Origin: Pseudomonadota bacterium
Lineage (GTDB): Bacteria > Desulfobacterota > Binatia > Binatales > Binataceae
NCBI GenBank assembly: GCA_021325025.1
Contig: JAJPHZ010000015.1
Location: forward strand, 62,001-126,000
Length of the DNA: 64,000 nucleotides
Direction of reading: 5' to 3'
Shown: positions 1 through 64,000 of the stretch, one piece after another
Layout of the letters: each line of letters begins with the position of its first letter
How positions within the stretch are numbered: position 1 is the stretch's first letter
Notes under the pieces: generated by a model
The model's database searches: none
What the model was told of the DNA's origin: nothing
The model's input: only the letters and a program-made list of their open reading frames with translations
Translations under genes and position numbers: made by a program

Positions 1-275
1 CCGGCAGGCACGGCGGAGGCCGCCGCCGCCGCCATCACCAGCGAACCCAGCCGCCGCATCTCTTCCTTGAGCACGCCCACGGCGGTTTCCAGCGAGGCAT
101 TGCGCAGCGAGTTGGAGCATACCAGCTCGGCAAACAGGTGAGTGCGATGCGCCTGGGTCATGCGCACCGGGCGCATCTCGAAAAGGCGCGCACGCACGCC
201 GCGGCGCGCCAGTTGAAAGGCCGCTTCGCTGCCGGCCAGTCCCGCGCCGATTACGCTGACCGTCGGTTCGCCCAT
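1..275 (-). CDS. trmFO: Methylenetetrahydrofolate--tRNA-(uracil-5-)-methyltransferase TrmFO, N-terminal part
   Basis: The 91 visible residues carry the FAD-binding Rossmann start ([19 protein letters not shown]) and the family block [14 protein letters not shown]...[12 protein letters not shown], both diagnostic of TrmFO (Gid). The enzyme makes the T54 methyl group of tRNA from methylene-THF in the cytoplasm. The ATG at 275 is preceded by a GAGGAT ribosome site. It lies 62 bp downstream of topA on the same strand, matching the common dprA-topA-trmFO order. The C-terminal four fifths lie beyond the left edge of the window. Confidence 0.93.
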
Positions 276-296
276 TACGATCTCATCCTCATTGCA

Positions 297-319
297 ACCC
301 TCTTCCTCAGGGAGAGGGT
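297..319. repeat. Short palindrome between topA and trmFO
   Basis: ACCCTCT and AGAGGGT form perfect 7-base arms around a 9-base loop. The sequence resembles the CCCTCTCCCTGAGGGAGAGGG-type palindromes scattered between genes in many proteobacterial genomes. It could fold in the topA-trmFO transcript. It has no T-run, so a terminator role is not supported. Confidence 0.45.
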
Positions 320-337
320 GTCGGAGGGAAACTTCAC

Positions 338-2677
338 TCATGCGCCCGGTGGCGGCGAGGCGGGCGGCCGCTCGGCCGCCGGGGCGGGCGCTGCCGCCAT
401 GTAATCGCATCCTTCTTTGGGACACGACCAGGTGGTGCCGCTGCGCTTGGTGGTCTTTTCAACCAGATAGGGCGAGCCGCACTTGGGACACTTCTGGCCG
501 ACCACTTTGTTCCAGCTCGCGAAGGTGCACTTGGGATAACGGCTGCATCCGTAAAACAGCTTGCCGCGCCGGCTGCGCCGCTCCAGCACCTCACCCTCAT
601 GGCAGTCGGGGCAGCGCACGCCGGTCTTGACCGGTTCGGCACGCAGTTTCTTGATGCCGTTGCATTCGGGATAGCCCGAGCAGCCCAGAAATTCGCCGAA
701 GCGCGAGCGCCGGCGCACCATCGGCCGCCCGCACTTATCGCACACTTCATCGGTGGCGGGTGCCGGGGCAGGCTCCTTGATTACGATATTGCCCTGCTCG
801 TCGCGCGTGAACTCCTTGGTGTTGCCGCAATCGGGATAGTTGGAGCAGGCCAGAAACTCGCCGTTGCGGCCGAACTTGATCACCATCGCGCCGCCGTCAA
901 GCTCGCACTTGAGCTCGGTCTGGATGCCCTTGCCGATGCCCTTGACCTGGGGCATCTTCTTGCGCGCCTCTCCCAGCCGCTTCTTGAACGGACTGTAAAA
1001 GCGCTTGAGCGTCTTGACCCAGTTCTCCTTGCCCTCCTCGACCTGGTCGAGTTCCTCCTCCATGTGTGCGGTAAACCCGGTCTCGACGATATCGGGAAAC
1101 GCTGCCACCAGCAGGTCGCTGACAATACGGCCCAGCGAGGTCGGGCGCAGGCGCTTGCTCTCGTCCTCGTCGACGTACTCGCGGTTGAGGATGCTCGACA
1201 TGATCGAAGCGTAGGTCGAGGGACGGCCGATGCCGTTTTCCTCCAGCGCCTTGATCAGCGTCGCCTGCGTGTAGCGCGGCGGCGGCTGGGTGAAATGCTG
1301 CTCGGGGAGGAATTCCAGCAGCTTGAGCACCTCGCCCTCGCGCAGTTGCGGCAGCTGTGCCGCCTCCTCGTCTTCCGCCGGCTCATCGACGCCTTCGAGA
1401 TAGACGCGGATGAAGCCGTCGAATTTCATCACTTGTCCGGTGGCGCGGAACAGCTCGTCGCCGGCGGTGATGTCGACCGTGGTGCGGTCGAACACCGCAG
1501 GCGGCATCTGGCTTGAAACGAAGCGGTTGAAGATCAGGGTGTAAAGCGCCAGTTCGTCCCTGGACAGATAGCGCGCCAGCGACTCGGGGTCGCGGCCGAC
1601 CGAGGTCGGACGGATCGCCTCATGCGCCTCCTGGGCGGATTTAGCGGACCGGTAGTAGTTGGGTTTGTCCGGAACGTATTGCGCACCGAAGCGCTGTTCG
1701 ATGTAGCCGCGCACCTCGCTCAGCGCCTGCTCCGACACCCGCACCGAGTCGGTGCGCATATAGGTAATCAGTCCGACCGCGCCCTGATCGCCCAGTTCCA
1801 CGCCCTCGTACAGCTTCTGTGCGATCTTCATGGTCCGCGAGGGCGAAAAGTAGAGCCGGCGTGCGGCCTCCTGCTGCAGGCGCGAGGTGATGAAGGGCGG
1901 GGCCGGGCTGCGGCGCACCTCCTTGCGCTCGATGCGGCTTACGACAAAGGGCGGCGCCTTGGGTGCGCGCAGCGCCGCGACAATCGCGTCGGCCTCGGCC
2001 TTGGTCAGCTTGTAGTTTTTGTTGTCTACGCGTTGGCCCGCGTGTGTGAACAGCCGCGCCTTGAACGGCGGCGGATTGCCCCCCTCAAGCCTGGCGTCCA
2101 GCGTCCAGTACTCCTCGGCGCGAAACGCCTCGCGCTCGCGCTCGCGCTCCACGATCATGCGCAGCGCCACCGACTGCACGCGGCCCGCGCTGATCCCACG
2201 CCGGACTTTTTCCCACAGCAGCGGGCTTATTTGGTAGCCGACCAGGCGGTCGAGTACGCGGCGCGCCTGCTGGGCTTCGTACAGGTTGCGGTTGAGTTCG
2301 GCCGGATTGGCCAGCGCCTGCCGCACCGCAGCCGGTGTGATTTCATGCAGCAACACACGATGAACCTTGCCGCGGCTGGCGCCGATTTGCTCGGCGACGT
2401 GCCAGGCGATCGCCTCGCCTTCGCGGTCAGGGTCGGTCGCCAGGTAGATGTTCTCGCTCTCGCGCGCGGCTTTTTTGATCCCCTCGATAACCTTGTTCTT
2501 GCCCTTGATGATCTCGTACTCGGGCAGGAAATCGTGCTCGACGTCCACGCCCAGCTTGTTCTTGGGCAAATCCATCACATGACCGACCGAGGGTGCCACC
2601 TGAAAACCGGGCCCCAGGTAGCGTTTGATGGTTTTCGCTTTTGCCGGTGATTCGACGATTAGAAGATTTTTAGCCAC
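338..2677 (-). CDS. topA: DNA topoisomerase I (type IA)
   Basis: Relaxes negative supercoils by a transient 5'-phosphotyrosine break. The N-terminal Toprim domain shows [11 protein letters not shown] and the metal-binding [13 protein letters not shown]. The active-site tyrosine lies in [13 protein letters not shown]. The C-terminus holds four zinc-ribbon-like repeats followed by an Ala/Pro-rich tail; the first repeat (near 850-905) has CELDGG in place of a CxxC pair. The chosen start is the GTG at 2677, which aligns with the conserved M-x-K-N-L beginning of the family, but its ribosome site (AAGGG) is very close. A TTG at 2725 would add 16 residues and has a better-placed GGAGG. It is 79 bp downstream of dprA on the same strand. 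Confidence 0.96.
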
Positions 2678-2755
2678 GTCCCTTGCGATGCTGCCACGGT
2701 CGGGGCTTGCGCGCACGCAGCCCAACCAGCCGCCTCCATAGCTGCAATTAGGATG

Positions 2756-3898
2756 CTAGATTTGTGCCAGAGAAAAAAGCTTGCCCGGATGTTGCACCAC
2801 CACGCCACTCAGCTCCAACTCCAGCAACACACCAAGTACGCTCTGCGCGTTCATTCCTGACCTTTCGACGATCGAGTCGATGTGTACGCGCTGCGACGAA
2901 CTCAGATGCTCGAGCACGGTTTGGAATCTCCGATCGGTCAGCGGGGCGCGCGCGGATGCCGCGTCATGCCGCGCGCTTGCCGCAATTGCTGTCTGCGCCG
3001 ACGCCTTGGGCAGTGCCGCCAGTTGCGGCGCGAGTTCCTCGAGCACATCTTCCACGCAATCCACCGGTCTGGCTCCCTCCTTGAGCAGACGATTGCTGCC
3101 GCGCGTCTTGCCGGTCAACGGGCTTCCGGGCACCGCGAATACCTGACGGTTTTGCTCCAGAGCCATGCGGGCGGTGATAAGAGAGCCGCTTTTTTCAGCG
3201 GCTTCCACCACCACGACACCCAGGCTCAGGCCGGCAATGAGGCGGTTGCGCACCGGAAAATTCTCCGCAACCGGCGGGCTGCCCAGCGGCAACTCGCTGA
3301 GCAGAGCACCCCCTTTTGCCAGCATCGACTCCGCCAAAGCGCGATGCTCATGCGGATAGATTATATCAATGCCGCTGCCCAGGACCGCAATCGTGCGGCC
3401 GTTGCCGTCAAGCGCGCCGCGATGGGCCTCGGCGTCGATGCCGCGCGCCAGTCCGCTGACCACGACGATTCCTTTGAGCGCCAACTCCATGGCGAGCCGG
3501 CGCGCCATATGCAAACCTGCATCGCTGGCCGCGCGCGCCCCCACAATCGCAACGCAGGCGGTTTCACCGGCGGGCAATTCGCCACGCCGGTACAGAAACG
3601 GGGGCGGATCGGGAATATGACGCAGATTGGCGGGATAATTGTTGTCGGTCCAGCGCACCAAGCCGGCCCCCAGGCGCGTCAGTTCGCACAATTCTTTTTC
3701 GAGCTCTTCGAATTGTGCGAATTGGACGATATTTTTCGCAGTTGGCCGGTAAACTCCGGCCGCCACCAGCTCTTCTTCGCCAACTGCGAAAATGCCCGGC
3801 GCGTCAGCGAATCTCTCCAGCAGCATCCGCGCCACCCGTGTCCCCACTCCACGCACGCGCCTTAGTGCGAGCCAGTAAGCGTCGGCACTGCTAGCCAT
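2756..3898 (-). CDS. dprA: DNA-processing protein DprA
   Basis: Binds incoming single-stranded DNA and loads RecA during natural transformation. The 380 residues show an N-terminal helix-hairpin-helix-like region (LRRVRGVGTRVARMLLERF), the extended Rossmann core (VAIVGARAASDAGLHMARRL, VVSGLARGIDAEAHRGAL, GSGIDIIYPHEH) and a C-terminal winged helix (HIDSIVERSGMNAQSVLGVL). The frame stays open upstream to about 4201, but the ATG at 3898 begins the family homology and has purine-rich GGAGGG and AGGGGG stretches in front. Its presence hints at, but does not prove, competence, since no com genes are visible here. Confidence 0.94.
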   Translation of the reverse strand: MASSADAYWLALRRVRGVGTRVARMLLERFADAPGIFAVGEEELVAAGVYRPTAKNIVQFAQFEELEKELCELTRLGAGLVRWTDNNYPANLRHIPDPPPFLYRRGELPAGETACVAIVGARAASDAGLHMARRLAMELALKGIVVVSGLARGIDAEAHRGALDGNGRTIAVLGSGIDIIYPHEHRALAESMLAKGGALLSELPLGSPPVAENFPVRNRLIAGLSLGVVVVEAAEKSGSLITARMALEQNRQVFAVPGSPLTGKTRGSNRLLKEGARPVDCVEDVLEELAPQLAALPKASAQTAIAASARHDAASARAPLTDRRFQTVLEHLSSSQRVHIDSIVERSGMNAQSVLGVLLELELSGVVVQHPGKLFSLAQI

Positions 3899-3991
3899 CC
3901 CCCTGTTTGCCCTCCCTGGGCCACCAATTGTTTTACCCTCAGGCCTGTGACTTATCAATTTGTAAGCCCATCGCGTATCCCCGAGACAATC

Positions 3992-4020
3992 TTGACCCGG
4001 CTTTCTCGATCGCATACTTA
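3992..4020 (+). promoter_or_regulatory. Candidate sigma70-type promoter for the ferritin-like gene
   Basis: TTGACC at 3992-3997 matches five of six -35 bases. A weak -10 follows (TACTTA at 17 bp or CATACT at 15 bp). It sits in the 247 bp gap between divergent dprA and the gene at 4146. The -10 is poor, so the call is tentative. Confidence 0.25.
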
Positions 4021-4145
4021 AGGGCGGGATAATCGGGAAATCCGTCCCCAGGCCGCGGCATGCCGGGGATGTCGCAGGGCGAGTCCCTTTTACGGTAGTT
4101 TGTTCGCAATGGGATCGCAGGAATGGGATGCGGAGGGCCGAGAAG

Positions 4146-4730
4146 ATGCCAGATATGTCCGAAGTGAAAATTAATCTCAGCGAAATGTCGCCTACCGACA
4201 AGCAGGTCTTGATCTTCAGCTTTTATCGCGATGCTGAACTGCGCGGCGCCCGGCTGCTGTTCAATCTGCTCCACCATCTGAAGGATGCCGAGGCCCAGCT
4301 CAAGATGTCGCGCCATCTGGCCGACGAAACCCGCCACGCTTGGTTGTGGACCAAGCGCATTGCCGACCTCGGTGCGGCGCCGATCCTGATCGACGACGGC
4401 TATCAGCGCCGCTTGGGCATGAGAACCGGCGTGCCCAAGGACCTGATTGACCTGCTGGCGTTGACCGTGGTGGTCGAGGAGCGGGCCCGCGCCCGCTACA
4501 TGCAGCACGCTGCGCGGCCCGACGTCGACGCGGAAACCTTGGGTGTGCTCAAAGCCGTGACCGAAGACGAAAGCTGGCACCTGTCGTGGATCGAGCGGCA
4601 GATGCGCGAAATCGCCCGCGAACAGGGCAAACCCGAGCGTGCCGATCAGGCATTGGAACGCTACCGCGAAATCGATCGTGAAGTGTGGGCAAGCTTGGCT
4701 GCCGACGAAGCCAAGCTGTTGGAAACCTGA
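4146..4730 (+). CDS. Ferritin-like diiron domain protein
   Basis: A helical protein of 194 residues with the four-helix-bundle pattern of carboxylate-bridged diiron proteins. It has a Glu in FYRDAELRGARLL, an ExxH in ADETRHAW, a Glu in VVVEERARARY and a second E/H pair in EDESWHLSW. Such proteins store iron, detoxify peroxide or act as small oxygenases (MiaE, rubrerythrin-like); the substrate cannot be told from sequence. ATG 4146 is preferred over the in-frame ATG 4128 because GGAGGG lies 8 bases before it. The next reading frame opens inside its 3' end, so the two genes may be translated together. Confidence 0.8.
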   Translation: MPDMSEVKINLSEMSPTDKQVLIFSFYRDAELRGARLLFNLLHHLKDAEAQLKMSRHLADETRHAWLWTKRIADLGAAPILIDDGYQRRLGMRTGVPKDLIDLLALTVVVEERARARYMQHAARPDVDAETLGVLKAVTEDESWHLSWIERQMREIAREQGKPERADQALERYREIDREVWASLAADEAKLLET

Positions 4731-5806
4731 GAGCTGCTCGCCTGCCCATCCGCGGACCTTGCGTTACATCAACCCGCCCGCCCGGCCCGGACGCCGCCGG
4801 CCAGCGTGGCGGCCTTCTCCGCTCTTTTCTGTTTGTAGCAATAGCCGTCATGTCGTTGGCCGGGTGTGCGCCAAAACCGCGCGTGGCTCCGGGTTCGGTG
4901 TTTCGCGTCGCTTTGCTCACCCCCGGACCGGTCAGCGACGCGGGCTGGAACGCGGCGGCCTTCGAAGGCCTGCAACTGATCAAGTCGCGTCTGGGCGCGC
5001 AGACCGCGATGGTGCAGACCACCTCGCCGGCCGATTTCGACGACGCGTTCCGCGACTTTGGCTCGCGCGGCTTTAATCTGATCTTCGCCAACGGTTTCGA
5101 ATACACCGACGCTGCCATCCAGGCCGGCCGCGATTTTCCCAGCACCTATTTCGTGGTCAGCTCCGGCAACCGCTCCTCCGCCAATGTCGCTTCGGTATCC
5201 TTCGCCCTGGAGCAGGCCACCTATGCCGAAGGGGTGCTGGCCGGCGTGATGTCGCACACCGGGATCGTGGGCGCGATCGGCGGAATCGAATTGCCCGCCA
5301 TCAAGCTGACCTTTGAAGGTTTCCGCCTGGGCTTTACCTCGGTCCGCCCCGCCGCCCGCGTGCTGGTCAGCTTTACCGGCAGCTTTGAGGATGTGGGCGC
5401 CGCAAAAGAAGCCGCGCTGGCCCTGATCGGCCGCGGCGCGGATTTTCTTATCCACAACGCTGATGCCGCCGGTCTGGGCGTGCTGCAGGCGGCCCAGGAG
5501 CGTCACGTCTACGTGTTTGGCGCCTATCGCAACCAAAACGTGGTTGCCTCGCAGGCCGTGCTGGCCAGCGCCGTAGTCGACGTGCCCGATGCTTTTTTGA
5601 AGATCGCAACCGAGGTCAAGGCCGGCACATTTCGTCCCGGGATGCTGACCTTCGGGATGCGCGAGGGTATGGTCAAGGTGGTGTTCAACTCGCAACTGCG
5701 CGACCGGATTCCGGCCGCCGCGATGGAACGCGTCAAGCGCGCCGAGCAGGGCATCATCGACGGGACCATCCGGCTGCCGGAGTTGCCGCGGGCCAACTCG
5801 CCATGA
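4685..5806 (+). CDS. BMP-family substrate-binding lipoprotein
   Basis: A periplasmic-binding-protein fold of the Med/BMP (PnrA-like) family, which delivers nucleosides or related ligands to an ABC importer. A hydrophobic stretch ends in a lipobox (SLAGC, Cys about residue 61). The family opening follows: RVALLTPGPVSDAGWNAAAFEG. The start is uncertain. GTG 4685 is the only usual in-frame start upstream of the signal sequence, and it overlaps the ferritin-like gene by 46 bp and gives an unusually long N-terminal region. No ATPase or permease gene is nearby, so the binding protein looks orphaned or serves a distant transporter. Confidence 0.8.
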   Translation: MGKLGCRRSQAVGNLRAARLPIRGPCVTSTRPPGPDAAGQRGGLLRSFLFVAIAVMSLAGCAPKPRVAPGSVFRVALLTPGPVSDAGWNAAAFEGLQLIKSRLGAQTAMVQTTSPADFDDAFRDFGSRGFNLIFANGFEYTDAAIQAGRDFPSTYFVVSSGNRSSANVASVSFALEQATYAEGVLAGVMSHTGIVGAIGGIELPAIKLTFEGFRLGFTSVRPAARVLVSFTGSFEDVGAAKEAALALIGRGADFLIHNADAAGLGVLQAAQERHVYVFGAYRNQNVVASQAVLASAVVDVPDAFLKIATEVKAGTFRPGMLTFGMREGMVKVVFNSQLRDRIPAAAMERVKRAEQGIIDGTIRLPELPRANSP

Positions 5807-5876
5807 ATCCATCAGCCATTGGAAGCGGCGGCAGCGGGCAACTACAATCGCGCTTCGAAAGCCTCGCCACCGTAAC

Positions 5877-6569
5877 ATGAAGCTTACGATGATAATTGCG
5901 GCCGCGGCTGGCGGCGGCGACAGCGTATTGGGTGAACTGACCGACTGGATCCATCTCGAAGCGATCCAGGCCCTCATCCATCATGCAACCGCGGTAATCA
6001 CCGCCATCTTTCTCTTCGGCGTGACGGCGCGGCTGATTGCCTACCTGATTCCCGACGGACACGCGAAAAAGACCGTGATGATCATCGACGATGTCATCCT
6101 GTTGGCGGTCTTCGCGCTGGCCGGATGGCGCCTGATCAATTACATGTGGATGCGCCCGCACCTGGAAGCGCCCTTGGAGGAACCGGCGGCGAGCTTCCAA
6201 CCCCCTCAGGGCGACGTCTCCGGCGGCGCCGACGCCTTGCTCGCGCAGTGCCGCGCGCAGGCCGCCACCGACCAGGATGTGCATCGGTGCCTCAAGGAAA
6301 AGAACGCGCAGGCCCAACGCGAGCTGGAACAGACGGCGGCGCGGATGACGGCGGATATGCGGGCGCTGGATCGGGTGGGCAGCGCCAAGGTCGGTGCCGC
6401 CAAGGGCTTCGAGATGGCGCAGCAGGCCTTCCTGCTCTATCGCGAGGCGGAGTGCAGATGGCGGGGCGTGGCGGCGCAAAACGGTGCGGGCGACGATACT
6501 TACCAGGCCTGCATGGCCGACCTGGCGCATCGCCGCGCCGCGCAAATCGCAGCACTGCTGGCGAAATAG
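5877..6569 (+). CDS. Membrane protein with LprI-like (DUF1311) C-terminal domain
   Basis: The 230 residues divide in two. The N-terminal third has two membrane segments (around residues 33-55 and 65-85). The C-terminal part resembles the lysozyme-inhibitor LprI N-terminal domain: spaced cysteines (AQCRAQA, HRCLKEK, AECRWRG, QACMADLAHRR) and a central coiled AQQAFLLYREAEC segment. In exported LprI proteins this domain is periplasmic. Here it follows membrane helices, so topology is unclear. It runs convergent to the response regulator gene, with a 29 bp gap. Confidence 0.65.
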   Translation: MKLTMIIAAAAGGGDSVLGELTDWIHLEAIQALIHHATAVITAIFLFGVTARLIAYLIPDGHAKKTVMIIDDVILLAVFALAGWRLINYMWMRPHLEAPLEEPAASFQPPQGDVSGGADALLAQCRAQAATDQDVHRCLKEKNAQAQRELEQTAARMTADMRALDRVGSAKVGAAKGFEMAQQAFLLYREAECRWRGVAAQNGAGDDTYQACMADLAHRRAAQIAALLAK

Positions 6570-6598
6570 AGCTAAAGGCGTGGCGCGGGGTTACGCCC

Positions 6599-7963
6599 TC
6601 AGTTGGCTTCGGGCTCGCCCAGCTTGCGATACAGGGTCTTGCGATCGATACCCAAAACCGTGGCCGCTTCGCTCTTGTTGCCGCCCACCGCGGCCAGGAT
6701 CGCGCGCGCATATTCGCGTTCGAGCTGGTCGATGGTGAGCCGGCGATTGACCGCGTCTTCGATGGTCACCGATTGCGTCTCTCCACCCGCCACTTTGGCC
6801 GGCAGGTCGGCGCGTGTGATGCGGTCATTGCGGCACAGGATGACGGCGCGCGAGATCGCGTTCTGCAACTCGCGGATGTTGCCCGGCCACGGGTAGTGGG
6901 TCAGGCAGGCGACCGCCTCGGCCGTGACCTCGGGAATCGGGCGGCCCGCCTCGGCCGCGGCGCGCGCCAGAAAATGCTTGACCAGCGGCATGATGTCTTC
7001 GGGCCGCTCGCGCAGGGGCGGCAACACCAGCGTGACGGTCGCCAGCCGGTAATAGAGGTCGGCGCGAAATCTGCCCGCGCTGATTGCTTCTTCAAGGTCG
7101 GTGTTGGTGGCCGACACGACGCGCACGTCCACCGGCGTCTCCTCGGTGGCGCCTACCGGTCGCACCCGCTTGTCTTCGATTACTCGCAGCAGCTTGGCCT
7201 GCAACAGCAGCGGCATCTCGCCGACTTCGTCCAAAAACAGGGTTCCCCCGCGCGCTGCCTGAAACAGACCGGTCTTGCTTTGCCGCGCATCGGTGAACGC
7301 GCCCTTGACGTGCCCGAACAGCTCGCTTTCCAGTAGATTGTCAGGAATCGCGGCACAGTTGACGGGGATGAAGGGGTTTTGCTGGCGCCGGCTGCGGAAA
7401 TGCAGCGCCCGCGCAATCAACTCCTTGCCCGTACCGCTTTCGCCCGCCAGCAGAACGCTGGCCGCGCTATCGGCAATCTGGCCGACAATCTCCAGCACCT
7501 CGGTCATCTTGCGGCTGACCGCGATGATGTTCTCCAGACCGTAGCTGTGGGCCAACTCGCCGCGCAGGCGGCGGATCTCCTGGCGCAGATTGCGATCTTC
7601 CAGCGCGCGCGACACCACCAGCAGCAGTTCGTCGCTGGAAAACGGCTTGGTGATGTAATCGAACGCGCCCAACTTCATCGATTCCACCGCAGTCTGAATC
7701 GAGCCGAAGGCGGTGATGATTATCACCGGCAGATTGGGTGCCACGCGCTTGATCTCGGCCTGCAACTGATGGCCGCTCATACCCACCATGCGCAAGTCGG
7801 TGATTACCAGTTCGGGACGTTCGCGCTTGATCAGGTTGAGCGCATCGGTGCCGGAGTTGGCAGCCAGTGCCCGGTAGCCGGCAGAGCCGAGAATTTCGAC
7901 CAGCACACTGGCCATCTCACGGTCGTCATCGACGACCACAATCGTATTGCGTTCCCCTTCCAT
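6599..7963 (-). CDS. Sigma54-dependent response regulator, NtrC/ZraR type
   Basis: 454 residues with the full three-domain layout. The receiver has acidic VDDD, phosphoacceptor D56 in VITDLRM and Lys106 in ITKPF. The AAA+ domain has GESGTGKE (Walker A), GAFTDA (sigma54-contact loop, GAFTGA with one change) and FLDEVGEMP (Walker B). A Fis-type helix-turn-helix is at the end (NKSEAATVLGIDRKTLYRKL). It begins 2 bp after the histidine kinase stop, so the two are one operon. It is divergent from a heavy-metal efflux operon with sigma54-type promoters between, pointing to control of that operon, as ZraSR controls zraP. Confidence 0.94.
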   Translation of the reverse strand: MEGERNTIVVVDDDREMASVLVEILGSAGYRALAANSGTDALNLIKRERPELVITDLRMVGMSGHQLQAEIKRVAPNLPVIIITAFGSIQTAVESMKLGAFDYITKPFSSDELLLVVSRALEDRNLRQEIRRLRGELAHSYGLENIIAVSRKMTEVLEIVGQIADSAASVLLAGESGTGKELIARALHFRSRRQQNPFIPVNCAAIPDNLLESELFGHVKGAFTDARQSKTGLFQAARGGTLFLDEVGEMPLLLQAKLLRVIEDKRVRPVGATEETPVDVRVVSATNTDLEEAISAGRFRADLYYRLATVTLVLPPLRERPEDIMPLVKHFLARAAAEAGRPIPEVTAEAVACLTHYPWPGNIRELQNAISRAVILCRNDRITRADLPAKVAGGETQSVTIEDAVNRRLTIDQLEREYARAILAAVGGNKSEAATVLGIDRKTLYRKLGEPEAN

Positions 7964-7965
7964 CT

Positions 7966-9435
7966 TCAGGCACTGGCCGCGAGTTCGGTCTCGCGGCGAT
8001 GCGAGCGCGCCAGCGTGACCACAAACCGCGTCCCGCGTGGACGTGCTTCCACAGTGATCTCGCCGTCGTGGTCGCGAATGATCGACTGGCTGACCGCCAG
8101 ACCCATGCCGGTCCCCTTGCCTGGATCCTTGGTGGTAAAGAACGGGTCGAAGACCCGCTCTCTGACTTCCTCGCTGATACCAGGGCCGTCGTCTTCAAAG
8201 CTCAGACGCACCTGCTCGCCTTCCTCAGCCGTAACCGGCCGGGCGCTGACGCGCAATACGCCTCCGCTCTGTGCCATCGCATCCAGCGCATTCATCCCCA
8301 GGTTGACGAATACCTGTTGCATCTGGTCCGCGTCGCAGTCCACCAGCAGCGGCACCGGACCAAGGTCGCTGACCAAGCGGATATTGCGCCGCTCGGCCTC
8401 GGTCTCCAGAAGGTGCAGGGTACGGTGCACGATCGAGCGTACGTCGCTGGTCACCCGCACCGGCTCGCGCCGGCGCCCGAAGTCCAGCAGCATCCGCACG
8501 ATGCGCGTGATGCGGTCGATCTGGTTAATAATGATCTCCAGCCCCTGGGCCAGCTTGCGCTCGTCGGGGTTGCTACGCAGCAGATGTTCGGCCCGGCCCC
8601 GGATTACTCCCAATGGAGTGCCGATTTCGTGGGCCAGTCCCGAGGCCAGCGTGCCGATCGTTGCCAGCTTGTCGGAATGGCGCAGGCGGCGCTCCAACTC
8701 CAGCTTGCGCTCACTTTCGTCCAACAGTCGCCGGCGTGCCACGCTCAGCTCCCGCGCCAGCTTGCGGAACTCTTCGGTGATCAGCGTAACTTCATCACCG
8801 GCCGGCTCACGGTCCGGCTCTTCGCCTGACGACAAGGCGCTGACCCGCCGCGATAGCTCGGCCAGAGGACGCGAGACGTACTTGCGCGCCACCAGCGGGA
8901 TCAGGATAGTGGTCAGCAAGATCACCACTATCCCGGCCATGATCGAGGAAACCGTGCGGCGATAAAGGTCGTGCTGGACCTCGCTCCAATCCTGGGCCAC
9001 CAGCAGGTAGCCCAGCGACGGGTCGCCCATCGGTGCGATGCGGCAAAACCAGAACCGGCCCGCCGCAGTCTGGGTGAACTCGCTGCTGCCATTTTCCCTG
9101 ACCTGCAACGCGATCTCCTCGGGCGCCGGCAGCTTGATCGGGAAGTCGGGCAGCGAGTACCAGAGTCTGGCCGACTTATCCAGCACCGCCACCGCCATCC
9201 CCTGCTCGGAGATGGTCTCCAGCACCGAACGGATATCGCCCCACTCCGAGCGTTGAACGTCGAGCTTGATCGCCTGGTTGAGCGCCAGTTCCGTGGCCCG
9301 CGTCTCCCGCTTGAGGTCTTGTTCGAAAATTCGCGACGAGGTGCGCACACGGTTGTAGGTGTAAACCGACACCACCGGGGTCAGCGCGGCCATCAGTCCG
9401 ATAGCAAGCCGTGTTCCGACCTTCATTTCAGGCAT
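7966..9435 (-). CDS. Membrane sensor histidine kinase, partner of the NtrC-type regulator
   Basis: 489 residues from ATG 9435 (AGGG six bases upstream). A membrane segment (about 8-25) precedes a roughly 135-residue periplasmic sensor, a second membrane segment (164-183) and a HAMP region. HisKA has phosphoacceptor His269 in SGLAHEIGTPLG. The ATPase has N, G1 and G2 boxes (NLGMNALDAM, DDGPGISEE, GTGMGLAVSQSII). The layout matches ZraS/AtoS-type kinases. The ligand is not evident from the sequence; a metal ion is inferred from the divergent RND operon. The frame extends upstream to 9588 but that part shows no homology. Confidence 0.92.
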   Translation of the reverse strand: MPEMKVGTRLAIGLMAALTPVVSVYTYNRVRTSSRIFEQDLKRETRATELALNQAIKLDVQRSEWGDIRSVLETISEQGMAVAVLDKSARLWYSLPDFPIKLPAPEEIALQVRENGSSEFTQTAAGRFWFCRIAPMGDPSLGYLLVAQDWSEVQHDLYRRTVSSIMAGIVVILLTTILIPLVARKYVSRPLAELSRRVSALSSGEEPDREPAGDEVTLITEEFRKLARELSVARRRLLDESERKLELERRLRHSDKLATIGTLASGLAHEIGTPLGVIRGRAEHLLRSNPDERKLAQGLEIIINQIDRITRIVRMLLDFGRRREPVRVTSDVRSIVHRTLHLLETEAERRNIRLVSDLGPVPLLVDCDADQMQQVFVNLGMNALDAMAQSGGVLRVSARPVTAEEGEQVRLSFEDDGPGISEEVRERVFDPFFTTKDPGKGTGMGLAVSQSIIRDHDGEITVEARPRGTRFVVTLARSHRRETELAASA

Positions 9436-9507
9436 TTTAGCCCTAAATCGCGCCCAACGGGACAGGGTTGGAGTATCCAAAAGCGGAGGCCCCCAAAAAC
9501 GGGCGGC

Positions 9508-9523
9508 GCCAATTGTATGCCAG
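9508..9523 (-). promoter_or_regulatory. Candidate sigma54 promoter for the kinase/regulator operon
   Basis: On the minus strand TGGCATACAATTGGC keeps the GG-N10-GC spacing and the TGGCA block of the -24/-12 consensus; the -12 half is TGGC rather than TTGC. Predicted transcription would begin near 9497, giving a leader of about 60 bases to ATG 9435. It is weaker than the divergent site at 9685. Confidence 0.45.
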
Positions 9524-9578
9524 AGTTTGAATCCAACAGAGCCATCATTTCCGGACGGTCTGCCACGCTTTGCAACAA

Positions 9579-9619
9579 CGTGTAGCAATTCAACACGGCC
9601 AGATGGGGAAAAATTCCCC
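9579..9619. promoter_or_regulatory. Two dyads, candidate enhancer for divergent sigma54 promoters
   Basis: CGTGT-N9-ACACG occupies 9579-9597, and GGGGAAAAATTCCCC, a perfect 6-base-arm dyad, occupies 9605-9619. Both lie centrally between the divergent promoter candidates at 9508 and 9685, about 70-110 bp from each -24 element, where activator sites of NtrC-type regulators usually fall. Confidence 0.4.
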
Positions 9620-9684
9620 GCTCTACTCGACGTTTTACGCCCGCGGTCGCAAAAACATCTACGATTTAACCCTCAGCGCGATTC

Positions 9685-9701
9685 GTGGCCCGCACTTTGC
9701 T
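9685..9701 (+). promoter_or_regulatory. Sigma54 promoter of the TolC/CzcB/CzcA operon
   Basis: GTGGCCCGCACTTTGCT matches the TGGCACG-N4-TTGCT consensus at all but one specified base (A to C), with exact GG-N10-GC spacing. The start of transcription is predicted near 9711, with a leader of about 88 bases to ATG 9800. The neighbouring divergent gene is a sigma54 activator. Confidence 0.7.
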
Positions 9702-9799
9702 GGGTTCAAATCCGCGACGTGGTTGGTAGGTTTTTAATTGGGTGGTCCAACCCGCAGCGGCACGTTTGCCCCAAGAGCGGTGCCAAACTGTTCGACATC

Positions 9800-11059
9800 A
9801 TGCTGCGCGGGTTAAAATCGGCAGCCTTGGTCTTGCTGACGGTGCTGGGGACGGCGGCGGTTTCCGCACCGGGGCGCGCTGAACAGGTTTCATTGCAGCA
9901 AGCGCTGGAGATGATGCGCCGGCACAATCCCGATTTGTCCGCCGTGCGCCAGGAGTTGACTGTCGCCCGGGGCGAATTGCAAAAGGCCAGCTATCTGACC
10001 CCGTTCAACTTTGAATTGATCGGCGAAGCCGACTACAAGGCCCGCGATGGGCGTTCCAATTCCCAGGATTGGCGGGTCGGCTTTATCCAGGAATTCGAGA
10101 TCTTCGGTCAACGCGCGCTGCGCCGCAACAGCGCCCGCATCGGACTGGACGCCAGCGCCGCGCAACTAAGCGATCAGGCGCGCCTGCTCGAGGGCGCTAC
10201 CAAGATGACCTTTTACGACGCGATGCGTGCCCGCGACCAGCTCGAGTTGTTGTCGGAACTGGCCAAGCTCGATCTCAACCTGGTCGAGGCGGCACGCACG
10301 CGGCTGGAGGCCGGCGAGATCAACCAGGTCGAATACAATTCCGCGCAAATCCGCTACGGGCAGAGCCATCGTGCGGTGGTTGCGGGCGGCGAACGCTACC
10401 GCCTGGTCCGCTCCAGCCTGGGCCGCCTGCTGGGCGGGAGCGCCGGGGCCGAACCCGAGCCCTCGGGCCGGACCACCGTCCAACCGATACAGGTCGAGAT
10501 CGAAAGCCTGATCGAGGGAGCACGGCGCAATCGTCCCGATCTGCGCGCACGCCAGCTCGCGATCGCGCAGCTTGACAGCGAGATTGCGCTCAACCAGCGG
10601 CTCAACTACCCCAATCCCGCGATCGGTATGTTCTTCGGCCACGATAACAACACCGAACATTTCATCGGCCCACTGTTCGGATTTTCCCTTCCGCTGTTTA
10701 ACCGGCGGGTGGGCGAGGCGACCATCCTGGCCGGCCGCCGCGCCCAGGCCAAGGACCAACTGCGCGCCACCGAGCTGACCGTCGAGCAGCAGGTGCGCGA
10801 CGCCTATAACAACTACCTCACCGCGCGCCAGACGCTGCGGATTTATCAGGACGAGGTGGTGGTGCCGGCGCGCCAGAGCTTCGGCTTGCTGGAAACCGCG
10901 TTTACCGAAGGCAAAATCGATCTGCTCCGCCTGGCGATCGCCGAGCGCGAGGCCTTTGAGGCCCGGATGGCTTATGTCGATGCCTGGTTCGAGGTGCTCG
11001 CCGCGCAGGTTGCAATCGAGCTGGCCACCGGCACTCCACTCCAGAGTACGTCACCGTGA
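9800..11059 (+). CDS. TolC/CusC-family outer-membrane efflux protein
   Basis: Trimeric outer-membrane exit duct of a tripartite pump. A signal peptide (residues 1-28, ending near APGRAEQ) is followed by the duplicated OEP repeat, with long coiled helices (for example LNLVEAARTRLEAGEINQVE and LLETAFTEGKIDLLRLAIA). The 419-residue length fits the family. ATG 9800 gives a clean signal peptide; the longer frame from 9527 has no such feature. Its stop overlaps the GTG start of the adaptor gene by 4 bases. Confidence 0.9.
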   Translation: MLRGLKSAALVLLTVLGTAAVSAPGRAEQVSLQQALEMMRRHNPDLSAVRQELTVARGELQKASYLTPFNFELIGEADYKARDGRSNSQDWRVGFIQEFEIFGQRALRRNSARIGLDASAAQLSDQARLLEGATKMTFYDAMRARDQLELLSELAKLDLNLVEAARTRLEAGEINQVEYNSAQIRYGQSHRAVVAGGERYRLVRSSLGRLLGGSAGAEPEPSGRTTVQPIQVEIESLIEGARRNRPDLRARQLAIAQLDSEIALNQRLNYPNPAIGMFFGHDNNTEHFIGPLFGFSLPLFNRRVGEATILAGRRAQAKDQLRATELTVEQQVRDAYNNYLTARQTLRIYQDEVVVPARQSFGLLETAFTEGKIDLLRLAIAEREAFEARMAYVDAWFEVLAAQVAIELATGTPLQSTSP

Positions 11060-12195
11060 TCATGCGAAGGCATCTGTTTGGGTTGTGTGTGGCGGCGGTG
11101 TTGCTCGCACCGCCCAGTGTGTGGGCTGTGGAGCAGCCGGCCGCGCCGGTGCTCAAGCTCGATCCTCGCTCCGAATCCGACCATCAGATCAAAGTCGTCA
11201 CCATCGGCAAGAAGCGCCTGGGCGACCTGATTTCCGCCACCGCCACCATCGAGCCCGACCCGCGCGAGGTGGCCCGCGTCACGCCGCGCATCCGCGCCCG
11301 CGTGGTGCGTCTAATCGCCGATCCCGGCCAGCGCGTCAAGCCTGGCGAGCCGTTGGCAATCCTGAGCAGTATCGAACTGGGTCAAGCCAAGACCGAATAC
11401 CTCAAGACGCGCGCGCTGACTGACATCGCCCGCCAGCACCTGGAGCGCGAAGAGAGCCTTTACAAACGCAAGGTCGCCTCGATGAAGGACGTGTTGGAGG
11501 CGCGGGCCGCCTATGACACGGCGTTTGCTCAATACCAGGCCGCGCGCGAAACCCTCAGCCTCCTGATTCCGCCCTCCGAGGTGGCGCGCGTTGCCTGGTC
11601 CACGGCGGGCCACTCCTTGTCCGATTTCGCGCTGACTTCTCCCATCGCCGGCACCCTGGTCAAACGCGATCTGATCGTCGGCCAGATGGTGAGCGGCGAC
11701 GCCGAGGTGATTACCGTGATGAACCTCGACCACGTCTGGGTGCTGGCCAATGTTTTCGAGCATGATTTGGCCGCCCTGGCCGTAGGTGCTGCCGCGCAGA
11801 TCAAGGTCGAGGCCTGGCCCGAGCAGACTTTTGAGGGGGTGGTGTCATATCTGTCGGACACGGTCGATCCGGCCACCCGCACCGTGCAGGCGCGCATCGA
11901 CGTTCCCAATCCCGAGCATCGGCTGAAACCCGGCATGTTCGCGCACGCCGAGATCCGCACCAGCGGGGGCGGCCGCGAAGTGCTGGCCGCGCCGGCTTCT
12001 GCCATCTACGAGGTCAACGGCGCCAAGGCGGTGTTTGTGCAGACTGCGCCGCATGTCTTTACCGTGCGTCCGGTGGTGCTGGGCAGTGCCGGCCATGAAG
12101 AGGTGGAAGTCCTCTCCGGCCTGCAAAGTGGCGATCAGGTCGTAACCCACGGCGGGTTGGTGCTCAAGGCGCTGCTGGTCAACAAAGGCGACTGA
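11056..12195 (+). CDS. RND efflux periplasmic adaptor (CzcB/CusB-like)
   Basis: Membrane-fusion protein linking the inner-membrane RND pump to the TolC duct. Signal peptide, barrel-sandwich hybrid (VTPRIRARVVRLIADPGQRV and IAGTLVKRDLIVGQMVSGD), alpha-hairpin (about 110-165), beta-barrel (HVWVLANVFEHDLAALAVG) and membrane-proximal domain are all visible in order. GTG 11056 overlaps the upstream stop (GTGA); ATG 11062 is an alternative. It is three bases from the RND gene, so all three are co-translated. Confidence 0.92.
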   Translation: MIMRRHLFGLCVAAVLLAPPSVWAVEQPAAPVLKLDPRSESDHQIKVVTIGKKRLGDLISATATIEPDPREVARVTPRIRARVVRLIADPGQRVKPGEPLAILSSIELGQAKTEYLKTRALTDIARQHLEREESLYKRKVASMKDVLEARAAYDTAFAQYQAARETLSLLIPPSEVARVAWSTAGHSLSDFALTSPIAGTLVKRDLIVGQMVSGDAEVITVMNLDHVWVLANVFEHDLAALAVGAAAQIKVEAWPEQTFEGVVSYLSDTVDPATRTVQARIDVPNPEHRLKPGMFAHAEIRTSGGGREVLAAPASAIYEVNGAKAVFVQTAPHVFTVRPVVLGSAGHEEVEVLSGLQSGDQVVTHGGLVLKALLVNKGD

Positions 12196-12198
12196 GTT

Positions 12199-15300
<3,102 letters not shown>

Positions 15301-15374
15301 TTCTCCCTGACGCCGAGCGCCGAATGCCCGAGCCGGCGGGTTCTACACTTTGTAGGATAAAGGTTCTTCCCCGA

Positions 15375-15396
15375 GGCGGCGCCCCGCTGCGCCGCC
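15375..15396 (+). terminator. GC-rich hairpin after the RND operon
   Basis: GGCGGCGC and GCGCCGCC form a perfect 8-base stem with a 6-base loop, 75 bp after the RND stop. No T-run follows, so it may be an end-stabilising stem or a weak terminator rather than a classic intrinsic one. Confidence 0.35.
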
Positions 15397-15485
15397 GGAA
15401 AGGAGCTTGTCGGGGGCGTCTGCAAAGGCGCGATTGATGAATTACGCTGCCGGCCCCAGTGCTGGCCGCGCACTGGGTTGCGGGA

Positions 15486-15752
15486 TCAATCTTTCACCGG
15501 CGGATGAGCCGCGACGCTGGCCGACACGTCGGCCGCGGCAGTCGCCGTGTGCCGCGGATTACCGAACAAGGCCACCGTTCCCGCCACCAGGGCCGCGATC
15601 ATCAGCAGGATGAGGCACGAGGAGCAGCGGCGTCTGGTTTCATGGCAGGCCGCGCTGTGGCCGCATTGAGCGCACCACGCCTTGAAGCGCATCACCGTCC
15701 ACGAGCAGGCGCTCCCGCGCCGTCCGCACTTTGCACAAGGTAGAAAAAGCAA
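15486..15752 (-). CDS. Small CxxC-rich single-span membrane protein, hypothetical
   Basis: About 88 residues from TTG 15752, which has AGAGG six bases upstream. The N-terminal half has paired cysteines (CAKC, CAQC and a later RRRCSSC), like a zinc ribbon. One hydrophobic segment follows (LILLMIAALVAGTVALF), then a polar tail. This order of cytosolic zinc ribbon and one anchor is common in small bacterial membrane proteins. Against it: a TTG start, no recognised family, and no conserved neighbours. Confidence 0.4.
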   Translation of the reverse strand: MLFLPCAKCGRRGSACSWTVMRFKAWCAQCGHSAACHETRRRCSSCLILLMIAALVAGTVALFGNPRHTATAAADVSASVAAHPPVKD

Positions 15753-15939
15753 AACCAACCTCTATGAGCTATGTTTCGTACCACGCCCGGTCACATTTAT
15801 TTTTTAAGCTGCCGGATTCCAGCGCAAGGTTTGACGGCGATGGTTATCCCCAACCAACCGTCGGCGCGCACAGGCGTGACGCGCAGCGCACGGCGCATTA
15901 CAATCAACGCGCGCATCGAGGTTACCTGGCAATCGTGCC

Positions 15940-16668
15940 GTGACCGCAGTTCAAACAAATAGCGCAGTTCCCGCGCCGGTTTACGCCCGCGCCGCGCTGC
16001 GCCATCTCAGGCGCGCCGATCCGATCTTGACGGGCATCATCAAGCGGGTCGGGCCGTTTGCGCTTACAATCAGGCGCCGGCGCTTCCAGGCACTGGCGCG
16101 CGCAATCATCTTTCAGCAGCTCGCCGGCCGTGCCGCGGCGGCCATCTACCAGCGCTTCGTTGCGCTTTTCCCGGGGCGGAGCTTTCCCACCCCGGCCCAG
16201 GTGCTGGCGCTTTCCGAGGATCAAATGCGGCGGGCCGGGCTGTCGCGCCAGAAGGCCCTTTACCTGCGCGACCTGGCCGCGCATGTTGAAAACCGATCGC
16301 TCAGCTTCGATCGTTTCGCCGCCATGTCCGACGACCAAGTGGTCGCCGAGTTGACGCGGGTCAAGGGTATCGGGCGCTGGACCGCCGAGATGTTCCTGAT
16401 TTTCAACCTCGGGCGGCCCGACGTCCTGCCGCTGGACGACCTGGGTTTGCGCATCGCCGTGCGCCAGGCCTACAAGCTGTCGGCTTTGCCAACTAAACGG
16501 GAGTTGGAGCGGATCGGCGAGCGCTGGCGGCCCTATCGCTCGGCCGCGACCTGGTACCTGTGGCAGAGCACGCGCGTCGTCCTGCCCAGCGATGGCGCCC
16601 GGCCACCCGCAGCGGCGCAAAGCCAGCCCAAAGTCGGCGCCTTGCGCCGAAGGAGGAATCACAGGTGA
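15940..16668 (+). CDS. DNA-3-methyladenine glycosylase II family (AlkA-like)
   Basis: Removes alkylated bases from DNA in base-excision repair. The helix-hairpin-helix is RVKGIGRWTAEMF. The Gly/Pro-Asp loop is RPDVLPLDDLGL, with D167 matching the catalytic Asp of AlkA. The 242-residue length fits the compact form without the N-terminal AlkA domain. Start is GTG 15940. Its TGA overlaps a GTG with a perfect AGGAGG site that opens the next gene, so the two appear coupled. Confidence 0.9.
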   Translation: MTAVQTNSAVPAPVYARAALRHLRRADPILTGIIKRVGPFALTIRRRRFQALARAIIFQQLAGRAAAAIYQRFVALFPGRSFPTPAQVLALSEDQMRRAGLSRQKALYLRDLAAHVENRSLSFDRFAAMSDDQVVAELTRVKGIGRWTAEMFLIFNLGRPDVLPLDDLGLRIAVRQAYKLSALPTKRELERIGERWRPYRSAATWYLWQSTRVVLPSDGARPPAAAQSQPKVGALRRRRNHR

Positions 16669-16691
16669 GCCACGACGAAACCGCCCCCCCC
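16665..16691 (+). other. Probable true start of the next gene followed by an 8-C tract
   Basis: AGGAGG (16651-16656) stands 8 bases before GTG 16665, and this GTG overlaps the AlkA stop in a GTGA junction. The reading frame from this GTG meets eight consecutive C (16684-16691) and afterwards is one base out of step with the long monooxygenase frame. Removing one C joins them and yields a leader beginning MSHDETAPPASRPTLVELAR. Confidence 0.6.
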
Positions 16692-16710
16692 GGCATCACG
16701 TCCGACCCTG

Positions 16711-17868
16711 GTGGAACTGGCCCGAAAGCTCGCCCCGGCGCTGCGCGAGCGGGCCGCAGAAACCAACCGCTTGCGCCGGCTGCCCGACGCCACCTGGCAG
16801 GACCTGCTCGAAACCGGCATCGTGCGCGGCCTTCAGCCCGCGCGATGGGGCGGCGCGGAGGCGCATCCACGGGAGTTTTACTCCGCGGTCAGCGAAGTGG
16901 CGCGCGCCGAAGGATGCGCCGGATGGGTCGCCGGAATCATCGGCGTTCATCCCTGGCAGGTCGCGCTGTTTCCCCAACAGACTCAGGAAGAGATCTGGGG
17001 CGAGAACCCGGCGGCCATGAACTCCTCGTCGTTCGCCGCCTCCGGCAAGGCCGAGCGCGTGTCCGGCGGCTTTCGGCTCGCCGGCCGGTGGTCCTTTTCC
17101 AGCGGATGCGACCATTGCCGATGGGTCGTGCTGGGCGCGGTGGCCGGCAGTGTGGAGGTTGAAGGCAAACGGTTCGCCGACCTGCACTCATTTTTGCTGC
17201 CGCGCAAGGATTACCGCATCGACGACAACTGGCACGTCGCCGGGCTGGCCGGCACCGGCAGCAAGGACATCGTGGTCGATGGTGCCTTCGTCCCGGCCCA
17301 TCGCAGCCAATCGCATTGGGACTACACAATGGGCCGTCCGCTGCCCGGCTGGGAGCTCAATACGGGCCCGTTGTACCGCTTGCCGTTTCCGCTGGTGTTC
17401 ATCAATGCGCTGACCGCCGCGATCCTGGGCGCCGCCGCCGGCTTTTTGGATGTATGGCTCGACATCGGCCGCACGCGCGTCGGCGGCCTGGGGCTGGTGG
17501 TTGCCCGCGATCCCTACAGCCACAAGCTGGCGGCGGAGGCCAGCTACGCGATCAAGACCGCGACACTGAAATTCCTCAGCGACTGCGACGAGATGATGGC
17601 GGCGGCGTGCGTGGGTCAGCCCCTGACCTTGGAGCGGCGCGCCGAACTGCGTTACAACACGGTGCGCTGCGCGCAAATGGCGGCCCGTGCCGTCGACCGG
17701 CTGTTCGAAACCGGCGGCGGCCACTCGATTTTCATCGATCATCCGCTCCAACGCCGCTACCAGGACATCCGCGCCATGATGGCGCACGCCGCCATGGCAC
17801 CCGATGCGGCTGCCAGGCTCTACGGCGCCGCGCAGTTGGGCAATCGCATCCTCGATCCGTTCCTGTGA
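16711..17868 (+). CDS. Acyl-CoA-dehydrogenase-fold flavin monooxygenase (HsaA/HpaB-C2-like)
   Basis: Group D flavin monooxygenase scaffold. It has an N-terminal helical domain, a central beta domain (FRLAGRWSFSSGCDHCRWVVLGA, LAGTGSKDIVVDGAFVP) and a C-terminal four-helix domain ending TGGGHSIFIDHPLQRRYQDIR, the pattern of HsaA and p-hydroxyphenylacetate hydroxylase oxygenases. These use reduced flavin from a partner reductase to hydroxylate aromatic or steroid-derived rings; no reductase is adjacent. The intact frame begins at GTG 16711, but the likely native start is GTG 16665 with a one-base frameshift in the C tract between. The coordinates here give only the unbroken part. Confidence 0.75.
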   Translation: MELARKLAPALRERAAETNRLRRLPDATWQDLLETGIVRGLQPARWGGAEAHPREFYSAVSEVARAEGCAGWVAGIIGVHPWQVALFPQQTQEEIWGENPAAMNSSSFAASGKAERVSGGFRLAGRWSFSSGCDHCRWVVLGAVAGSVEVEGKRFADLHSFLLPRKDYRIDDNWHVAGLAGTGSKDIVVDGAFVPAHRSQSHWDYTMGRPLPGWELNTGPLYRLPFPLVFINALTAAILGAAAGFLDVWLDIGRTRVGGLGLVVARDPYSHKLAAEASYAIKTATLKFLSDCDEMMAAACVGQPLTLERRAELRYNTVRCAQMAARAVDRLFETGGGHSIFIDHPLQRRYQDIRAMMAHAAMAPDAAARLYGAAQLGNRILDPFL

Positions 17869-17893
17869 TCGCGCCCGCTCGGCAAAAGAAGCG

Positions 17894-18571
17894 TCACAGC
17901 GGCCAGACGGCAAGCGTCCAGGACATCTCCCAGAACAGGTATTCGTAGCGGCTGCTGGTCAGGAACAGGCTTTCCAGGCGGTCGAGCTCGCGCGCGGGCA
18001 GGCCATCGGCGAGGTTGTCGAGCAGCTCGGCCAGGCGCTGCGCGCCTTGCGTGAACTCGCGCGACGTATAAGCGGCGATCCATTCGGCATAAAAGGAATT
18101 GCTGCCGCCGCGGCCTTCGCGGGCCAACGCCGCCGCAATCTCCGCGTAGCCGAGTTGGCACGGCAATACCGCGGCTGCGATGTCCGTGATCGTGCCGGCA
18201 TACGCCGCCGTCAGCAGATGACGGGTGTAGGCGTGGGTGATCGGCGCCGGCCGCGCATCCTCCAATGCGGATTGGGCGATGCCCAGACGCTTGCAGTAAT
18301 CGCGATGCAGTTGCATCTCGGTCTTGAGCGTGTCGTTGAGCAGCCCCGCGAACAGGTTCATCGTAGGCAGGTCGGCAGCCTTGGCCGAAGCCAGCGCGAA
18401 GATACGGCAATACTCGCTCAGGAACAGGTAGTCCTGTTCAAGATAAAAGCGGAAACGATCAACGGGCAGCGTGCCGTCGCCCAGGCCGCGCACGAACGGA
18501 TGCTCCAGTTCGCGCCGCCAGATTTCTGCCGCCTTGGCCCGCACTGCGGTTGTGAACACGGTTGGCGCCAT
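17894..18571 (-). CDS. tenA: Aminopyrimidine aminohydrolase / thiaminase II (TenA)
   Basis: Hydrolyses aminopyrimidine breakdown products of thiamine so the HMP moiety can be salvaged. The helical TenA fold of 225 residues shows the nucleophile C138 in AAVLPCQLGYAEI, D47 in LEQDYLFL and the C-terminal region FWEMSWTL. The stop of thiD is 6 bp upstream, so thiD-tenA is an operon: TenA supplies HMP and ThiD phosphorylates it. Confidence 0.93.
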   Translation of the reverse strand: MAPTVFTTAVRAKAAEIWRRELEHPFVRGLGDGTLPVDRFRFYLEQDYLFLSEYCRIFALASAKAADLPTMNLFAGLLNDTLKTEMQLHRDYCKRLGIAQSALEDARPAPITHAYTRHLLTAAYAGTITDIAAAVLPCQLGYAEIAAALAREGRGGSNSFYAEWIAAYTSREFTQGAQRLAELLDNLADGLPARELDRLESLFLTSSRYEYLFWEMSWTLAVWPL

Positions 18572-18577
18572 CGTGGT

Positions 18578-19378
18578 TCACTTGCTTTCGGCCGCGGGCA
18601 CCAGATGGTTCAAGGGCCGCGAGCCCTTGCCGAATGCCGGCGACTGTTCGATCGCCCGCGCCACGTAACGCTTGGCGGCGCCGATAGCGTCGAGCATCGA
18701 GGCGCCACGCGCCATTGACGCGGCAATCGCCGCCGACAGCGTGCATCCGGCGCCGTGCGCGCGCCGGGCGCCGTGGCGTGGCCCGCTGAATTCGTGCACC
18801 TGATGCCCGTCGAACAGGACGTCGATGGCGTCGGGACCCTCCAGCGCCCCGCCGGTGATCAGGGCCGCGTGCGCGCCGATGCGGACCAGGTCGATCGCCG
18901 CCCGCCGCATCGCGGCGCGATCCCTGACGTCCTCGCGCCCAAGCAGGATTTCCGCCTCGCGCAGGTTAGGGGTCACCAGTGCCGCCAGCGGGAACATGTG
19001 CTCGCGCATCGCGGCCACCGCGCCCGGTGCCAGCAGCAAGTCGCCGCTGGCCGCCACGATTACGGGATCGACCACCACATTGGGAATCCTGCGCTCGCGC
19101 ACCCGCTGTGCGACCGCTTCGATAACCTCCTCCCGCGCCAGCATCCCGGTCTTGGCCGCGGCGACCGGCAAATCGTCGATCACCGCGTCGATTTGCGCCG
19201 CGATAAACGCCGGCTCCAGGTCGGCGACCGAGCGCACACCGGCGGTGTTTTGCGCGGTCAGCGCGGTGATCGCGCTGGCGCCGTAAACGCCGAACGCGCT
19301 GAAGGTCTTGAGGTCGGCCTGGATGCCGGCCCCGCCCGAAGAATCCGAACCCGCAATTGTGAGTGCAACTTTAAGCAT
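18578..19378 (-). CDS. thiD: Hydroxymethylpyrimidine/phosphomethylpyrimidine kinase
   Basis: Phosphorylates HMP and HMP-P for thiamine synthesis. The ribokinase-like fold shows the ThiD opening LTIAGSDSSGGAGIQADLKTF split around the substrate pocket. Later come VVDPVIVAASGD and the anion-hole/catalytic motif GAGCTLSAAIAA. ATG 19378 is used. No TPP riboswitch is visible upstream; the VOC gene ends only 40 bp before it on the same strand. Confidence 0.94.
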   Translation of the reverse strand: MLKVALTIAGSDSSGGAGIQADLKTFSAFGVYGASAITALTAQNTAGVRSVADLEPAFIAAQIDAVIDDLPVAAAKTGMLAREEVIEAVAQRVRERRIPNVVVDPVIVAASGDLLLAPGAVAAMREHMFPLAALVTPNLREAEILLGREDVRDRAAMRRAAIDLVRIGAHAALITGGALEGPDAIDVLFDGHQVHEFSGPRHGARRAHGAGCTLSAAIAASMARGASMLDAIGAAKRYVARAIEQSPAFGKGSRPLNHLVPAAESK

Positions 19379-19418
19379 CAATCCAATCCGCCGGACAACC
19401 GGTCGGTCCGATGCGATT

Positions 19419-19826
19419 TTACTTCAGCGATTGCACGAACTCGACCGGCAGGCCATCGGGATCCTCGGTATAAAAGCCGCGCAGGGACGAGCCCATCTGG
19501 TTGACGGGCGTGGTGATCCTGACGTCGCCGCGGGCCCTGACCTCGGCATACTTCGCGTCCACGTCGGGCACGTAAAAGGAAATGTGCGGGCAGCCGATGT
19601 TGTTCTGCCGGAGCTCGAGCGACTTGCCGGGCGGATCGTACTGGATAAGCTGAAGCAGGAACGAGCCGGCAGCAAGATGTATCATTTTCATCCGCGTGGT
19701 AGTCCCGGACTGGCGATTCTCTCCTTCGACGATCGCGCCTTCGTTCATCCCCGCCACGTCGCGGTAAAAGGCCAGCGAACGCTCCAGGTTGCTGACGGTA
19801 AGTCCAAGATGAGATAGTCGAGCCAT
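19419..19826 (-). CDS. VOC-family (glyoxalase/dioxygenase fold) protein
   Basis: 135 residues. The paired beta-alpha-beta-beta-beta units of the vicinal-oxygen-chelate fold are visible: LSHLGLTVSNLERSLAFYRD at the start and GCPHISFYVPDVDAKYAEVR in the second half, with FYTEDPDGLPVEFVQ at the end. His in SHLG, His in PHISF and Glu in VEFVQ are possible metal ligands. ATG 19826 has AAGGAG nine bases upstream. Substrate unknown; it may be co-transcribed with thiD-tenA by position only. Confidence 0.82.
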   Translation of the reverse strand: MARLSHLGLTVSNLERSLAFYRDVAGMNEGAIVEGENRQSGTTTRMKMIHLAAGSFLLQLIQYDPPGKSLELRQNNIGCPHISFYVPDVDAKYAEVRARGDVRITTPVNQMGSSLRGFYTEDPDGLPVEFVQSLK

Positions 19827-20010
19827 CTGCTTTGCTCTCCTTCGATTCCGGGCGCGGTCAACTCCGCCCACCGCCCGCTTCTGATACTGGGATGTACGGC
19901 GCTGGCAAATCAAGCCCTGCCGGTGCATCCGGCTCTCAAATGCCGGGGCCCACGGGGTTTGGCACCAAAGGTTGGTTCACCAGCCTTCGGCATTCGCCAT
20001 TTATCAAGGG

Positions 20011-20038
20011 TTGTAGTTATTGCCGCAATCTCTAATAT
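20011..20038 (+). promoter_or_regulatory. Candidate promoter of the amidohydrolase/enoyl-CoA hydratase pair
   Basis: TTGTAG (20011-20016), a 16 bp spacer and TAATAT (20033-20038) lie just before the ribosome site of the amidohydrolase. Matches are partial, so confidence is low. Confidence 0.3.
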
Positions 20039-20068
20039 GAAAACCACTTGACAGCGGGGAGGCTCGTT

Positions 20069-21202
20069 ATGGCAACCGCGCGTGTAATATCGGCGGACTC
20101 CCACATGATGGAGCCGCCCAATCTGTGGGTCGAACGGGTCGATGACCGGCTCAAAGAGCGCGCTCCGCGCGTGATTGCGGCGCAGGACAGGGCCGGACAC
20201 ATCTTTGTCGGCCCCGGCATCAGGCCCTTCCCGGTGGCGGGCGGATTCGCCGCCGGACGCAGCGGCAAAGAGCTGGTCGATTTCGTCGAACGCGCTGAGG
20301 GCTATCATGCCGAACGCCATTGGGATCCGGCCCAGCGCATCAAGGACCAGGACCTCGACGGGGTATGCGCCGAGGTGCTTTACACCACCCTCGGCATGCC
20401 GCTGTTTGCCATCGACGACCCGGAACTGCAGGCGGCGTGTTTCAAGGTTTACAACGACTGGCTGGCGGAATTCTGCAAGTACGATCCGAATCGGCTGATC
20501 GGCGTTGCGCTGATCTCGCTCGAAGACATCGAGGCGGGCGCCCGCGAGCTGGAGCGCGCCGCGCAGATGGGGCTGCGGGGCGCGATGATTTGGGGCGCCG
20601 CGCCCGCCGACAAGCCGTTCTGGCATCGCATGTACGACCCGTTTTGGGCGGCGGCGTCGGAGGCCGGGATGCCGCTGTCGCTGCATCTGATCACCGCCGG
20701 CCGCAAGGCGCCGCGCCCCAGGGAGGAACCGCGCGTCAAATCGGCGGACACCTCCTTTACCCGCCCGTACATGAACATGATCCACGAGGTGCAGCGTTCG
20801 TTTACCGACCTCATCCTGGGCGGTGTGATGATGCGCTTTCCCAAGCTCAGGATCGTGTCGGCGGAAAACGATACCGGATGGCTGCCGCACTACATGTACC
20901 GGCTCGACCATGCGTTCGAGAAATGGGGCGTACAGATGGCGGAGCCGCTGGAGATGAAGCCCAGCGAATACATCCGCCGCCAGCTCTGGGCGACTTTCCA
21001 GGACGATCCGATCGGCCCGATGACGTGGCGTTTCTTCGGCGAGGACAACTACATGTGGGCCTCCGACTTCCCCCACACCGACTCGACCTGGCCGCATTCG
21101 CGCGAGGTTATCGAGCGCAATTTCGCCGGCGTTCCCAAAAAGGTGATGCGCAAAATCACCTGCGGCAACGCCGCCAAGCTCTACGGCATCAGGCTCAACT
21201 GA
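20069..21202 (+). CDS. Amidohydrolase-2 (ACMSD-like) metal-dependent hydrolase or decarboxylase
   Basis: A TIM-barrel enzyme of 377 residues. The metal-binding start SADSHMMEPPNLW, a central SLHLITAG and the C-terminal WASDFPHTDSTWPHS are typical of the ACMSD-like branch that decarboxylates or hydrolyses ring-cleavage products. ATG 20069 follows GGGGAGG; an upstream TTG at 20048 is less likely. It precedes an enoyl-CoA hydratase by 78 bp on the same strand, within a CoA-linked catabolic neighbourhood. Confidence 0.88.
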   Translation: MATARVISADSHMMEPPNLWVERVDDRLKERAPRVIAAQDRAGHIFVGPGIRPFPVAGGFAAGRSGKELVDFVERAEGYHAERHWDPAQRIKDQDLDGVCAEVLYTTLGMPLFAIDDPELQAACFKVYNDWLAEFCKYDPNRLIGVALISLEDIEAGARELERAAQMGLRGAMIWGAAPADKPFWHRMYDPFWAAASEAGMPLSLHLITAGRKAPRPREEPRVKSADTSFTRPYMNMIHEVQRSFTDLILGGVMMRFPKLRIVSAENDTGWLPHYMYRLDHAFEKWGVQMAEPLEMKPSEYIRRQLWATFQDDPIGPMTWRFFGEDNYMWASDFPHTDSTWPHSREVIERNFAGVPKKVMRKITCGNAAKLYGIRLN

Positions 21203-21280
21203 GCGGCGGGCGATTTCGATGGCGGGCGGAGGTGCGCCATTGTATATGACGGCTAGCATTCAGCAGGAGGAACCACCGCC

Positions 21281-22108
21281 ATGTGGGATTACAGCGAATA
21301 CGCGCAGCTCAAGGTCGAAATCGCCGAGCGGGTCGCCACCGTCACTCTCAACCGCCCCGACCGCCTCAACGCCGTCACCAGCCGGCTCCATCACGAACTG
21401 GAAAACATCTGGCTGGATCTGGCTTCCGACCGCGACGTCAACGCGATCATCCTGACCGGCGCGGGGCGGGCGTTTTGCGCCGGCGCCGATCTCGGGGGCG
21501 TGGAGGCGGGCGAGCTGACCCGCGGTGCCGCCAAACGCCATCGCTTCGATCGCGGCCCGGTCCAGGCCGCCAACGGGCGGCGGATCATCGAGAACATGCT
21601 CGATGTCGAGCAGCCGATTATCGGCGCGATCAACGGCGACGCGATTGGGCTGGGCGCCACGCTGGCCCTGCTGTGCGACATTATCGTGGTGTCGGAGACG
21701 GCGCGCTTTGCCGACACGCACGTCAAGATCGGCATCGTGGCGGGCGACGGCGGAGCGGTCATCTGGCCGCTGCTGATCGGGCCGCATCGCGCCAAGGAGT
21801 TCCTGATGCGCGGCCATTACATCACCGGCGCCGAGGCCGGGCGCATCGGAATGGTCAACTACGCGGTGCCGGCCGCGGAAGTCACGACCAGGGCCCGGGC
21901 GCTGGCGCAGGAGCTGGCCGACGGCCCGACCTGGGCGATCCGATGGAGCAAGCTGGCCGTCAACAAGTGGCTCAAGGAGCAGGCCAACCTGATCATGGAT
22001 ACCGGACTGGCCTACGAGATGATGACGCTGAAGACCAAGGATCACAAGGAAGCGGTCAAGGCGTTTTTGGAAAAGCGCAAACCCAACTTCGTCAGAAACA
22101 AAGAGTAG
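21281..22108 (+). CDS. Enoyl-CoA hydratase/isomerase family protein
   Basis: A crotonase-fold enzyme of 275 residues that acts on acyl-CoA thioesters. The CoA-binding and oxyanion-hole motifs are VTLNRPDRLNAV, GAGRAFCAGADLGG and PIIGAINGDAIGLGATLALLCD with the usual spacing. In the second catalytic region the glutamates of true hydratases are not obvious (KIGIVAGDGGAVIW), so isomerase or another crotonase activity is possible. CAGGAGGA precedes the ATG. Confidence 0.9.
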   Translation: MWDYSEYAQLKVEIAERVATVTLNRPDRLNAVTSRLHHELENIWLDLASDRDVNAIILTGAGRAFCAGADLGGVEAGELTRGAAKRHRFDRGPVQAANGRRIIENMLDVEQPIIGAINGDAIGLGATLALLCDIIVVSETARFADTHVKIGIVAGDGGAVIWPLLIGPHRAKEFLMRGHYITGAEAGRIGMVNYAVPAAEVTTRARALAQELADGPTWAIRWSKLAVNKWLKEQANLIMDTGLAYEMMTLKTKDHKEAVKAFLEKRKPNFVRNKE

Positions 22109-22191
22109 ATAAAAGCTCCGACCTGGCATCCGCCGCCCCGCTCCTTCCACCTCCGCGAGCAACGCTGCCGGGCCAAGCGACGCCCGCGCGT

Positions 22192-23382
22192 TCAGCCCTG
22201 GCGCGGCGCGATGCCCGCCTCGGCCAGTATCTCGGCCGTGTGCTCGCCCAGGCGCGGGGCGCGGGCGTAGATGCCCGAGGGAGTGGCGGTGAATTTGATC
22301 GGCGCGCCGGCCAGCACCACGGGCGGATTATTTCCGGGCATCGGCGTTTCCACCAGCATCTCGCGGATCCGCACATGAGGATCTTCGAAGATGTCCTTGC
22401 CGTTGTTGACCGGCCCGCTCGGCACCTTGCCGTCCAGCGCGGCCACGACCTCGCGCGTCGGCCGCGCACTGGTCCATTCCGACAGCAGCGCGCGCACGAA
22501 GGGGGCATTCCTGAGCCGCGCGCGATTGTTGTGCGTGCGTTCGTCGCCGGCCAGTTCAGGCCGGCCGATTATGCCGCACAGCAGTTGCCAATGGTGGTCG
22601 GTCTGGCCGGCGATCGCGACCGCGCCGTCCTGCGTGGGAAAGATCCCGTAGGGCACCAGGGTCTGATGGTTGTTGCCATTGGGCCGCATCACCCGGCCCC
22701 GCATCGAATACTGATAGGTGATTTCCTCGCACAGTGTCAGGATCGCGTCGTACATCGCGACGTCGACGAACTGCCCCTGACCCGTCCGGCGCGCGGCGTG
22801 AATGGCCGACACCACTCCCAGCGCGGCCAATGAGCCGGGGTAGATGTCGCCGACCGCCGCGCCGGTGCGATAAGCGGGACCGCCTTCGGGGCCGGTGAAG
22901 CTGACCAGCCCGCCCATCGATTGCGACACAACGTCGAAGGCGGGCCGGTTGATGTAGGGGCTTTGGCCGGTGCGATGGTCGCCGAAGCCGCGGATGGCGG
23001 CATAGACGAGCGCGGGCTTGCGCTCGTGCAGCGCCTCGTAGCCCAGCCCCATACGGTCCATCGCGCCCGCCCGCAGGTTTTCCACCAGCGCATCGGCGCT
23101 ATCGACGAGTTTGAGCAGCGCGTCGCGGTCCGCCGCGCTCTTCAAGTCCAGCACGACGCTGCGCTTGTTGCGGTTGACGCTGGCGAAGTATCCGCCATAG
23201 TCGCAGCCGCCGGTGTCGGGCGGCAGCGGGCCCATCTGGCGGGTCGGATCGCCGCCGGGCGCTTCGACCTTGATCACGTCGGCGCCCAAATCCGCCAACA
23301 GCATCGTGCAGAAAGGCCCGGCCAGATACTGTGTCAGGTCGATGATCCGGACGTCGGCCAGCGGCCCGGTACGTTGCTTCAT
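22192..23382 (-). CDS. CaiB/BaiF (class III) CoA-transferase
   Basis: 396 residues, one intertwined-fold unit. The N-terminus has IIDLTQYLAGPFCTMLLADL and VIKVEAPGGDPTR. The conserved aspartate that forms the acyl-enzyme is in INRPAFDVVSQSMGG. Such enzymes move CoA between organic acids, here probably activating or finishing a substrate of the neighbouring thiolase-fold/DUF35 pair, 45 bp upstream on the same strand. GGAG lies six bases before ATG 23382. Confidence 0.92.
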   Translation of the reverse strand: MKQRTGPLADVRIIDLTQYLAGPFCTMLLADLGADVIKVEAPGGDPTRQMGPLPPDTGGCDYGGYFASVNRNKRSVVLDLKSAADRDALLKLVDSADALVENLRAGAMDRMGLGYEALHERKPALVYAAIRGFGDHRTGQSPYINRPAFDVVSQSMGGLVSFTGPEGGPAYRTGAAVGDIYPGSLAALGVVSAIHAARRTGQGQFVDVAMYDAILTLCEEITYQYSMRGRVMRPNGNNHQTLVPYGIFPTQDGAVAIAGQTDHHWQLLCGIIGRPELAGDERTHNNRARLRNAPFVRALLSEWTSARPTREVVAALDGKVPSGPVNNGKDIFEDPHVRIREMLVETPMPGNNPPVVLAGAPIKFTATPSGIYARAPRLGEHTAEILAEAGIAPRQG

Positions 23383-23427
23383 CGCTTACTCCGATGGCTG
23401 CGGCTGCGCAGGGGCGCAACAGCCGGC

Positions 23428-23835
23428 CTAACCTGCCGCGGGACGGAATCTTGGCAGCGTGACCTCGTCGCTGAGCCGGTCGAACATCACCTCCACCGCC
23501 ATCCCGCACTTGACCCTGGAGGGCTCGATGCCGACCACGTTGGAGGTGATCTTCACCCCCTCATCCAGTTCGATTACCGCCAGCGTGTAGGGCGCCTTGA
23601 AGGCGGGATGGTAGGCGCGATGCATCACGGTGAAGCTGAAGACCGTGCCGCGCCCGCTGACCGCCACCCAACTGGAGCGCGGCGAATCGCACGCCAGGCA
23701 CAGCGGAGCGGGAGGAAAGCGCAGCTTGCCGCAATTGTCGCATTTTTGTACCGCCAGTTGATGGTGGCGGGCGGCGTCGAAAAAAGGTTTGAGCTCGGGC
23801 GTGACCTGTGGGATCAGTTTGACCTCTTCCGCCAT
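23428..23835 (-). CDS. DUF35 zinc-ribbon/OB-fold protein, partner of thiolase-fold enzyme
   Basis: 135 residues. The rubredoxin-like zinc ribbon uses C32, C35, C46 and C49 (KCDNCGKLRFPP, LCLACDS), followed by an OB-fold. DUF35 proteins form complexes with SCP2-type thiolase-fold enzymes; ChsH2-DUF35 with the aldolase Ltp2 is the best known. The gene directly follows such an enzyme (45 bp gap). GGAGAG lies 7 bases before ATG 23835; the frame extends two codons further to TTG 23841. Confidence 0.9.
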   Translation of the reverse strand: MAEEVKLIPQVTPELKPFFDAARHHQLAVQKCDNCGKLRFPPAPLCLACDSPRSSWVAVSGRGTVFSFTVMHRAYHPAFKAPYTLAVIELDEGVKITSNVVGIEPSRVKCGMAVEVMFDRLSDEVTLPRFRPAAG

Positions 23836-23880
23836 TGACAAACTCTCCGTTGCCTGAAAACCGCCGCTTGACCCGCGACC

Positions 23881-25038
23881 TCAGGGGTTGGTGCCCATAA
23901 CGACCACCGAATGGGTGGACAGGTTGCGCGTCTGGCAGGAGGCCAGCACGACGTCGTGTTTGGGCGATTGGCGCTCGCCGCCTTCGCCGCGCGCCTGGAT
24001 AATCGCCTCCGACACCGGCGTCATCCCCCACATGTAATACGAACTGAGTTCGCCGCCGCCGGTGTTGATGGGGATTCCGCCGCCGTGGCCCAGCCGGGTC
24101 GCCGCTGCGTAGGGGCCCCCTTCGCCCTTCTTGCAGAATCCGTAGCCTTCCAACGAGAGCAGGACGGTGATGGTGTAGCAGTCGTACAATTCCGCGACTT
24201 GTACATCCTTCAGTTCGATGCCCGCCATCCGGAACGCGGTCTCCTTGGCAATCGGGATGCCGGTGTCGAGGTTGTCCAACGTGGGGCCCGGATGATGCCC
24301 CTGGCCGACGCCCAGGATATAGACCGGCGGTTTGCGCAGGTCACGCGCGCGCTCGGCAGAGGTTACGATTACGCATACGCCGCCGTTGGAGACCAGGCAG
24401 CAGTCGTACAGATGCAGCGGCTCGGTAATCCATCGCGAGGCGTGATATTCCTCCAGCGTCAGCGGCTCCTTGTAAAACTGCGCCATCGGATTGCGGTTGG
24501 CCCACTGGCGCTCGGCGATCGCGATGGCGCCCAGTTGATCCTGCGTGGTGCCGTACAGGTACATGTGGCGCTGGGCGAGCAACGCGTATACCCAGTTGGC
24601 GCCGAACGCACCGTACGCGCTGTCCAGGCCGCGCGGCACGCCATAGGCGTCGCCCGCGCTGCCGCCCTTGCCGCCGGGTGCGGGCGGCTTCAGCGGCGCG
24701 TCGGCGAACACGCAGGCCACCACGTTGGCGGTGCCGGTGGCGATCGCCTCAGCCGCCATCGCCAGCGCGGTGCCGGCGCTGGAGCCGCCGGCGTTGACGT
24801 CGGCCAGCAACCGCGTGGTCAGACGCAGCGAGTCCTGCAACGCGAAGGAAGCGAGCCCCTGGTAGGAAACCCCGGTGGTGACCAGCAAGCCATCGAGGTC
24901 GGAGCGCTTGAGCCCGGCATCCTCCAGGGCAAGCGAAATCGCCTCCGCGGCGAATCCCAGGGCACTGGAGTGATCGTAGTTCTTGCCCATCCGGGTGATT
25001 CCCAGCCCGGCAATCGCGGTCTTTCCCTTAAGGCTCAT
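23881..25038 (-). CDS. SCP2-type thiolase-fold protein lacking the nucleophilic Cys (Ltp2-like)
   Basis: 385 residues of thiolase fold, often annotated acetyl-CoA acetyltransferase. Where true thiolases have VNRxCxSG this protein reads VNAGGSSAG, with Gly at residue 85, so it cannot form the acyl-cysteine. The C-terminal half keeps AELYDCYTIT and LGHGGGIPINTGGG. Cys-less members that pair with DUF35 include the retro-aldolase Ltp2 of steroid side-chain degradation. The adjacent DUF35 gene supports a carbon-carbon lyase role. GGAGGA precedes the ATG. Confidence 0.85.
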   Translation of the reverse strand: MSLKGKTAIAGLGITRMGKNYDHSSALGFAAEAISLALEDAGLKRSDLDGLLVTTGVSYQGLASFALQDSLRLTTRLLADVNAGGSSAGTALAMAAEAIATGTANVVACVFADAPLKPPAPGGKGGSAGDAYGVPRGLDSAYGAFGANWVYALLAQRHMYLYGTTQDQLGAIAIAERQWANRNPMAQFYKEPLTLEEYHASRWITEPLHLYDCCLVSNGGVCVIVTSAERARDLRKPPVYILGVGQGHHPGPTLDNLDTGIPIAKETAFRMAGIELKDVQVAELYDCYTITVLLSLEGYGFCKKGEGGPYAAATRLGHGGGIPINTGGGELSSYYMWGMTPVSEAIIQARGEGGERQSPKHDVVLASCQTRNLSTHSVVVMGTNP

Positions 25039-25307
25039 GACATTCCTCCGGCGATCATCTGCGTCCCGGCGCGCCGGAACGGCCTCAATTTGGCAATAGG
25101 ATCATCCCCGGCGCTTGTCAAACAGGGTCGGCACAGGGCATCAGGCGCCGCGGTAACGCTTGAGCTTCGTCGGCACGTTCGGAATGAAAAAGAAAACGTC
25201 CGGTAAGTGTGTCTGTTTACGGAGCGCAAACATCCGGGAATTCGAAGCGTCCAGCCCGGCGCATTCAGAACGAGAAGGAACAATTGTAAATATAATCGAT
25301 GATGTAC

Positions 25308-25325
25308 ACTCATTAAATAATGAGT
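25308..25325. promoter_or_regulatory. Palindromic candidate operator
   Basis: ACTCATTA-AA-TAATGAGT, 8-base perfect arms with a 2-base centre, lies 12 bases after a TATAAT box in the AT-rich gap. The size and symmetry suit a dimeric repressor site. Confidence 0.4.
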
Positions 25326-25371
25326 TACACGGACCGCATATACTAAACCTGGAAAATTAATATTGTGCAGC

Positions 25372-25430
25372 ATGTCAGTTAAATAACCTGTCACGAATAT
25401 TCATCGCGGAAGAAACATTGATGATATACT
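25372..25430 (+). promoter_or_regulatory. Promoter with degenerate PHO-box-like repeats
   Basis: ATGTCAG (25372), CTGTCAC (25388) and TATTCAT (25398) resemble halves of the CTGTCAT-N4-CTGTCAT PHO box, though with irregular spacing. TATACT at 25425-25430 is a good -10, and transcription from it would start near 25437, right at GTG 25440. Confidence 0.35.
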
Positions 25431-25439
25431 GAATGACGC

Positions 25440-26327
25440 GTGACGGCTGTGAACTATGACTTGAGCCTGTGGCGAGGTGGGGTAGTGGACGGATGCGGTT
25501 CAGTCGAAATGAGCGGGCTGCACACCGAGGTTGCGGAGCGTGTGCCGCGGCGCGCGTTTCGCTCGATCTGGATTTCGGACCTGCACCTGGGGACGCCCCG
25601 ATGCCGCGCGCGCGAATTGCTCGACTTCCTGGATCGGCACGAGGCTGAAAACCTCTATCTGGTCGGCGACATCGTCGACGGATGGGTCACAGGTCCGGCA
25701 TGGCGCTGGAGCCGCGCGCAGGGCGCCGTGGTGGGCAGGATTGCGCTTTGGCACAGACGCGGGGTGCGTGTTGTATTCCTGCCCGGCAACCATGATGAAA
25801 TCAGCCTCGACCTGGCCCACGCGCTGCTCGGGCCCGTGCCCGTCGCCGCGCATCTTATCCATCGCACGGCCGATGGCCGCCGGATGCTGGTGATTCACGG
25901 CCATCAGTTTGACGGCTCGCTCAATCCCAACCGTTGGATGCACCTGCTGGGGGCACAGGCCTACCATCAGGCACTACGTATCGACCGGTGGTACAGTGAA
26001 GGATGTGTCAGGGGAGGGCGCATCGGCGCCCGACCCGCCGCCTATTTCAAGCAGCGCCTGGGCCGGGCGGTCCGCTATCTGACCGACTTCGGCGACCGCG
26101 CCGTGCTGCAAAGCGCGCGGCGCCATCGGGCCGACGGTGTGATCTGCGGCCACACGCATCTGCCGCAGCGGCGCGGCATCGGGCCAATCAGTTACATCAA
26201 TGATGGCGACTGGGTGAAGAACTGCACCGCGCTGGTCGAGGACCACGACGGCGGCCTGCGGTTGCTCCATCGCGACGCCAACGGCGGCTGGCGGGAGTTC
26301 GACAGCCCCGCCGAGGAGGCGCGGTGA
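25440..26327 (+). CDS. Calcineurin-like phosphoesterase of the LpxH/PlcP type (COG2908)
   Basis: All five metallophosphoesterase motifs are present in order: ISDLHLG, GDIVDGW, LPGNHDE, IHGHQFD and ICGHTHLP, with INDGDWVKNCTALVE near the end as in PlcP-like members. Relatives either hydrolyse UDP-2,3-diacylglucosamine (LpxH) or remove phospholipid head groups to give diacylglycerol under phosphate stress (PlcP). The 4-base overlap with a diacylglycerol glycosyltransferase favours the second role. The start is uncertain: GTG 25440 would be nearly leaderless from the TATACT box, while ATG 25509 leaves 22 residues before the first motif. Neither has a clear ribosome site. Confidence 0.85.
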   Translation: MTAVNYDLSLWRGGVVDGCGSVEMSGLHTEVAERVPRRAFRSIWISDLHLGTPRCRARELLDFLDRHEAENLYLVGDIVDGWVTGPAWRWSRAQGAVVGRIALWHRRGVRVVFLPGNHDEISLDLAHALLGPVPVAAHLIHRTADGRRMLVIHGHQFDGSLNPNRWMHLLGAQAYHQALRIDRWYSEGCVRGGRIGARPAAYFKQRLGRAVRYLTDFGDRAVLQSARRHRADGVICGHTHLPQRRGIGPISYINDGDWVKNCTALVEDHDGGLRLLHRDANGGWREFDSPAEEAR

Positions 26328-27565
26328 ACATCAACGGTGGGCCGCCGGCCGAGCGGCGTGTGGACCTGATTTTTTTCGATGCCGGCGGGGGCCATCGCGC
26401 CGCGGCGGCGGCGCTGGCGGCGGCCGCCCGTGACCAGGGGCGCTCCTGGCAGCCCAACCCGGTCAATCTGCGCGACCTGCTGGGCCCGCTCGATTTCATC
26501 CGCAACAGCATCGGCGTGCGCTTCGAGGATTTCTACAACGCAATGCTCAGCCACGGTCTGACCGTGGCGACGGGACCGATGCTGCGGCTGGCGCAGACGC
26601 TGATTGCACTGCGGCACAAACGCGCGGTGCAAGCGCTGGCGGGCCATTGGCAGACCCAGGCCCCGGCGCTGGTGATGTCGCTCATCCCCAACTTCAACCG
26701 CGCCATCTTCGAAGGCTTGCGCGCCGCCGACGATGCCGCGCGCCGTCCGCCCACGCCGATGGTAACGGTGCTGACCGACCTTGCCGACTATCCGCCCCAT
26801 TTCTGGATCGAGCGCCAGGAGCAGTATTTCATCTGCGGGTCGGCGCGGGCGGCCGAGCAGGCGCGCGCCATGGGCCATCCGCCACAGCGCATATTCCAGA
26901 CGTCAGGGATGATCGTGCGCCCGGAATTTTATCAGCCGGCGCCGCTCAACCGCGACCATGAGCGGCGCAGGCTGGGGCTGGCGGCGCAATTGCCGACCGG
27001 CCTTGTGATGTTCGGCGGATTCGGCTCGCGCCGGATGATCGCGATTGCGCGGCGCGTGGCCGCAGCGCGGCTGGACACGCAGCTCATCTTTTTATGCGGC
27101 TACAATCAGCCGCTGGCACGGCGCCTGTCCGCGATGCGCCTTTCGTTTCCCCATCACGTCGAGGGCTTCACCCCGCGACCCCATTACTTCATGCGCCTGG
27201 CGGATTACTTTATCGGCAAGCCCGGACCCGGCAGTCTGAGCGAAGCCTGGCTGATGGGACTGCCGGTGATCGTCGAGCGCAACGCCCGCACGATGGTCCA
27301 GGAGCGCTACAACACCGAATGGATCGAGCAGCAGCGGCTGGGCGTGGTGCTGAGTTCGTTCCGGCATATCGCGCGCGGCATCGCCCCGATGCTCGACGCC
27401 GCGCAACTGGCGGGATTCCGCGCCCGCGTGGGCGCGCTTGACAATCGCGCGGTTTTTGAGATCCCGGCGATCGTGGATCAACTAATCGCTTCGCCGCCGC
27501 ATCGCACAGCGGGCCAGTCACTGCACGTCGATGGCCGCGACCTTGGAGAAGCGGATTCGGCCTGA
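26324..27565 (+). CDS. MGDG-synthase/UgtP-like diacylglycerol glycosyltransferase (GT28)
   Basis: 413 residues. The MGDG-synthase-type N-terminal domain opens FFDAGGGHRAAAAAL, and the GT28 donor domain shows VMFGGFGS, the acceptor/donor loop GKPGPGSLSEAWLMGLPV and a conserved EWIEQQRLGVVL. The family transfers a hexose from a UDP-sugar to diacylglycerol at the membrane. GTG 26324 overlaps the phosphoesterase stop by 4 bases, so both proteins are made together: one could release diacylglycerol, the other glycosylate it. The 3' end runs 48 bp into the convergent heme-protein gene. Confidence 0.85.
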   Translation: MNINGGPPAERRVDLIFFDAGGGHRAAAAALAAAARDQGRSWQPNPVNLRDLLGPLDFIRNSIGVRFEDFYNAMLSHGLTVATGPMLRLAQTLIALRHKRAVQALAGHWQTQAPALVMSLIPNFNRAIFEGLRAADDAARRPPTPMVTVLTDLADYPPHFWIERQEQYFICGSARAAEQARAMGHPPQRIFQTSGMIVRPEFYQPAPLNRDHERRRLGLAAQLPTGLVMFGGFGSRRMIAIARRVAAARLDTQLIFLCGYNQPLARRLSAMRLSFPHHVEGFTPRPHYFMRLADYFIGKPGPGSLSEAWLMGLPVIVERNARTMVQERYNTEWIEQQRLGVVLSSFRHIARGIAPMLDAAQLAGFRARVGALDNRAVFEIPAIVDQLIASPPHRTAGQSLHVDGRDLGEADSA

Positions 27566-28336
27566 GGCGCCGGCAAAGCCGCCCAGCGGCGCCCGATGGC
27601 CGCCTATCTCCACTGTGCCGGCCGGCGATGCCTTCTCCGTGCCGTACACCAGCGCGGCACAGATGGTGTATCTGCCCCGGCGCGCCGGCGCGGCCAGTTC
27701 GTAGGTCACGCTGGCGGTTGAAAATTTGTTCGCCGCAAGGTCGGTCTTGACGCCAAAGACCACCACAAAGTTGAGGTTGCGCGCCAGCCCGTCGTAGCGC
27801 CGCTCAAGCCATTGAGCCTGCGTCTTGCCGTCGGGCCCCACCACGTGCGGCGGCGACTGGATTTGAAATCCCTCGCCCTGGATGGGGCGCGCCTGGTCGC
27901 GCAGGTCGATGTCGAGCAGCATGATTCCCAGCACCGGACCCGACCCGCCCTGCGCCTTGACCGTGGCGGTGAAGGTTTTACCCGCCTTTACCGACTGTGG
28001 AACTTCGATCGAGATGGTCGAATTGGCATCGACCTCTTCCACGTCGGCAATCAGCCGGGCGCGCTGCTGCGCAGTTAACTTTGCGTAAGGTCCCGAGCCT
28101 GCCTTGATCGCGTCGATGTGTGCGACGGCGGCGGTACGTTTGCGCGCCTGCTCGGCGGGCAGGTCGCGCAGTTGCTCGATGCCGACCGAGGAATGGCATC
28201 CGGCGCAGTAGGGCGCCGCGTCGGTGACGTCGTGCAGCGGACCGCCGGGATAGGCCCACGCGCGCGCGCACACCAAAGGTCCGATCGCAAAGCAAAGCGC
28301 CAGGATGATAATTGCCGACGGGATTTTATTTCGCAC
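27518..28336 (-). CDS. Exported protein with one CxxCH heme motif, hypothetical
   Basis: 272 residues from GTG 28336 (GGAGG eight bases upstream). A classic signal peptide (about 1-28) is followed by YCAGCHSSVG, a single c-type heme site, then a helical linker and a beta-rich C-terminal half (roughly 110-272) that looks like an immunoglobulin- or reeler-like domain (SIEVPQSVKAGKTFTATVKA). The combination suggests a periplasmic electron-transfer or redox-sensing protein. No specific family was recognised and no cytochrome maturation genes are close. Confidence 0.6.
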   Translation of the reverse strand: MRNKIPSAIIILALCFAIGPLVCARAWAYPGGPLHDVTDAAPYCAGCHSSVGIEQLRDLPAEQARKRTAAVAHIDAIKAGSGPYAKLTAQQRARLIADVEEVDANSTISIEVPQSVKAGKTFTATVKAQGGSGPVLGIMLLDIDLRDQARPIQGEGFQIQSPPHVVGPDGKTQAQWLERRYDGLARNLNFVVVFGVKTDLAANKFSTASVTYELAAPARRGRYTICAALVYGTEKASPAGTVEIGGHRAPLGGFAGASGRIRFSKVAAIDVQ

Positions 28337-28464
28337 CGAGCTCCCCTCCGTCGGGTTCAATCAATAGCCTGGGGCAGGCGCGATGCAAGCGCCGCGGATG
28401 CCGGGAGGTGCGCAAGCATCGGCGCAAATCTTGCTTGCGTCCTCCGGTGCGCAAGCAAGTGGTT

Positions 28465-29553
28465 ATGAACCGGAGGACTGATTTCAGCGGCTTGGACCTC
28501 AACATCGGCCGCGCCCGCATCGGGCTTTCCCTGGTCACGCTGCTTTCCATCTACCTCGATCCCACCGTCGGCGGAGCCTTCCGCATCGGACCCACCATGC
28601 TGGCGGTCCTGATGCTTCACCTGGCCAGCAGCATCGCCTTGTACGCCGCTGCCGAAAGTGGTCTGGCGCCCGGCCGCCTGCCCGCGGTGTGGACGGTGAC
28701 GGATATGGTTTTTGCCAGCGCGCTGGCGATTTTAGCGGAGGGTCAGACCGGCCCTTCCTATGTCTTTTTCGCCTTTGCGATCATCTCTGCCGGCTGCCGT
28801 TTCGGCTTCCGCGTCACGACTTTGGTGACCTTGTGCAGTGTGATTGTTTACCTGTTGACAATTGAGTTCGGCCACGGGTCGCAGAAGAGTCTCTACCTGA
28901 TGCGGCCGGCTTATCTGGCGATCATCGGCTACCTGATCGCGTTTTTGGGTGAGCAGCGCGTCAACTTCGAAACGCGCATCCGCGACCTCGAATTGGCGGC
29001 CGAGCGTGAACGCATCGCGCTTTGCCTGCACGACGGCTACGTCCAGGAGCTGGCCGCCTTCAATCTGCGTCTGGCCGCCTGCCGCGAGCTTTTGGTCAGG
29101 CAGCGATGGTCCGAAGCGCTGGAGCAGGTAACCGAGCTGCGGCGTGGTGTGGCGCGCGAGTACGACGAGGTGCGGTCGTACCTGCGGACCCTGGTGAATC
29201 TGGACCAGCAAGCTGCGTCCGAGGCGCTGTGCGGCAGGTTTGACACGCAGTTCACGGTCCAGATGTCTTTTTCCGCGCGCGGACCGATGGTCGAGCAAAT
29301 TTTCCAGATCGTGCTTGAAGGCATCAGGAACGCGTGGCGGCATGGGCGCGCCGCTTGCGCCCGTATCAACGTCGCCGCGGCCGGCGATGTCATCAGGATC
29401 GTCGTCGAAGACGACGGTAAGGGCTTTGAGCAAAAACAAACCCTGCCATGGGCGATCGCGTCCAGGGTTGAGGAATTTGGCGGCCGCCTCAGGGTCGGCA
29501 ACGACCAGCGGGCCGGAGCGCGGCTGGAAATCGAAATGCCGGCGGATGACTGA
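28465..29553 (+). CDS. NarL-family membrane histidine kinase (HisKA_3)
   Basis: 362 residues. Five or six membrane segments fill residues 18-165. The HisKA_3 dimerisation helix carries the phosphoacceptor H189 in ALCLHDGYVQELAAF, and the ATPase domain has EGIRNAWRHGRA (N box) and VEDDGKGF (G1). The usual GLGLxGMRER lid is replaced by TLPWAIASRVEEF, so the G2 box is degenerate. ATG 28465 is used; an in-frame GTG two codons upstream is possible. Its stop overlaps the regulator start by one base (TGATG). Confidence 0.85.
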   Translation: MNRRTDFSGLDLNIGRARIGLSLVTLLSIYLDPTVGGAFRIGPTMLAVLMLHLASSIALYAAAESGLAPGRLPAVWTVTDMVFASALAILAEGQTGPSYVFFAFAIISAGCRFGFRVTTLVTLCSVIVYLLTIEFGHGSQKSLYLMRPAYLAIIGYLIAFLGEQRVNFETRIRDLELAAERERIALCLHDGYVQELAAFNLRLAACRELLVRQRWSEALEQVTELRRGVAREYDEVRSYLRTLVNLDQQAASEALCGRFDTQFTVQMSFSARGPMVEQIFQIVLEGIRNAWRHGRAACARINVAAAGDVIRIVVEDDGKGFEQKQTLPWAIASRVEEFGGRLRVGNDQRAGARLEIEMPADD

Positions 29554-30200
29554 TGCAATCGCCGATTCGCCTGATCATCGCCGACGACCACGCGCTCTTC
29601 CGCCAGGGGCTCAAATTGCTGCTGGCGCTGCAGGACGACTTGACGGTCGTGGCCGAGGTCGAGCGCGCCGGGCAATTGATACCGATTGTGGCGGCTACAC
29701 CGTGCGATGTCGTGCTGCTTGACCTGCAGATGGACCGCTGGGTGGCTGAAGAGATCGCGCCGCTGGCGCACCGGGCGCCGGTGTGCGTGCTCACTGCCAG
29801 CGAACGCATCGAGGATGCGATGGACGCGCTGCGCAAGGGTGCGCGGGCGATCGTTCACAAGCGCTTCGCCGTCGAAACCCTTGCTGAGGCCATTCGCACA
29901 GTGGCGGGCGGGATGGTGTGGGTCCCGCCGATGCTACAGGCGGAATTGGCTGCCCAGACCAATGCGACGAGCGCCAGGCGGCTTACGGCCAGAGAATCAG
30001 AGATCGTCCGCCACGTCGCCGCCGGACTGCGCAACAGCGAGATCGCCGCACGGCTTGCAATCAGCGAGGGGACCGTCAAAATCCACCTCAACCGAATCTT
30101 CCAGAAACTGGCCATCCGCGACCGCGTCGAGCTGACCCTGTATGCGCTGCGTGAGCATCTGGTAACGGCTCCCGGCCGCGGCCGCTGGCAATCGTCCTGA
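29553..30200 (+). CDS. NarL/LuxR-type response regulator
   Basis: 215 residues. The receiver has ADDH, phosphoacceptor D57 in VLLDLQM and Lys in IVHKRF. The LuxR helix-turn-helix reads LTARESEIVRHVAAGLRNSE and SEGTVKIHLNRIFQKL. It is translationally coupled to the kinase. The target genes are unknown; the ammonium operon lies 408 bp downstream but has its own promoter. Confidence 0.92.
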   Translation: MQSPIRLIIADDHALFRQGLKLLLALQDDLTVVAEVERAGQLIPIVAATPCDVVLLDLQMDRWVAEEIAPLAHRAPVCVLTASERIEDAMDALRKGARAIVHKRFAVETLAEAIRTVAGGMVWVPPMLQAELAAQTNATSARRLTARESEIVRHVAAGLRNSEIAARLAISEGTVKIHLNRIFQKLAIRDRVELTLYALREHLVTAPGRGRWQSS

Positions 30201-30254
30201 CCCTCCCAATCGCATCGTAATCCCCCTCCGGGAGCGACCAGACAAAGAAGGGAA

Positions 30255-30283
30255 GGTTGCGGAAAATCCTCTCTTCCGCAACC
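30255..30283 (+). terminator. Perfect 10-base-stem hairpin after the response regulator gene
   Basis: GGTTGCGGAA and TTCCGCAACC are exact inverted repeats around a 9-base loop, 55 bp after the regulator stop. There is no T-run, so it may be a transcript-end stem, a Rho-linked terminator or a protein-binding dyad. Confidence 0.4.
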
Positions 30284-30324
30284 TGGCAGCGCCCGCAAAG
30301 CCGCGTCAGGCGCTGTCTTGATTT

Positions 30325-30338
30325 TGTGCAACTGCACA
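30325..30338. promoter_or_regulatory. Dyad TGTGCA-AC-TGCACA, possible activator site
   Basis: Perfect 6-base arms, about 185 bp upstream of the sigma54 -24 element. The arms contain TGCAC, the NtrC half-site word, but in the opposite order to the usual TGCAC...GTGCA. Listed as a possible enhancer only. Confidence 0.3.
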
Positions 30339-30511
30339 TCTTCCGAGCACTGCAATCCTGCCCTGCATGCCGGGCAATCGTTCCAGAACACCGGGTTTCA
30401 CAGCGTTCTTATAACTGAAGATATAGTCAGTTTATATTATAAGTTTTATTAATGAAGATTTCAGTATTGCTAATTACGCATAGGTGCCGACGGCGGCTCA
30501 AGGTCCTGCTG

Positions 30512-30528
30512 GGGCACACGCATTGCTT
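30512..30528 (+). promoter_or_regulatory. Sigma54 promoter of the ammonium-transport operon
   Basis: GGGCACACGCATTGCTT keeps GGCAC and TTGCT with exact GG-N10-GC spacing; only two specified bases of the -24/-12 consensus differ. Transcription would begin near 30537, leaving a leader of about 72 bases to ATG 30609. Nitrogen-controlled amt-glnK operons are typical sigma54 targets. Confidence 0.7.
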
Positions 30529-30608
30529 GGTGCACGACGAACATCGAGGCGCCGTGCGTAACGCGGGAGCGCGAGGATTCAAACAAGGTCTATCGGAGAA
30601 AATAACCA

Positions 30609-30836
30609 ATGGGCGCAAACAGCAAACAAGGTTGGTTCCTGTTTCTTTTTCTGATCGGGTTCACCTTCGTGGTGGCCGGCCTGATCTACCTGGGTGTGAT
30701 TTTCGCCCTGGTGGGCCTGGCCTTCCTGATCGCGTCGCTGGTTGGGCTCCATCAGATCAAACCGTTGGAACATGGGGAGATGCCGCAGCAGGCCGCAGCG
30801 CCCCCCGCCACGGCCGCCAAGCTGCGCGTCAGTTAA
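30609..30836 (+). CDS. Small two-span membrane protein, first gene of the ammonium operon
   Basis: 75 residues. Two hydrophobic segments (about 9-28 and 28-48, separated by a short glycine-containing turn) are followed by a charged helix and an Ala/Pro-rich tail. GGAG lies ten bases before the ATG. It is 13 bp from the next small membrane gene and upstream of amt. Its function is not known; the position suggests a role with the Amt channel. Confidence 0.65.
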   Translation: MGANSKQGWFLFLFLIGFTFVVAGLIYLGVIFALVGLAFLIASLVGLHQIKPLEHGEMPQQAAAPPATAAKLRVS

Positions 30837-30849
30837 GGAGGACGACGTC

Positions 30850-31032
30850 GTGAGAATTGCGGGATTGATTGTGGCCGTCCTGGGATGGTTGGTCGCGGTC
30901 TTAAGCACTCAGGTGCCGGGCACCGGCGCGCAGATTGCGGTGGCCCTGTTGGGATTTGTCGTGGCGTGCGTGGGCATCATCGGCATTCTCAATCAGCACC
31001 ACCTCAGAAACGCTATCTGGAAGAGCCGGTAA
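30850..31032 (+). CDS. Small two-span membrane protein, second gene of the ammonium operon
   Basis: 60 residues starting at GTG 30850 with AAGGAGG eight bases upstream. There are two hydrophobic stretches (about 3-21 and 28-47) and a basic C-terminal end. It lies 15 bp before amt. No family recognised. Confidence 0.65.
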   Translation: MRIAGLIVAVLGWLVAVLSTQVPGTGAQIAVALLGFVVACVGIIGILNQHHLRNAIWKSR

Positions 31033-31047
31033 ATTTGGGAGCGGAGA

Positions 31048-32727
31048 ATGCTGATACGAATCAACAAGTTGCGGTTCGCAATAGCTATAGCTTTGACTGC
31101 CGCCTTTGTGGGCGGCTGGATGCTGCCGGTACTGGCGCTTGCCGCCGACAAGCCGGCGGCCGCAGCGGCACCAATTACTACCGCGGATCTCAAAGCCATC
31201 AGTGGTCCGACCACGGATCAACTGGCCGCAGGCGATCCCGGCGGCACGCTGACGGGCTCCGTCAACGACATTGTAGTGGCCGATTCCAAAAAGGGCCTCA
31301 CGCTTGCTGACCTGGTAAACATGGTGGGGCAGAACCGGATCGCGATTAACATCGTATGGACGCTGATCACCGGCTACCTGGTGATGTTCATGCAGGCCGG
31401 CTTCGCCGCGGTCGAGACCGGGCTGTGCCGGGCCAAGAACGCCAATCACACCATGATGATGAACTTCATGGTGTATGGCTTCGGGCTGTTCGCCTACTGG
31501 GTAATGGGTTTTGCGCTCCAGCAGGGCGGATGTGCGCCGATTGCCAACCTGGGCGGCCTCAATCCGCTCAATCATGAGTTCGCCGTCAACTTCCTGGGCG
31601 GCAAACCTTGGGGACTGTTCGGCCTGAAGGGATTTTTCCTCAGTGGCACCACCTACGACGTCGGCATCATGGTGATGTTCCTTTTCCAGATGGTGTTCAT
31701 GGATACCGCCACTACCATCGTAACCGGGGCGGCGGCCGAACGATGGAAGTTCGTCGCGTTTGCGATTTCAACCTTCTGCCTGGGCGCGGTCACTTATCCA
31801 TTGTACGGCAACTGGGCGTGGGGCGGCGGATGGCTGTCGCAGTTGGGCGTCAACTATGGTTTGGGTCATGGCTACTGCGATTTCGCGGGTTCAGGCGTCG
31901 TGCACGCGGTGGGCGGCATGACGGCGCTGGCCGTGTCGATGATAATCGGCGCGAGAATCGGCAAGTACAATCGCGACGGCACCCCCAACCCGATGCCAGG
32001 CCATGACATCACGATGGTGCTGATCGGATGCTTCATCCTGGCCTTTGGGTGGTTCGGCTTCAATCCCGGCAGCACGCTGGGCGCCTCGGGCGCGGGCAAT
32101 CTGCGCATCGGTTCGATCGCCGTCAACACGATGCTCGCCGGCGCCACCGGCTCCTTCAGCGCTATCCTCTACATGTGGATTCGCTTCGGCAAGCCCGACG
32201 CTTCGATGTCGGGCAACGGTCTGCTGGCCGGCCTGGTGGCGATTACCGCGCCCAGCGGATTCGTCAACACGGTGGGCGCGGCGATTATCGGCTTTGCCGC
32301 CGGCATGCTGGTATGCCTGAGCGTTGAGTTCGTCGAGCGCGTGATGAAAATCGACGATCCGGTCGGCGCCATCTCGGTGCACGGCACCTGCGGGCTATGG
32401 GGCGTTCTGTCGGTGGGATTGTTCGCCGACGGGACCAGCAACTACGGCGGCAGTTGGAACGGCGTCAATGGCTCGGTGACCGGCCTCTTCTATGGCGATC
32501 CGGGTCAGTTCGTCGCCCAGCTCATCGGCGGCGCCACGCTGGTGGGAATTGTCTTCACGCTCTCCTACCTGTTCAATTGGGCAGTGGACGGGATTGTCGG
32601 CCAGCGCGTGAGCGCCGCCAGCGAACTGGAAGGTCTTGACCTGCCCGAAATGGGCGCGCTCGGCTATCCGGAATTCCAGTTGGTGACTCCGGGCCTGGGC
32701 CGTTCCATCGAAATCGCCGGACGCTAA
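31048..32727 (+). CDS. amt: Ammonium transporter, long Amt-family form
   Basis: 559 residues against roughly 400-480 for usual Amt. The core keeps the twin-histidine pore: H286 in DFAGSGVVHAVGG and H445 in AISVHGTCGLWG, with D278 at the ammonium recruitment position. The N-terminal 95 residues are extra: a signal-like segment (about 10-33), then an Ala/Pro/Thr-rich stretch predicted outside the membrane. The gene has GCGGAGA before its ATG and is part of a nine-gene same-strand run with glnK. PII normally blocks Amt from the cytoplasmic side when nitrogen is ample. Confidence 0.94.
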   Translation: MLIRINKLRFAIAIALTAAFVGGWMLPVLALAADKPAAAAAPITTADLKAISGPTTDQLAAGDPGGTLTGSVNDIVVADSKKGLTLADLVNMVGQNRIAINIVWTLITGYLVMFMQAGFAAVETGLCRAKNANHTMMMNFMVYGFGLFAYWVMGFALQQGGCAPIANLGGLNPLNHEFAVNFLGGKPWGLFGLKGFFLSGTTYDVGIMVMFLFQMVFMDTATTIVTGAAAERWKFVAFAISTFCLGAVTYPLYGNWAWGGGWLSQLGVNYGLGHGYCDFAGSGVVHAVGGMTALAVSMIIGARIGKYNRDGTPNPMPGHDITMVLIGCFILAFGWFGFNPGSTLGASGAGNLRIGSIAVNTMLAGATGSFSAILYMWIRFGKPDASMSGNGLLAGLVAITAPSGFVNTVGAAIIGFAAGMLVCLSVEFVERVMKIDDPVGAISVHGTCGLWGVLSVGLFADGTSNYGGSWNGVNGSVTGLFYGDPGQFVAQLIGGATLVGIVFTLSYLFNWAVDGIVGQRVSAASELEGLDLPEMGALGYPEFQLVTPGLGRSIEIAGR

Positions 32728-32736
32728 GAGGAGATA

Positions 32737-32835
32737 ATGATCATGGTTGCGCAGATCGTATTTGCCATCGCGATGCTCGCCGTCTTTGCCATCTGGCAGG
32801 CCGTCAAACCCGGCAAGAGCATCTTCGACAAGTAA
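32737..32835 (+). CDS. 30-32 residue membrane microprotein
   Basis: Nine bases after the amt stop, AGGAG precedes two in-frame ATGs (32737 and 32743; the second has the better 9-base spacing). The frame encodes one hydrophobic helix (IVFAIAMLAVFAIWQAV) and a short basic tail PGKSIFDK, ending in TAA. The size and form recall regulatory microproteins such as KdpF. The gap to the next gene is six bases, so the whole gene-sized space is accounted for by this frame. Confidence 0.6.
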   Translation: MIMVAQIVFAIAMLAVFAIWQAVKPGKSIFDK

Positions 32836-32841
32836 TCAAAC

Positions 32842-33336
32842 ATGGTGTCAGGAGCCACGGTGGAGCAAATGGTGTTGTCCGAGATGGCGAAGCCGCCGAC
32901 GCCGATTGTGCGCGACGCCCAGGCGGTGCTGCAGCGCGGTATCGAAGCGCTGGAGCGCGAACGCCATGAGGAAGCCGTCGTCCTGCTGCGTCAGGCGGTG
33001 GCGCTCGATGAACAGGCGGCCGACGGCTTCCTGGCCCTGGGCATCGCACTGATGCGCACGATGCGGATGCAGGAAGCGATGGCGGCGCTCGAGCGCGCAG
33101 TTGAACTTGCGCCCCGCGCTTTCTATCCGCGGCTGCGCATGGCCGAATTGTATATGCGGCTGGGGGTTCCGACCCGGGCAAAGCAAGAGATGGACTGCGC
33201 GATGGAGCTCAGCCAGACGCCCGAGCAGCGCCAGATGGTTCGTACCTTGATGGGCGCGGAGGCGCAGCGCGCGCCCAAGCGCATCTGGCGGCCTGATTTC
33301 AGCAGGCTGTTGCGGCCAAGGAAGCCACGCCGATGA
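32842..33336 (+). CDS. TPR-repeat protein of the ammonium operon
   Basis: 164 residues with about three tetratricopeptide units (for example LQRGIEALERERHEEAVVLL, GFLALGIALMRTMRMQEAMA and FYPRLRMAELYMRLGVPTRA) and a basic tail. No signal peptide, so probably cytoplasmic and a protein-binding scaffold. The ATG follows the microprotein stop by six bases without a clear ribosome site, implying coupled translation. Its stop overlaps the next start (ATGA). Confidence 0.75.
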   Translation: MVSGATVEQMVLSEMAKPPTPIVRDAQAVLQRGIEALERERHEEAVVLLRQAVALDEQAADGFLALGIALMRTMRMQEAMAALERAVELAPRAFYPRLRMAELYMRLGVPTRAKQEMDCAMELSQTPEQRQMVRTLMGAEAQRAPKRIWRPDFSRLLRPRKPRR

Positions 33337-33488
33337 CCCGCAATCGCGCCGCGGCCATCACCACGGCGGCCGCCGCCAACGCGGCCATCGTTCTGATCGT
33401 GTTCCTCAAGGCACCGGTGGCGCCGGTCGCGGCGGGGGCGGTGCTGGCCGCGGCGCTCCTGATACGCCGCGCGTGGCATCACGACTGA
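33333..33488 (+). CDS. 51-residue two-span membrane protein
   Basis: It starts at an ATGA overlap with the TPR gene. An alanine-rich first segment (about 6-25), a proline turn (KAPVAPV) and a second segment (about 29-44) precede a basic/His tail (RRAWHHD). Such coupling argues it is translated. No family recognised. Confidence 0.6.
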   Translation: MTRNRAAAITTAAAANAAIVLIVFLKAPVAPVAAGAVLAAALLIRRAWHHD

Positions 33489-33502
33489 CAAGCCGCCAAT
33501 CG

Positions 33503-34920
<1,418 letters not shown>

Positions 34921-34960
34921 ATCCAACGGCGCGGCGAGCGGGCCGCGCGGGAGGCATCGA

Positions 34961-36004
34961 ATGCGCAGCGCGACGCTTCCACCTGAGGAAAATCATCATC
35001 CGCAGCCGTCCACCGGCATCATCAGCGTGCAAACCGCGGCGATGGCGGACGGTGAGATCTGCCTGCAAACCGCCGGCATGCAAATGGGCGAGCTTATCCG
35101 TGCGGCCCATCGCGCGGCGATGACGTCGCTGACCGTTGTCCTGACCGGCGAAAGCGGCGTCGGCAAGAAGACTCTTGCGCGCCAGATGCACGAATGGAGC
35201 GCATGGCGTGGTCATCCTTTTGTGTCGGTGGATTGCGCCGCGCTTTCCGAAACCATGCTGCAGGGCGCGTCTTTCGCCGAAGTATTGGCGTCGCTGGCAA
35301 CAGACTCCGTCCTGCGCGGCCCGCATCCGGCGATGATCGGCTCCAGCACTATCCTGCTGAACAACATCGCCGACCTTTGCGCATTGGGACAGAAACGGCT
35401 GCTGCAGTTCATGGCGGACCACGCGCCGGGTACATCGGCCGGAAGCTGCGCCGCGGGTGCGCCGTTTCGCCTGATGGCGGCATCAGAGCGCAGCCTGGCC
35501 GCGGAAGTTGCGGCCCATCGTTTCCATCAGGAACTGTTCTTCCGCATCAACGTGATTGGCCTGGAAATTCCGCCGCTGCGCGAACGGCCCGAGGATATCC
35601 TGCCGCTGGCATACCATATCCTGCGCGAGGTTTCGCAGCGGAGCGGAGTTTGCCCGATGCGCTTTTCGCCTGAAGCAAGTGCGGCGCTGACACTTTACCG
35701 CTGGCCGGGCAACGTGCGCGAACTGCGCGGGGCGGTCGAACACGCAATCGCCCATGCCCATCACGCGCCAGCCATCACCCTGCGCCATTTGCCGCGCGCC
35801 GTCAGCGCCGCCAGGTCCAACGACGGCCGGCGCCAATTGACCAGCCTCGAAGAGATGGAACGTGAGCACATCGCGCGGGTTCTGGCGCAGGCGGAATCGT
35901 TGGAACAGGCCGCCGCCACCCTCGGAATCCATCTCACCACGCTGTGGCGCAAACGCCGACGCTACCATCTGACCAGTCCGCTTGCCAAAACCAATCCTGC
36001 CTGA
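34961..36004 (+). CDS. Degenerate enhancer-binding-protein relative lacking GAFTGA and Walker B acid
   Basis: 347 residues: a short N-terminal tail without receiver, an AAA+ domain and a Fis-type helix-turn-helix (LEQAAATLGIHLTTLWRKRRR). Walker A is kept (GESGVGKK, 63-70), as is PPLRERPEDILPLA...YRWPGNVRELRG. The stretch where GAFTGA should be reads ETMLQGASFAEVLA, and the Walker B FLDE is replaced by ILLNN (131-135). It therefore should not contact sigma54 or hydrolyse ATP normally. It lies 40 bp after the DUF1646 gene on the same strand and may be a regulator of the operon by another mechanism. Confidence 0.85.
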   Translation: MRSATLPPEENHHPQPSTGIISVQTAAMADGEICLQTAGMQMGELIRAAHRAAMTSLTVVLTGESGVGKKTLARQMHEWSAWRGHPFVSVDCAALSETMLQGASFAEVLASLATDSVLRGPHPAMIGSSTILLNNIADLCALGQKRLLQFMADHAPGTSAGSCAAGAPFRLMAASERSLAAEVAAHRFHQELFFRINVIGLEIPPLRERPEDILPLAYHILREVSQRSGVCPMRFSPEASAALTLYRWPGNVRELRGAVEHAIAHAHHAPAITLRHLPRAVSAARSNDGRRQLTSLEEMEREHIARVLAQAESLEQAAATLGIHLTTLWRKRRRYHLTSPLAKTNPA

Positions 36005-36091
36005 AACCAGCGCTCTCTCCAGGTGGCGACATGCTGCGTCCGCCGCTATGCTGGTGCGACCCGGTCCACGGTGTTCGGTAAGGGCGGAGTA

Positions 36092-36751
36092 ATGGTTGAT
36101 AAATTGCTGAGCGGGCTTTCGGCCCTGATTATTTCGGTCATCGCCGGCCTTGGCTACGGCGGCGTGGTGCTGCTGATGGCGATCGAAAGCGCCTGCATCC
36201 CGCTGCCCTCCGAAGTGATAATGCCGTTTGCCGGCTATCTGGTTTCAACCGGCCATTTCAGCCTGCAGGCGGTTGCGGTCGCCGGCGCGGTGGGATGCCT
36301 GTTGGGCTCCTACGTGGCCTACTTCGTCGGCGCCACTGGCGGCCGGCCGGCGTTCGAAGCCTACGGCCGCTATGTGCTGATTTCGACTCACGAACTGGAA
36401 ATTGCCGACCGATTCTTCGAACGCTGGGGCTCGCCCACGGTTTTCATCGCCCGTTTGCTGCCGGTGATCCGCACCTTCATCGCCTTTCCCGCCGGCGTCT
36501 CGCGCATGGATTTGTGGCGCTTTTCGATCTACACGCTGCTCGGCTCCTATCCATGGTGCCTGGCGCTGGCTTATGCGGGGATGAAGCTGGGCGAGCATTG
36601 GCACAACCTCGCCCCGTACTTCCATCGCTTCGACGACCTGATTGGGGCGCTGCTCGTGATCGCCGTCGCGGCCTTCCTTTACCTCCGGCTGCGCGGACGC
36701 ACCCCGCAGCCGGCGCATCAAGAGCCCCTGCGTTCGCAAAGCCGCCGCTGA
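36092..36751 (+). CDS. DedA/SNARE-associated family membrane protein
   Basis: 219 residues with the DedA pattern: an N-terminal ESACIPLPSEVIMPFAGYL, then FERWGSPTVFIARLLPVIRTFIAFPAG and LGSYPWCLALAYAGMKLG. Members include undecaprenyl-phosphate and phospholipid flippases; which one is not clear here. GGAG precedes ATG 36092; an in-frame start at 36023 adds nothing family-like. Confidence 0.92.
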   Translation: MVDKLLSGLSALIISVIAGLGYGGVVLLMAIESACIPLPSEVIMPFAGYLVSTGHFSLQAVAVAGAVGCLLGSYVAYFVGATGGRPAFEAYGRYVLISTHELEIADRFFERWGSPTVFIARLLPVIRTFIAFPAGVSRMDLWRFSIYTLLGSYPWCLALAYAGMKLGEHWHNLAPYFHRFDDLIGALLVIAVAAFLYLRLRGRTPQPAHQEPLRSQSRR

Positions 36752-36798
36752 CATGGCCGACGTGATACAATTGCCGCAAGACTGCAAGCAGGGGGCGG

Positions 36799-37050
36799 AT
36801 GATGAGTAATCAAGAGCGCGACCCGGCGGAACTGGTCGAGGTGCTGGCCAGTATCGACGCGATGCAGGTGCGGATAGCGCACGATATGCTGGCTTCCAAC
36901 GGCATCGAATCCTTCATCTTCGACGAGGAGTCCTCGCGGATGCTGGGCAGCACTGCCGCCGTCCCGGCGCGCCTGATGGTCCACGCCGACGCCCGCGGCG
37001 ACGCCCTCAAGCTGCTCGACGAACTCGGCTTCGAAGGTCCACAGCACTGA
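36799..37050 (+). CDS. DUF2007 putative signal-transducing protein
   Basis: 83 residues. The core VEVLASIDAMQVRIAHDMLASNGIESFIFDEE with RLMVHADARGDALKLLDEL matches the small alpha/beta DUF2007 fold (split here by text only). Two adjacent ATGs, 36799 and 36802, are possible. Its role is unknown; relatives often sit at the end of unrelated operons. Confidence 0.8.
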   Translation: MMSNQERDPAELVEVLASIDAMQVRIAHDMLASNGIESFIFDEESSRMLGSTAAVPARLMVHADARGDALKLLDELGFEGPQH

Positions 37051-37198
37051 GCGCCACGCGACGCGGTTCGCACGATTTGGGAAATCGGCCTGCTCTCAAA
37101 CCTGCGGCTGTTCCTGGTCGTTGCCGCAAGTTTCGCCCTCCAACTCATCATCCATCATCTTGCGCCGGCCGAGATGTTGTTCGGCACCTAGCCTATCT

Positions 37199-37729
37199 CT
37201 ACAAGGCGCGCACAAGGTAGATGATCGTGCCACCGATCAGTATCAGCAGGGCGGGATTGACGTGGCGGAAGTAGAGGATCGCGAACACGCCCACCGCGAC
37301 CAGTCCGGTGGCCAGATCGACAATCGAGATCTTGGCGACCGTGTAGGTTCCCGACAGCATCAGGCCGATGGCCACCGGCGCCATGCCGCGCTGGATCGCG
37401 GTGCGCCAGGGCGAGCCCTCAAAGCGCTTCCATACCCGGTTGGCGAAAAAGGTGATGCAGCAGTCGGGGATGAAGAACGCCAAACCCACCACGATGGCAC
37501 CCAATGCTCCGGCCAGCCGGTAGCCAATCACCAGCACCATCAGCATGTTGGGCCCGGGTGCGATCTGCCCGATGCTGTAGATTTCGCGGAACTGCTTGTC
37601 ACTGAGCCAATGGAAATGGCCCACCAGGATCCGCCGCATCTCGGGCAGCACCGCGGTTCCGCCGCCCACCGCGACCAGCGACAGCAGCGCAAACACCCAC
37701 AACAGGTTGAGGATTTTGGTCGCCTGCAA
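37199..37729 (-). CDS. Chromate transporter, second half of a split CHR pair
   Basis: 176 residues with the CHR half-domain signature: a glycine-rich start (VAVGGGTAVLPEMRR), the QIAPGPNMLMV motif and four or five membrane segments. It starts at TTG 37729 with GAAGGA upstream, 16 bp after the first half. Short CHR proteins work as heteromeric pairs of inverted topology. Confidence 0.88.
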   Translation of the reverse strand: MQATKILNLLWVFALLSLVAVGGGTAVLPEMRRILVGHFHWLSDKQFREIYSIGQIAPGPNMLMVLVIGYRLAGALGAIVVGLAFFIPDCCITFFANRVWKRFEGSPWRTAIQRGMAPVAIGLMLSGTYTVAKISIVDLATGLVAVGVFAILYFRHVNPALLILIGGTIIYLVRAL

Positions 37730-37745
37730 AGTCCTGGTTTCCTTC

Positions 37746-38381
37746 TCAGCGATGGCCCGCCAGGCGAATCGGTTCCCGGGTCCGCGCCGGCTTCATTTCC
37801 TTGTGCGTCCTGGGATGGTAGAGCATCACGGCGATCGGGCCGACCACCAGGATCACCACGATCAACGATTGATGGAGCAGGCTGATAGTGACGAAGGTGG
37901 CCATCACGAGCAGGAAATCGCCCAGATGGACCAACTGCTTGTGGCCCAGTTGCAGCGCCACGGCGGTCAACAATCCGACCGCGGCCGCCGCCACTCCCCC
38001 CAGGAAATGGTTAACCGCGGGGTTCTGCCGATTGCCCATGTAGAGCACTCCGGCGGTCATTACCACGATCGTGCCCGGCAGCAGGATTCCAATTGCGGCG
38101 GCGACCGCGCCCGCGGCGCCGCGGATGCGGTCGCCGATGATCACGCTCAGATTGACCGCGATCAGTCCGGGCAGTGTCTGGCCGACCTCAAGCGCGTCGA
38201 GGAATTCCTCGTCGTCCATCCATTGCTCGCCGCGCACGATGTATTCGCGCAGATAGGCGACCACCCCGCCGCCGAAGCTGATGGCACCGATGGTGAGGAA
38301 GATTTTGAAGAGCGAGAGGAGGCTGACGTTCCGGCGCAGGTCGGCGCCGGAAATTTCCTGCGGTCCGGCGGCTTCACTCAT
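37746..38381 (-). CDS. Chromate transporter, first half of a split CHR pair
   Basis: 211 residues. ISFGGGVVAYLREYIV and EVGQTLPGLIAVNLSVIIG are the CHR half-domain motifs, with the PGL in place of PGP. It is transcribed before the other half. The pair is predicted to export chromate (or transport a related oxyanion) in the inner membrane; no chrB regulator is visible. Confidence 0.88.
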   Translation of the reverse strand: MSEAAGPQEISGADLRRNVSLLSLFKIFLTIGAISFGGGVVAYLREYIVRGEQWMDDEEFLDALEVGQTLPGLIAVNLSVIIGDRIRGAAGAVAAAIGILLPGTIVVMTAGVLYMGNRQNPAVNHFLGGVAAAAVGLLTAVALQLGHKQLVHLGDFLLVMATFVTISLLHQSLIVVILVVGPIAVMLYHPRTHKEMKPARTREPIRLAGHR

Positions 38382-38696
38382 CGTCGTGAACCGGCTGACC
38401 GCCGGGTGCGGGTAGGCCGGCGCGGCTTCGCTTTCCCATATGTATTAGCGCCAAGGGTTTCCTCGCGTGAAAGGCTCAATTGGCAGACGGCGCCCTGCTC
38501 GTCCGCACAGCAGTTTTTACTGATCGATTTGCGCACGGTCAACATTACCCCCAGCCGCTGCGGCGGGTCCCGCCGTCGATCCTCGGCAAGTCGGCCCACA
38601 CCATCGAGCCCGGCGATGGAGAATAGCGGGCAGGCAGGGCAATGAGAGGTTAAAAAGAAGCAGCGCGCGGCTGGTACAACGGCTGCGGCGTGCCAT
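38382..38696. other. Gap upstream of the CHR pair
   Basis: No gene seen. It holds a palindrome CGGCGGG-T-CCCGCCG (38561-38575) that could be an operator. The DUF971 gene ends at its right side on the same strand. Confidence 0.4.
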
Positions 38697-39029
38697 TCAG
38701 GCGCCGGTAATTGGTTTTTCCGGCTCGCCCGCACAGTAGGCGCATCGGCACAGCGCGCGCAGTTGGGTCAGCGTGTAGATGGTTTCGTGGCCGTCGCGCC
38801 AAGCCATAAACACCGCCGCGTCGCCCAGACGCATCAGTTGATGCAAACGGCGGCTGTCCTCGGACAGCTCTGCCGTGACCTCGCCGCGGCAGGCCAGGCA
38901 GGGGCAATGGCGGCGCAGGCTGTCCAGGGGAAGGATGCTCTCATGGCCGTCGCTCCAATGCATCCCGACCGCATACCGGCCGACTTCATTGAGATCGCTG
39001 ATTCGCAACGGCTTTCGCTGCTGCTCCAT
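38697..39029 (-). CDS. DUF971 (GBBH-like N-terminal) domain protein
   Basis: 110 residues. The domain appears twice over: GMHWSDGHESILPLDSLRRHCPC and AWRDGHETIYTLTQLRALCRC in shortened form, each followed by a CxCxxC cluster (CPCLAC, CRCAYC) that could bind Zn or an Fe-S centre. DUF971 occurs alone in many bacteria and is often linked to Fe-S or cofactor genes; its role is not settled. AGGG and AGGACG precede the ATG. Confidence 0.85.
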   Translation of the reverse strand: MEQQRKPLRISDLNEVGRYAVGMHWSDGHESILPLDSLRRHCPCLACRGEVTAELSEDSRRLHQLMRLGDAAVFMAWRDGHETIYTLTQLRALCRCAYCAGEPEKPITGA

Positions 39030-39166
39030 CGTCCTGCCCTCTTTCCACAGTAAAACAACCGCCGCCTTATCTCAACCGAGGGGCAAGGCGTTGCAGCATG
39101 GGTGCTTGAAGCACGACTCGCTCGTCCGACAGGCCCTCACACGCAAGCCGCCACCGCAAGACCCGC

Positions 39167-40147
39167 TCACGCGAATGCGGGCATGACCTGGCGGGCAAAC
39201 AACTCGCGGGCCTCGTCGGCCATGAACACCGTGACGAAGTAGGTCAGGCCGAACTCTTCGCTGCGCGATTTGATCTCACGCTTGAGTTCATCGGGCGTGC
39301 CAATCAGGAACATCGGCGACTCGCGCACCGCCTGCGCGCCGGCAAAGCCCATCGACTTGGCCGTGCCTTCGGCAATCGCCTGGGCCTGAGCCGGGTCCGC
39401 CGCCGGGATGACGGTGACGAAGCCGCTGATTTCGATCGCGTTGGGGGCGCGTCCAGCCGCCCGAGCCGACTTGTGCAGCATCGCGATGCGCCGCTTGAGT
39501 TCGGCCTTGTCGAACTTCAGCATCGCGGCGAAATCGACGGCGCCAGTCGTAATCGGGGCGGCAACATTGACGATATCGGCCTCCGCGCCGGCGATCTGCA
39601 AAAGTTTGCTGCCGCCGCCGCCGATCATCACGGGGGGATGGGGTTTCTGCACCGGCTGGGGGAAGTTGTAGGCCTTGTCGATCCTGAAATAGCGGCCCGA
39701 ATAGGACGGCTCGGCCTGCGTCCACATCGCCTTGAGTACACGAATCCCTTCGGCCATCTGCTCCAGCCGCTCGGCGTTGGACGGATAGGGATAGCCGTTG
39801 GCGTCGTACTCCGCGCGCAGCCATCCGGAGCCCAGCCCGGCGATAAACCTGCCGCCGCTGATGTGATCGAGTGTTGAGGTCATCTTGGCCAGCAGCGCGG
39901 GATTGCGAAACGACATTGCCGTGACCATCGGCGCCAGGCGGATACGGTTGGTCAGGGCGGCGATCGCGCTCAGCGTAGTGTAACATTCCAACTGCGGAAC
40001 CTTGCGCTGCTCGGGTCCCATCGGCGGAAAGAAATGGTCGTTGATCGAAACCGAGTAGTAGCCCTGCTCCTCAGCGCTTTGGGCGGCAGCCAGCGCCTTG
40101 GCGAAATCGTTGGTCGGAAGAAAGATGCCGAACTTGATGCTGTGCAC
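39167..40147 (-). CDS. LLM-class (luciferase-like, F420-type) oxidoreductase
   Basis: 326-residue TIM barrel of the bacterial luciferase superfamily. It opens KFGIFLPTNDFAKALAAAQS and has SINDHFFPP, LAPMVTAMSFRNPALLAK and FIAGLGSGWLRAEYDANGYP, typical of F420-dependent family members. The substrate is unknown. GTG 40147 has AAGGAG upstream. F420 rather than FMN use is inferred from family resemblance. Confidence 0.88.
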   Translation of the reverse strand: MHSIKFGIFLPTNDFAKALAAAQSAEEQGYYSVSINDHFFPPMGPEQRKVPQLECYTTLSAIAALTNRIRLAPMVTAMSFRNPALLAKMTSTLDHISGGRFIAGLGSGWLRAEYDANGYPYPSNAERLEQMAEGIRVLKAMWTQAEPSYSGRYFRIDKAYNFPQPVQKPHPPVMIGGGGSKLLQIAGAEADIVNVAAPITTGAVDFAAMLKFDKAELKRRIAMLHKSARAAGRAPNAIEISGFVTVIPAADPAQAQAIAEGTAKSMGFAGAQAVRESPMFLIGTPDELKREIKSRSEEFGLTYFVTVFMADEARELFARQVMPAFA

Positions 40148-40352
40148 CGCGCGCTCCTTGTCGCTGTCGCGTTGGATTGCCGCTCACGTGCGGCCTGCCT
40201 TATGAATCAGCCGTTCCAGATAACATCGGCGGCGCCTGCGGCGCAATCTGTCGCGCGGCTATTTACTTTTCCCTTCGCGGCGGATCGGTCAGAATGATAA
40301 TGGTCCGCTCGAGGGCCGGCTGAACGGCCGCATCCGGACTGGGAGTGATGAT

Positions 40353-40997
40353 TTGTTGCGCAAAACAGGTCCGATCACCGCTATTTCATTGATGTTGCTG
40401 GCGCTGGCCTGGTCGGCCGCGGCGGCTGCCTTGCCCGACGCGATGTCCGAAGCCAGATCGCTCGGCGACCGCATCCTGACTATCGCCAGGGAGCCGTCGT
40501 GCAAGACGGATCGCGCGGGATGCCGCGAACGGCTGCGCGCGCTGATTGCGCAATACTGGGATACCACCGACATGGCGCGTTCCGCGCTCGGTTACCATTG
40601 GAAAGATCTCAACGAAGAGCAGCGCGCGCAGTTTACCAAGCTGTTCAGCGACCTGGTCGAGTCCATCTACCTGTCGCGGTCCAATTTCTCCAAGGCCCAG
40701 CAGTATAGCGCAACGGTGCGGGTCGATTATCTCAAGGAAATCCGAGAAGGCGACGATTACCGCAAGATCACCACGGCGGTTACGCTCAAGCAGGGCGACA
40801 AGCCGATCCGGGTCGATTACCGGATGCGATGGCTGGACGGCAAATGGAAAGTGTACGACGTGATCGTCGAGGATATCAGCCTGACCGGCAACTATCGCAA
40901 CCAGTTCAACCGCGTGATCAACAACCAGGGCTATCCGCAACTGGTGCGGATGCTGCAAGACAAGCTCCAGCAGATCAAGGCGTCGGAAGGCACCTGA
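40353..40997 (+). CDS. MlaC/Ttg2D-family phospholipid-binding protein
   Basis: 214 residues: a signal peptide (about 1-25) then the MlaC fold with YWDTTDMARSALGYHWKDLN, FTKLFSDLVESIYLSR and VYDVIVEDISLTGNYRNQFN. MlaC carries phospholipid between the outer-membrane MlaA complex and the inner-membrane MlaFEDB transporter. No other mla genes are here. TTG 40353 is used because GGGAG is seven bases upstream and no ATG or GTG fits the frame. Confidence 0.9.
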   Translation: MLRKTGPITAISLMLLALAWSAAAAALPDAMSEARSLGDRILTIAREPSCKTDRAGCRERLRALIAQYWDTTDMARSALGYHWKDLNEEQRAQFTKLFSDLVESIYLSRSNFSKAQQYSATVRVDYLKEIREGDDYRKITTAVTLKQGDKPIRVDYRMRWLDGKWKVYDVIVEDISLTGNYRNQFNRVINNQGYPQLVRMLQDKLQQIKASEGT

Positions 40998-41060
40998 GGG
41001 CTGAGCGGCGCCAGCCGCAATGGACCCTTTAGCGCCATGCTGATGCCATCGGGCACAGCC

Positions 41061-41663
41061 TCAGTGGATCCCTAGCACGCGGAATCCGTTGCCCTCCAGT
41101 GCATCCATCACCGGCTTCATCGCATCGGCCCGAATTACCAGGTAGTAGACGCGCTCGTCTTTCCAGCGATCGCGATAGGTGCCTAGACCCAGAATCTCAC
41201 CGCCGGCGGACTGAATGGCTTGGGTCGCGCTGGGCAGGTCGCGCGGCGGTCCGGGATCCAGCATCAGGTCGATGCGTGTCGTGTTTTCCTCTGCGGCGCC
41301 AAAGATTTCCACGAACGCGCCCAGCAGGTCGGTGGTGGTGATGATTCCGACCAGGCGGTCCTTGTCCACCACCGGCAGGCCGCCGATCTTGCGCTCCAGC
41401 ATGATTTCCGCGGCCTCTTCCATGGTCGTGTCGGGGGTGACGGTGATCGGGTTCTCGGTCATCGCGCCGGTGACGCGGGTGTCGGTCAGATGACCCTGAT
41501 GTTGGCGGACGTCGTGATCGGAGAGCATCCCGACCAGTTTGCCGTTGTCGACAATGGGCAGATGACGGAAATTGCCCGAATGCATCTTGGCCGCGGCTTC
41601 GGCCAAGGTATCCCTGGGCGTGGCGGTCGCGGGGTTCTTTCTCATGCGGCTGGCTACTAGCAT
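41061..41663 (-). CDS. CBS-pair protein with ACT-like C-terminus
   Basis: 200 residues. Two CBS units (NPATATPRDTLAEAAAKM to LSDHDV; NPITVTPDTTMEEAAEIM to IITTTDLLGAF) are followed by a domain of about 65 residues resembling ACT, as in AcuB-like proteins. It probably binds adenine nucleotides and signals energy state. GGGAG lies before the ATG. Confidence 0.9.
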   Translation of the reverse strand: MLVASRMRKNPATATPRDTLAEAAAKMHSGNFRHLPIVDNGKLVGMLSDHDVRQHQGHLTDTRVTGAMTENPITVTPDTTMEEAAEIMLERKIGGLPVVDKDRLVGIITTTDLLGAFVEIFGAAEENTTRIDLMLDPGPPRDLPSATQAIQSAGGEILGLGTYRDRWKDERVYYLVIRADAMKPVMDALEGNGFRVLGIH

Positions 41664-41878
41664 TTCATCTCCCTCATCGATCTGACGCGCTCAAGTCAGG
41701 TGCTAATAGCCTAAGCAAACTGCTTGCCATAGCCGCATCGCCGCATGTCCCATCACCCGGGCCGATCTGGATGTCGTGTTAAGTTGGCGTGGCTGCAGAC
41801 CTGGATGGCCGGGGTTAGCAACCGATGCCGGCAGGCGCGACGCAGGGCGTTGCGAACCGAAGTTTCGAACGTCGTCTT

Positions 41879-42100
41879 TCATCGCGACAATTCGATTTCG
41901 TCAGGGAACACGAAGGTGGTTGCGCCGTCGGCAAACTTCACCAGGTACATGTGCCGTTCCAGGTTGAGCACTTCGCGCACAATGATTGGGGTTTCGCTGA
42001 ATCTGCTGCGCCCACTGCGGTCCCGAATCGGCCGGCACAAGCGACAGGGTTTGCCAATTACCTCCAGGCTTCCGGCAGTGGCAGTGGTGGATGGGTCCAT
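41879..42100 (-). CDS. Small conserved-looking hypothetical protein
   Basis: 73 residues. The last 30 (VLNLERHMYLVKFADGATTF followed by VFPDEIEL) look like a small beta domain; the first half has a CxxC (PCRLCRP). AGAGG is 11 bases before ATG 42100. No function assigned. The protein-like composition and isolated position support it moderately. Confidence 0.5.
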   Translation of the reverse strand: MDPSTTATAGSLEVIGKPCRLCRPIRDRSGRSRFSETPIIVREVLNLERHMYLVKFADGATTFVFPDEIELSR

Positions 42101-42363
42101 GGTCCGATAACCTCTGAAAAGCCTAAAGCAGGTTTCGTGCCAGCGTCCTCAGGCCGAAACTGTCGCCTTCTTCCCTCTACCCCAGCCGAATTTTTACCCG
42201 ATGCCTGAAAACGCACAACTTGTTCGATTCCGTCATCCCACCAATATGCCTCCTAAATCCATGGAACGGGTTCCGCTCGCCTCATTCGGGCAGGACCGGC
42301 GATGGTTCCGGAGCACGGGCAATCGATTGCTACCGCGCGCAATCGGTTCTACTGTGCGAGCAG

Positions 42364-42795
42364 ATGACGCGGCAGGACGGCGACGACATTTTTCGCGAAA
42401 TCGAGCACACCGGCGACGTCGGGATCGACATCGAGGCGGACAGCCGTGCCGAGTTGTTTCGCCGCGCGGCGATCGCAATCGCCCGCCTGATGGTGGACAC
42501 GGCCGGGGTGCGCGCACTGGAAAGCCGTAACCTGTCGGTGGCCGCTGCCACTGACGTTGATTTGATGCACGACCTGTTGAGCGAGCTGCTGCGTTGCTTC
42601 GTGGTTGACGGCTTCGTGTGGTCGGATGCGACGGTCGAAGAGGCGGACGGCGGATTGAAGGTCAGCCTCTTTGGCGAGCCGTTCGATGCCGCCCGCCACG
42701 AGTTCCATCAGGAAATCAAAGCGGTCACCTACCACCAACTGGCCGTGCGCCACGAGCGCGGCCGATGGTTCGCGCGGGTGATCTTCGACGTTTAG
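42364..42795 (+). CDS. Archease
   Basis: 143 residues with the archease pattern: FREIEHTGDVGIDIEAD near the start, a central MHDLLSELLRCFVVDGFVW and the C-terminal EIKAVTYHQLAVRHERGRWF and VIFDV. Archease activates the tRNA/RNA ligase RtcB by guanylation help. No rtcB is in the window. ATG 42364 begins the homology; the open frame extends to 42220 without related sequence. Confidence 0.9.
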   Translation: MTRQDGDDIFREIEHTGDVGIDIEADSRAELFRRAAIAIARLMVDTAGVRALESRNLSVAAATDVDLMHDLLSELLRCFVVDGFVWSDATVEEADGGLKVSLFGEPFDAARHEFHQEIKAVTYHQLAVRHERGRWFARVIFDV

Positions 42796-42859
42796 TCGAA
42801 AACCTTCAGTTCGACGGCACAACGCGACGGGCGGAAGCGGCAAAGCTATGGAGTCGATG

Positions 42860-43019
42860 CGCGATTGGCCGATTCTATAGCCAGGTGTTCGGGGAAATAG
42901 CGGCAGGCTGACGTCGCCCCGTTGCTCCAAGCCACTGCGCACCCGCGCGAACAGCGCGACCTTGTGATCGGCTAGGTCCAGCACTCGCAGACCGGCAAAA
43001 CGCTTTGTTCCAACTCCAT
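42860..43019 (-). pseudogene. Remnant of a CaiB/BaiF CoA-transferase N-terminus
   Basis: An ATG at 43019 with GGAGG six bases upstream begins MELEQS. After a one-base shift at a TTTT run, the frame continues FAGLRVLDLADHKVALFARV and then GDVSLPLFPRTPGYRIG. This lines up with the LAGLRVLDLADEKG...ADVIKVEPPGGDPTRRIG opening of CoA-transferases. Nothing family-like follows, and the convergent archease gene occupies the next DNA. It looks like a decayed 5' fragment. The rest of the 479 bp gap to 43275 shows no gene. Confidence 0.35.
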
Positions 43020-43274
43020 GCTCTGCCTCCGGTATGCCCCGTGTCGGCCGCGCCGCTTATGCTCGGTCATCGCGCGGTTTGGCATCAAGCGAGCCGGGCA
43101 AAAAGCTCCGCAATTGTGCCGAAGGGACGCGCACAGGCTGGGGCGAGCGCAAATAGAGTTGCAAATGCTCGGCGCTTTTCGGTATTGCTTCTTGTTGCAG
43201 TATTTTGATACAAACTGCACGGTCCGGGGTGCCTGCCTTGAGAGAGGCGGTGTGGCTCGCCGGGAGGTGTTGAG

Positions 43275-45482
43275 ATGACGAGAAAACACGCCGTGCCGAT
43301 GGGCCTGGGAATCGTTGCCGCCCTTTCGGTGCTCATCATTCCCGCATCCGCGTTCGCGCAAAGTTCAGGCCCTGCGCCGACGGTATCCTATCCGTCGGGC
43401 TTCGCGGTGTCGCCGCCGCTCTCCAGTATCCACGAATCGGAAAGCGCGGGGCCGCCGGAGTTAAAGATTCACGCGCGCCGGCCGCTGCCCAGGCATCTGG
43501 CGGCGCAGGCCGGTCAGCAAAACGCCTCCGACCGGGCTTTGCAGACCGCCGCGGGCAGCCGTCTGGCGGTCAGGGAGAATCCGAACTTTCCGGGTCTGGG
43601 CGAAGCCGGCGCCATTCCGCCGGACCCCAACATCGCGGTGGGACCCAATCACATCGTGCAGGTGGTCAACTCCCAAATCGCCGTCTTTACCAAGGGCGGG
43701 AGCATTTACTCGGGCTATCCCAAGTCGCTCAGTTCGCTGTGGAGCGCGATGGGCGGCCCATGCGCGACCAACAATGCCGGCGACCCGGTAGTGCAATACG
43801 ACCGCGCTGCCAACCGCTTTGTCGTCACGCAACTGGGCAGCCTGAATTCGCCGTATTCGCAGTGCTTCGCTGTTTCGGCGAGCGGGGATCCGACCGGCTC
43901 CTACTATCTGTATTCCTACAGTTTCGGCAGCAACCTCAACGACTACCAGAAAATCGGCGTGTGGCCGACGGCCACCAACTCCGCGTATCTGGCCACCTAC
44001 AACCTGTTCGCCAACGGCAACTCCTTCGTCGGTGCCGACCTGTGCGCGTATGACCGCGGCGCGATGCTTTCGGGGGCGGCCTCGGCCGCCTTTGTCTGCT
44101 TCACGCTGTCGGGCGACGGCGGCTACCTGCCCTCCGACCTCGACGGCCCGACCGTGCCGGCCGACGGCACGCCCGGCTACTTTCTGACCTTCGAGACGCT
44201 GAGCAGCTTGCGCCTATATCAGCTCTCGCCCAATTTCGCCAATCCCGCCAGCTCCACGCTCAGCGCCGCAACCGACATCACGGTGGCGTCCTTCAGCGAG
44301 GCCTGCGGCGGCGGAAGTTGCGTGCCGCAGCCGGGCACCAGTCGCCAGCTCGACTCGCTGGGCGACCGGCTGATGTATCGGCTGGCCTATCGTGTCTTCC
44401 CCGACCATCAGGCGATGGTGGTCAACCATTCGGTCGCGGCGGGAACGAGCGTGGGCGTGCGCTGGTACGAGTTGCGCCGCACCAGCGGGGCTTTCAGCCT
44501 CTACCAGCAGGGCACTTTCGCGCCCGATTCCTCCTACCGATGGATGGGCAGCATCGCGATGGACCAGGTGGGCGACATGGCTTTGGGCTACAGCACGTCC
44601 TCCACCAGCCTCTACCCGTCGATCAACATCACCGGGCGCACGCCGGGTGATCCGCTGGGCACGATGGAAGCGGAAACCGTCCTCCAGCCCGGCAATGGCG
44701 CGCAGACCGGCTACTCGCGCTGGGGCGATTATACTTCGATGCGGCTCGATCCGAGCGACGACTGTACATTCTGGTACACCGACGAATACTACCCGGTCAC
44801 CTCCAGCTACGTGTGGTATACGGCGATCGGTTCGTTCAAGTTCGCCAATTGCACCGGCTCAGCCGATTTCACCGTCGCCGCGACCGCGGCGCCGCTGTCG
44901 TTTACGGCCGGGACCGGCGGTACTGCGAACGGAACCGTGACCGTCAGTTCGTTGAACAATTTCAGCTCGGCGGTAAACCTGGCTCTAAGCGGATGTCCGC
45001 CGTCGGCGACCTGCACCCTGGGCAGCGCCAGCCTTACTCCGCCGCTTAATGGCTCGACGTCGACCAGTTTGAAGATCGTAATCGCGGCCGCCACGCCGGC
45101 GGGTTCTTACCCGATTACGGTTACCGGTACCAGCGGCAGCCTGACCCATTCCAGCAGTTTTACGCTGACCGTCGCCGCGCCGCCCGCCGACTTTACCCTC
45201 TCGGCTTCGCCGTCGTCCCTGACGGTGAAGCGGGGAACCAGCGGCAAGTACACGGTTTCTCTCGGCACGGTGAGTGGTTCGAGCTCCGTGAGTCTAAGCG
45301 TCAGCGGATTGCCAAAACGGACCAACGCGAGTTTCAGCCCCAATCCAGTCACTACTCCGGGCAGCTCCACCCTGACGGTTTCGGTCAACCGTCCGGCCAG
45401 CACCGGAACCGCCACGTTGAGGATCACCGGCAACAACGGCAGTTTTACCCATTCGACTTCGGTAACGCTTGTGATTCAGTAA
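43275..45482 (+). CDS. Large secreted protein with C-terminal Ig-like repeats
   Basis: 735 residues. A signal peptide (about 1-28, ending AFAQ) leads into a region of about 500 residues with propeller-like features (PPDPNIAVGPNHIVQVVNSQ, YRWMGSIAMDQVGDMALGYS), then two similar Ser/Thr-rich beta domains (about 535-630 and 635-735), each ending in a LTHSSSFTLTV or FTHSTSVTLVI strand. Similar exported proteins occur in soil Acidobacteria and relatives; binding or adhesion is a guess. GGAGGTG precedes the ATG by five bases. GC-rich and Ser/Thr/Gly-rich codon content fits an extracellular protein. Confidence 0.8.
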   Translation: MTRKHAVPMGLGIVAALSVLIIPASAFAQSSGPAPTVSYPSGFAVSPPLSSIHESESAGPPELKIHARRPLPRHLAAQAGQQNASDRALQTAAGSRLAVRENPNFPGLGEAGAIPPDPNIAVGPNHIVQVVNSQIAVFTKGGSIYSGYPKSLSSLWSAMGGPCATNNAGDPVVQYDRAANRFVVTQLGSLNSPYSQCFAVSASGDPTGSYYLYSYSFGSNLNDYQKIGVWPTATNSAYLATYNLFANGNSFVGADLCAYDRGAMLSGAASAAFVCFTLSGDGGYLPSDLDGPTVPADGTPGYFLTFETLSSLRLYQLSPNFANPASSTLSAATDITVASFSEACGGGSCVPQPGTSRQLDSLGDRLMYRLAYRVFPDHQAMVVNHSVAAGTSVGVRWYELRRTSGAFSLYQQGTFAPDSSYRWMGSIAMDQVGDMALGYSTSSTSLYPSINITGRTPGDPLGTMEAETVLQPGNGAQTGYSRWGDYTSMRLDPSDDCTFWYTDEYYPVTSSYVWYTAIGSFKFANCTGSADFTVAATAAPLSFTAGTGGTANGTVTVSSLNNFSSAVNLALSGCPPSATCTLGSASLTPPLNGSTSTSLKIVIAAATPAGSYPITVTGTSGSLTHSSSFTLTVAAPPADFTLSASPSSLTVKRGTSGKYTVSLGTVSGSSSVSLSVSGLPKRTNASFSPNPVTTPGSSTLTVSVNRPASTGTATLRITGNNGSFTHSTSVTLVIQ

Positions 45483-45551
45483 ATCCGCGCTTTGCGCCGC
45501 CGGCAGGCTTCGAGGCCTGACCGGCGGCCCAGCGCCGCCTGCCAGCGGCCC

Positions 45552-46205
45552 TCAACGGAAGAAGCAGGAGAAGCCCACTACCATTCCTCCCGGCGTGTTG
45601 ATACTGACGTTGGTGCTGTTGCCGCTTTGGTTTCCGTTCAATCCGCCATTGGAAACATGCTGGGCCTCAAGGCCCACATAAAGGGCTTTTCGACGATCGA
45701 TAAAATATGCCACTCCGACCTCGCCGAGGATCAGCGCCATAAAGGGACCCTTTAGCTTGCTGTCGTCGTGCGCGTGGCCGACGTTAAGGTCGGAATAGCC
45801 GGGGCCGATGGCTGCGCCTATCCAGGGTACGAACGGCCCATAGCCGAGGCGAACGAAGTAGTATTTCAACTCCAACAGCAGGCCGGCGAAATTCTGATGT
45901 ACGGTGTTGAAGCGCTCGAAGGCCGGTTCAAGACCCACCTCCAGGGCGCCGTCCAGAGCGCCGTGCAGCAAGTTCTGATCGTGAAGCACCCCGAACGGCA
46001 GCAGCGACACACGCGCGCCGACGTTCCAGGCGTTGAGATAACCGCCCGCCATCCGGCCGGTGCTGAAATGCACCAGCGCACCCTCCACCGACACGACTTT
46101 GCTCATCGGCGGGAACGCGTCGTCGGGGTCGAAGGCGCCGGCGCCCGGGGCACAGGCCAGGAGCAGAAAGCACAGGGCCAACAACGTCAATGCGCGCGCG
46201 ACCAC
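45552..46205 (-). CDS. Lipid A 3-O-deacylase family (PagL-like) outer-membrane protein
   Basis: 217 residues: signal peptide (about 1-24) and an eight-strand barrel pattern. The active-site block is LEAQHVSNGGLNG, giving H183 and S185 in the HxS pair of PagL, plus an N/G-rich loop and the terminal aromatic residue (CFFR). PagL removes the 3-O acyl chain of lipid A. Start GTG 46205 lacks a clear ribosome site; the DNA just upstream is AT-rich and probably holds the promoter. Confidence 0.85.
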   Translation of the reverse strand: MVARALTLLALCFLLLACAPGAGAFDPDDAFPPMSKVVSVEGALVHFSTGRMAGGYLNAWNVGARVSLLPFGVLHDQNLLHGALDGALEVGLEPAFERFNTVHQNFAGLLLELKYYFVRLGYGPFVPWIGAAIGPGYSDLNVGHAHDDSKLKGPFMALILGEVGVAYFIDRRKALYVGLEAQHVSNGGLNGNQSGNSTNVSINTPGGMVVGFSCFFR

Positions 46206-46367
46206 GACATTTAGGCACGTATGTAGGTATAAATAGTATTGTGCAGCGAGAAGATTATTTATTCAACTTAAGACCGGCACAGTAGAATTGCGCTTCGCGC
46301 ATCGCTTGACCGGTTGAGCCGCACCGCAGAGTACGGGTAGGGTTCTGGTAGTCGCGCGGGGCATGGC

Positions 46368-46937
46368 ATGCAGGAGCACATCAGGGCATTCGTGGCGATT
46401 CGGTTGTCGCCCGAGGTGGAGGACGCTGTCGCCCGCTTTCAGGCGGGCCTGCGCAGACTGGGCGGCGATATCTCCTGGACGAATCCGGAGAACTTCCACC
46501 TGACACTGCGCTTTCTGGGCAACCAGGTGCCGCTGGCGGTCGTCGAACAGATGATCGAGGGGCTGCGGCCGGTCGCGGCCGCCATCGCACCGTTTATGGT
46601 GCGGGCGCGCGGCGCCGGCGCTTTTCCCTCGCTCCACCGTCCGCGCGTCATCTGGGTGGGACTGACCGACGGCGAACTCGGTGCGGTTGCGCAACAGGTC
46701 GAAGCACTAAGCGTCAGATGCGGCCTGGAACCCGAGCCCCGCCGCTTCAATCCCCATCTGACAATCGGGCGGGTGCGCAAGCCCACGCGCAATCCGCGCA
46801 TGCAGGAGGCGTTGCAAGCCGCCGCCGAGCGCGACTTCGGCAGTTGCCTGATCACATCGATGGCGCTCTACCGCAGCCATTTGTCTCCCCAGGGCGCGAA
46901 GTACGAAGCGCTAGCGACGCTGCGTTTTGGAGGTTAG
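46368..46937 (+). CDS. thpR: RNA 2',3'-cyclic phosphodiesterase
   Basis: 189-residue 2H-family enzyme with both catalytic HxTx motifs: FHLTLRFLG and PHLTIGRVR. It opens 2',3'-cyclic phosphates on RNA. It lies 261 bp before recA on the same strand, a neighbourhood (thpR-recA) found in many bacteria. Confidence 0.93.
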   Translation: MQEHIRAFVAIRLSPEVEDAVARFQAGLRRLGGDISWTNPENFHLTLRFLGNQVPLAVVEQMIEGLRPVAAAIAPFMVRARGAGAFPSLHRPRVIWVGLTDGELGAVAQQVEALSVRCGLEPEPRRFNPHLTIGRVRKPTRNPRMQEALQAAAERDFGSCLITSMALYRSHLSPQGAKYEALATLRFGG

Positions 46938-47198
46938 CCAGGCTCCCGCCGCGCGTCAGGGTCGGCTTTAGTCCTCGAAAGTAGTGCGTTCAGCCCTGCC
47001 AGCACCTCCTCGACCAGCGCGCGGCCCGTTCGACGAAATAAGCCCTGCGAGCGCCCCGTCCAGGTTCCTGACATGGTCAGCTGTGGACAGGCGTCACGGC
47101 GCAGGCATAGCGCCTTGCAGGTTGTTTTGTGGCAATATGTCTGCGTCGATCCTCGATGCGGGAAACGGTCAATTACAGGGTCGGCGGGGTGTTTTAAC

Positions 47199-48218
<1,020 letters not shown>

Positions 48219-48221
48219 GAT

Positions 48222-51071
48222 TCACACGCGGCGCGCCAGACGTCGGGCGAGCGCCTTGCGCCCTTCTTCCAGTGCGATCATCAAGGGTGCGAAGGCGGCC
48301 AGCAAAACCCATTGGCGGGCGTCAAGCGGCGTCATGCTGAAGATGCGCGACAACGGACGGACGTAGATAAGCGCCATCAGCAGGACAAATTCCACCGCGA
48401 TACCGGCCAGCACCATCGGATTGCTCGTCAGCCCCAAACTGCGGACGGATTGAAGCGGACTGCGGCACGACAGCACATTGCCGGCCTGGCAGGCGACGAT
48501 GCCGGCCAGCGTCATGGTGGTGGCCGCCAGATAGATCGGCCCGCGCGAGGGCATCGGCAGCCCCGGACGCCATCCGCCCTGGTAGATCGCCAACAGGTAG
48601 CCGCCCAGCACCATCGCCGATTCGACCAATCCCAGCCACAGATAGACGCGCACGATGGTGGCGCGATTGAGCAGCCGCTCATCGCGCCGGCGCGGCGGCC
48701 GCTTCATGATGCCGGGCTCGGGCGCCTCCATCCCCAGGGCGAGCGCGGGCAGGAGGTCGGTGCCGAGGTCGATCGCCAGCACCTGCATGACGGTCAGGGG
48801 CAGCGGAAACTTCAGCAGCACGAAAGCGATAAAGGCGGCAGCCTCAGGCACGTTGTGAGTCAGGATGTAGGTCAGGAACTTGCGCACATTGTCGTACACG
48901 CCGCGCCCCAATTCGACCGCGCTGATGATCGCGGCAAAATTGTCGTCGGTCAGAATGATGTCGGCGGTGGCGCGGGCCACATCGGTACCGGTGGCGCCCA
49001 TCGCCACGCCGATATCAGCCTGCTTGAGCGCGGGCGCGTCATTGACGCCGTCGCCGGTGACTGCGACCACGTCGCCGCGCCGCTGCAGGGCTCTGACCAG
49101 GCGCAGCTTGTGGTCGGGGATGACGCGCGCGAACGCCACATCGTTGCGGTCCAGCGCGTGGTCCAGCGCCAACTCGCTCATCGCCTCCAGTTCGGCGCCG
49201 GTTATGATGCGGCAGCGATCGGGCAACAGCCCGATTTCGCGGCCGATGGCAGCCGCCGTGTGGCCGTCGTCTCCGGTCACCATCACCACCCGGATTCCGG
49301 CCGCGCGGCAGGCGGCGATGGCGGCGGGCACCTGGGGCCGCGGCGGGTCTTCCATCGCCACCAGCCCCATCAGCGTAAGCTCCTTCTCGACCTCTTCGGC
49401 GCGCCAATGACGGTCATGCGGCTGCGCTTCCAGACGGCGCATCGCCACCGCCAACACTCTCATCGCGCGGCCGGCAAAGTCGTCGTGCCGGTCCTGGATG
49501 GTCTGCCTGAGCCGCTCATCCAACGCCAGTGCAGCGCCGTCGCCACTGATGGTCGTGCATCGCGGGAGCAACTCGCTGAGCGCGCCTTTAACGCAGGCCA
49601 CGGGCGCGCCGTCGATTTCCTGGATGGTAGTCATGCGCCGGCGCACCGAGTCGAAAGCCAGTTCCGCCAGGCGCGGCCACGAAGCCAGCGCGTCGCGGCT
49701 CAGGCCCGCCTTGGCGCCGGCAGTGAGAATCGCCGCCTCGGTCGGGTCGCCCACGGCCGACCAACGCGCCCCAGGCCGCGCGGGCGCCACCAACTGGGCG
49801 TCGCAGCACAACGCCGCGGTCCGCAGCAGGTTCTTCAATCGCGTCAATTGCGGGTCGGCCCCGCGCAGCACCTCGATGGTGCCGACCGGTTCGTAGCCGA
49901 CGCCGCCGATTCGATATGCGCAACCGGCGGTCCAAACCTCGCGAACCGTCATTTCGTTCTCGGTCAGCGTGCCGGTCTTGTCGGTTATGATAGTGTTGGT
50001 CGCGCCCAGCGCTTCCACTGCCGATAGGCGTTTGACCAGCGCGTTGCGCGCCGCCATCTTGCGCACCGCGATGGCGAGCGCCATGGTCAGCGTGGGCAGC
50101 AACCCTTCGGGCACGTTGGCCACTATTATTCCGATCGCAAACAGCAGCCCTGCCAGCGGCGGCAATCCGCCCAGCAAAGTGCCGAGCACATAAAAGACGA
50201 TGCCCATGCCGACCGAAAGTATCGCGATTACCCGGGTTACCTGCGCGACCTCGCGCTCCAGGGGGCTGGGCCGCTCGGGCAGCGCCTGGGCCAGGGCCGC
50301 GATGCGGCCGAACTCGGTGGCTGCGCCCACCGCGAAGACCACCGCCTCACCGCGCCCGGCCACCACCGAAGTTCCCGCGAACACCAGGTTAGCCAGCATC
50401 GCCGGGGCCCGCCCGTCGGCCGCCATAGCATGGGCAAAGCGCGGCATCGGACGCGACTCGCCGGTCAGCGGCGAGTTGTCCATGCGCAAGCCTTGGGCCT
50501 CGATAAGGCGGGCGTCGGCGGGCACCGATTCGCCTTCGGTCAGGATCAGGACGTCGCCGGGGACCACGTCGGAGGCCGCGATGGTCTGCAAACGCCCCTC
50601 GCGGCGTACCGTGACTTGATGGGGCAGCAGCTTTTGCAGCGCCTCGGCGGCGCGCTCGGCCGCGTACTCCTGCCAGAAACTAAACAGACCATTGATCGCG
50701 ATCACGGCGATAATCGCCGCCGCCACCTGCGGTGTACCCAGCAGCCAGGACAACGCGGCCGCCGCCCACAGCAAAAGCGCCAGCAGATGGCAGAGATTGG
50801 CGCCCAGGTCGAAATACCACGGACGGCGCGGGGGAGCCGGCAACTGGTTGGCTCCGAAGCGCAAACGGCGGACCGCGACTTCAGCGGTGGTCAGGCCGCC
50901 GGGCCCCGTTCCGAGCGCGGATAGCACCTCGTCGGGCGCCAGGCTTGCCAGCCAGACCAGCCTCGGCGCCTGCGCATCGGAGTCGAGGTAAGGATGGCGC
51001 CGCCGTTCGCGGCGCTTGAAACTGGGGAAGAAGTTGCGATTCACCGGGCGCAACCTTGCCGGCGAGCGCAA
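48222..51071 (-). CDS. Type II P-type cation ATPase
   Basis: About 949 residues with all P-type blocks: actuator SPLTGES, phosphorylation DKTGTLTEN, nucleotide-binding KGALSE and hinge VTGDGVNDAPALKQADIG, ten membrane helices and an N-terminal cation-ATPase domain. TM4 reads IVANVPEGLLPTLT, nearer to the Na,K/H,K (IIC) form VANVPEGLL than to the Ca-pump VAAIPEGLP, so Na or a related ion is more likely than Ca. The start is uncertain: TTG 51071, or GTG 51044 after AAGG. It is convergent with recA, with a 3 bp gap between stops. Confidence 0.9.
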   Translation of the reverse strand: MRSPARLRPVNRNFFPSFKRRERRRHPYLDSDAQAPRLVWLASLAPDEVLSALGTGPGGLTTAEVAVRRLRFGANQLPAPPRRPWYFDLGANLCHLLALLLWAAAALSWLLGTPQVAAAIIAVIAINGLFSFWQEYAAERAAEALQKLLPHQVTVRREGRLQTIAASDVVPGDVLILTEGESVPADARLIEAQGLRMDNSPLTGESRPMPRFAHAMAADGRAPAMLANLVFAGTSVVAGRGEAVVFAVGAATEFGRIAALAQALPERPSPLEREVAQVTRVIAILSVGMGIVFYVLGTLLGGLPPLAGLLFAIGIIVANVPEGLLPTLTMALAIAVRKMAARNALVKRLSAVEALGATNTIITDKTGTLTENEMTVREVWTAGCAYRIGGVGYEPVGTIEVLRGADPQLTRLKNLLRTAALCCDAQLVAPARPGARWSAVGDPTEAAILTAGAKAGLSRDALASWPRLAELAFDSVRRRMTTIQEIDGAPVACVKGALSELLPRCTTISGDGAALALDERLRQTIQDRHDDFAGRAMRVLAVAMRRLEAQPHDRHWRAEEVEKELTLMGLVAMEDPPRPQVPAAIAACRAAGIRVVMVTGDDGHTAAAIGREIGLLPDRCRIITGAELEAMSELALDHALDRNDVAFARVIPDHKLRLVRALQRRGDVVAVTGDGVNDAPALKQADIGVAMGATGTDVARATADIILTDDNFAAIISAVELGRGVYDNVRKFLTYILTHNVPEAAAFIAFVLLKFPLPLTVMQVLAIDLGTDLLPALALGMEAPEPGIMKRPPRRRDERLLNRATIVRVYLWLGLVESAMVLGGYLLAIYQGGWRPGLPMPSRGPIYLAATTMTLAGIVACQAGNVLSCRSPLQSVRSLGLTSNPMVLAGIAVEFVLLMALIYVRPLSRIFSMTPLDARQWVLLAAFAPLMIALEEGRKALARRLARRV

Positions 51072-51158
51072 ACGCGGTCGCCCTGAGCGGATTATGCTCC
51101 CAATCGCAGATGAGAAGAATGAGCAACGCCTCTGTGAACCGGCGGCGCGGGGCCCGGC

Positions 51159-51533
51159 TCAGGCTTCGGCGGCCGCCAGTATGCTCTCCGCCGCGAGGGT
51201 CAAATGCTCCAGGGAGTTGCTCTTGGTCAGGCAGGCGTCGAATCCCGCGTTCATCGCCTGCGAGAACAAGCGGTCCGAGGGCATCACGGTGAACAGAATC
51301 GCCCGGCAATGAGGCCATCGGCCGCGCACGCTGCGCAGCACCTCCAGCCCGTCGCCCCATCCCAGAGAGTAATCCGCCACCAGCAGGTCGCAGGGCCCTT
51401 CGGCAACGGCCTCCTCAAATTCTTTCATACTGGAACCGACCACACGCAGATTCGCGTCGGGAAAAGCCTTGGTCAGAGCCCGTGTCAGGAGCAGGCGGTC
51501 GATCGGAGAATCATCCACGACCAGGAGTCTCAC
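51159..51533 (-). CDS. Single-domain response regulator
   Basis: 124-residue receiver: VVDDSP at the start, phosphoacceptor D54 in LLVADYSL, Thr in ILFTVMP and Lys in ACLTKSNS. There is no output domain, so it acts by protein contact or as a phosphate relay. GTG 51533 has GGGGAGGG upstream. No kinase is adjacent. Confidence 0.9.
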   Translation of the reverse strand: MRLLVVDDSPIDRLLLTRALTKAFPDANLRVVGSSMKEFEEAVAEGPCDLLVADYSLGWGDGLEVLRSVRGRWPHCRAILFTVMPSDRLFSQAMNAGFDACLTKSNSLEHLTLAAESILAAAEA

Positions 51534-51812
51534 TTAGCAACCCTCCCCAAAGGTTGATGATGCCGCTCGCCAATCACAGCAGCCCGTGGCGATTGGCGGC
51601 CCAAAGGCCGCACTCAAAGACCGAGCCCGGTCCGGCGTGCGCGCCTACCGCTCAAGTAAAGCCAATCGGTCCAACTTTTCGAACTTTACAGCGCCGGAAA
51701 GTCTTTGCGAATCTCTGTTCGCCGCAGGCAGTGAATCAACCCCCCAGCGTCCGCGCACCTAACAAGCCACAAAATGTTTGGTAATGCAATATCTTGAGCC
51801 AAAGCAAGAAGT

Positions 51813-53786
51813 TCAGTGGCCGGGCAAATGCTCCCACTGCGCGGCGCATTGGAGAATATCCAGCGGCTGCCCTGCTTCCAACGCCTGGTATTTCAGCCAG
51901 AACGAAACGTCGATCAGCGCGCTTTGCTTCGGCTCCGCAGCGTTGCTCCATCGATTACACGCAGCCGGTCCGCCGTTGTAGGCCGAATAGGCCGAGCGCG
52001 CCAAATCGTCCGCGCTGGCCGCGACGCCGTGACCAGCTGCAAAGCGCGCGCAGTCATGCAGGCGGCGCAGCAGGATTTGCGCGCCCGCGCCCGCGTTGTA
52101 AGCAATATCCCATTTGAGCCGCGGGATGCTGTAGAAGCCGCGCCACACGTACTCGTTGATCTGCATCAGGCCGATGTCGTGAGTCGATGACTTGAGGTAG
52201 GTGATGCGTCCGGCTTTGCGCACGAACTGACGCCAACAGCTCTCCTGCCATGCCACGCTGCGCACCAGGCGGCGCGTGGTGCGGCCGTACTGCGCCGCCA
52301 GATAGTCGTCGTCGATTTCGCGCGACGTGCTTAAGTCCAGCAGCTGTCCGACGTCGGCCGAATACTGCGGCAGGTTGGAAGGCTGCGGGACCTTGCGGCG
52401 CAGCCGGCCGGCGACCGCGCGGATTTCCCCATCGATCGTCACGACTTGCATCGCGCCCAACGCCGGGGGCGCGAGCCATCGTCCGAGCAGCGCTACAAAA
52501 TCGCCGGACAGACCGATGGCCGAGGAGCGACCGCCATCGGCGGACGGCACCTTGTCAGGTGCGTCGTCGGGTTCGATACGCAGCGCGTCGGGAGTCGTCA
52601 CCGGCGGCCGGATGTTGAACATTTTCTGCAGTTCGGGATCCTCGGCGAAACTGAAGGCCAGCGGATCGGCGCGCAGCCGCGGCGCCATAATGTGCGCCAG
52701 GGCGCGCAAATCGGCGGCCGTGATGCGCATCCCCAACGCCGGCGCCGCCTGGTCAAAAGCGATCAGCGCGTCGCCGGCCGAAATGAAGCTCAGGAACTGC
52801 AGCGTTTGATTGCCCAACAGGCCGCGGGCCGCAGCCTTTTGAACAATCGCATCAAAACGGCTCCAGGTATAGATGAACAGCAGCCTCACTGGATCGGGGC
52901 CGCCGGCGGGCTGCGGCCGGCTCAGGACCTGCACCAGGCGATGGCGGCTATCGAGCAACAGATCGAGCAGGTCGTCGCGAAACTCCTTGTCGGCGGCCGA
53001 TGCGCCCAGTTGCTTGACTGCAAAGACCACGAACGCATCCCACTGGTCCAGCGCTTTTTCCCACGTGTCGATGTCGGCCTGGGTCAACGCTTCGCTGCGT
53101 GCCGCCACGGCCGGGGCGCGCAACCCTGACGGAAGCGCAATCCGCAGCGTGACGCGCAGCCCGCGCTCGGTCGCGACCGTCGGCGGCAGGGTCGACAGGG
53201 CGGCAAGCGCGTGGTCCAGGTCGGCGCGATATTGATCGGGTGCGCCCGCGGCGATCAACTGCGTAATCTGCGTCAGCGGAGTTTTCAGGTCGAAAGAAAA
53301 CTGCTCCAGGTAGGGAATGAAATAACCCTTGATCAGATCGAAACCGCGGCCGGCCAGCAGCGTCTTTTGGTGCTGGGAGTTGTACAGGTTGAGCTCCTGG
53401 ATGCGAAATTTAACTTTCCAATCCGGGGTGACATACGGCGCGGCCACGGCCTGGGCGATGCCGCGCCAGGTGACGGCGTCAAGGCATTGGGCGCCCAACT
53501 GGGTGCCGACGTTTAAGTCGGCGTCGGACTCCAGGCGCAGCAGCGCGCCGTCGCGCGAAAAGCGGGGGTTTTCGGCGTACAGATAACGGCAGCCGGACTC
53601 CTGCCACAGGTCGGCGCGATGGCCGGGACCGTTGTACAGTTGGGCCTTGAGCGCCTCATTCAGAGTCAGGTACGGAATGGTCAGGGGAACACTAATTTGA
53701 GCCGCCCAAGCGGCCGACCAGGCCGACACACCGACCGCCGTCGCTACCCAAAGCCCAAACACTAACCGGGCGCGACATCTTCTCAT
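51813..53786 (-). CDS. Lytic transglycosylase (SLT) domain protein with large N-terminal region
   Basis: 657 residues. A signal peptide (about 1-28) is followed by about 440 residues of unassigned, mostly helical sequence and a C-terminal SLT domain: catalytic Glu in VAWQESCWRQF, then THDIGLMQINEYVW, YNAGAGAQILLRR and YSAYNGGPAACNRW. It would cleave peptidoglycan glycan strands in the periplasm. The long N-terminal part is distinctive and may set localisation. Confidence 0.85.
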   Translation of the reverse strand: MRRCRARLVFGLWVATAVGVSAWSAAWAAQISVPLTIPYLTLNEALKAQLYNGPGHRADLWQESGCRYLYAENPRFSRDGALLRLESDADLNVGTQLGAQCLDAVTWRGIAQAVAAPYVTPDWKVKFRIQELNLYNSQHQKTLLAGRGFDLIKGYFIPYLEQFSFDLKTPLTQITQLIAAGAPDQYRADLDHALAALSTLPPTVATERGLRVTLRIALPSGLRAPAVAARSEALTQADIDTWEKALDQWDAFVVFAVKQLGASAADKEFRDDLLDLLLDSRHRLVQVLSRPQPAGGPDPVRLLFIYTWSRFDAIVQKAAARGLLGNQTLQFLSFISAGDALIAFDQAAPALGMRITAADLRALAHIMAPRLRADPLAFSFAEDPELQKMFNIRPPVTTPDALRIEPDDAPDKVPSADGGRSSAIGLSGDFVALLGRWLAPPALGAMQVVTIDGEIRAVAGRLRRKVPQPSNLPQYSADVGQLLDLSTSREIDDDYLAAQYGRTTRRLVRSVAWQESCWRQFVRKAGRITYLKSSTHDIGLMQINEYVWRGFYSIPRLKWDIAYNAGAGAQILLRRLHDCARFAAGHGVAASADDLARSAYSAYNGGPAACNRWSNAAEPKQSALIDVSFWLKYQALEAGQPLDILQCAAQWEHLPGH

Positions 53787-53858
53787 CTGCCATCCAAGCT
53801 AGCGCTTTGTGCAGGGCAATCACAACGCAATTGCGCGACGGCGCGCACGATGGGCGCC

Positions 53859-56090
53859 CTATCTGATCTCCACCGTAACCGGGCCGCGCTTGCCGAGGAT
53901 TTCGATCGCCGGCACTTCCGGAGTGCGGCGCACCAGGAGTGAGACCGCCCCGCCGCCCACCTTGAGATTTTCGATTTTAATCCAGTCCAGCCAGCTTGGC
54001 ATTGCCGGAGCATCAATCACCAGCTTGCGGTCGAAGCCGTTTACCTCGATTCCCAGCATCGCCTGCAGAAACATGAAGATGCTGGCCGCGGACCAGGCCT
54101 GCGGATGGCAGGCCACGGGATAAGGAACCGGCCCCATCCGCTCATCGCGCGTAAATCCGCAGAAAAGCTCGGGCAGACTGCCACTGTTGAGATACAACGA
54201 CGCGTCGAGCAAGCCTTCGAGCATCCGCATGACACCCGTGGACTGACCGACGCGGGCCAGACCGGCGGCGGCCAGGGCGTTATCGTGCGGCCACACCGAA
54301 CCGTTGTGATAGCTCATTGGGTTGTAGCGCCGCTCCTGGGAACTTAGCGTCCGCAGGCCCCATCCGCTGAACATTTCATCGCTCATCAAACGCTCGGCAA
54401 GCGCCGCTCCGTGCTCGGAGTCCACAATCCCTGCGGCCAGGCAATGAGCGGCATTGGACGACATCACGCGGCAGGGAGATTTGTCACCGTCAAGCGCCAG
54501 TGCAATCGTCCGTTCATGGTCGAGCCAGAAGTCGCGCAAAAAAGCCGACTTAAGGGCGGCCGCTCGCTCGCGCAGGGAGTCGGCCACGGCTTGGCGGCCC
54601 AGCCGTCTGGCCACCTGCGCAACCGACGTGTAGGCGGCATAGACGTAGCCCTGGACCTCGCACAGTGCGATGGGCGGCCGCGCCAGGTCGCCATCCGCGT
54701 GTGAGATGGCATCAAAGGAATCCTTCCATCCCTGGTTGGCGAGGCCGCGCGGGGTCTCGCGCAGGTATTCGACAAACAGATCGCTGTCGCGGTCGCCCCA
54801 TTGGACGATCCAGTCAAGGGCCAGTTCGGCGTGCTTCCACAAGTCATCGGCCAGTTGCAGGTCGCCGGTGGTCGCCACGTAACGCCCCAGCAGCCAAAGG
54901 AACAGCGGGGTGGCGTCGACGCTGCCATAGTAGCGGCCGAAGGGCACTTCGCCGGTCGCCGCCATTTCGCCACCGCGAATCTCGTGCACAATCTTGCCCG
55001 GCTGTTCGTCGCGCCGGTCATTGACTTCCGAACCTTGGAGGCTGGCCAGCGTCTTGAGCGTGCCGGCCGCAATCGCGGGGTTAAAGGGCAGCGTATACAA
55101 GGCGGTCAGGATACTGTCGCGGCCAAAGAGCGTGGCAAACCACGGAATTCCCGCCATCAGAAACGTGCCTTCAGGTGAGTAGCGGATAATCGAGGTCAAA
55201 TCGGCTACCGAATGGCGCAGCAGAAGATTCATCGATTCGGCGCTGGTGGTGATTCTGCTCCATCCGGCGTCCAGTTGCGCGATCTCTGCGCGACGTCGCG
55301 CCAGCGCCTCTTCAAAGCGGGCCGGATGGGCAGGGCGTGCGGTTGATTTTTCGCATCCGCCGCTGATGCGTACTTGCAACTCTTTCTGCTCATCGGGTTT
55401 GAGCGTGAGGCGAAACGACGCGCGCCCCGACTCCAGCGCCGCCGGTTGCGGCTCGAAAACAAGCTCGGTAAACCGTTGCGCTCCATCCAGCCCTCGGTAG
55501 GAGAATCGCACCCGGCCGGCATCCACCTCGACTGGCAGGTAGGTGCCGCGGCGGACTCGCCGTAGTCCGCGGACCTCAAAAAGGTCGGCGAAATCAACCT
55601 CGAACAGAAAATCCATCGGCACTTCGATCTGCAGCGGCGCGTAGTTGCGGACCATCAGCTTGTGAAAGAGCGCCGCTCCGGCGATCACCCAGTTGCGCTC
55701 GATCTGGATCGAGTTGCGCGGCAGCCGGATATCGTCACCCTGGAAGGTCAGATCGGGATTGCTTAAATTGACCCGCAATTGCGCATTTTCACGGCTTGTA
55801 TAGGAATTGAGATAATAGGGCACTTCGCCGGCGACCTTCAGCTCAAAACGGCTGAGATAGCGGGTGTCGCGATGGAAAAACCCCAGCGGTTCCAGCGGCG
55901 ACTGCAAGATGTCGCCGCCGACTTCGAAGACTGCAAAGCTCTCGCCGTCGACCAAAACGCGCGTGGAGCGCCGCGAGGTCAACGAGGAGGCGAGAATATA
56001 GAAGTCCGAGCCGACCTTTATTACGGTTTGAGTTTCCTGCTGGGGTTCACGCCGTTTCAAGGCCCGGGTGCCATCGCTGTGCTGCTTCAT
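53859..56090 (-). CDS. Amylo-alpha-1,6-glucosidase / glycogen-debranching-type enzyme
   Basis: 743 residues. The N-terminal beta domain (GDE_N-bis type: FFHRDTRYLSRFELKV) is followed by an (alpha/alpha)6 glucosidase domain with AGIPWFATLFGRDSILTALY, QGWKDSFDAI and YNPMSYHNGSVWPHDNAL, the latter holding candidate acids. ATG 56090 is used. Standalone enzymes of this kind trim glycogen, trehalose-type or other alpha-glucans; no glg genes are adjacent. Confidence 0.9.
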   Translation of the reverse strand: MKQHSDGTRALKRREPQQETQTVIKVGSDFYILASSLTSRRSTRVLVDGESFAVFEVGGDILQSPLEPLGFFHRDTRYLSRFELKVAGEVPYYLNSYTSRENAQLRVNLSNPDLTFQGDDIRLPRNSIQIERNWVIAGAALFHKLMVRNYAPLQIEVPMDFLFEVDFADLFEVRGLRRVRRGTYLPVEVDAGRVRFSYRGLDGAQRFTELVFEPQPAALESGRASFRLTLKPDEQKELQVRISGGCEKSTARPAHPARFEEALARRRAEIAQLDAGWSRITTSAESMNLLLRHSVADLTSIIRYSPEGTFLMAGIPWFATLFGRDSILTALYTLPFNPAIAAGTLKTLASLQGSEVNDRRDEQPGKIVHEIRGGEMAATGEVPFGRYYGSVDATPLFLWLLGRYVATTGDLQLADDLWKHAELALDWIVQWGDRDSDLFVEYLRETPRGLANQGWKDSFDAISHADGDLARPPIALCEVQGYVYAAYTSVAQVARRLGRQAVADSLRERAAALKSAFLRDFWLDHERTIALALDGDKSPCRVMSSNAAHCLAAGIVDSEHGAALAERLMSDEMFSGWGLRTLSSQERRYNPMSYHNGSVWPHDNALAAAGLARVGQSTGVMRMLEGLLDASLYLNSGSLPELFCGFTRDERMGPVPYPVACHPQAWSAASIFMFLQAMLGIEVNGFDRKLVIDAPAMPSWLDWIKIENLKVGGGAVSLLVRRTPEVPAIEILGKRGPVTVEIR

Positions 56091-56259
56091 CCGCAACCGC
56101 CCCGATCATTCCATCGGCCGCTCGCCGGCGCATGATCGCGCCAGCCCGCCGCCCGATGGTTTCTATACCAATAGCCTACGACGGGCTTCAGGTCATTGGT
56201 AGTACATTGCCTGGACGCGCCTTTGCCTGCGGCTGGTCTTGTACGAGCCGGGGACGGCT

Positions 56260-57198
56260 TCACTGATGGACGATCAGGTCGGCCAGCGACTGCTCACAAT
56301 GCAGGCGCTTGATCGCCTCGGCCAGCAGCGGCGCGATGCTGGCGACCTCGATGGGCAGAGCGGGATGGGCGGCCGCGGCCACGCTGTCGGAAAAGACCAG
56401 GCGCTTGAGCGGCACGCCGCCCAGGCGCTCGATCGCTTCGCCAACCAGCAATGCATGTGTGGCTACGACGCACGCGGGCGGCACAGCTCCGGCGTCAAGC
56501 AGGGCGCGAATCGCCGCTGCCACGGTGCCCGCGGTGCTGACCATGTCATCGACGATCACCGGAACACGCCCTGCTACCTCGCCGACGATCCCGTGCACCT
56601 CCACTTCCCGCCCCGACAGCCGCGTCTTGTGCACCACCGCCATCGGTTGGCCCAGCGCCCGTGCGTAGCGCTCCGCCAGCTTGACGCCGCCCAAATCGGG
56701 CGACACGACAACACAATCCGCACCGAGCAATGGCGCAGCCGTCCTGGCCAGGATGGGAACGGCAGTCAGATGCTCCAGCGGGATACTCATGAAGCCTTCC
56801 AATTCGGGCGTGTGCAGGTCCACCGCCACGACGTGGGCGATGTGAGCGGCGGCGAACAGGTCAGACGTGATGCGCGCGCCCACCGGCTCACGCCCTTTGC
56901 CGCGGCGGTCCTGGCGCGCGTAGCCGAAATAGGGAACGATGGCCGTGATGCGGCGCGCGCCCGCCCGATGGCACGCGTCGGCCAAAAACAGCAACTCCAT
57001 CAGATGCGCATCGGCGGGCGGCGACGTGGACTGGATCAGGTAGACATCGTGTCCGCGTACGCTTTGCTGGATCTCGACGTGCAGTTCACTGTCGGGAAAG
57101 CGCGCGAGCACCCGTTGGCCCAGCGGTACGCCAACCTCAGCGGCGATCGCTTCCGCCAGCGGCTGATTGGCCCCACCCGAGAAAATCACGATAGCCAT
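56260..57198 (-). CDS. prs: Ribose-phosphate pyrophosphokinase family protein
   Basis: 312 residues: FPDSELHVEI, the flexible-loop region YFGYARQDRRGKGREPV, the ribose-5-P loop VVSPDLGG and the PRPP-binding VIVDDMVSTAGT are present. It makes PRPP from ribose-5-P and ATP. The sequence is somewhat divergent from the standard Prs (for example PELEGFMSIPLEH in place of the more usual QIQGFFDIPVDH), so it may be a second, specialised copy. The gene symbol is assigned by family only. Confidence 0.85.
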   Translation of the reverse strand: MAIVIFSGGANQPLAEAIAAEVGVPLGQRVLARFPDSELHVEIQQSVRGHDVYLIQSTSPPADAHLMELLFLADACHRAGARRITAIVPYFGYARQDRRGKGREPVGARITSDLFAAAHIAHVVAVDLHTPELEGFMSIPLEHLTAVPILARTAAPLLGADCVVVSPDLGGVKLAERYARALGQPMAVVHKTRLSGREVEVHGIVGEVAGRVPVIVDDMVSTAGTVAAAIRALLDAGAVPPACVVATHALLVGEAIERLGGVPLKRLVFSDSVAAAAHPALPIEVASIAPLLAEAIKRLHCEQSLADLIVHQ

Positions 57199-57231
57199 GC
57201 AGCCCAGCTTAGTCTTGAAGGTTGCAAAGCG

Positions 57232-58584
57232 CTAATTGGCCGCTCCAATGATCGTCTGCTGCCAGACCTGGGAGGCAAGTTCGGGATGTTGCCGCAGGCC
57301 GTTGCCGACTACGCACAGCACCGCGTTGCCGCGATACTCCACCCGATGCGCCGTCGCAGGGCCGTGCAGCCGGTCCAGGATCGAAGAATAGACAGCCGCG
57401 AACTGAGCTGCACCGGCCGCATCGCCGAATACCACCATCCATACCACGGTTACCGCGCCGCCCTGCTTGAGAATCGCCATCCGGTCGCCGGCCCATCGTT
57501 GGGCCAGGCTAAGATAGCCGGAGTTGGCGGCAAGATTGCGCTCGAGGATGACGCTCAGCAGCAACTCGCCGTAGCTATCGGTGTGAATCAGCGCCGCCGC
57601 GGGCAGCGCGGCCTGATATCCGGCAAGTTTGATTTCGACCGGCAATCGATGCAAATCGAAATACAGCCGCGGATCGATTATCTGCGCGGTCGACACCGGC
57701 GGGTTGCGGTAGAGCGCATCCACCGCCCGCCATCCGCCGCGCCGATAAGCCTCGGCTACGAACTTGATTCCCTGGGTGTGGGTGAAGATCTTGGGCACCG
57801 CCAGACCCGCAGGAACCTCGTAGTCGTGTGCCCCCGCCGTCATCCGCCGCGTCCAGCCGTCAAGGTTGGCAACGAACCGGTTGACAACGGACACATCGAT
57901 GCGATCGGCGGTATAGGCGACGGCGGCCAGCGTCGCGTCGCCTTCGATCACCGAGTCGAAGGCGGTTGCCCGATCTTCTTCGTCTTTCAGTTTTTCGTGC
58001 CAGCCTTCCAGATCGAAGTGTTGATCCTGCAAGGCGTGAGTTAGTTCATGCGCCAGGCTGTTGCCCAAGGGTCCATTTTCATTGGCCAGCCACGATATAT
58101 CGATCGTGGCATGAGATGAGTCCCAGCCGCGTCCGATCAGCACGATTTCCTTGAGATGCTCCGAATAGACGCCGCCGAATTGCGTAACGACCTGCTTCAT
58201 TATCGCCGATTCCAGATCAAAGCGCGGCGGAAATAAGCCGAGCACCGAACCGGCCATCCCGTCCGCCCGCAGCCGCTCGTCGCTGTAATCGCGTTTGAGG
58301 TCGTGCTCGATTATCTGTTGGGCCTCCTGCGCCTTGAGGGCCACGACCGGAACCGGCCTCTTAAAGGCCAGCCCGCGCAGGCGCTCAAGACGGGCATTGT
58401 CAAACTGCGCCCCGGCCACTTGCGCCGCGCAATCCGCAGCGCCCATCGTTGCCGTGAGAGCGAGCAGCAACGAGGCGATAAGGAAGACTCGCCTAACAGT
58501 GGCAAATCGAACCCGGCCTTTCGCCTCAGCCGGAATAGATTTCAAGTAGCCCCCGCTTTGCCGTCCGAATAGAGCGCAGACCAT
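57232..58584 (-). CDS. Exported HELTH zinc-metallopeptidase-like protein
   Basis: About 450 residues with a signal-type hydrophobic segment (about 32-52). The gluzincin motif NSLAHELTHALQDQHFDL provides two His and a Glu. A further candidate ligand lies in IEGDATLAAVAY, about 40 residues later. The remainder has no familiar domain. It may be a secreted peptidase or an inactive relative. ATG 58584 is close to GGAG; a TTG near residue 14 is an alternative start. Confidence 0.7.
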   Translation of the reverse strand: MVCALFGRQSGGYLKSIPAEAKGRVRFATVRRVFLIASLLLALTATMGAADCAAQVAGAQFDNARLERLRGLAFKRPVPVVALKAQEAQQIIEHDLKRDYSDERLRADGMAGSVLGLFPPRFDLESAIMKQVVTQFGGVYSEHLKEIVLIGRGWDSSHATIDISWLANENGPLGNSLAHELTHALQDQHFDLEGWHEKLKDEEDRATAFDSVIEGDATLAAVAYTADRIDVSVVNRFVANLDGWTRRMTAGAHDYEVPAGLAVPKIFTHTQGIKFVAEAYRRGGWRAVDALYRNPPVSTAQIIDPRLYFDLHRLPVEIKLAGYQAALPAAALIHTDSYGELLLSVILERNLAANSGYLSLAQRWAGDRMAILKQGGAVTVVWMVVFGDAAGAAQFAAVYSSILDRLHGPATAHRVEYRGNAVLCVVGNGLRQHPELASQVWQQTIIGAAN

Positions 58585-58942
58585 TACTCCGTTTTAGAGC
58601 AACACAGGCGCAGGCAAGTCAATGCTTAGCAAATTTTTCGAGATGCATTAGGTGAGGCCCATCGCCCTGCATTGTCGTGCGGCCCGCGGTGCCTGCCGCA
58701 AACGGGCAAGTATCATGTCGTGCAACTGTGTTCTTCAGCGGTGGCGCGAGCGAGGACGCTCGCGTCATTGGCGGGCAGGTCCGCCCGCCCCACTATTCGG
58801 CCGCCCCCCGGCCCAGCGCTGCTCAGTCAGCTTTTGGTGGGGCCAAGGGCTCCTGCGGCACCATCGGAAAAAGCGCCTGCGCGACGAAGTTCGACCGAAA
58901 AATTCCGGATCTTTTCGGGAGGGTTCGGAAGCTTGAAACCGC
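58585..58942. other. Gap between S21 and the metallopeptidase
   Basis: No gene seen. It holds tandem GC-rich palindromes (58745-58789). Closer to rpsU a weaker stem (CCGAAAA/TTTTCGG on the minus strand, about 58895-58920) may mark the end of the rpsU transcript. Confidence 0.45.
58745..58789. repeat. Two adjacent GC-rich palindromes
   Basis: CGCGAGCG-AGGA-CGCTCGCG (58745-58764) is followed after five bases by GGCGGGC-AGGTCC-GCCCGCC (58770-58789). Both arms are exact. The pair of stems with AGGA and AGGTCC loops resembles dispersed intergenic repeat elements of high-GC genomes. Confidence 0.5.
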
Positions 58943-59140
58943 CTACATCGCCGAGGCGCGACGGCGGCGTTGCTCTTTGCGGCGGCGGCGTTGGGCTTCG
59001 GAGCGCTTGCGTTTGCGGCGGACGCTGGGCTTTTCGTAAAAGGCCCTTTTCTTCATCTCCTTGAACACGCCTTCCTTGGCGAGTTTTCGTTTGAGCACAC
59101 GCATCGCCTGGTCCAAGGAGCCTTCGACTCTTATCTCCAT
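58943..59140 (-). CDS. rpsU: 30S ribosomal protein S21
   Basis: 65 residues, very basic. The family start MEIRVEGSLDQAMRVLKRKL and the core FKEMKKRAFYEKPSVRRKRK identify S21. GGGAGG precedes the ATG. S21 binds near the anti-Shine-Dalgarno end of 16S rRNA and helps initiation. Confidence 0.95.
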   Translation of the reverse strand: MEIRVEGSLDQAMRVLKRKLAKEGVFKEMKKRAFYEKPSVRRKRKRSEAQRRRRKEQRRRRASAM

Positions 59141-59286
59141 TTACCCTCCCGTCGTCCGCAGTTGAGACTTGTAAACATAAGTCCGCCGCGCTGCCTGTGT
59201 CAATCAACCAAATGACTACGCGCCGCGATGACCCGGCAAGATTGCGTTGAATGCGCTCCTACGGCGGGCCGCAGGCCAGGAGCAGT

Positions 59287-60573
59287 TCACGCGCCGCCGA
59301 TGGGCGTGAACTCCAGGTGCAGCGCCGCCAGTCCCCGCAGCACGTAGGTCGGCGTGTACTGGAAGCGCCGCGCGGCAGCGGGGCCGTGCTCGGCCTCGGA
59401 CAGACGGATGTCGCGCATGCGGTCGAGAATCCGCTCCAGGCTCACCCGGGCCTCGGCCCGCGCCAGCGGTCCGCCCGGGCAGGCGTGGGCGCCGCGTCCA
59501 AAGGCGATGTGCTCGTTTGCATTGGGCCGATCGATGCGGAACTCGGCGGGGTTCTCAAACCGGCGCGGGTCGCGGTTGGCGGCGCCGTTGAGGATCATCA
59601 CCGTAGTGCCCGCGGGAATCTCGACGCCGCCAACCCGGGTGGTGCGCAGGGCCAAACGGCAATCGGTCTTGACCGGGCTTTCGATGCGCAGCGTCTCGTC
59701 GATGAAGTTCGACATCAGAGTGCGATTGTCGCGCAGCGTCCGCTGGAGGTCGGGTCGCTCGGCGAGGATTTTGAGGGCGGAGGCCAGCAAGCGGGCGGTG
59801 GTCTCTTGTCCGGCGGCAAACAGGAAAGTGGCCGTGCGCACCACGTGAACGACATCGGGCGTGGAGCCGTCGGGGAACTTGGCCAGGGCAAGCTCGGTGA
59901 GGACGTCGTTGCGCGGTTCCCGGCGGCGGTCCTCGATGTAGGCGGTGAACCAACTGTCGAGAAACGCCAACGAGTTCAGGTTCGAGAACCGCTCGTCGTC
60001 GCGCTGGCGGATTGTGCCGGGCGGCGGATTGAGCCCCAGGCGGACGCGGAACAGGCGATGGTCCTCTTCGGGGACTCCCAGCAGGTCGGCGATGACCTGT
60101 ACTGCGAACGGTTGCGAGTAGTCGTTGATGAACTCGCATCTTCCGTTGGCGATGAATTCGTCGAGCTGGCGGTCGGCCAGCCGCCACATGAACTCCTCGT
60201 TCTCGCGCAGCCGCCGGGGCGTGAGCAGGTGCATCAACAGGGCGCGCTGGTTGGTATGCTCCGGCGGGTCCATCGTCACCATGTGCTCGTTCATGGGCAG
60301 CCGGCTGCGGTAGCTGCTGACGAGGTCCCGGATGTCGTCACCCGCCGACTGCACCGGCAATCCGTGGAAGGGCCCGATGACCGAGTTGCAGGAGGAGAAA
60401 GTCTCGCTGTCGCGGTAGATCGCGACCGCTTCGTCGTACCCGGTGACCGCGATCACGCCATTGCGCGGCTCGCGCGCCACCGGCCCCTTCGAGCGCAGGT
60501 ATTCGAAGTAGGGATATGGGTCCCCGATGAGGGACGGATCGGTGAAGAAATCAATTGAGTCGAACTTGCTCAC
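59287..60573 (-). CDS. Cytochrome P450
   Basis: 428 residues with I-helix FAAGQETTARLL (Gln in place of the usual second Gly/Asp neighbour), ExxR in DETLRIESP and the heme-Cys loop FGRGAHACPGGPLARAEAR. MDPPEHTNQRALL is the class-I bacterial C-helix motif. It needs a ferredoxin and reductase not present here. GTG 60573 follows GGGGG. It is divergent from the double CoA-transferase, as if both serve one catabolic pathway. Confidence 0.93.
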   Translation of the reverse strand: MSKFDSIDFFTDPSLIGDPYPYFEYLRSKGPVAREPRNGVIAVTGYDEAVAIYRDSETFSSCNSVIGPFHGLPVQSAGDDIRDLVSSYRSRLPMNEHMVTMDPPEHTNQRALLMHLLTPRRLRENEEFMWRLADRQLDEFIANGRCEFINDYSQPFAVQVIADLLGVPEEDHRLFRVRLGLNPPPGTIRQRDDERFSNLNSLAFLDSWFTAYIEDRRREPRNDVLTELALAKFPDGSTPDVVHVVRTATFLFAAGQETTARLLASALKILAERPDLQRTLRDNRTLMSNFIDETLRIESPVKTDCRLALRTTRVGGVEIPAGTTVMILNGAANRDPRRFENPAEFRIDRPNANEHIAFGRGAHACPGGPLARAEARVSLERILDRMRDIRLSEAEHGPAAARRFQYTPTYVLRGLAALHLEFTPIGGA

Positions 60574-60799
60574 TGTCAGCCCCCTCTCACGACGCTTGTC
60601 CCTTGTTCTGTGGGCTATCGCGCCGAATGTCTCCCTGGTCCTCTCCTGAAATCAGGAAAGGCGGCGGATTCTACCCACGTCTTTGTACACCATATGCTCA
60701 GGATTTTCACCTCGGCCGGGGCCGGTTGCACAGCCCGAAGTCATGGTTTAAAGGGGCGTAGGTGCCGCCAGCGGGCGCGATATCGCGGAGGTGCAAAGC

Positions 60800-63250
60800 A
60801 TGGCCGAAGCAGAGGTTTCGGGCAGCGGGCCGCTTAACGGAATTTCAGTAGTGGAATGTGGCCAGGGCGTGTCCGCCGCGTTCGCGGCCAAGCTGATGGC
60901 CGACCTTGGGGCGGATGTCGTCAAGGTCGAGCCGCCGCACGGTGACGTCATGCGCCGGCGCGGACCGTTTCCCTCCGACCGCCCCGATCCCGAGCGCAGC
61001 GGGCTGTTTTTGTACCTCAACGCCAACAAACGCGGGGTCATGCTCGACCTTGGTACCGGGCCGGGACGCGCCGGGCTGGACCGGCTGCTGGAGCACACCG
61101 ACATCCTGCTTCACAACGTGCCGCCCGCCGAGCAGGGCGCGCAGGGATTGCTGGCGGCCGCTCTCGCCGCGGCCCATCCGGAGCTGATCATTGCCGAGGT
61201 TTCGATCTTCGGTACCGGCGGGCCGCGCAGCCATTACCGGGGCTATGAGTTGCAGGCGTTCCACAGCGGAGGTGCGGCCTCGCTGACGCCGCACGGCGAA
61301 CCGTCGGCGGTGCTGCCGCCGTTGAAGCTGTACGGCCATCAGGCGGAATTCCAGGCCGCGGCCCATGCCGCGTTCGCCGCGCTGGCTGCCTGGTGGCATC
61401 GCCGCCGCTCAGGCCTGGGCCAGCGCATCGATGTCTCCATCCAGGAGTGCATGACCGCATTCTTCGAACTGGCCTTCATCAACTACACCTATGCCGGCCA
61501 GCGCAACACCCGCGATACGCCCAAGGCCGTGGCGCCGTGGAACATCGTGCGCACCGGCGACGGATACATTTATTTTTGCTGCGGCGAGCAGGACCAGTGG
61601 CTGCGGCTGGTCGAGCTGATGGGCAATCCGCCGTGGGCGCACGATGAGCGCTTCGCGGACGGCCAGCGGCGCGGCGAGAACTCCAAGGCGCTGCGCGCCC
61701 TGATGCAGGAGTGGGCGCGCGGATGGAATTTCCAGGACCTGTATCGCGAATGCGTCAGGCGGCGGATTCCGGCCGCGCCGCTCAACCGCATGGCCGATTT
61801 GTACGCCGACGAGGGTCTGGCCGAACGCGGCTTCTTCGTTGAACTGCCCCGTCGCGATGGCGGCGAACGGCCGATCCGCGTTCCCGGCGCGCCGTTCCGC
61901 TCGACCGCCGGCGGATGGGCGCTGCGCTCGCCCGCGCCGCGTTTGGGCGAACACAACGATGAAGTCTTTGCATCAGCCCCGGGTGCAAGCGGGAAATCCA
62001 AGCGGATTATCGGCAGCAGGGTGCCGCCCATCGAGCAGGCGCCGCCGCTTGCCGGCGTGCGCGTGCTCGATTTCTCCTGGATCTGGGCCGGTCCCTACAC
62101 CACCCTGCAACTGGCGCATCTGGGCGCCGAGGTAATCCGCGTGGAGAGCGCCAAGCGGCCCTGCCTCAATCGTAGGCTGCCGCCGTACGCCGACGGCGTG
62201 CCGGGCTTCGACCGCGCGGCGAGCTTCTGCCAATGGAATCAGGGCAAGCGCAGCCTGGTGCTGGACCTGAGCAACCGGCGCGCGATCGAAATCGCGCACC
62301 AACTCATTCCTCATTGCGACATGGTGGTGGAGAACTTCGCGCCCGGCGTGGCCGAGCGGATGGGGCTTGGATACCGCCAACTGCGCGAGCGGCGTCCCGA
62401 CCTGATCATGTTGTCGATCTCGGGCTACGGCCAGACCGGTGCGCGCCGCAACCTGCCCAGCTATGGCAACCTCTCCACCGCCGCGGCCGGCTTCAATTCG
62501 GTGCTCGGCTACCGGAGCGGCGATGCGCGCGAACTGGGCATCACGTGGGCCGACCCGGTGGCCGGCCTGTTCGGCGCCTTTGCGCTGATCGCCGCGCTCA
62601 TCCATCGAGACCGCACCGGCCAGGGACAGTACATCGACCTGTCGATGCTTGAGATGCTGGAGACGATGATGCCCGAGGCGCTGCTGGAGTATGAAATCGG
62701 CGGGCGCGAACCGCAGGCGATGGGCAACCGCGACCCGTGGGTGGCGCCGCACAACTGCTACAAGGCCAAGGGCGACGACGAATGCTGGGTGACGATCGCG
62801 GCGGGCAGCGAAGAGCAATGGCGTGCGCTATGCCACGCGATGGACGCGCCGGCGCTGGCCGGCGATGCCCGTTTCGCCAGTGCCGCGCTGCGCAAGCGGC
62901 ACGAGGAGGAGCTGGACCAAATCATCACGGCATGGACTTCGCAGCGCGACCGTTGGGAGATTACTGAATTGCTCCAGGATGCCGGCGTGGCGGCTTTTCC
63001 CACCATGACCAATCAGGACCTCGCCGAAGACCCGCATCTGATCGCGCGCGGCTTCATGGTCGAGCTGGAGCATCCGGTGGTTGGCCGCCGCCGCCATGCG
63101 GGCGTCCCGTGGCACATGTGGCCCTCGCAATGCAAGGTGCGCAAGCCGGCGCCGCTGCTAGGCGCCGATACCGAGGACATCCTGCAGAGCCTGCTGGGCT
63201 ACTCGCCCGGGGAAATCGCCCGCCTGCGTGAAGAGCAGGTCCTGTACTGA
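60800..63250 (+). CDS. Fused tandem CaiB/BaiF CoA-transferase
   Basis: 816 residues made of two CoA-transferase units (about 10-395 and 415-810). Each has the opening motif: ISVVECGQGVSAAFAAKLMADL and VRVLDFSWIWAGPYTTLQLA, shown here in part. By eye, the conserved catalytic Asp (PAFD in the single enzyme at 22192) is replaced: GYELQAFHSGG in the first half and SYGNLSTAAAG in the second. Two-subunit enzymes such as BbsEF have one active and one inactive chain; this fusion may be a relative. GGAGGTG lies seven bases before ATG 60800. Confidence 0.88.
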   Translation: MAEAEVSGSGPLNGISVVECGQGVSAAFAAKLMADLGADVVKVEPPHGDVMRRRGPFPSDRPDPERSGLFLYLNANKRGVMLDLGTGPGRAGLDRLLEHTDILLHNVPPAEQGAQGLLAAALAAAHPELIIAEVSIFGTGGPRSHYRGYELQAFHSGGAASLTPHGEPSAVLPPLKLYGHQAEFQAAAHAAFAALAAWWHRRRSGLGQRIDVSIQECMTAFFELAFINYTYAGQRNTRDTPKAVAPWNIVRTGDGYIYFCCGEQDQWLRLVELMGNPPWAHDERFADGQRRGENSKALRALMQEWARGWNFQDLYRECVRRRIPAAPLNRMADLYADEGLAERGFFVELPRRDGGERPIRVPGAPFRSTAGGWALRSPAPRLGEHNDEVFASAPGASGKSKRIIGSRVPPIEQAPPLAGVRVLDFSWIWAGPYTTLQLAHLGAEVIRVESAKRPCLNRRLPPYADGVPGFDRAASFCQWNQGKRSLVLDLSNRRAIEIAHQLIPHCDMVVENFAPGVAERMGLGYRQLRERRPDLIMLSISGYGQTGARRNLPSYGNLSTAAAGFNSVLGYRSGDARELGITWADPVAGLFGAFALIAALIHRDRTGQGQYIDLSMLEMLETMMPEALLEYEIGGREPQAMGNRDPWVAPHNCYKAKGDDECWVTIAAGSEEQWRALCHAMDAPALAGDARFASAALRKRHEEELDQIITAWTSQRDRWEITELLQDAGVAAFPTMTNQDLAEDPHLIARGFMVELEHPVVGRRRHAGVPWHMWPSQCKVRKPAPLLGADTEDILQSLLGYSPGEIARLREEQVLY

Positions 63251-63336
63251 CGGTGGCGGCAAATCGATTCGCTCGGTGCGCTTCGACGGGACACTGCGGT
63301 TGGACGCGGGCCGCGCAATTGGTCTAGAGTAACGCC

Positions 63337-63618
63337 ATGAAGCCGCGTCGCGCAGCCTGGCTTGCTGCCTTGGCGGGTCTGCTGGTTCCTGCGGTTTGTC
63401 TTGCTGCCGGATTTTACCATCCACTGGCCACCGGAGCCTGGCTGGCCTGGATCTGGCCCAGTTCCATCCAACTGATGGTGCTGGAAAGCCAGCCACCGTG
63501 GCCGGTTGTGACGCTGGTCGTCGCATTTTCGATCGCGATCAACATCGTTTCGTATGCGGCGTTTGGATGGCTGCTGGCTTTCCTTTACGCGCGCTTCGTG
63601 AAAACCCGGATGTTGTGA
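63337..63618 (+). CDS. Small membrane protein, hypothetical
   Basis: 93 residues with three hydrophobic segments (about 6-26, 30-48 and 57-83) and a basic end (RFVKTRML). It is 86 bp after the fused CoA-transferase. A weak GAG precedes the ATG. No family recognised. Confidence 0.6.
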   Translation: MKPRRAAWLAALAGLLVPAVCLAAGFYHPLATGAWLAWIWPSSIQLMVLESQPPWPVVTLVVAFSIAINIVSYAAFGWLLAFLYARFVKTRML

Positions 63619-63742
63619 CGGCTCAGTTTGGCGGCCGGGATAGAACCGCCTGCGCATCCCGGCTATGCTTAGGGGTCATAGTCGGCCGGCATCCTCGGTT
63701 ACGGGGATGGCCTGATGGGCGGGGGAGCCGAAGGCGTTGGGG

Positions 63743-64000
63743 ATGGCTCGTCGGGCGAATTTAATCGCTGCGGCCGCGTCCAAATCAGATATGCGCGATT
63801 TGATCTTCTGGCTTCGATCCAACTCATTGCAAAGGTGCATCCGCACACCAAGCATCCAACCTGGCCGCCGCTCAGGCGCGCCACTCGGCCCAGGCCGGCG
63901 CCGGGCGCGATTTGCGCCGGCGCTGGGCGGCGCACTGATCGCCATCGTCGCCTTGACCGCGGCAGGTGGCGGCACGGCGCATGGCGCTGACGCGGCGCCA
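63743..64000 (+). CDS. N-terminal part of an exported protein, cut by the window edge
   Basis: A frame open to the last base. After a basic region it encodes a typical signal segment (RFAPALGGALIAIVALTAA, then GGGTAHGADAA with a likely cut after AHG). From ATG 63743 the signal lies 60 residues in, so a later alternative start is probable. The mature protein lies outside the window. Confidence 0.45.
   Translation, partial: MARRANLIAAAASKSDMRDLIFWLRSNSLQRCIRTPSIQPGRRSGAPLGPGRRRARFAPALGGALIAIVALTAAGGGTAHGADAAP

Follow-up and report, generated by a model that had tools for sequence, protein, structure and literature searches.

In the window, by which we mean the whole stretch of 64,000 nucleotides that was analysed, two operons diverge from a common intergenic gap. 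The genes that flank it are as follows.

6599–7963, minus strand: NtrC-type response regulator, with receiver, sigma-54 activator AAA+ and Fis-type helix-turn-helix domains; recognition helix IDRKTLYRKL
7966–9426, minus strand: membrane sensor histidine kinase with one periplasmic Cache/PDC-type domain; the ATG at 9426 is the likely start
9800–11059, plus strand: czcC-like gene for an outer-membrane channel (PF02321); the ATG at 9800 is the likely start
11056–12195, plus strand: czcB-like gene for a periplasmic adaptor (PF16576)
12199–15300, plus strand: czcA-like gene for a heavy-metal RND pump; the closest solved structure is that of ZneA

The CzcA protein scores 1112 bits against the heavy-metal RND family TIGR00914 (CzcA/CusA), well above the cut-off of 701.45, and the solved structures of ZneA and CusA match it with 732 and 546 bits, respectively. 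The adaptor and the outer-membrane channel are encoded in the same operon, which is thus predicted to encode a heavy-metal RND pump of the CzcA/ZneA type. Family cut-off and structure match both agree with the CzcCBA-type output that had been named in a preliminary description of this DNA.

The domain set of the regulator is that of a complete NtrC-family protein (PF00072, PF00158 and PF02954 are all above cut-off). Its sigma-54 contact loop reads GAFTDA, not GAFTGA, as is the case in 14 of the 15 window-family regulators that were read (those of L048, L172 and L173 are left out of this count and of the helix count given below); the sole exception, with GAFTGA, is the regulator of G022. The same aspartate is present in all nine regulators read from other families, and GAFTDA is listed among the loop variants that should remain active in Desulfovibrio vulgaris, according to the accessible part of PMC4641369. 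The genome of the window encodes sigma-54 itself (one gene match, PF04552, E 1.1e-62) and about 27 sigma-54 activators (30 matches to PF00158, three of them weak).

The periplasmic sensor domain of the kinase is predicted to adopt a single Cache/PDC fold (mean pLDDT 83). It matches the sensor domains of WalK, TlpB, KinD and CusS, the metal-binding CusS sensor with Z 10.1 and rmsd 2.8 over 115 aligned residues; many Cache/PDC domains match with a similar score, and the shared fold names no ligand and shows no function. A conserved histidine was looked for in this domain, and none was seen.

Predicted promoters and dyads in the gap

The gap contains the following elements.

9507–9522, minus strand: -24/-12 site facing the kinase operon, TGGCATACAATTGGCG, four mismatches, with the key GG and GC intact
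9579–9597, no strand: dyad 1, CGTGTAGCAATTCAACACG, a putative second copy of the operator, weak, at a distance of one 23-bp step from the main copy
9604–9620, no strand: dyad 2, the putative main operator, TGGGGAAAAATTCCCCG; the dyad proper, GGGGAAAAATTCCCC, spans 9605–9619
9686–9701, plus strand: -24/-12 site facing the pump operon, TGGCCCGCACTTTGCT, one mismatch to TGGCACGNNNNTTGCW

The preliminary description had placed a one-mismatch -24/-12 site facing the efflux operon at 9685–9701, a weaker one facing the kinase at 9508–9523, and two central dyads at 9579–9597 and 9605–9619. The first site is confirmed, with slightly different limits, and a plus-strand site with at most one mismatch appears in just 6 of 5000 simulated gaps. 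The weaker site and both dyads are also present in the sequence. About half of the 5000 simulated gaps, however, hold some site on either strand with at most four mismatches, so that the kinase-facing site is not significant alone, and six short dyads are an ordinary number for such a gap (simulated mean 5.3). Throughout the window, 18 matches to the -24/-12 pattern with at most one mismatch were found for 12.7 expected, which means that such matches by themselves say little. Without comparison with relatives, only the pump-facing site would stand; it is conservation in relatives that lifts the kinase-facing site and the dyads above chance.

The elements that define a sigma-54 promoter are all in place: the GG at -24, the GC at -12, the right spacing, and a candidate activator site upstream. 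No sigma-70-like promoter was found within 9400–9830 (the mean in shuffled sequences is 0.2).

Conservation of the putative operator and promoters

Close members of the kinase family are found at 18 loci, including that of the window, in 17 of the 41 genomes of the same family, and upstream of the kinase these 18 loci carry a 17-bp palindrome, TGGGGCAaatTGCCCCA, together with -24/-12 sites. The operator counts leave out L054 (G027), which has a weaker kinase match and no regulator match in the fetched stretch, and the window-family counts leave out L055–L058, which belong to other families. A de novo search for palindromic motifs in 17 gaps returned TGGGGCAaatTGCCCCA with a log-likelihood of 83.0, compared to 37.4 at most in 12 shuffled sets; L040, where the pump is lost, was kept out of this search, and the operators of L042 and L044 lie further from the kinase than the regions that were used.

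With the resulting model, dyad 2 scores 21.1, and still 20.2 when its own genus is left out of the training. The site in dyad 1 (9581–9597) scores 7.7 with this model and 11.3 with the model of the sister family described below. The idea that the two dyads form a shared central operator is supported as regards dyad 2, which is strongly conserved; dyad 1 is a weak copy one 23-bp step away. Alignment shows the same 23-bp step in both congeners, and many loci have two operator copies, 21–23 or 31–34 bp apart.

Sites of at least 13 bits number 20 in the 10,970 bp upstream of the kinases and 4 in the 240,810 bp elsewhere (17 loci), an enrichment that is partly circular since most of the gap sites trained the model. 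Two tests are fairer, the search for an operator upstream of the pump, described in the next section, and the search for the best site of a whole locus with the test genus left out of the training. In the latter, the best site falls upstream of the kinase at 14 of the 18 loci. For two of the other four, the higher-scoring site is at another apparent target: G005 has it upstream of its relocated pump, and G023 downstream of its regulator.

Regarding the promoters, an alignment of all three species of the window's genus matches up both the kinase-facing ATGCCA and the main operator. The aligned kinase-facing site has two mismatches each in G001 and G002, against four in the window; the pump-facing site aligns between the window and G001, and G002 reads AG at the GG position. 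Both promoters align likewise in two other genera. A kinase-facing site with at most four mismatches is present at all 18 kinase loci, with at most two at 13 of them, and one-mismatch sites occur in several further genera. The pump-facing site has intact GG and GC at six of nine divergent pump loci; the other three, from one genus, keep the aligned TGGCACG with an altered -12 element. Comparison of the gap in relatives, which had been proposed as a check, therefore finds the operator and both promoters recurring across genera; it supports the weaker kinase-facing site, and with it the earlier proposal of divergent sigma-54 promoters that share an operator.

The pump and the kinase across the family

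At nine of the 18 loci the kinase diverges from a CzcCBA operon; at seven others the fetched stretch contains no pump, which indicates that the switch is not bound to this output. In G005 the pump lies upstream of the kinase, in the same direction. In G002 it has been lost: a 42-codon remnant of CzcA persists (L040, 8025–8141, numbered with the kinase on the minus strand), the kinase and regulator are intact, and the operator and the kinase promoter are still there. The AG in place of GG in this genome fits the decay of a promoter whose gene vanished, as seen in one sequence.

Over the 41 genomes, 12 have both a pump orthologue and the kinase, five the kinase only, three the pump only and 21 neither (Fisher p 0.0002, in a test that ignores the tree; the genomes are related, so that the counts are not independent). 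In genomes that have the switch, an operator of at least 12 bits lies upstream of 10 of 11 pump operons, including the pump of G014, which is apart from the regulator, and the relocated one of G005, whose pump-facing box has four mismatches. The operator is approximately 165–275 bp ahead of the pump gene in these ten operons, with the -24 element nearer the gene. The linked pump of G018 has a weak operator candidate only (7.1 bits, at -216), and G025, whose pump contig is too short, was left out. By contrast, none of three other pump operons (G059, G013 and G003) has an operator of at least 12 bits upstream; G059 and G013 are without the kinase, and the kinase of G003 is a separate branch. When 500-bp stretches are drawn at random from these loci, 3.7% of them contain a 12-bit site. 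A CzcA relative was found at 1 of 80 unrelated kinase loci, with 25% identity, a figure which says little because these loci were chosen by generic kinase motifs.

We also note that the CzcA frame of G010 (L197, G010:C30:40732-43818) contains one in-frame TAG, which may be a mutation or a sequencing error.

A sister family and the recognition helix

Another family of the class also has homologous kinase–regulator pairs, with a regulator about 52% identical. At all seven loci read (L258–L264), a sigma-54 site is followed by a gene, divergent from the kinase/regulator pair, for a predicted exported peptide of 40–50 residues (for example 9446–9592 in L261, numbered with the kinase on the minus strand). 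The peptide consists of a signal peptide, then AQE.P...PKPEKP.E, with a tail rich in proline, glutamate and lysine. The plus-facing -24/-12 site is a perfect match in L261 and has two mismatches in L258–L260 and L262–L264.

An independent motif search in the seven sister gaps returned TGTTGCAAATTGCAACA (59.2, against 31.7 at most in 10 shuffled sets), which has the same length and the same core as TGGGGCAaatTGCCCCA, with TT replacing GG. The recognition helix reads RKTLYR in all 15 window-family regulators that were read, and RTTLYR in all seven from the sister family (L249, L257 and L259 being left out of the latter count). We predict that the lysine pairs with the GG half-site in the window family and the threonine with TT in the sister family; this link between residue and operator is put forward as a prediction since it apparently reflects a single evolutionary change. 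The held-out sister locus L055, which was outside the training of the second motif, fits it, with two sister-type sites 20 bp apart. Regulators of other families carry K or R, and among six other-family loci that were scored, three have, upstream of the kinase, a window-type site of moderate score (11.4–12.4 bits) and three have none.

The outputs differ between lineages: the exported peptide in the sister family, a 61-residue protein in G022 and, in a large part of the window's family, the CzcCBA pump. It may be that we are dealing with a modular sigma-54 switch whose output is swapped between lineages and whose DNA specificity is recoded mainly by one residue of the recognition helix, a tentative reading to which we give just short of an even chance.

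Search for other targets in the genome of the window

Genome-wide, and with one mismatch allowed, the operator pattern has 52 matches and the reversed pattern used as a control has 14. We read this difference as a general excess of palindromes plus a few real sites, and the hypothesis of a wider regulon was rejected. Among the matches listed, only the gap of the window has a strong operator and a strong sigma-54 site together, with two weak pairs besides (L067 and L238), which suggests that the regulator is dedicated, like ZraR in E. coli as described in the accessible part of PMC8249747.

Proposed mechanism and alternatives

We consider it very probable that the locus is an autoregulated, two-way sigma-54 two-component switch with a metal pump as its output. 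The membrane kinase would sense a periplasmic signal, probably an excess of divalent metal, and, judging from the protein families, phosphorylate the NtrC-type regulator. The latter would bind the palindrome at 9604–9620, aided by the weaker copy at 9579–9597, and from this shared position it would activate sigma-54 RNA polymerase on both promoters: the site at 9686–9701 would drive the CzcCBA pump, and that at 9507–9522 the kinase and regulator, in a positive autoregulation. Sequence comparison supports the two promoters, the conserved operator that they share, its presence at pumps that have moved and its absence where there is no switch. That the signal is a metal, on the other hand, we infer from the pump.

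It is on this last point that the most serious alternative bears, namely that the system responds primarily to envelope stress or to another periplasmic signal, and that the pump is an optional output and metal not the cognate signal. This is a real possibility, if somewhat less than an even one: seven of the 18 kinase loci have no linked pump, the output in the sister family is a tiny exported peptide instead, the sensor has a general Cache/PDC fold, and E. coli ZraSR has itself been proposed, in the available portion of PMC7657598, to serve in envelope stress rather than zinc resistance. Against it, pump and kinase co-occur within the window family (both in 12 of 41 genomes), the pump carries the operator even when it is unlinked, and the fold matches of the sensor include the metal-binding CusS, although the fold by itself shows no function.

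It is unlikely that only the pump promoter depends on sigma-54, the kinase operon being transcribed from another promoter and 9507–9522 being a chance match. The four mismatches of this box, which about half of the simulated gaps can equal, would agree with that, but the aligned sites in both congeners have two mismatches, those of several other genera have one, and the gap has no sigma-70-like site. That the pump is constitutive or driven by sigma-70, with a fortuitous sigma-54 site, is very improbable: this group of organisms may rely on promoters outside the range of the scan, but position, operator and box are all found again in several genera, and loss of the pump goes with a broken box.

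If the locus is the two-way switch that we favor, its behavior would follow from the polymerase involved. Since sigma-54 needs an ATP-driven activator to fire, we would expect little leakage of pump expression and a sharp response. The comparison yields an operator and a specificity residue, both predicted, and one natural case of loss, which make the rewiring of regulators in this class directly testable.

Relation to known systems

The arrangement resembles zraP/zraSR of E. coli and Salmonella, where a kinase and an NtrC-family sigma-54 regulator are divergent from an output for periplasmic stress; as far as the accessible text of two studies goes, the ZraR-type regulator has a single intergenic spacer as its binding site and controls its own expression (PMC8249747, PMC7657598). 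The output in the window is a CzcCBA pump, not a divergent zraP. The regulator scores 389.9 bits against the ZraR family (NCBIfam NF007689, cut-off 760), and the kinase 165.6 bits, through the kinase core only, against the ZraS family (NF007688, cut-off 479); the GAFTDA loop in place of GAFTGA is another difference from zraSR. The term ZraSR-like used in the preliminary description is hence justified for the layout and the general family, and does not extend to membership of the ZraR and ZraS families. The tiny exported peptide of the sister family is a new candidate for an output, or a feedback partner, of a ZraSR-like system.

Well-known metal RND pumps are described under OmpR-type two-component control. 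The regulators of CzcRS, ZneRS and ZniRS are of this type and act with sigma-70-family polymerase, whereas that of the window is NtrC-type and its promoters are of the -24/-12 type. These three two-component pairs of Cupriavidus are listed with heavy-metal RND pump loci in the accessible part of PMC2864759. ZneCAB and CusCBA belong to the same pump superfamily as the pump of the window; their regulation differs.

As regards NtrC-type regulators in metal tolerance, the closest precedent that we found is the two-component system CorSR of Myxococcus xanthus, whose sigma-54-type response regulator controls metal-tolerance genes, an exporter among them. Its target (curA) is, in the available portion of the source (PMC3707914), a copper operon of nine genes that encodes a P-type ATPase and a multicopper oxidase and has corSR within it; it is not a divergent RND pump. 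Our literature search found no report of an NtrC-type pair and sigma-54 controlling an RND metal pump, which is weak evidence of novelty since most subscription journals lay outside its coverage.

Small open reading frames near the operator in relatives

Small open reading frames are found next to the operator in several relatives. In G022, what the switch faces in place of the pump is an ORF for a small protein of 61 residues, membrane-bound or exported (L041, 7995–8180), with two operators and a sigma-54 site of one mismatch ahead of it. G023 has, immediately downstream of the regulator, a small ORF that contains two CxxC pairs; it is preceded by a second operator (15.3 bits) with a sigma-54 site that has one mismatch (L046, 2544–3022, numbered with the kinase on the minus strand). 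Last, two loci of one genus (L042, 5221–5517, and L044, 8255–8671) have an ORF of about 95–138 residues with a CPAC motif, which sits between the operator/sigma-54 site and the kinase.

Follow-up and report, generated by a model that had tools for sequence, protein, structure and literature searches.

The window, by which we mean the whole stretch of 64,000 nucleotides that was analysed, comes from a draft genome of 5.36 Mb (G000:C22). Soil MAGs under the labels Candidatus Binataceae, Candidatus Binatus, Deltaproteobacteria or Proteobacteria are the nearest named relatives, and the host is accordingly regarded as a soil bacterium of the poorly known phylum Binatota, related to Ca. Binataceae. 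A phosphoesterase gene and a glycosyltransferase gene form a pair in this window, with the following features:

25440..26327 (+): longest open reading frame (ORF) of the phosphoesterase, GTG start at 25440
25509..26327 (+): PlcP-like metallophosphoesterase, likely true ORF with ATG start; contains PF00149, the motif GNHDEI and the onset of homology
25440..25508 (+): N-terminal extension of the longest phosphoesterase ORF, probably untranslated; not conserved in any relative
26324..27565 (+): glycosyltransferase of the MGD1/UgtP type (GT28-like), GTG start within the last phosphoesterase codons
26324..26327 (+): stop/start overlap of 4 bases (GTGA), sequence gcGTGA
25251..25508 (+): region upstream of the pair scanned for a Pho box; best site at 25372-25389, antisense

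The start of the phosphoesterase probably lies near ATG 25509 rather than at GTG 25440, because the similarity to its homologues sets in only at about residue 38 of the longest ORF. The first 37 residues or so are shared with no relative. The overlap of 4 bases between the two ORFs, which had been pointed out in the earlier note, is read directly from the window (gcGTGA). Of 16 additional Binatota loci, some of which are the same genome reached twice, 14 show it as well. The overlap is a sign of translational coupling between phosphoesterase and glycosyltransferase.

The pair is isolated. The upstream gene (23881-25038) has the opposite orientation, and the downstream gene (27518-28360, minus strand) is convergent; its product looks secreted, with a haem-like CAGCH motif and a weak choice-of-anchor V match. 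Further downstream on the plus strand follow a NarX/NarL-like two-component system (28312-30200) and an ammonium transporter that carries a long extension at its N-terminus (31048-32727). On the other side, an acyl-CoA degradation block (20048-25038) comprises an amidohydrolase, an enoyl-CoA hydratase, a class III CoA-transferase, a ChsH2-like OB/zinc-ribbon protein and a thiolase. It has no evident link to the pair.

The phosphoesterase is a calcineurin-like protein (Pfam PF00149, E 1.8e-12) and has the metal-ligand motifs D-x-H, GD, GN[HR]D, H and GHxH of the LpxH-like (COG2908) kind. Its identity is 40-46% to PlcP-type proteins and about 25% (22-27%) to LpxH, at comparable lengths. Bit scores reach 208 against PlcP-type proteins of Burkholderiales and 30-46 against LpxH. 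The protein WP_003091510 of P. aeruginosa, a PlcP, shows 39.7% identity (187 bits). Its gene adjoins those of an adenylate cyclase, presumably PA3217 CyaB, and of a glycosyltransferase of family 1. Judging by these neighbours, we equate WP_003091510 with PA3219, the PlcP described in PMC8528852.

When the PDB is searched with the phosphoesterase, by sequence or by fold, LpxH comes first, and no PlcP structure is among those matches. The public annotation of such proteins is UDP-2,3-diacylglucosamine diphosphatase. Both observations would fit a divergent LpxH in lipid A synthesis, with the glycosyltransferase decorating lipid A or an envelope intermediate. This explanation is highly improbable, since the LpxH model TIGR01854 gives the phosphoesterase 42 bits at a cut-off of 190.35 and the motif GNHDEI carries the GNHDE of PlcP-type proteins, not the GNRDFL of all six proteobacterial LpxH rows (a distant, LpxH-like row from Bacteroides reads GNHDIW). 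In the phosphoesterase tree, a branch with support of 100/99 parts all seven LpxH rows from the rest, and the Binatota phosphoesterases form their own clade on the PlcP side. The deep order of this tree is weakly supported, and AU tests do not reject alternative topologies (p 0.20-0.26). One of these attaches LpxH at the stem of the Binatota phosphoesterases (p 0.26), a point against the PlcP reading. A role in lipid A appears very unlikely from the gene content, because the genome encodes both LpxC and LpxI (E 1.6e-40 for the latter), LpxI occurs in 54 of 57 relatives with LpxC near-universal, and the phosphoesterase is patchy, with a match in just 17 of the 57, several of them fragments.

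The earlier note had made its reading depend on the grouping of the phosphoesterase and on the presence of another LpxH. A genome search indeed found no second LpxH in the window's genome, but the phosphoesterase does not fall inside LpxH, and LpxI is present. Identity as LpxH is rejected on the basis of the TIGR01854 score, the GNHDE motif, the side of the tree and the LpxI in the genome. The claim that the protein is PlcP-like rather than LpxH is upheld by the identity values, the motif and LpxI.

The glycosyltransferase reaches 14.7 bits against PF06925 (MGDG_synth), which is below the gathering score of 25. A PF06925 search of the window's own genome gave no match, because the glycosyltransferase family falls below the cut-off of this model. 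Its best solved relative is Arabidopsis MGD1 (phmmer, E 2e-25), to which the profile of the glycosyltransferase family aligns over nearly the full length (positions 13-396, E 7e-41). MGD1 is followed by a processive diacylglycerol glucosyltransferase, matched by the C-terminal part (E 6.5e-22). The AlphaFold2 model of the glycosyltransferase, built without alignment rows from plasmid records, has a pLDDT of 85. A Foldseek search with this model placed both MGD1 entries at the top (4wyi with E 4e-20 and TM 0.85 by target length) and MurG third (E 2e-10).

With plant MGD1 (4WYI/4X1T) the protein shares the fold, the full-length alignment, four key residues and the donor motif K[AP]GPG. The catalytic H155 of MGD1 corresponds to H24, R156 to R25, the essential D279 to D152 and W287 to W161, and the donor motif KAGPGTI is found as KPGPGSL (residue numbers and roles in MGD1 were taken from PMC7419546). 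Unlike in plant MGD1, H251 and H256, of which H256 is essential in MGD1, are replaced by I121 and R126; the identity in the structure alignment is 24%, and the two proteins belong to separate clades. In the glycosyltransferase tree, the proteins of Binatota, Burkholderiales, Acidobacteria and Nostoc form one clade (99/94) apart from MGD1, the branch of which is long. The clade on the UgtP side is separate (98/94), and Binatota and Burkholderiales form sister clades (93/87). Judged from these comparisons, the glycosyltransferase is MGD-like and belongs to a bacterial clade distinct from MGD1 and UgtP. It is not filed as an MGDG synthase because its clade lies apart from MGD1, and the PF06925 score is also below the cut-off. 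The plant-type MGDG synthase to which the earlier note likened the partner is the closest solved relative by sequence and fold, but not a member of the same clade (99/94).

No GT4 match was found in the glycosyltransferase with Pfam, and the window's genome contains no full-length match to Agt. A GT4 Agt as partner is ruled out by these two results. The overlap together with the profile and fold matches bears out that the enzyme tightly coupled to the phosphoesterase is a lipid-type glycosyltransferase akin to MGD1 and UgtP, not a GT4 Agt.

An intact glycosyltransferase is present in 12 of 35 genomes of the family, including the window's own, and the phosphoesterase lies immediately upstream in all 12. 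A genome-wide scan yielded 80 loci, and the phosphoesterase adjoins the glycosyltransferase in 10 of the 11 that belong to Binatota. The pairing is not due to chance. Second glycosyltransferase paralogues without a phosphoesterase occur in two genomes (L019 and L020) and also at L060, where, within 3898-6951, the paralogue is flanked by a gene of the redoxin family, from which a single unknown ORF separates it, and by an Fe/Mn superoxide dismutase gene. Because of these unpaired paralogues and the surroundings of L060, the acceptor may vary within the glycosyltransferase family. In family members without the pair, short isolated fragments of phosphoesterase or glycosyltransferase (38-114 residues) were found at L016, L018, L033, L034 and L035 (G003, G022, G034, G012), one of them with an in-frame stop. 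These fragments resemble what would be left of the locus after its loss and decay.

Among 300 genomes of Burkholderiales, a close glycosyltransferase occurs in 6, and a PlcP adjoins it in 2 of these (L155 and L156). At L155 the PlcP precedes the glycosyltransferase and overlaps it; at L156 the gene order is reversed. These PlcPs share 57% (L155) and 56% (L156) identity with the PlcP of P. aeruginosa, and the phosphoesterase tree places them among further betaproteobacterial PlcPs (99/99), apart from those of Binatota. The most economical interpretation is that glycosyltransferases of one kind were probably joined to different PlcPs more than once, because the Burkholderiales PlcPs are of local descent and in one case stand in reversed order, and their glycosyltransferases are sister to those of Binatota. 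A class-wide search of 369 genomes yielded mostly weak glycosyltransferase homologues, of which the tested ones fall on the UgtP side. Beyond the known Burkholderiales it gave one closer copy, which is broken (L168). In Extensimonas vulgaris (L144, 1513-3302), a PlcP adjoins an acyltransferase of the PF13444 kind (OlsB domain), and the MGD-like glycosyltransferase is located elsewhere in the genome. A link of this PlcP to ornithine lipids is possible.

The 69 loci outside Binatota are mostly from Acidobacteria and Extensimonas. A phosphatase of the PAP2 superfamily lies divergently upstream of the glycosyltransferase in 44 of them, which come from related lineages and are not 44 independent events. 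Acidobacterial examples, on the minus strand and divergent from the MGD-like glycosyltransferase, are L105 (4228-4764) and L107 (3941-4837). A gene with a PHP domain is found upstream in 16 of the 69 loci, mostly between the PAP2 gene and the glycosyltransferase, and at the acidobacterial locus L095 a different metallophosphoesterase overlaps the glycosyltransferase downstream. PAP2 enzymes of the lipid-phosphate-phosphatase kind convert phosphatidic acid to diacylglycerol (DAG). Since PAP2 enzymes, too, make DAG, the common denominator of the glycosyltransferase neighbours would so be the supply of DAG. No published account of the acidobacterial linkage between PAP2 and glycosyltransferase was found in the open-access literature.

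Two MGD-like glycosyltransferases are located on the Nostoc plasmid pn1 (L038, 5962-7173 and 9492-10706) in a biosynthetic cluster of the polyketide type. Their neighbours, judged by eye from the translations, are a short-chain dehydrogenase, a UDP-galactopyranose-mutase-like protein and a methyltransferase-like protein.

The identity of the two genes, the fold of the glycosyltransferase, its conserved catalytic residues, the coupling and conservation of the pair and the repeated association with phosphohydrolase families that generate DAG point to a two-gene unit of membrane-lipid remodelling, which would lead from phospholipid via DAG to glycosyl-DAG. We give this reading a probability of about 0.75. 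The first enzyme would be a metal-dependent phospholipase C of the PlcP type, which hydrolyses a membrane glycerophospholipid to DAG and the phosphorylated head group. The second, translationally coupled enzyme would be a membrane-associated GT-B glycosyltransferase of the bacterial MGD1-like clade, which is predicted to move a hexose, for which Gal, Glc and GlcA are candidates, from a UDP-sugar to DAG and thereby to form a phosphorus-free glycosyl-DAG. That the two enzymes have these activities, that they share DAG as an intermediate and that it is channelled between them are predictions. The DAG-glycosylating route, which had already been proposed in the earlier note, gains support from comparative genomics, as the glycosyltransferases of this kind repeatedly have PlcP or PAP2 as neighbours. 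The replacement of H256, essential in MGD1, by R126 counts against this pathway.

The Nostoc homologues in a polyketide-type cluster and the oxidative-stress neighbours of the Binatota paralogue without phosphoesterase would be in line with a lipid acceptor other than DAG, such as a ceramide, a hopanoid or a polyketide-type lipid, which the phosphoesterase would dephosphorylate. We regard this as improbable, since the nearest solved enzymes, MGD1 and UgtP, use DAG, the PlcP and PAP2 families form DAG, and the partner in Burkholderiales is 57% identical to P. aeruginosa PlcP.

Phosphate control of the pair was analysed by a Pho-box scan with an E. coli-type matrix. The best site upstream of the pair (25372-25389, antisense) has 9.1 bits and a shuffle p of 0.125, which is not significant. 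As a positive control, the box of P. aeruginosa plcP was recovered with the same matrix, with 0 of 200 shuffles as good, and upstream of pstS in the window's genome the matrix gave a site with p 0.03. No consistent site was found with this matrix upstream of the pairs of the relatives. The missing conserved Pho box counts against induction at low phosphate and would agree with a pair that makes glycosyl-DAG constitutively, as a normal membrane glycolipid or lipid anchor and not in response to phosphate starvation. The acidobacterial clade members also fit, as they adjoin PAP2 and the phosphatidic-acid route need not be induced by starvation. However, characterised PlcPs act under phosphate limitation (PMC4796936, PMC8528852, PMC9239053), and family members can do without the locus, which would suit a trait needed only under certain conditions. 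We consider constitutive synthesis less likely than not, and the pair may be induced at low phosphate.

The operon of PlcP and the GT4 enzyme Agt is established in SAR11, P. aeruginosa (PA3219-PA3218) and Methylosinus (PMC4796936, PMC8528852, PMC9239053). As in this operon, the PlcP-type gene of Binatota lies directly upstream of, and is coupled to, a gene for a lipid glycosyltransferase, and the predicted route runs from phospholipid via DAG to glycolipid. In contrast, the Binatota pair has an MGD1-like, GT28-type enzyme instead of a GT4 Agt, the host belongs to Binatota, and no significant Pho box precedes the pair with the E. coli-type matrix. Six plcP neighbourhoods have already been catalogued, with other glycosyltransferases among them (PMC4796936). 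The nearest published precedent is found in the type Ia methanotrophs Methylobacter tundripaludum and Crenothrix, where a YpfP-like DAG glycosyltransferase is encoded beside plcP (PMC9239053). In this plcP-YpfP/UgtP pairing, too, PlcP is joined to a DAG glucosyltransferase that belongs, in a wider sense, with MGD1 and UgtP. The methanotroph enzyme has been described as being of the B. subtilis YpfP type, whereas the Binatota enzyme lies outside the UgtP clade. On the Fuscovulum plasmid (L045; cf. types 3/5 of PMC4796936), a PlcP-family protein likewise has a lipid glycosyltransferase from a different family as its coupled partner, but this is a processive GT21 enzyme, and the phosphoesterases are only 37% identical.

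The partner of PlcP is thus indeed an MGD1-like enzyme instead of a GT4 Agt, as the earlier note had it, but the combination is less new than implied there, because PlcP beside a YpfP-like DAG glycosyltransferase has already been reported (PMC9239053). A pairing of PlcP with an MGD1-like enzyme in Binatota was not found in the open-access literature. Most likely, the locus encodes the PlcP route to glycolipids that is already known, with another enzyme, one resembling that of chloroplasts, in the second step. A wider and more tentative reading, which we would put at somewhat less than even odds, concerns the bacterial MGD-like clade as a whole, with its putative DAG glycosyltransferases from non-phototrophic Binatota, Acidobacteria and some Burkholderiales. 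Its members may have been joined repeatedly to an available DAG-producing phosphohydrolase, which would be PlcP in Binatota and, independently, in Burkholderiales, but PAP2 in Acidobacteria. They may supply soil bacteria with a glycosyl-DAG like that of chloroplasts, as a membrane lipid that spares phosphorus.

If the proposed pathway is true, PlcP-based lipid remodelling would extend to the uncultured soil phylum Binatota, and its second enzyme could come from an MGD1-like family. The pair would then be a testable candidate through which soil bacteria make glycolipids free of phosphorus. From the PAP2 linkage in Acidobacteria, DAG is also predicted as the substrate of many still uncharacterised homologues of the galactolipid enzyme of chloroplasts.
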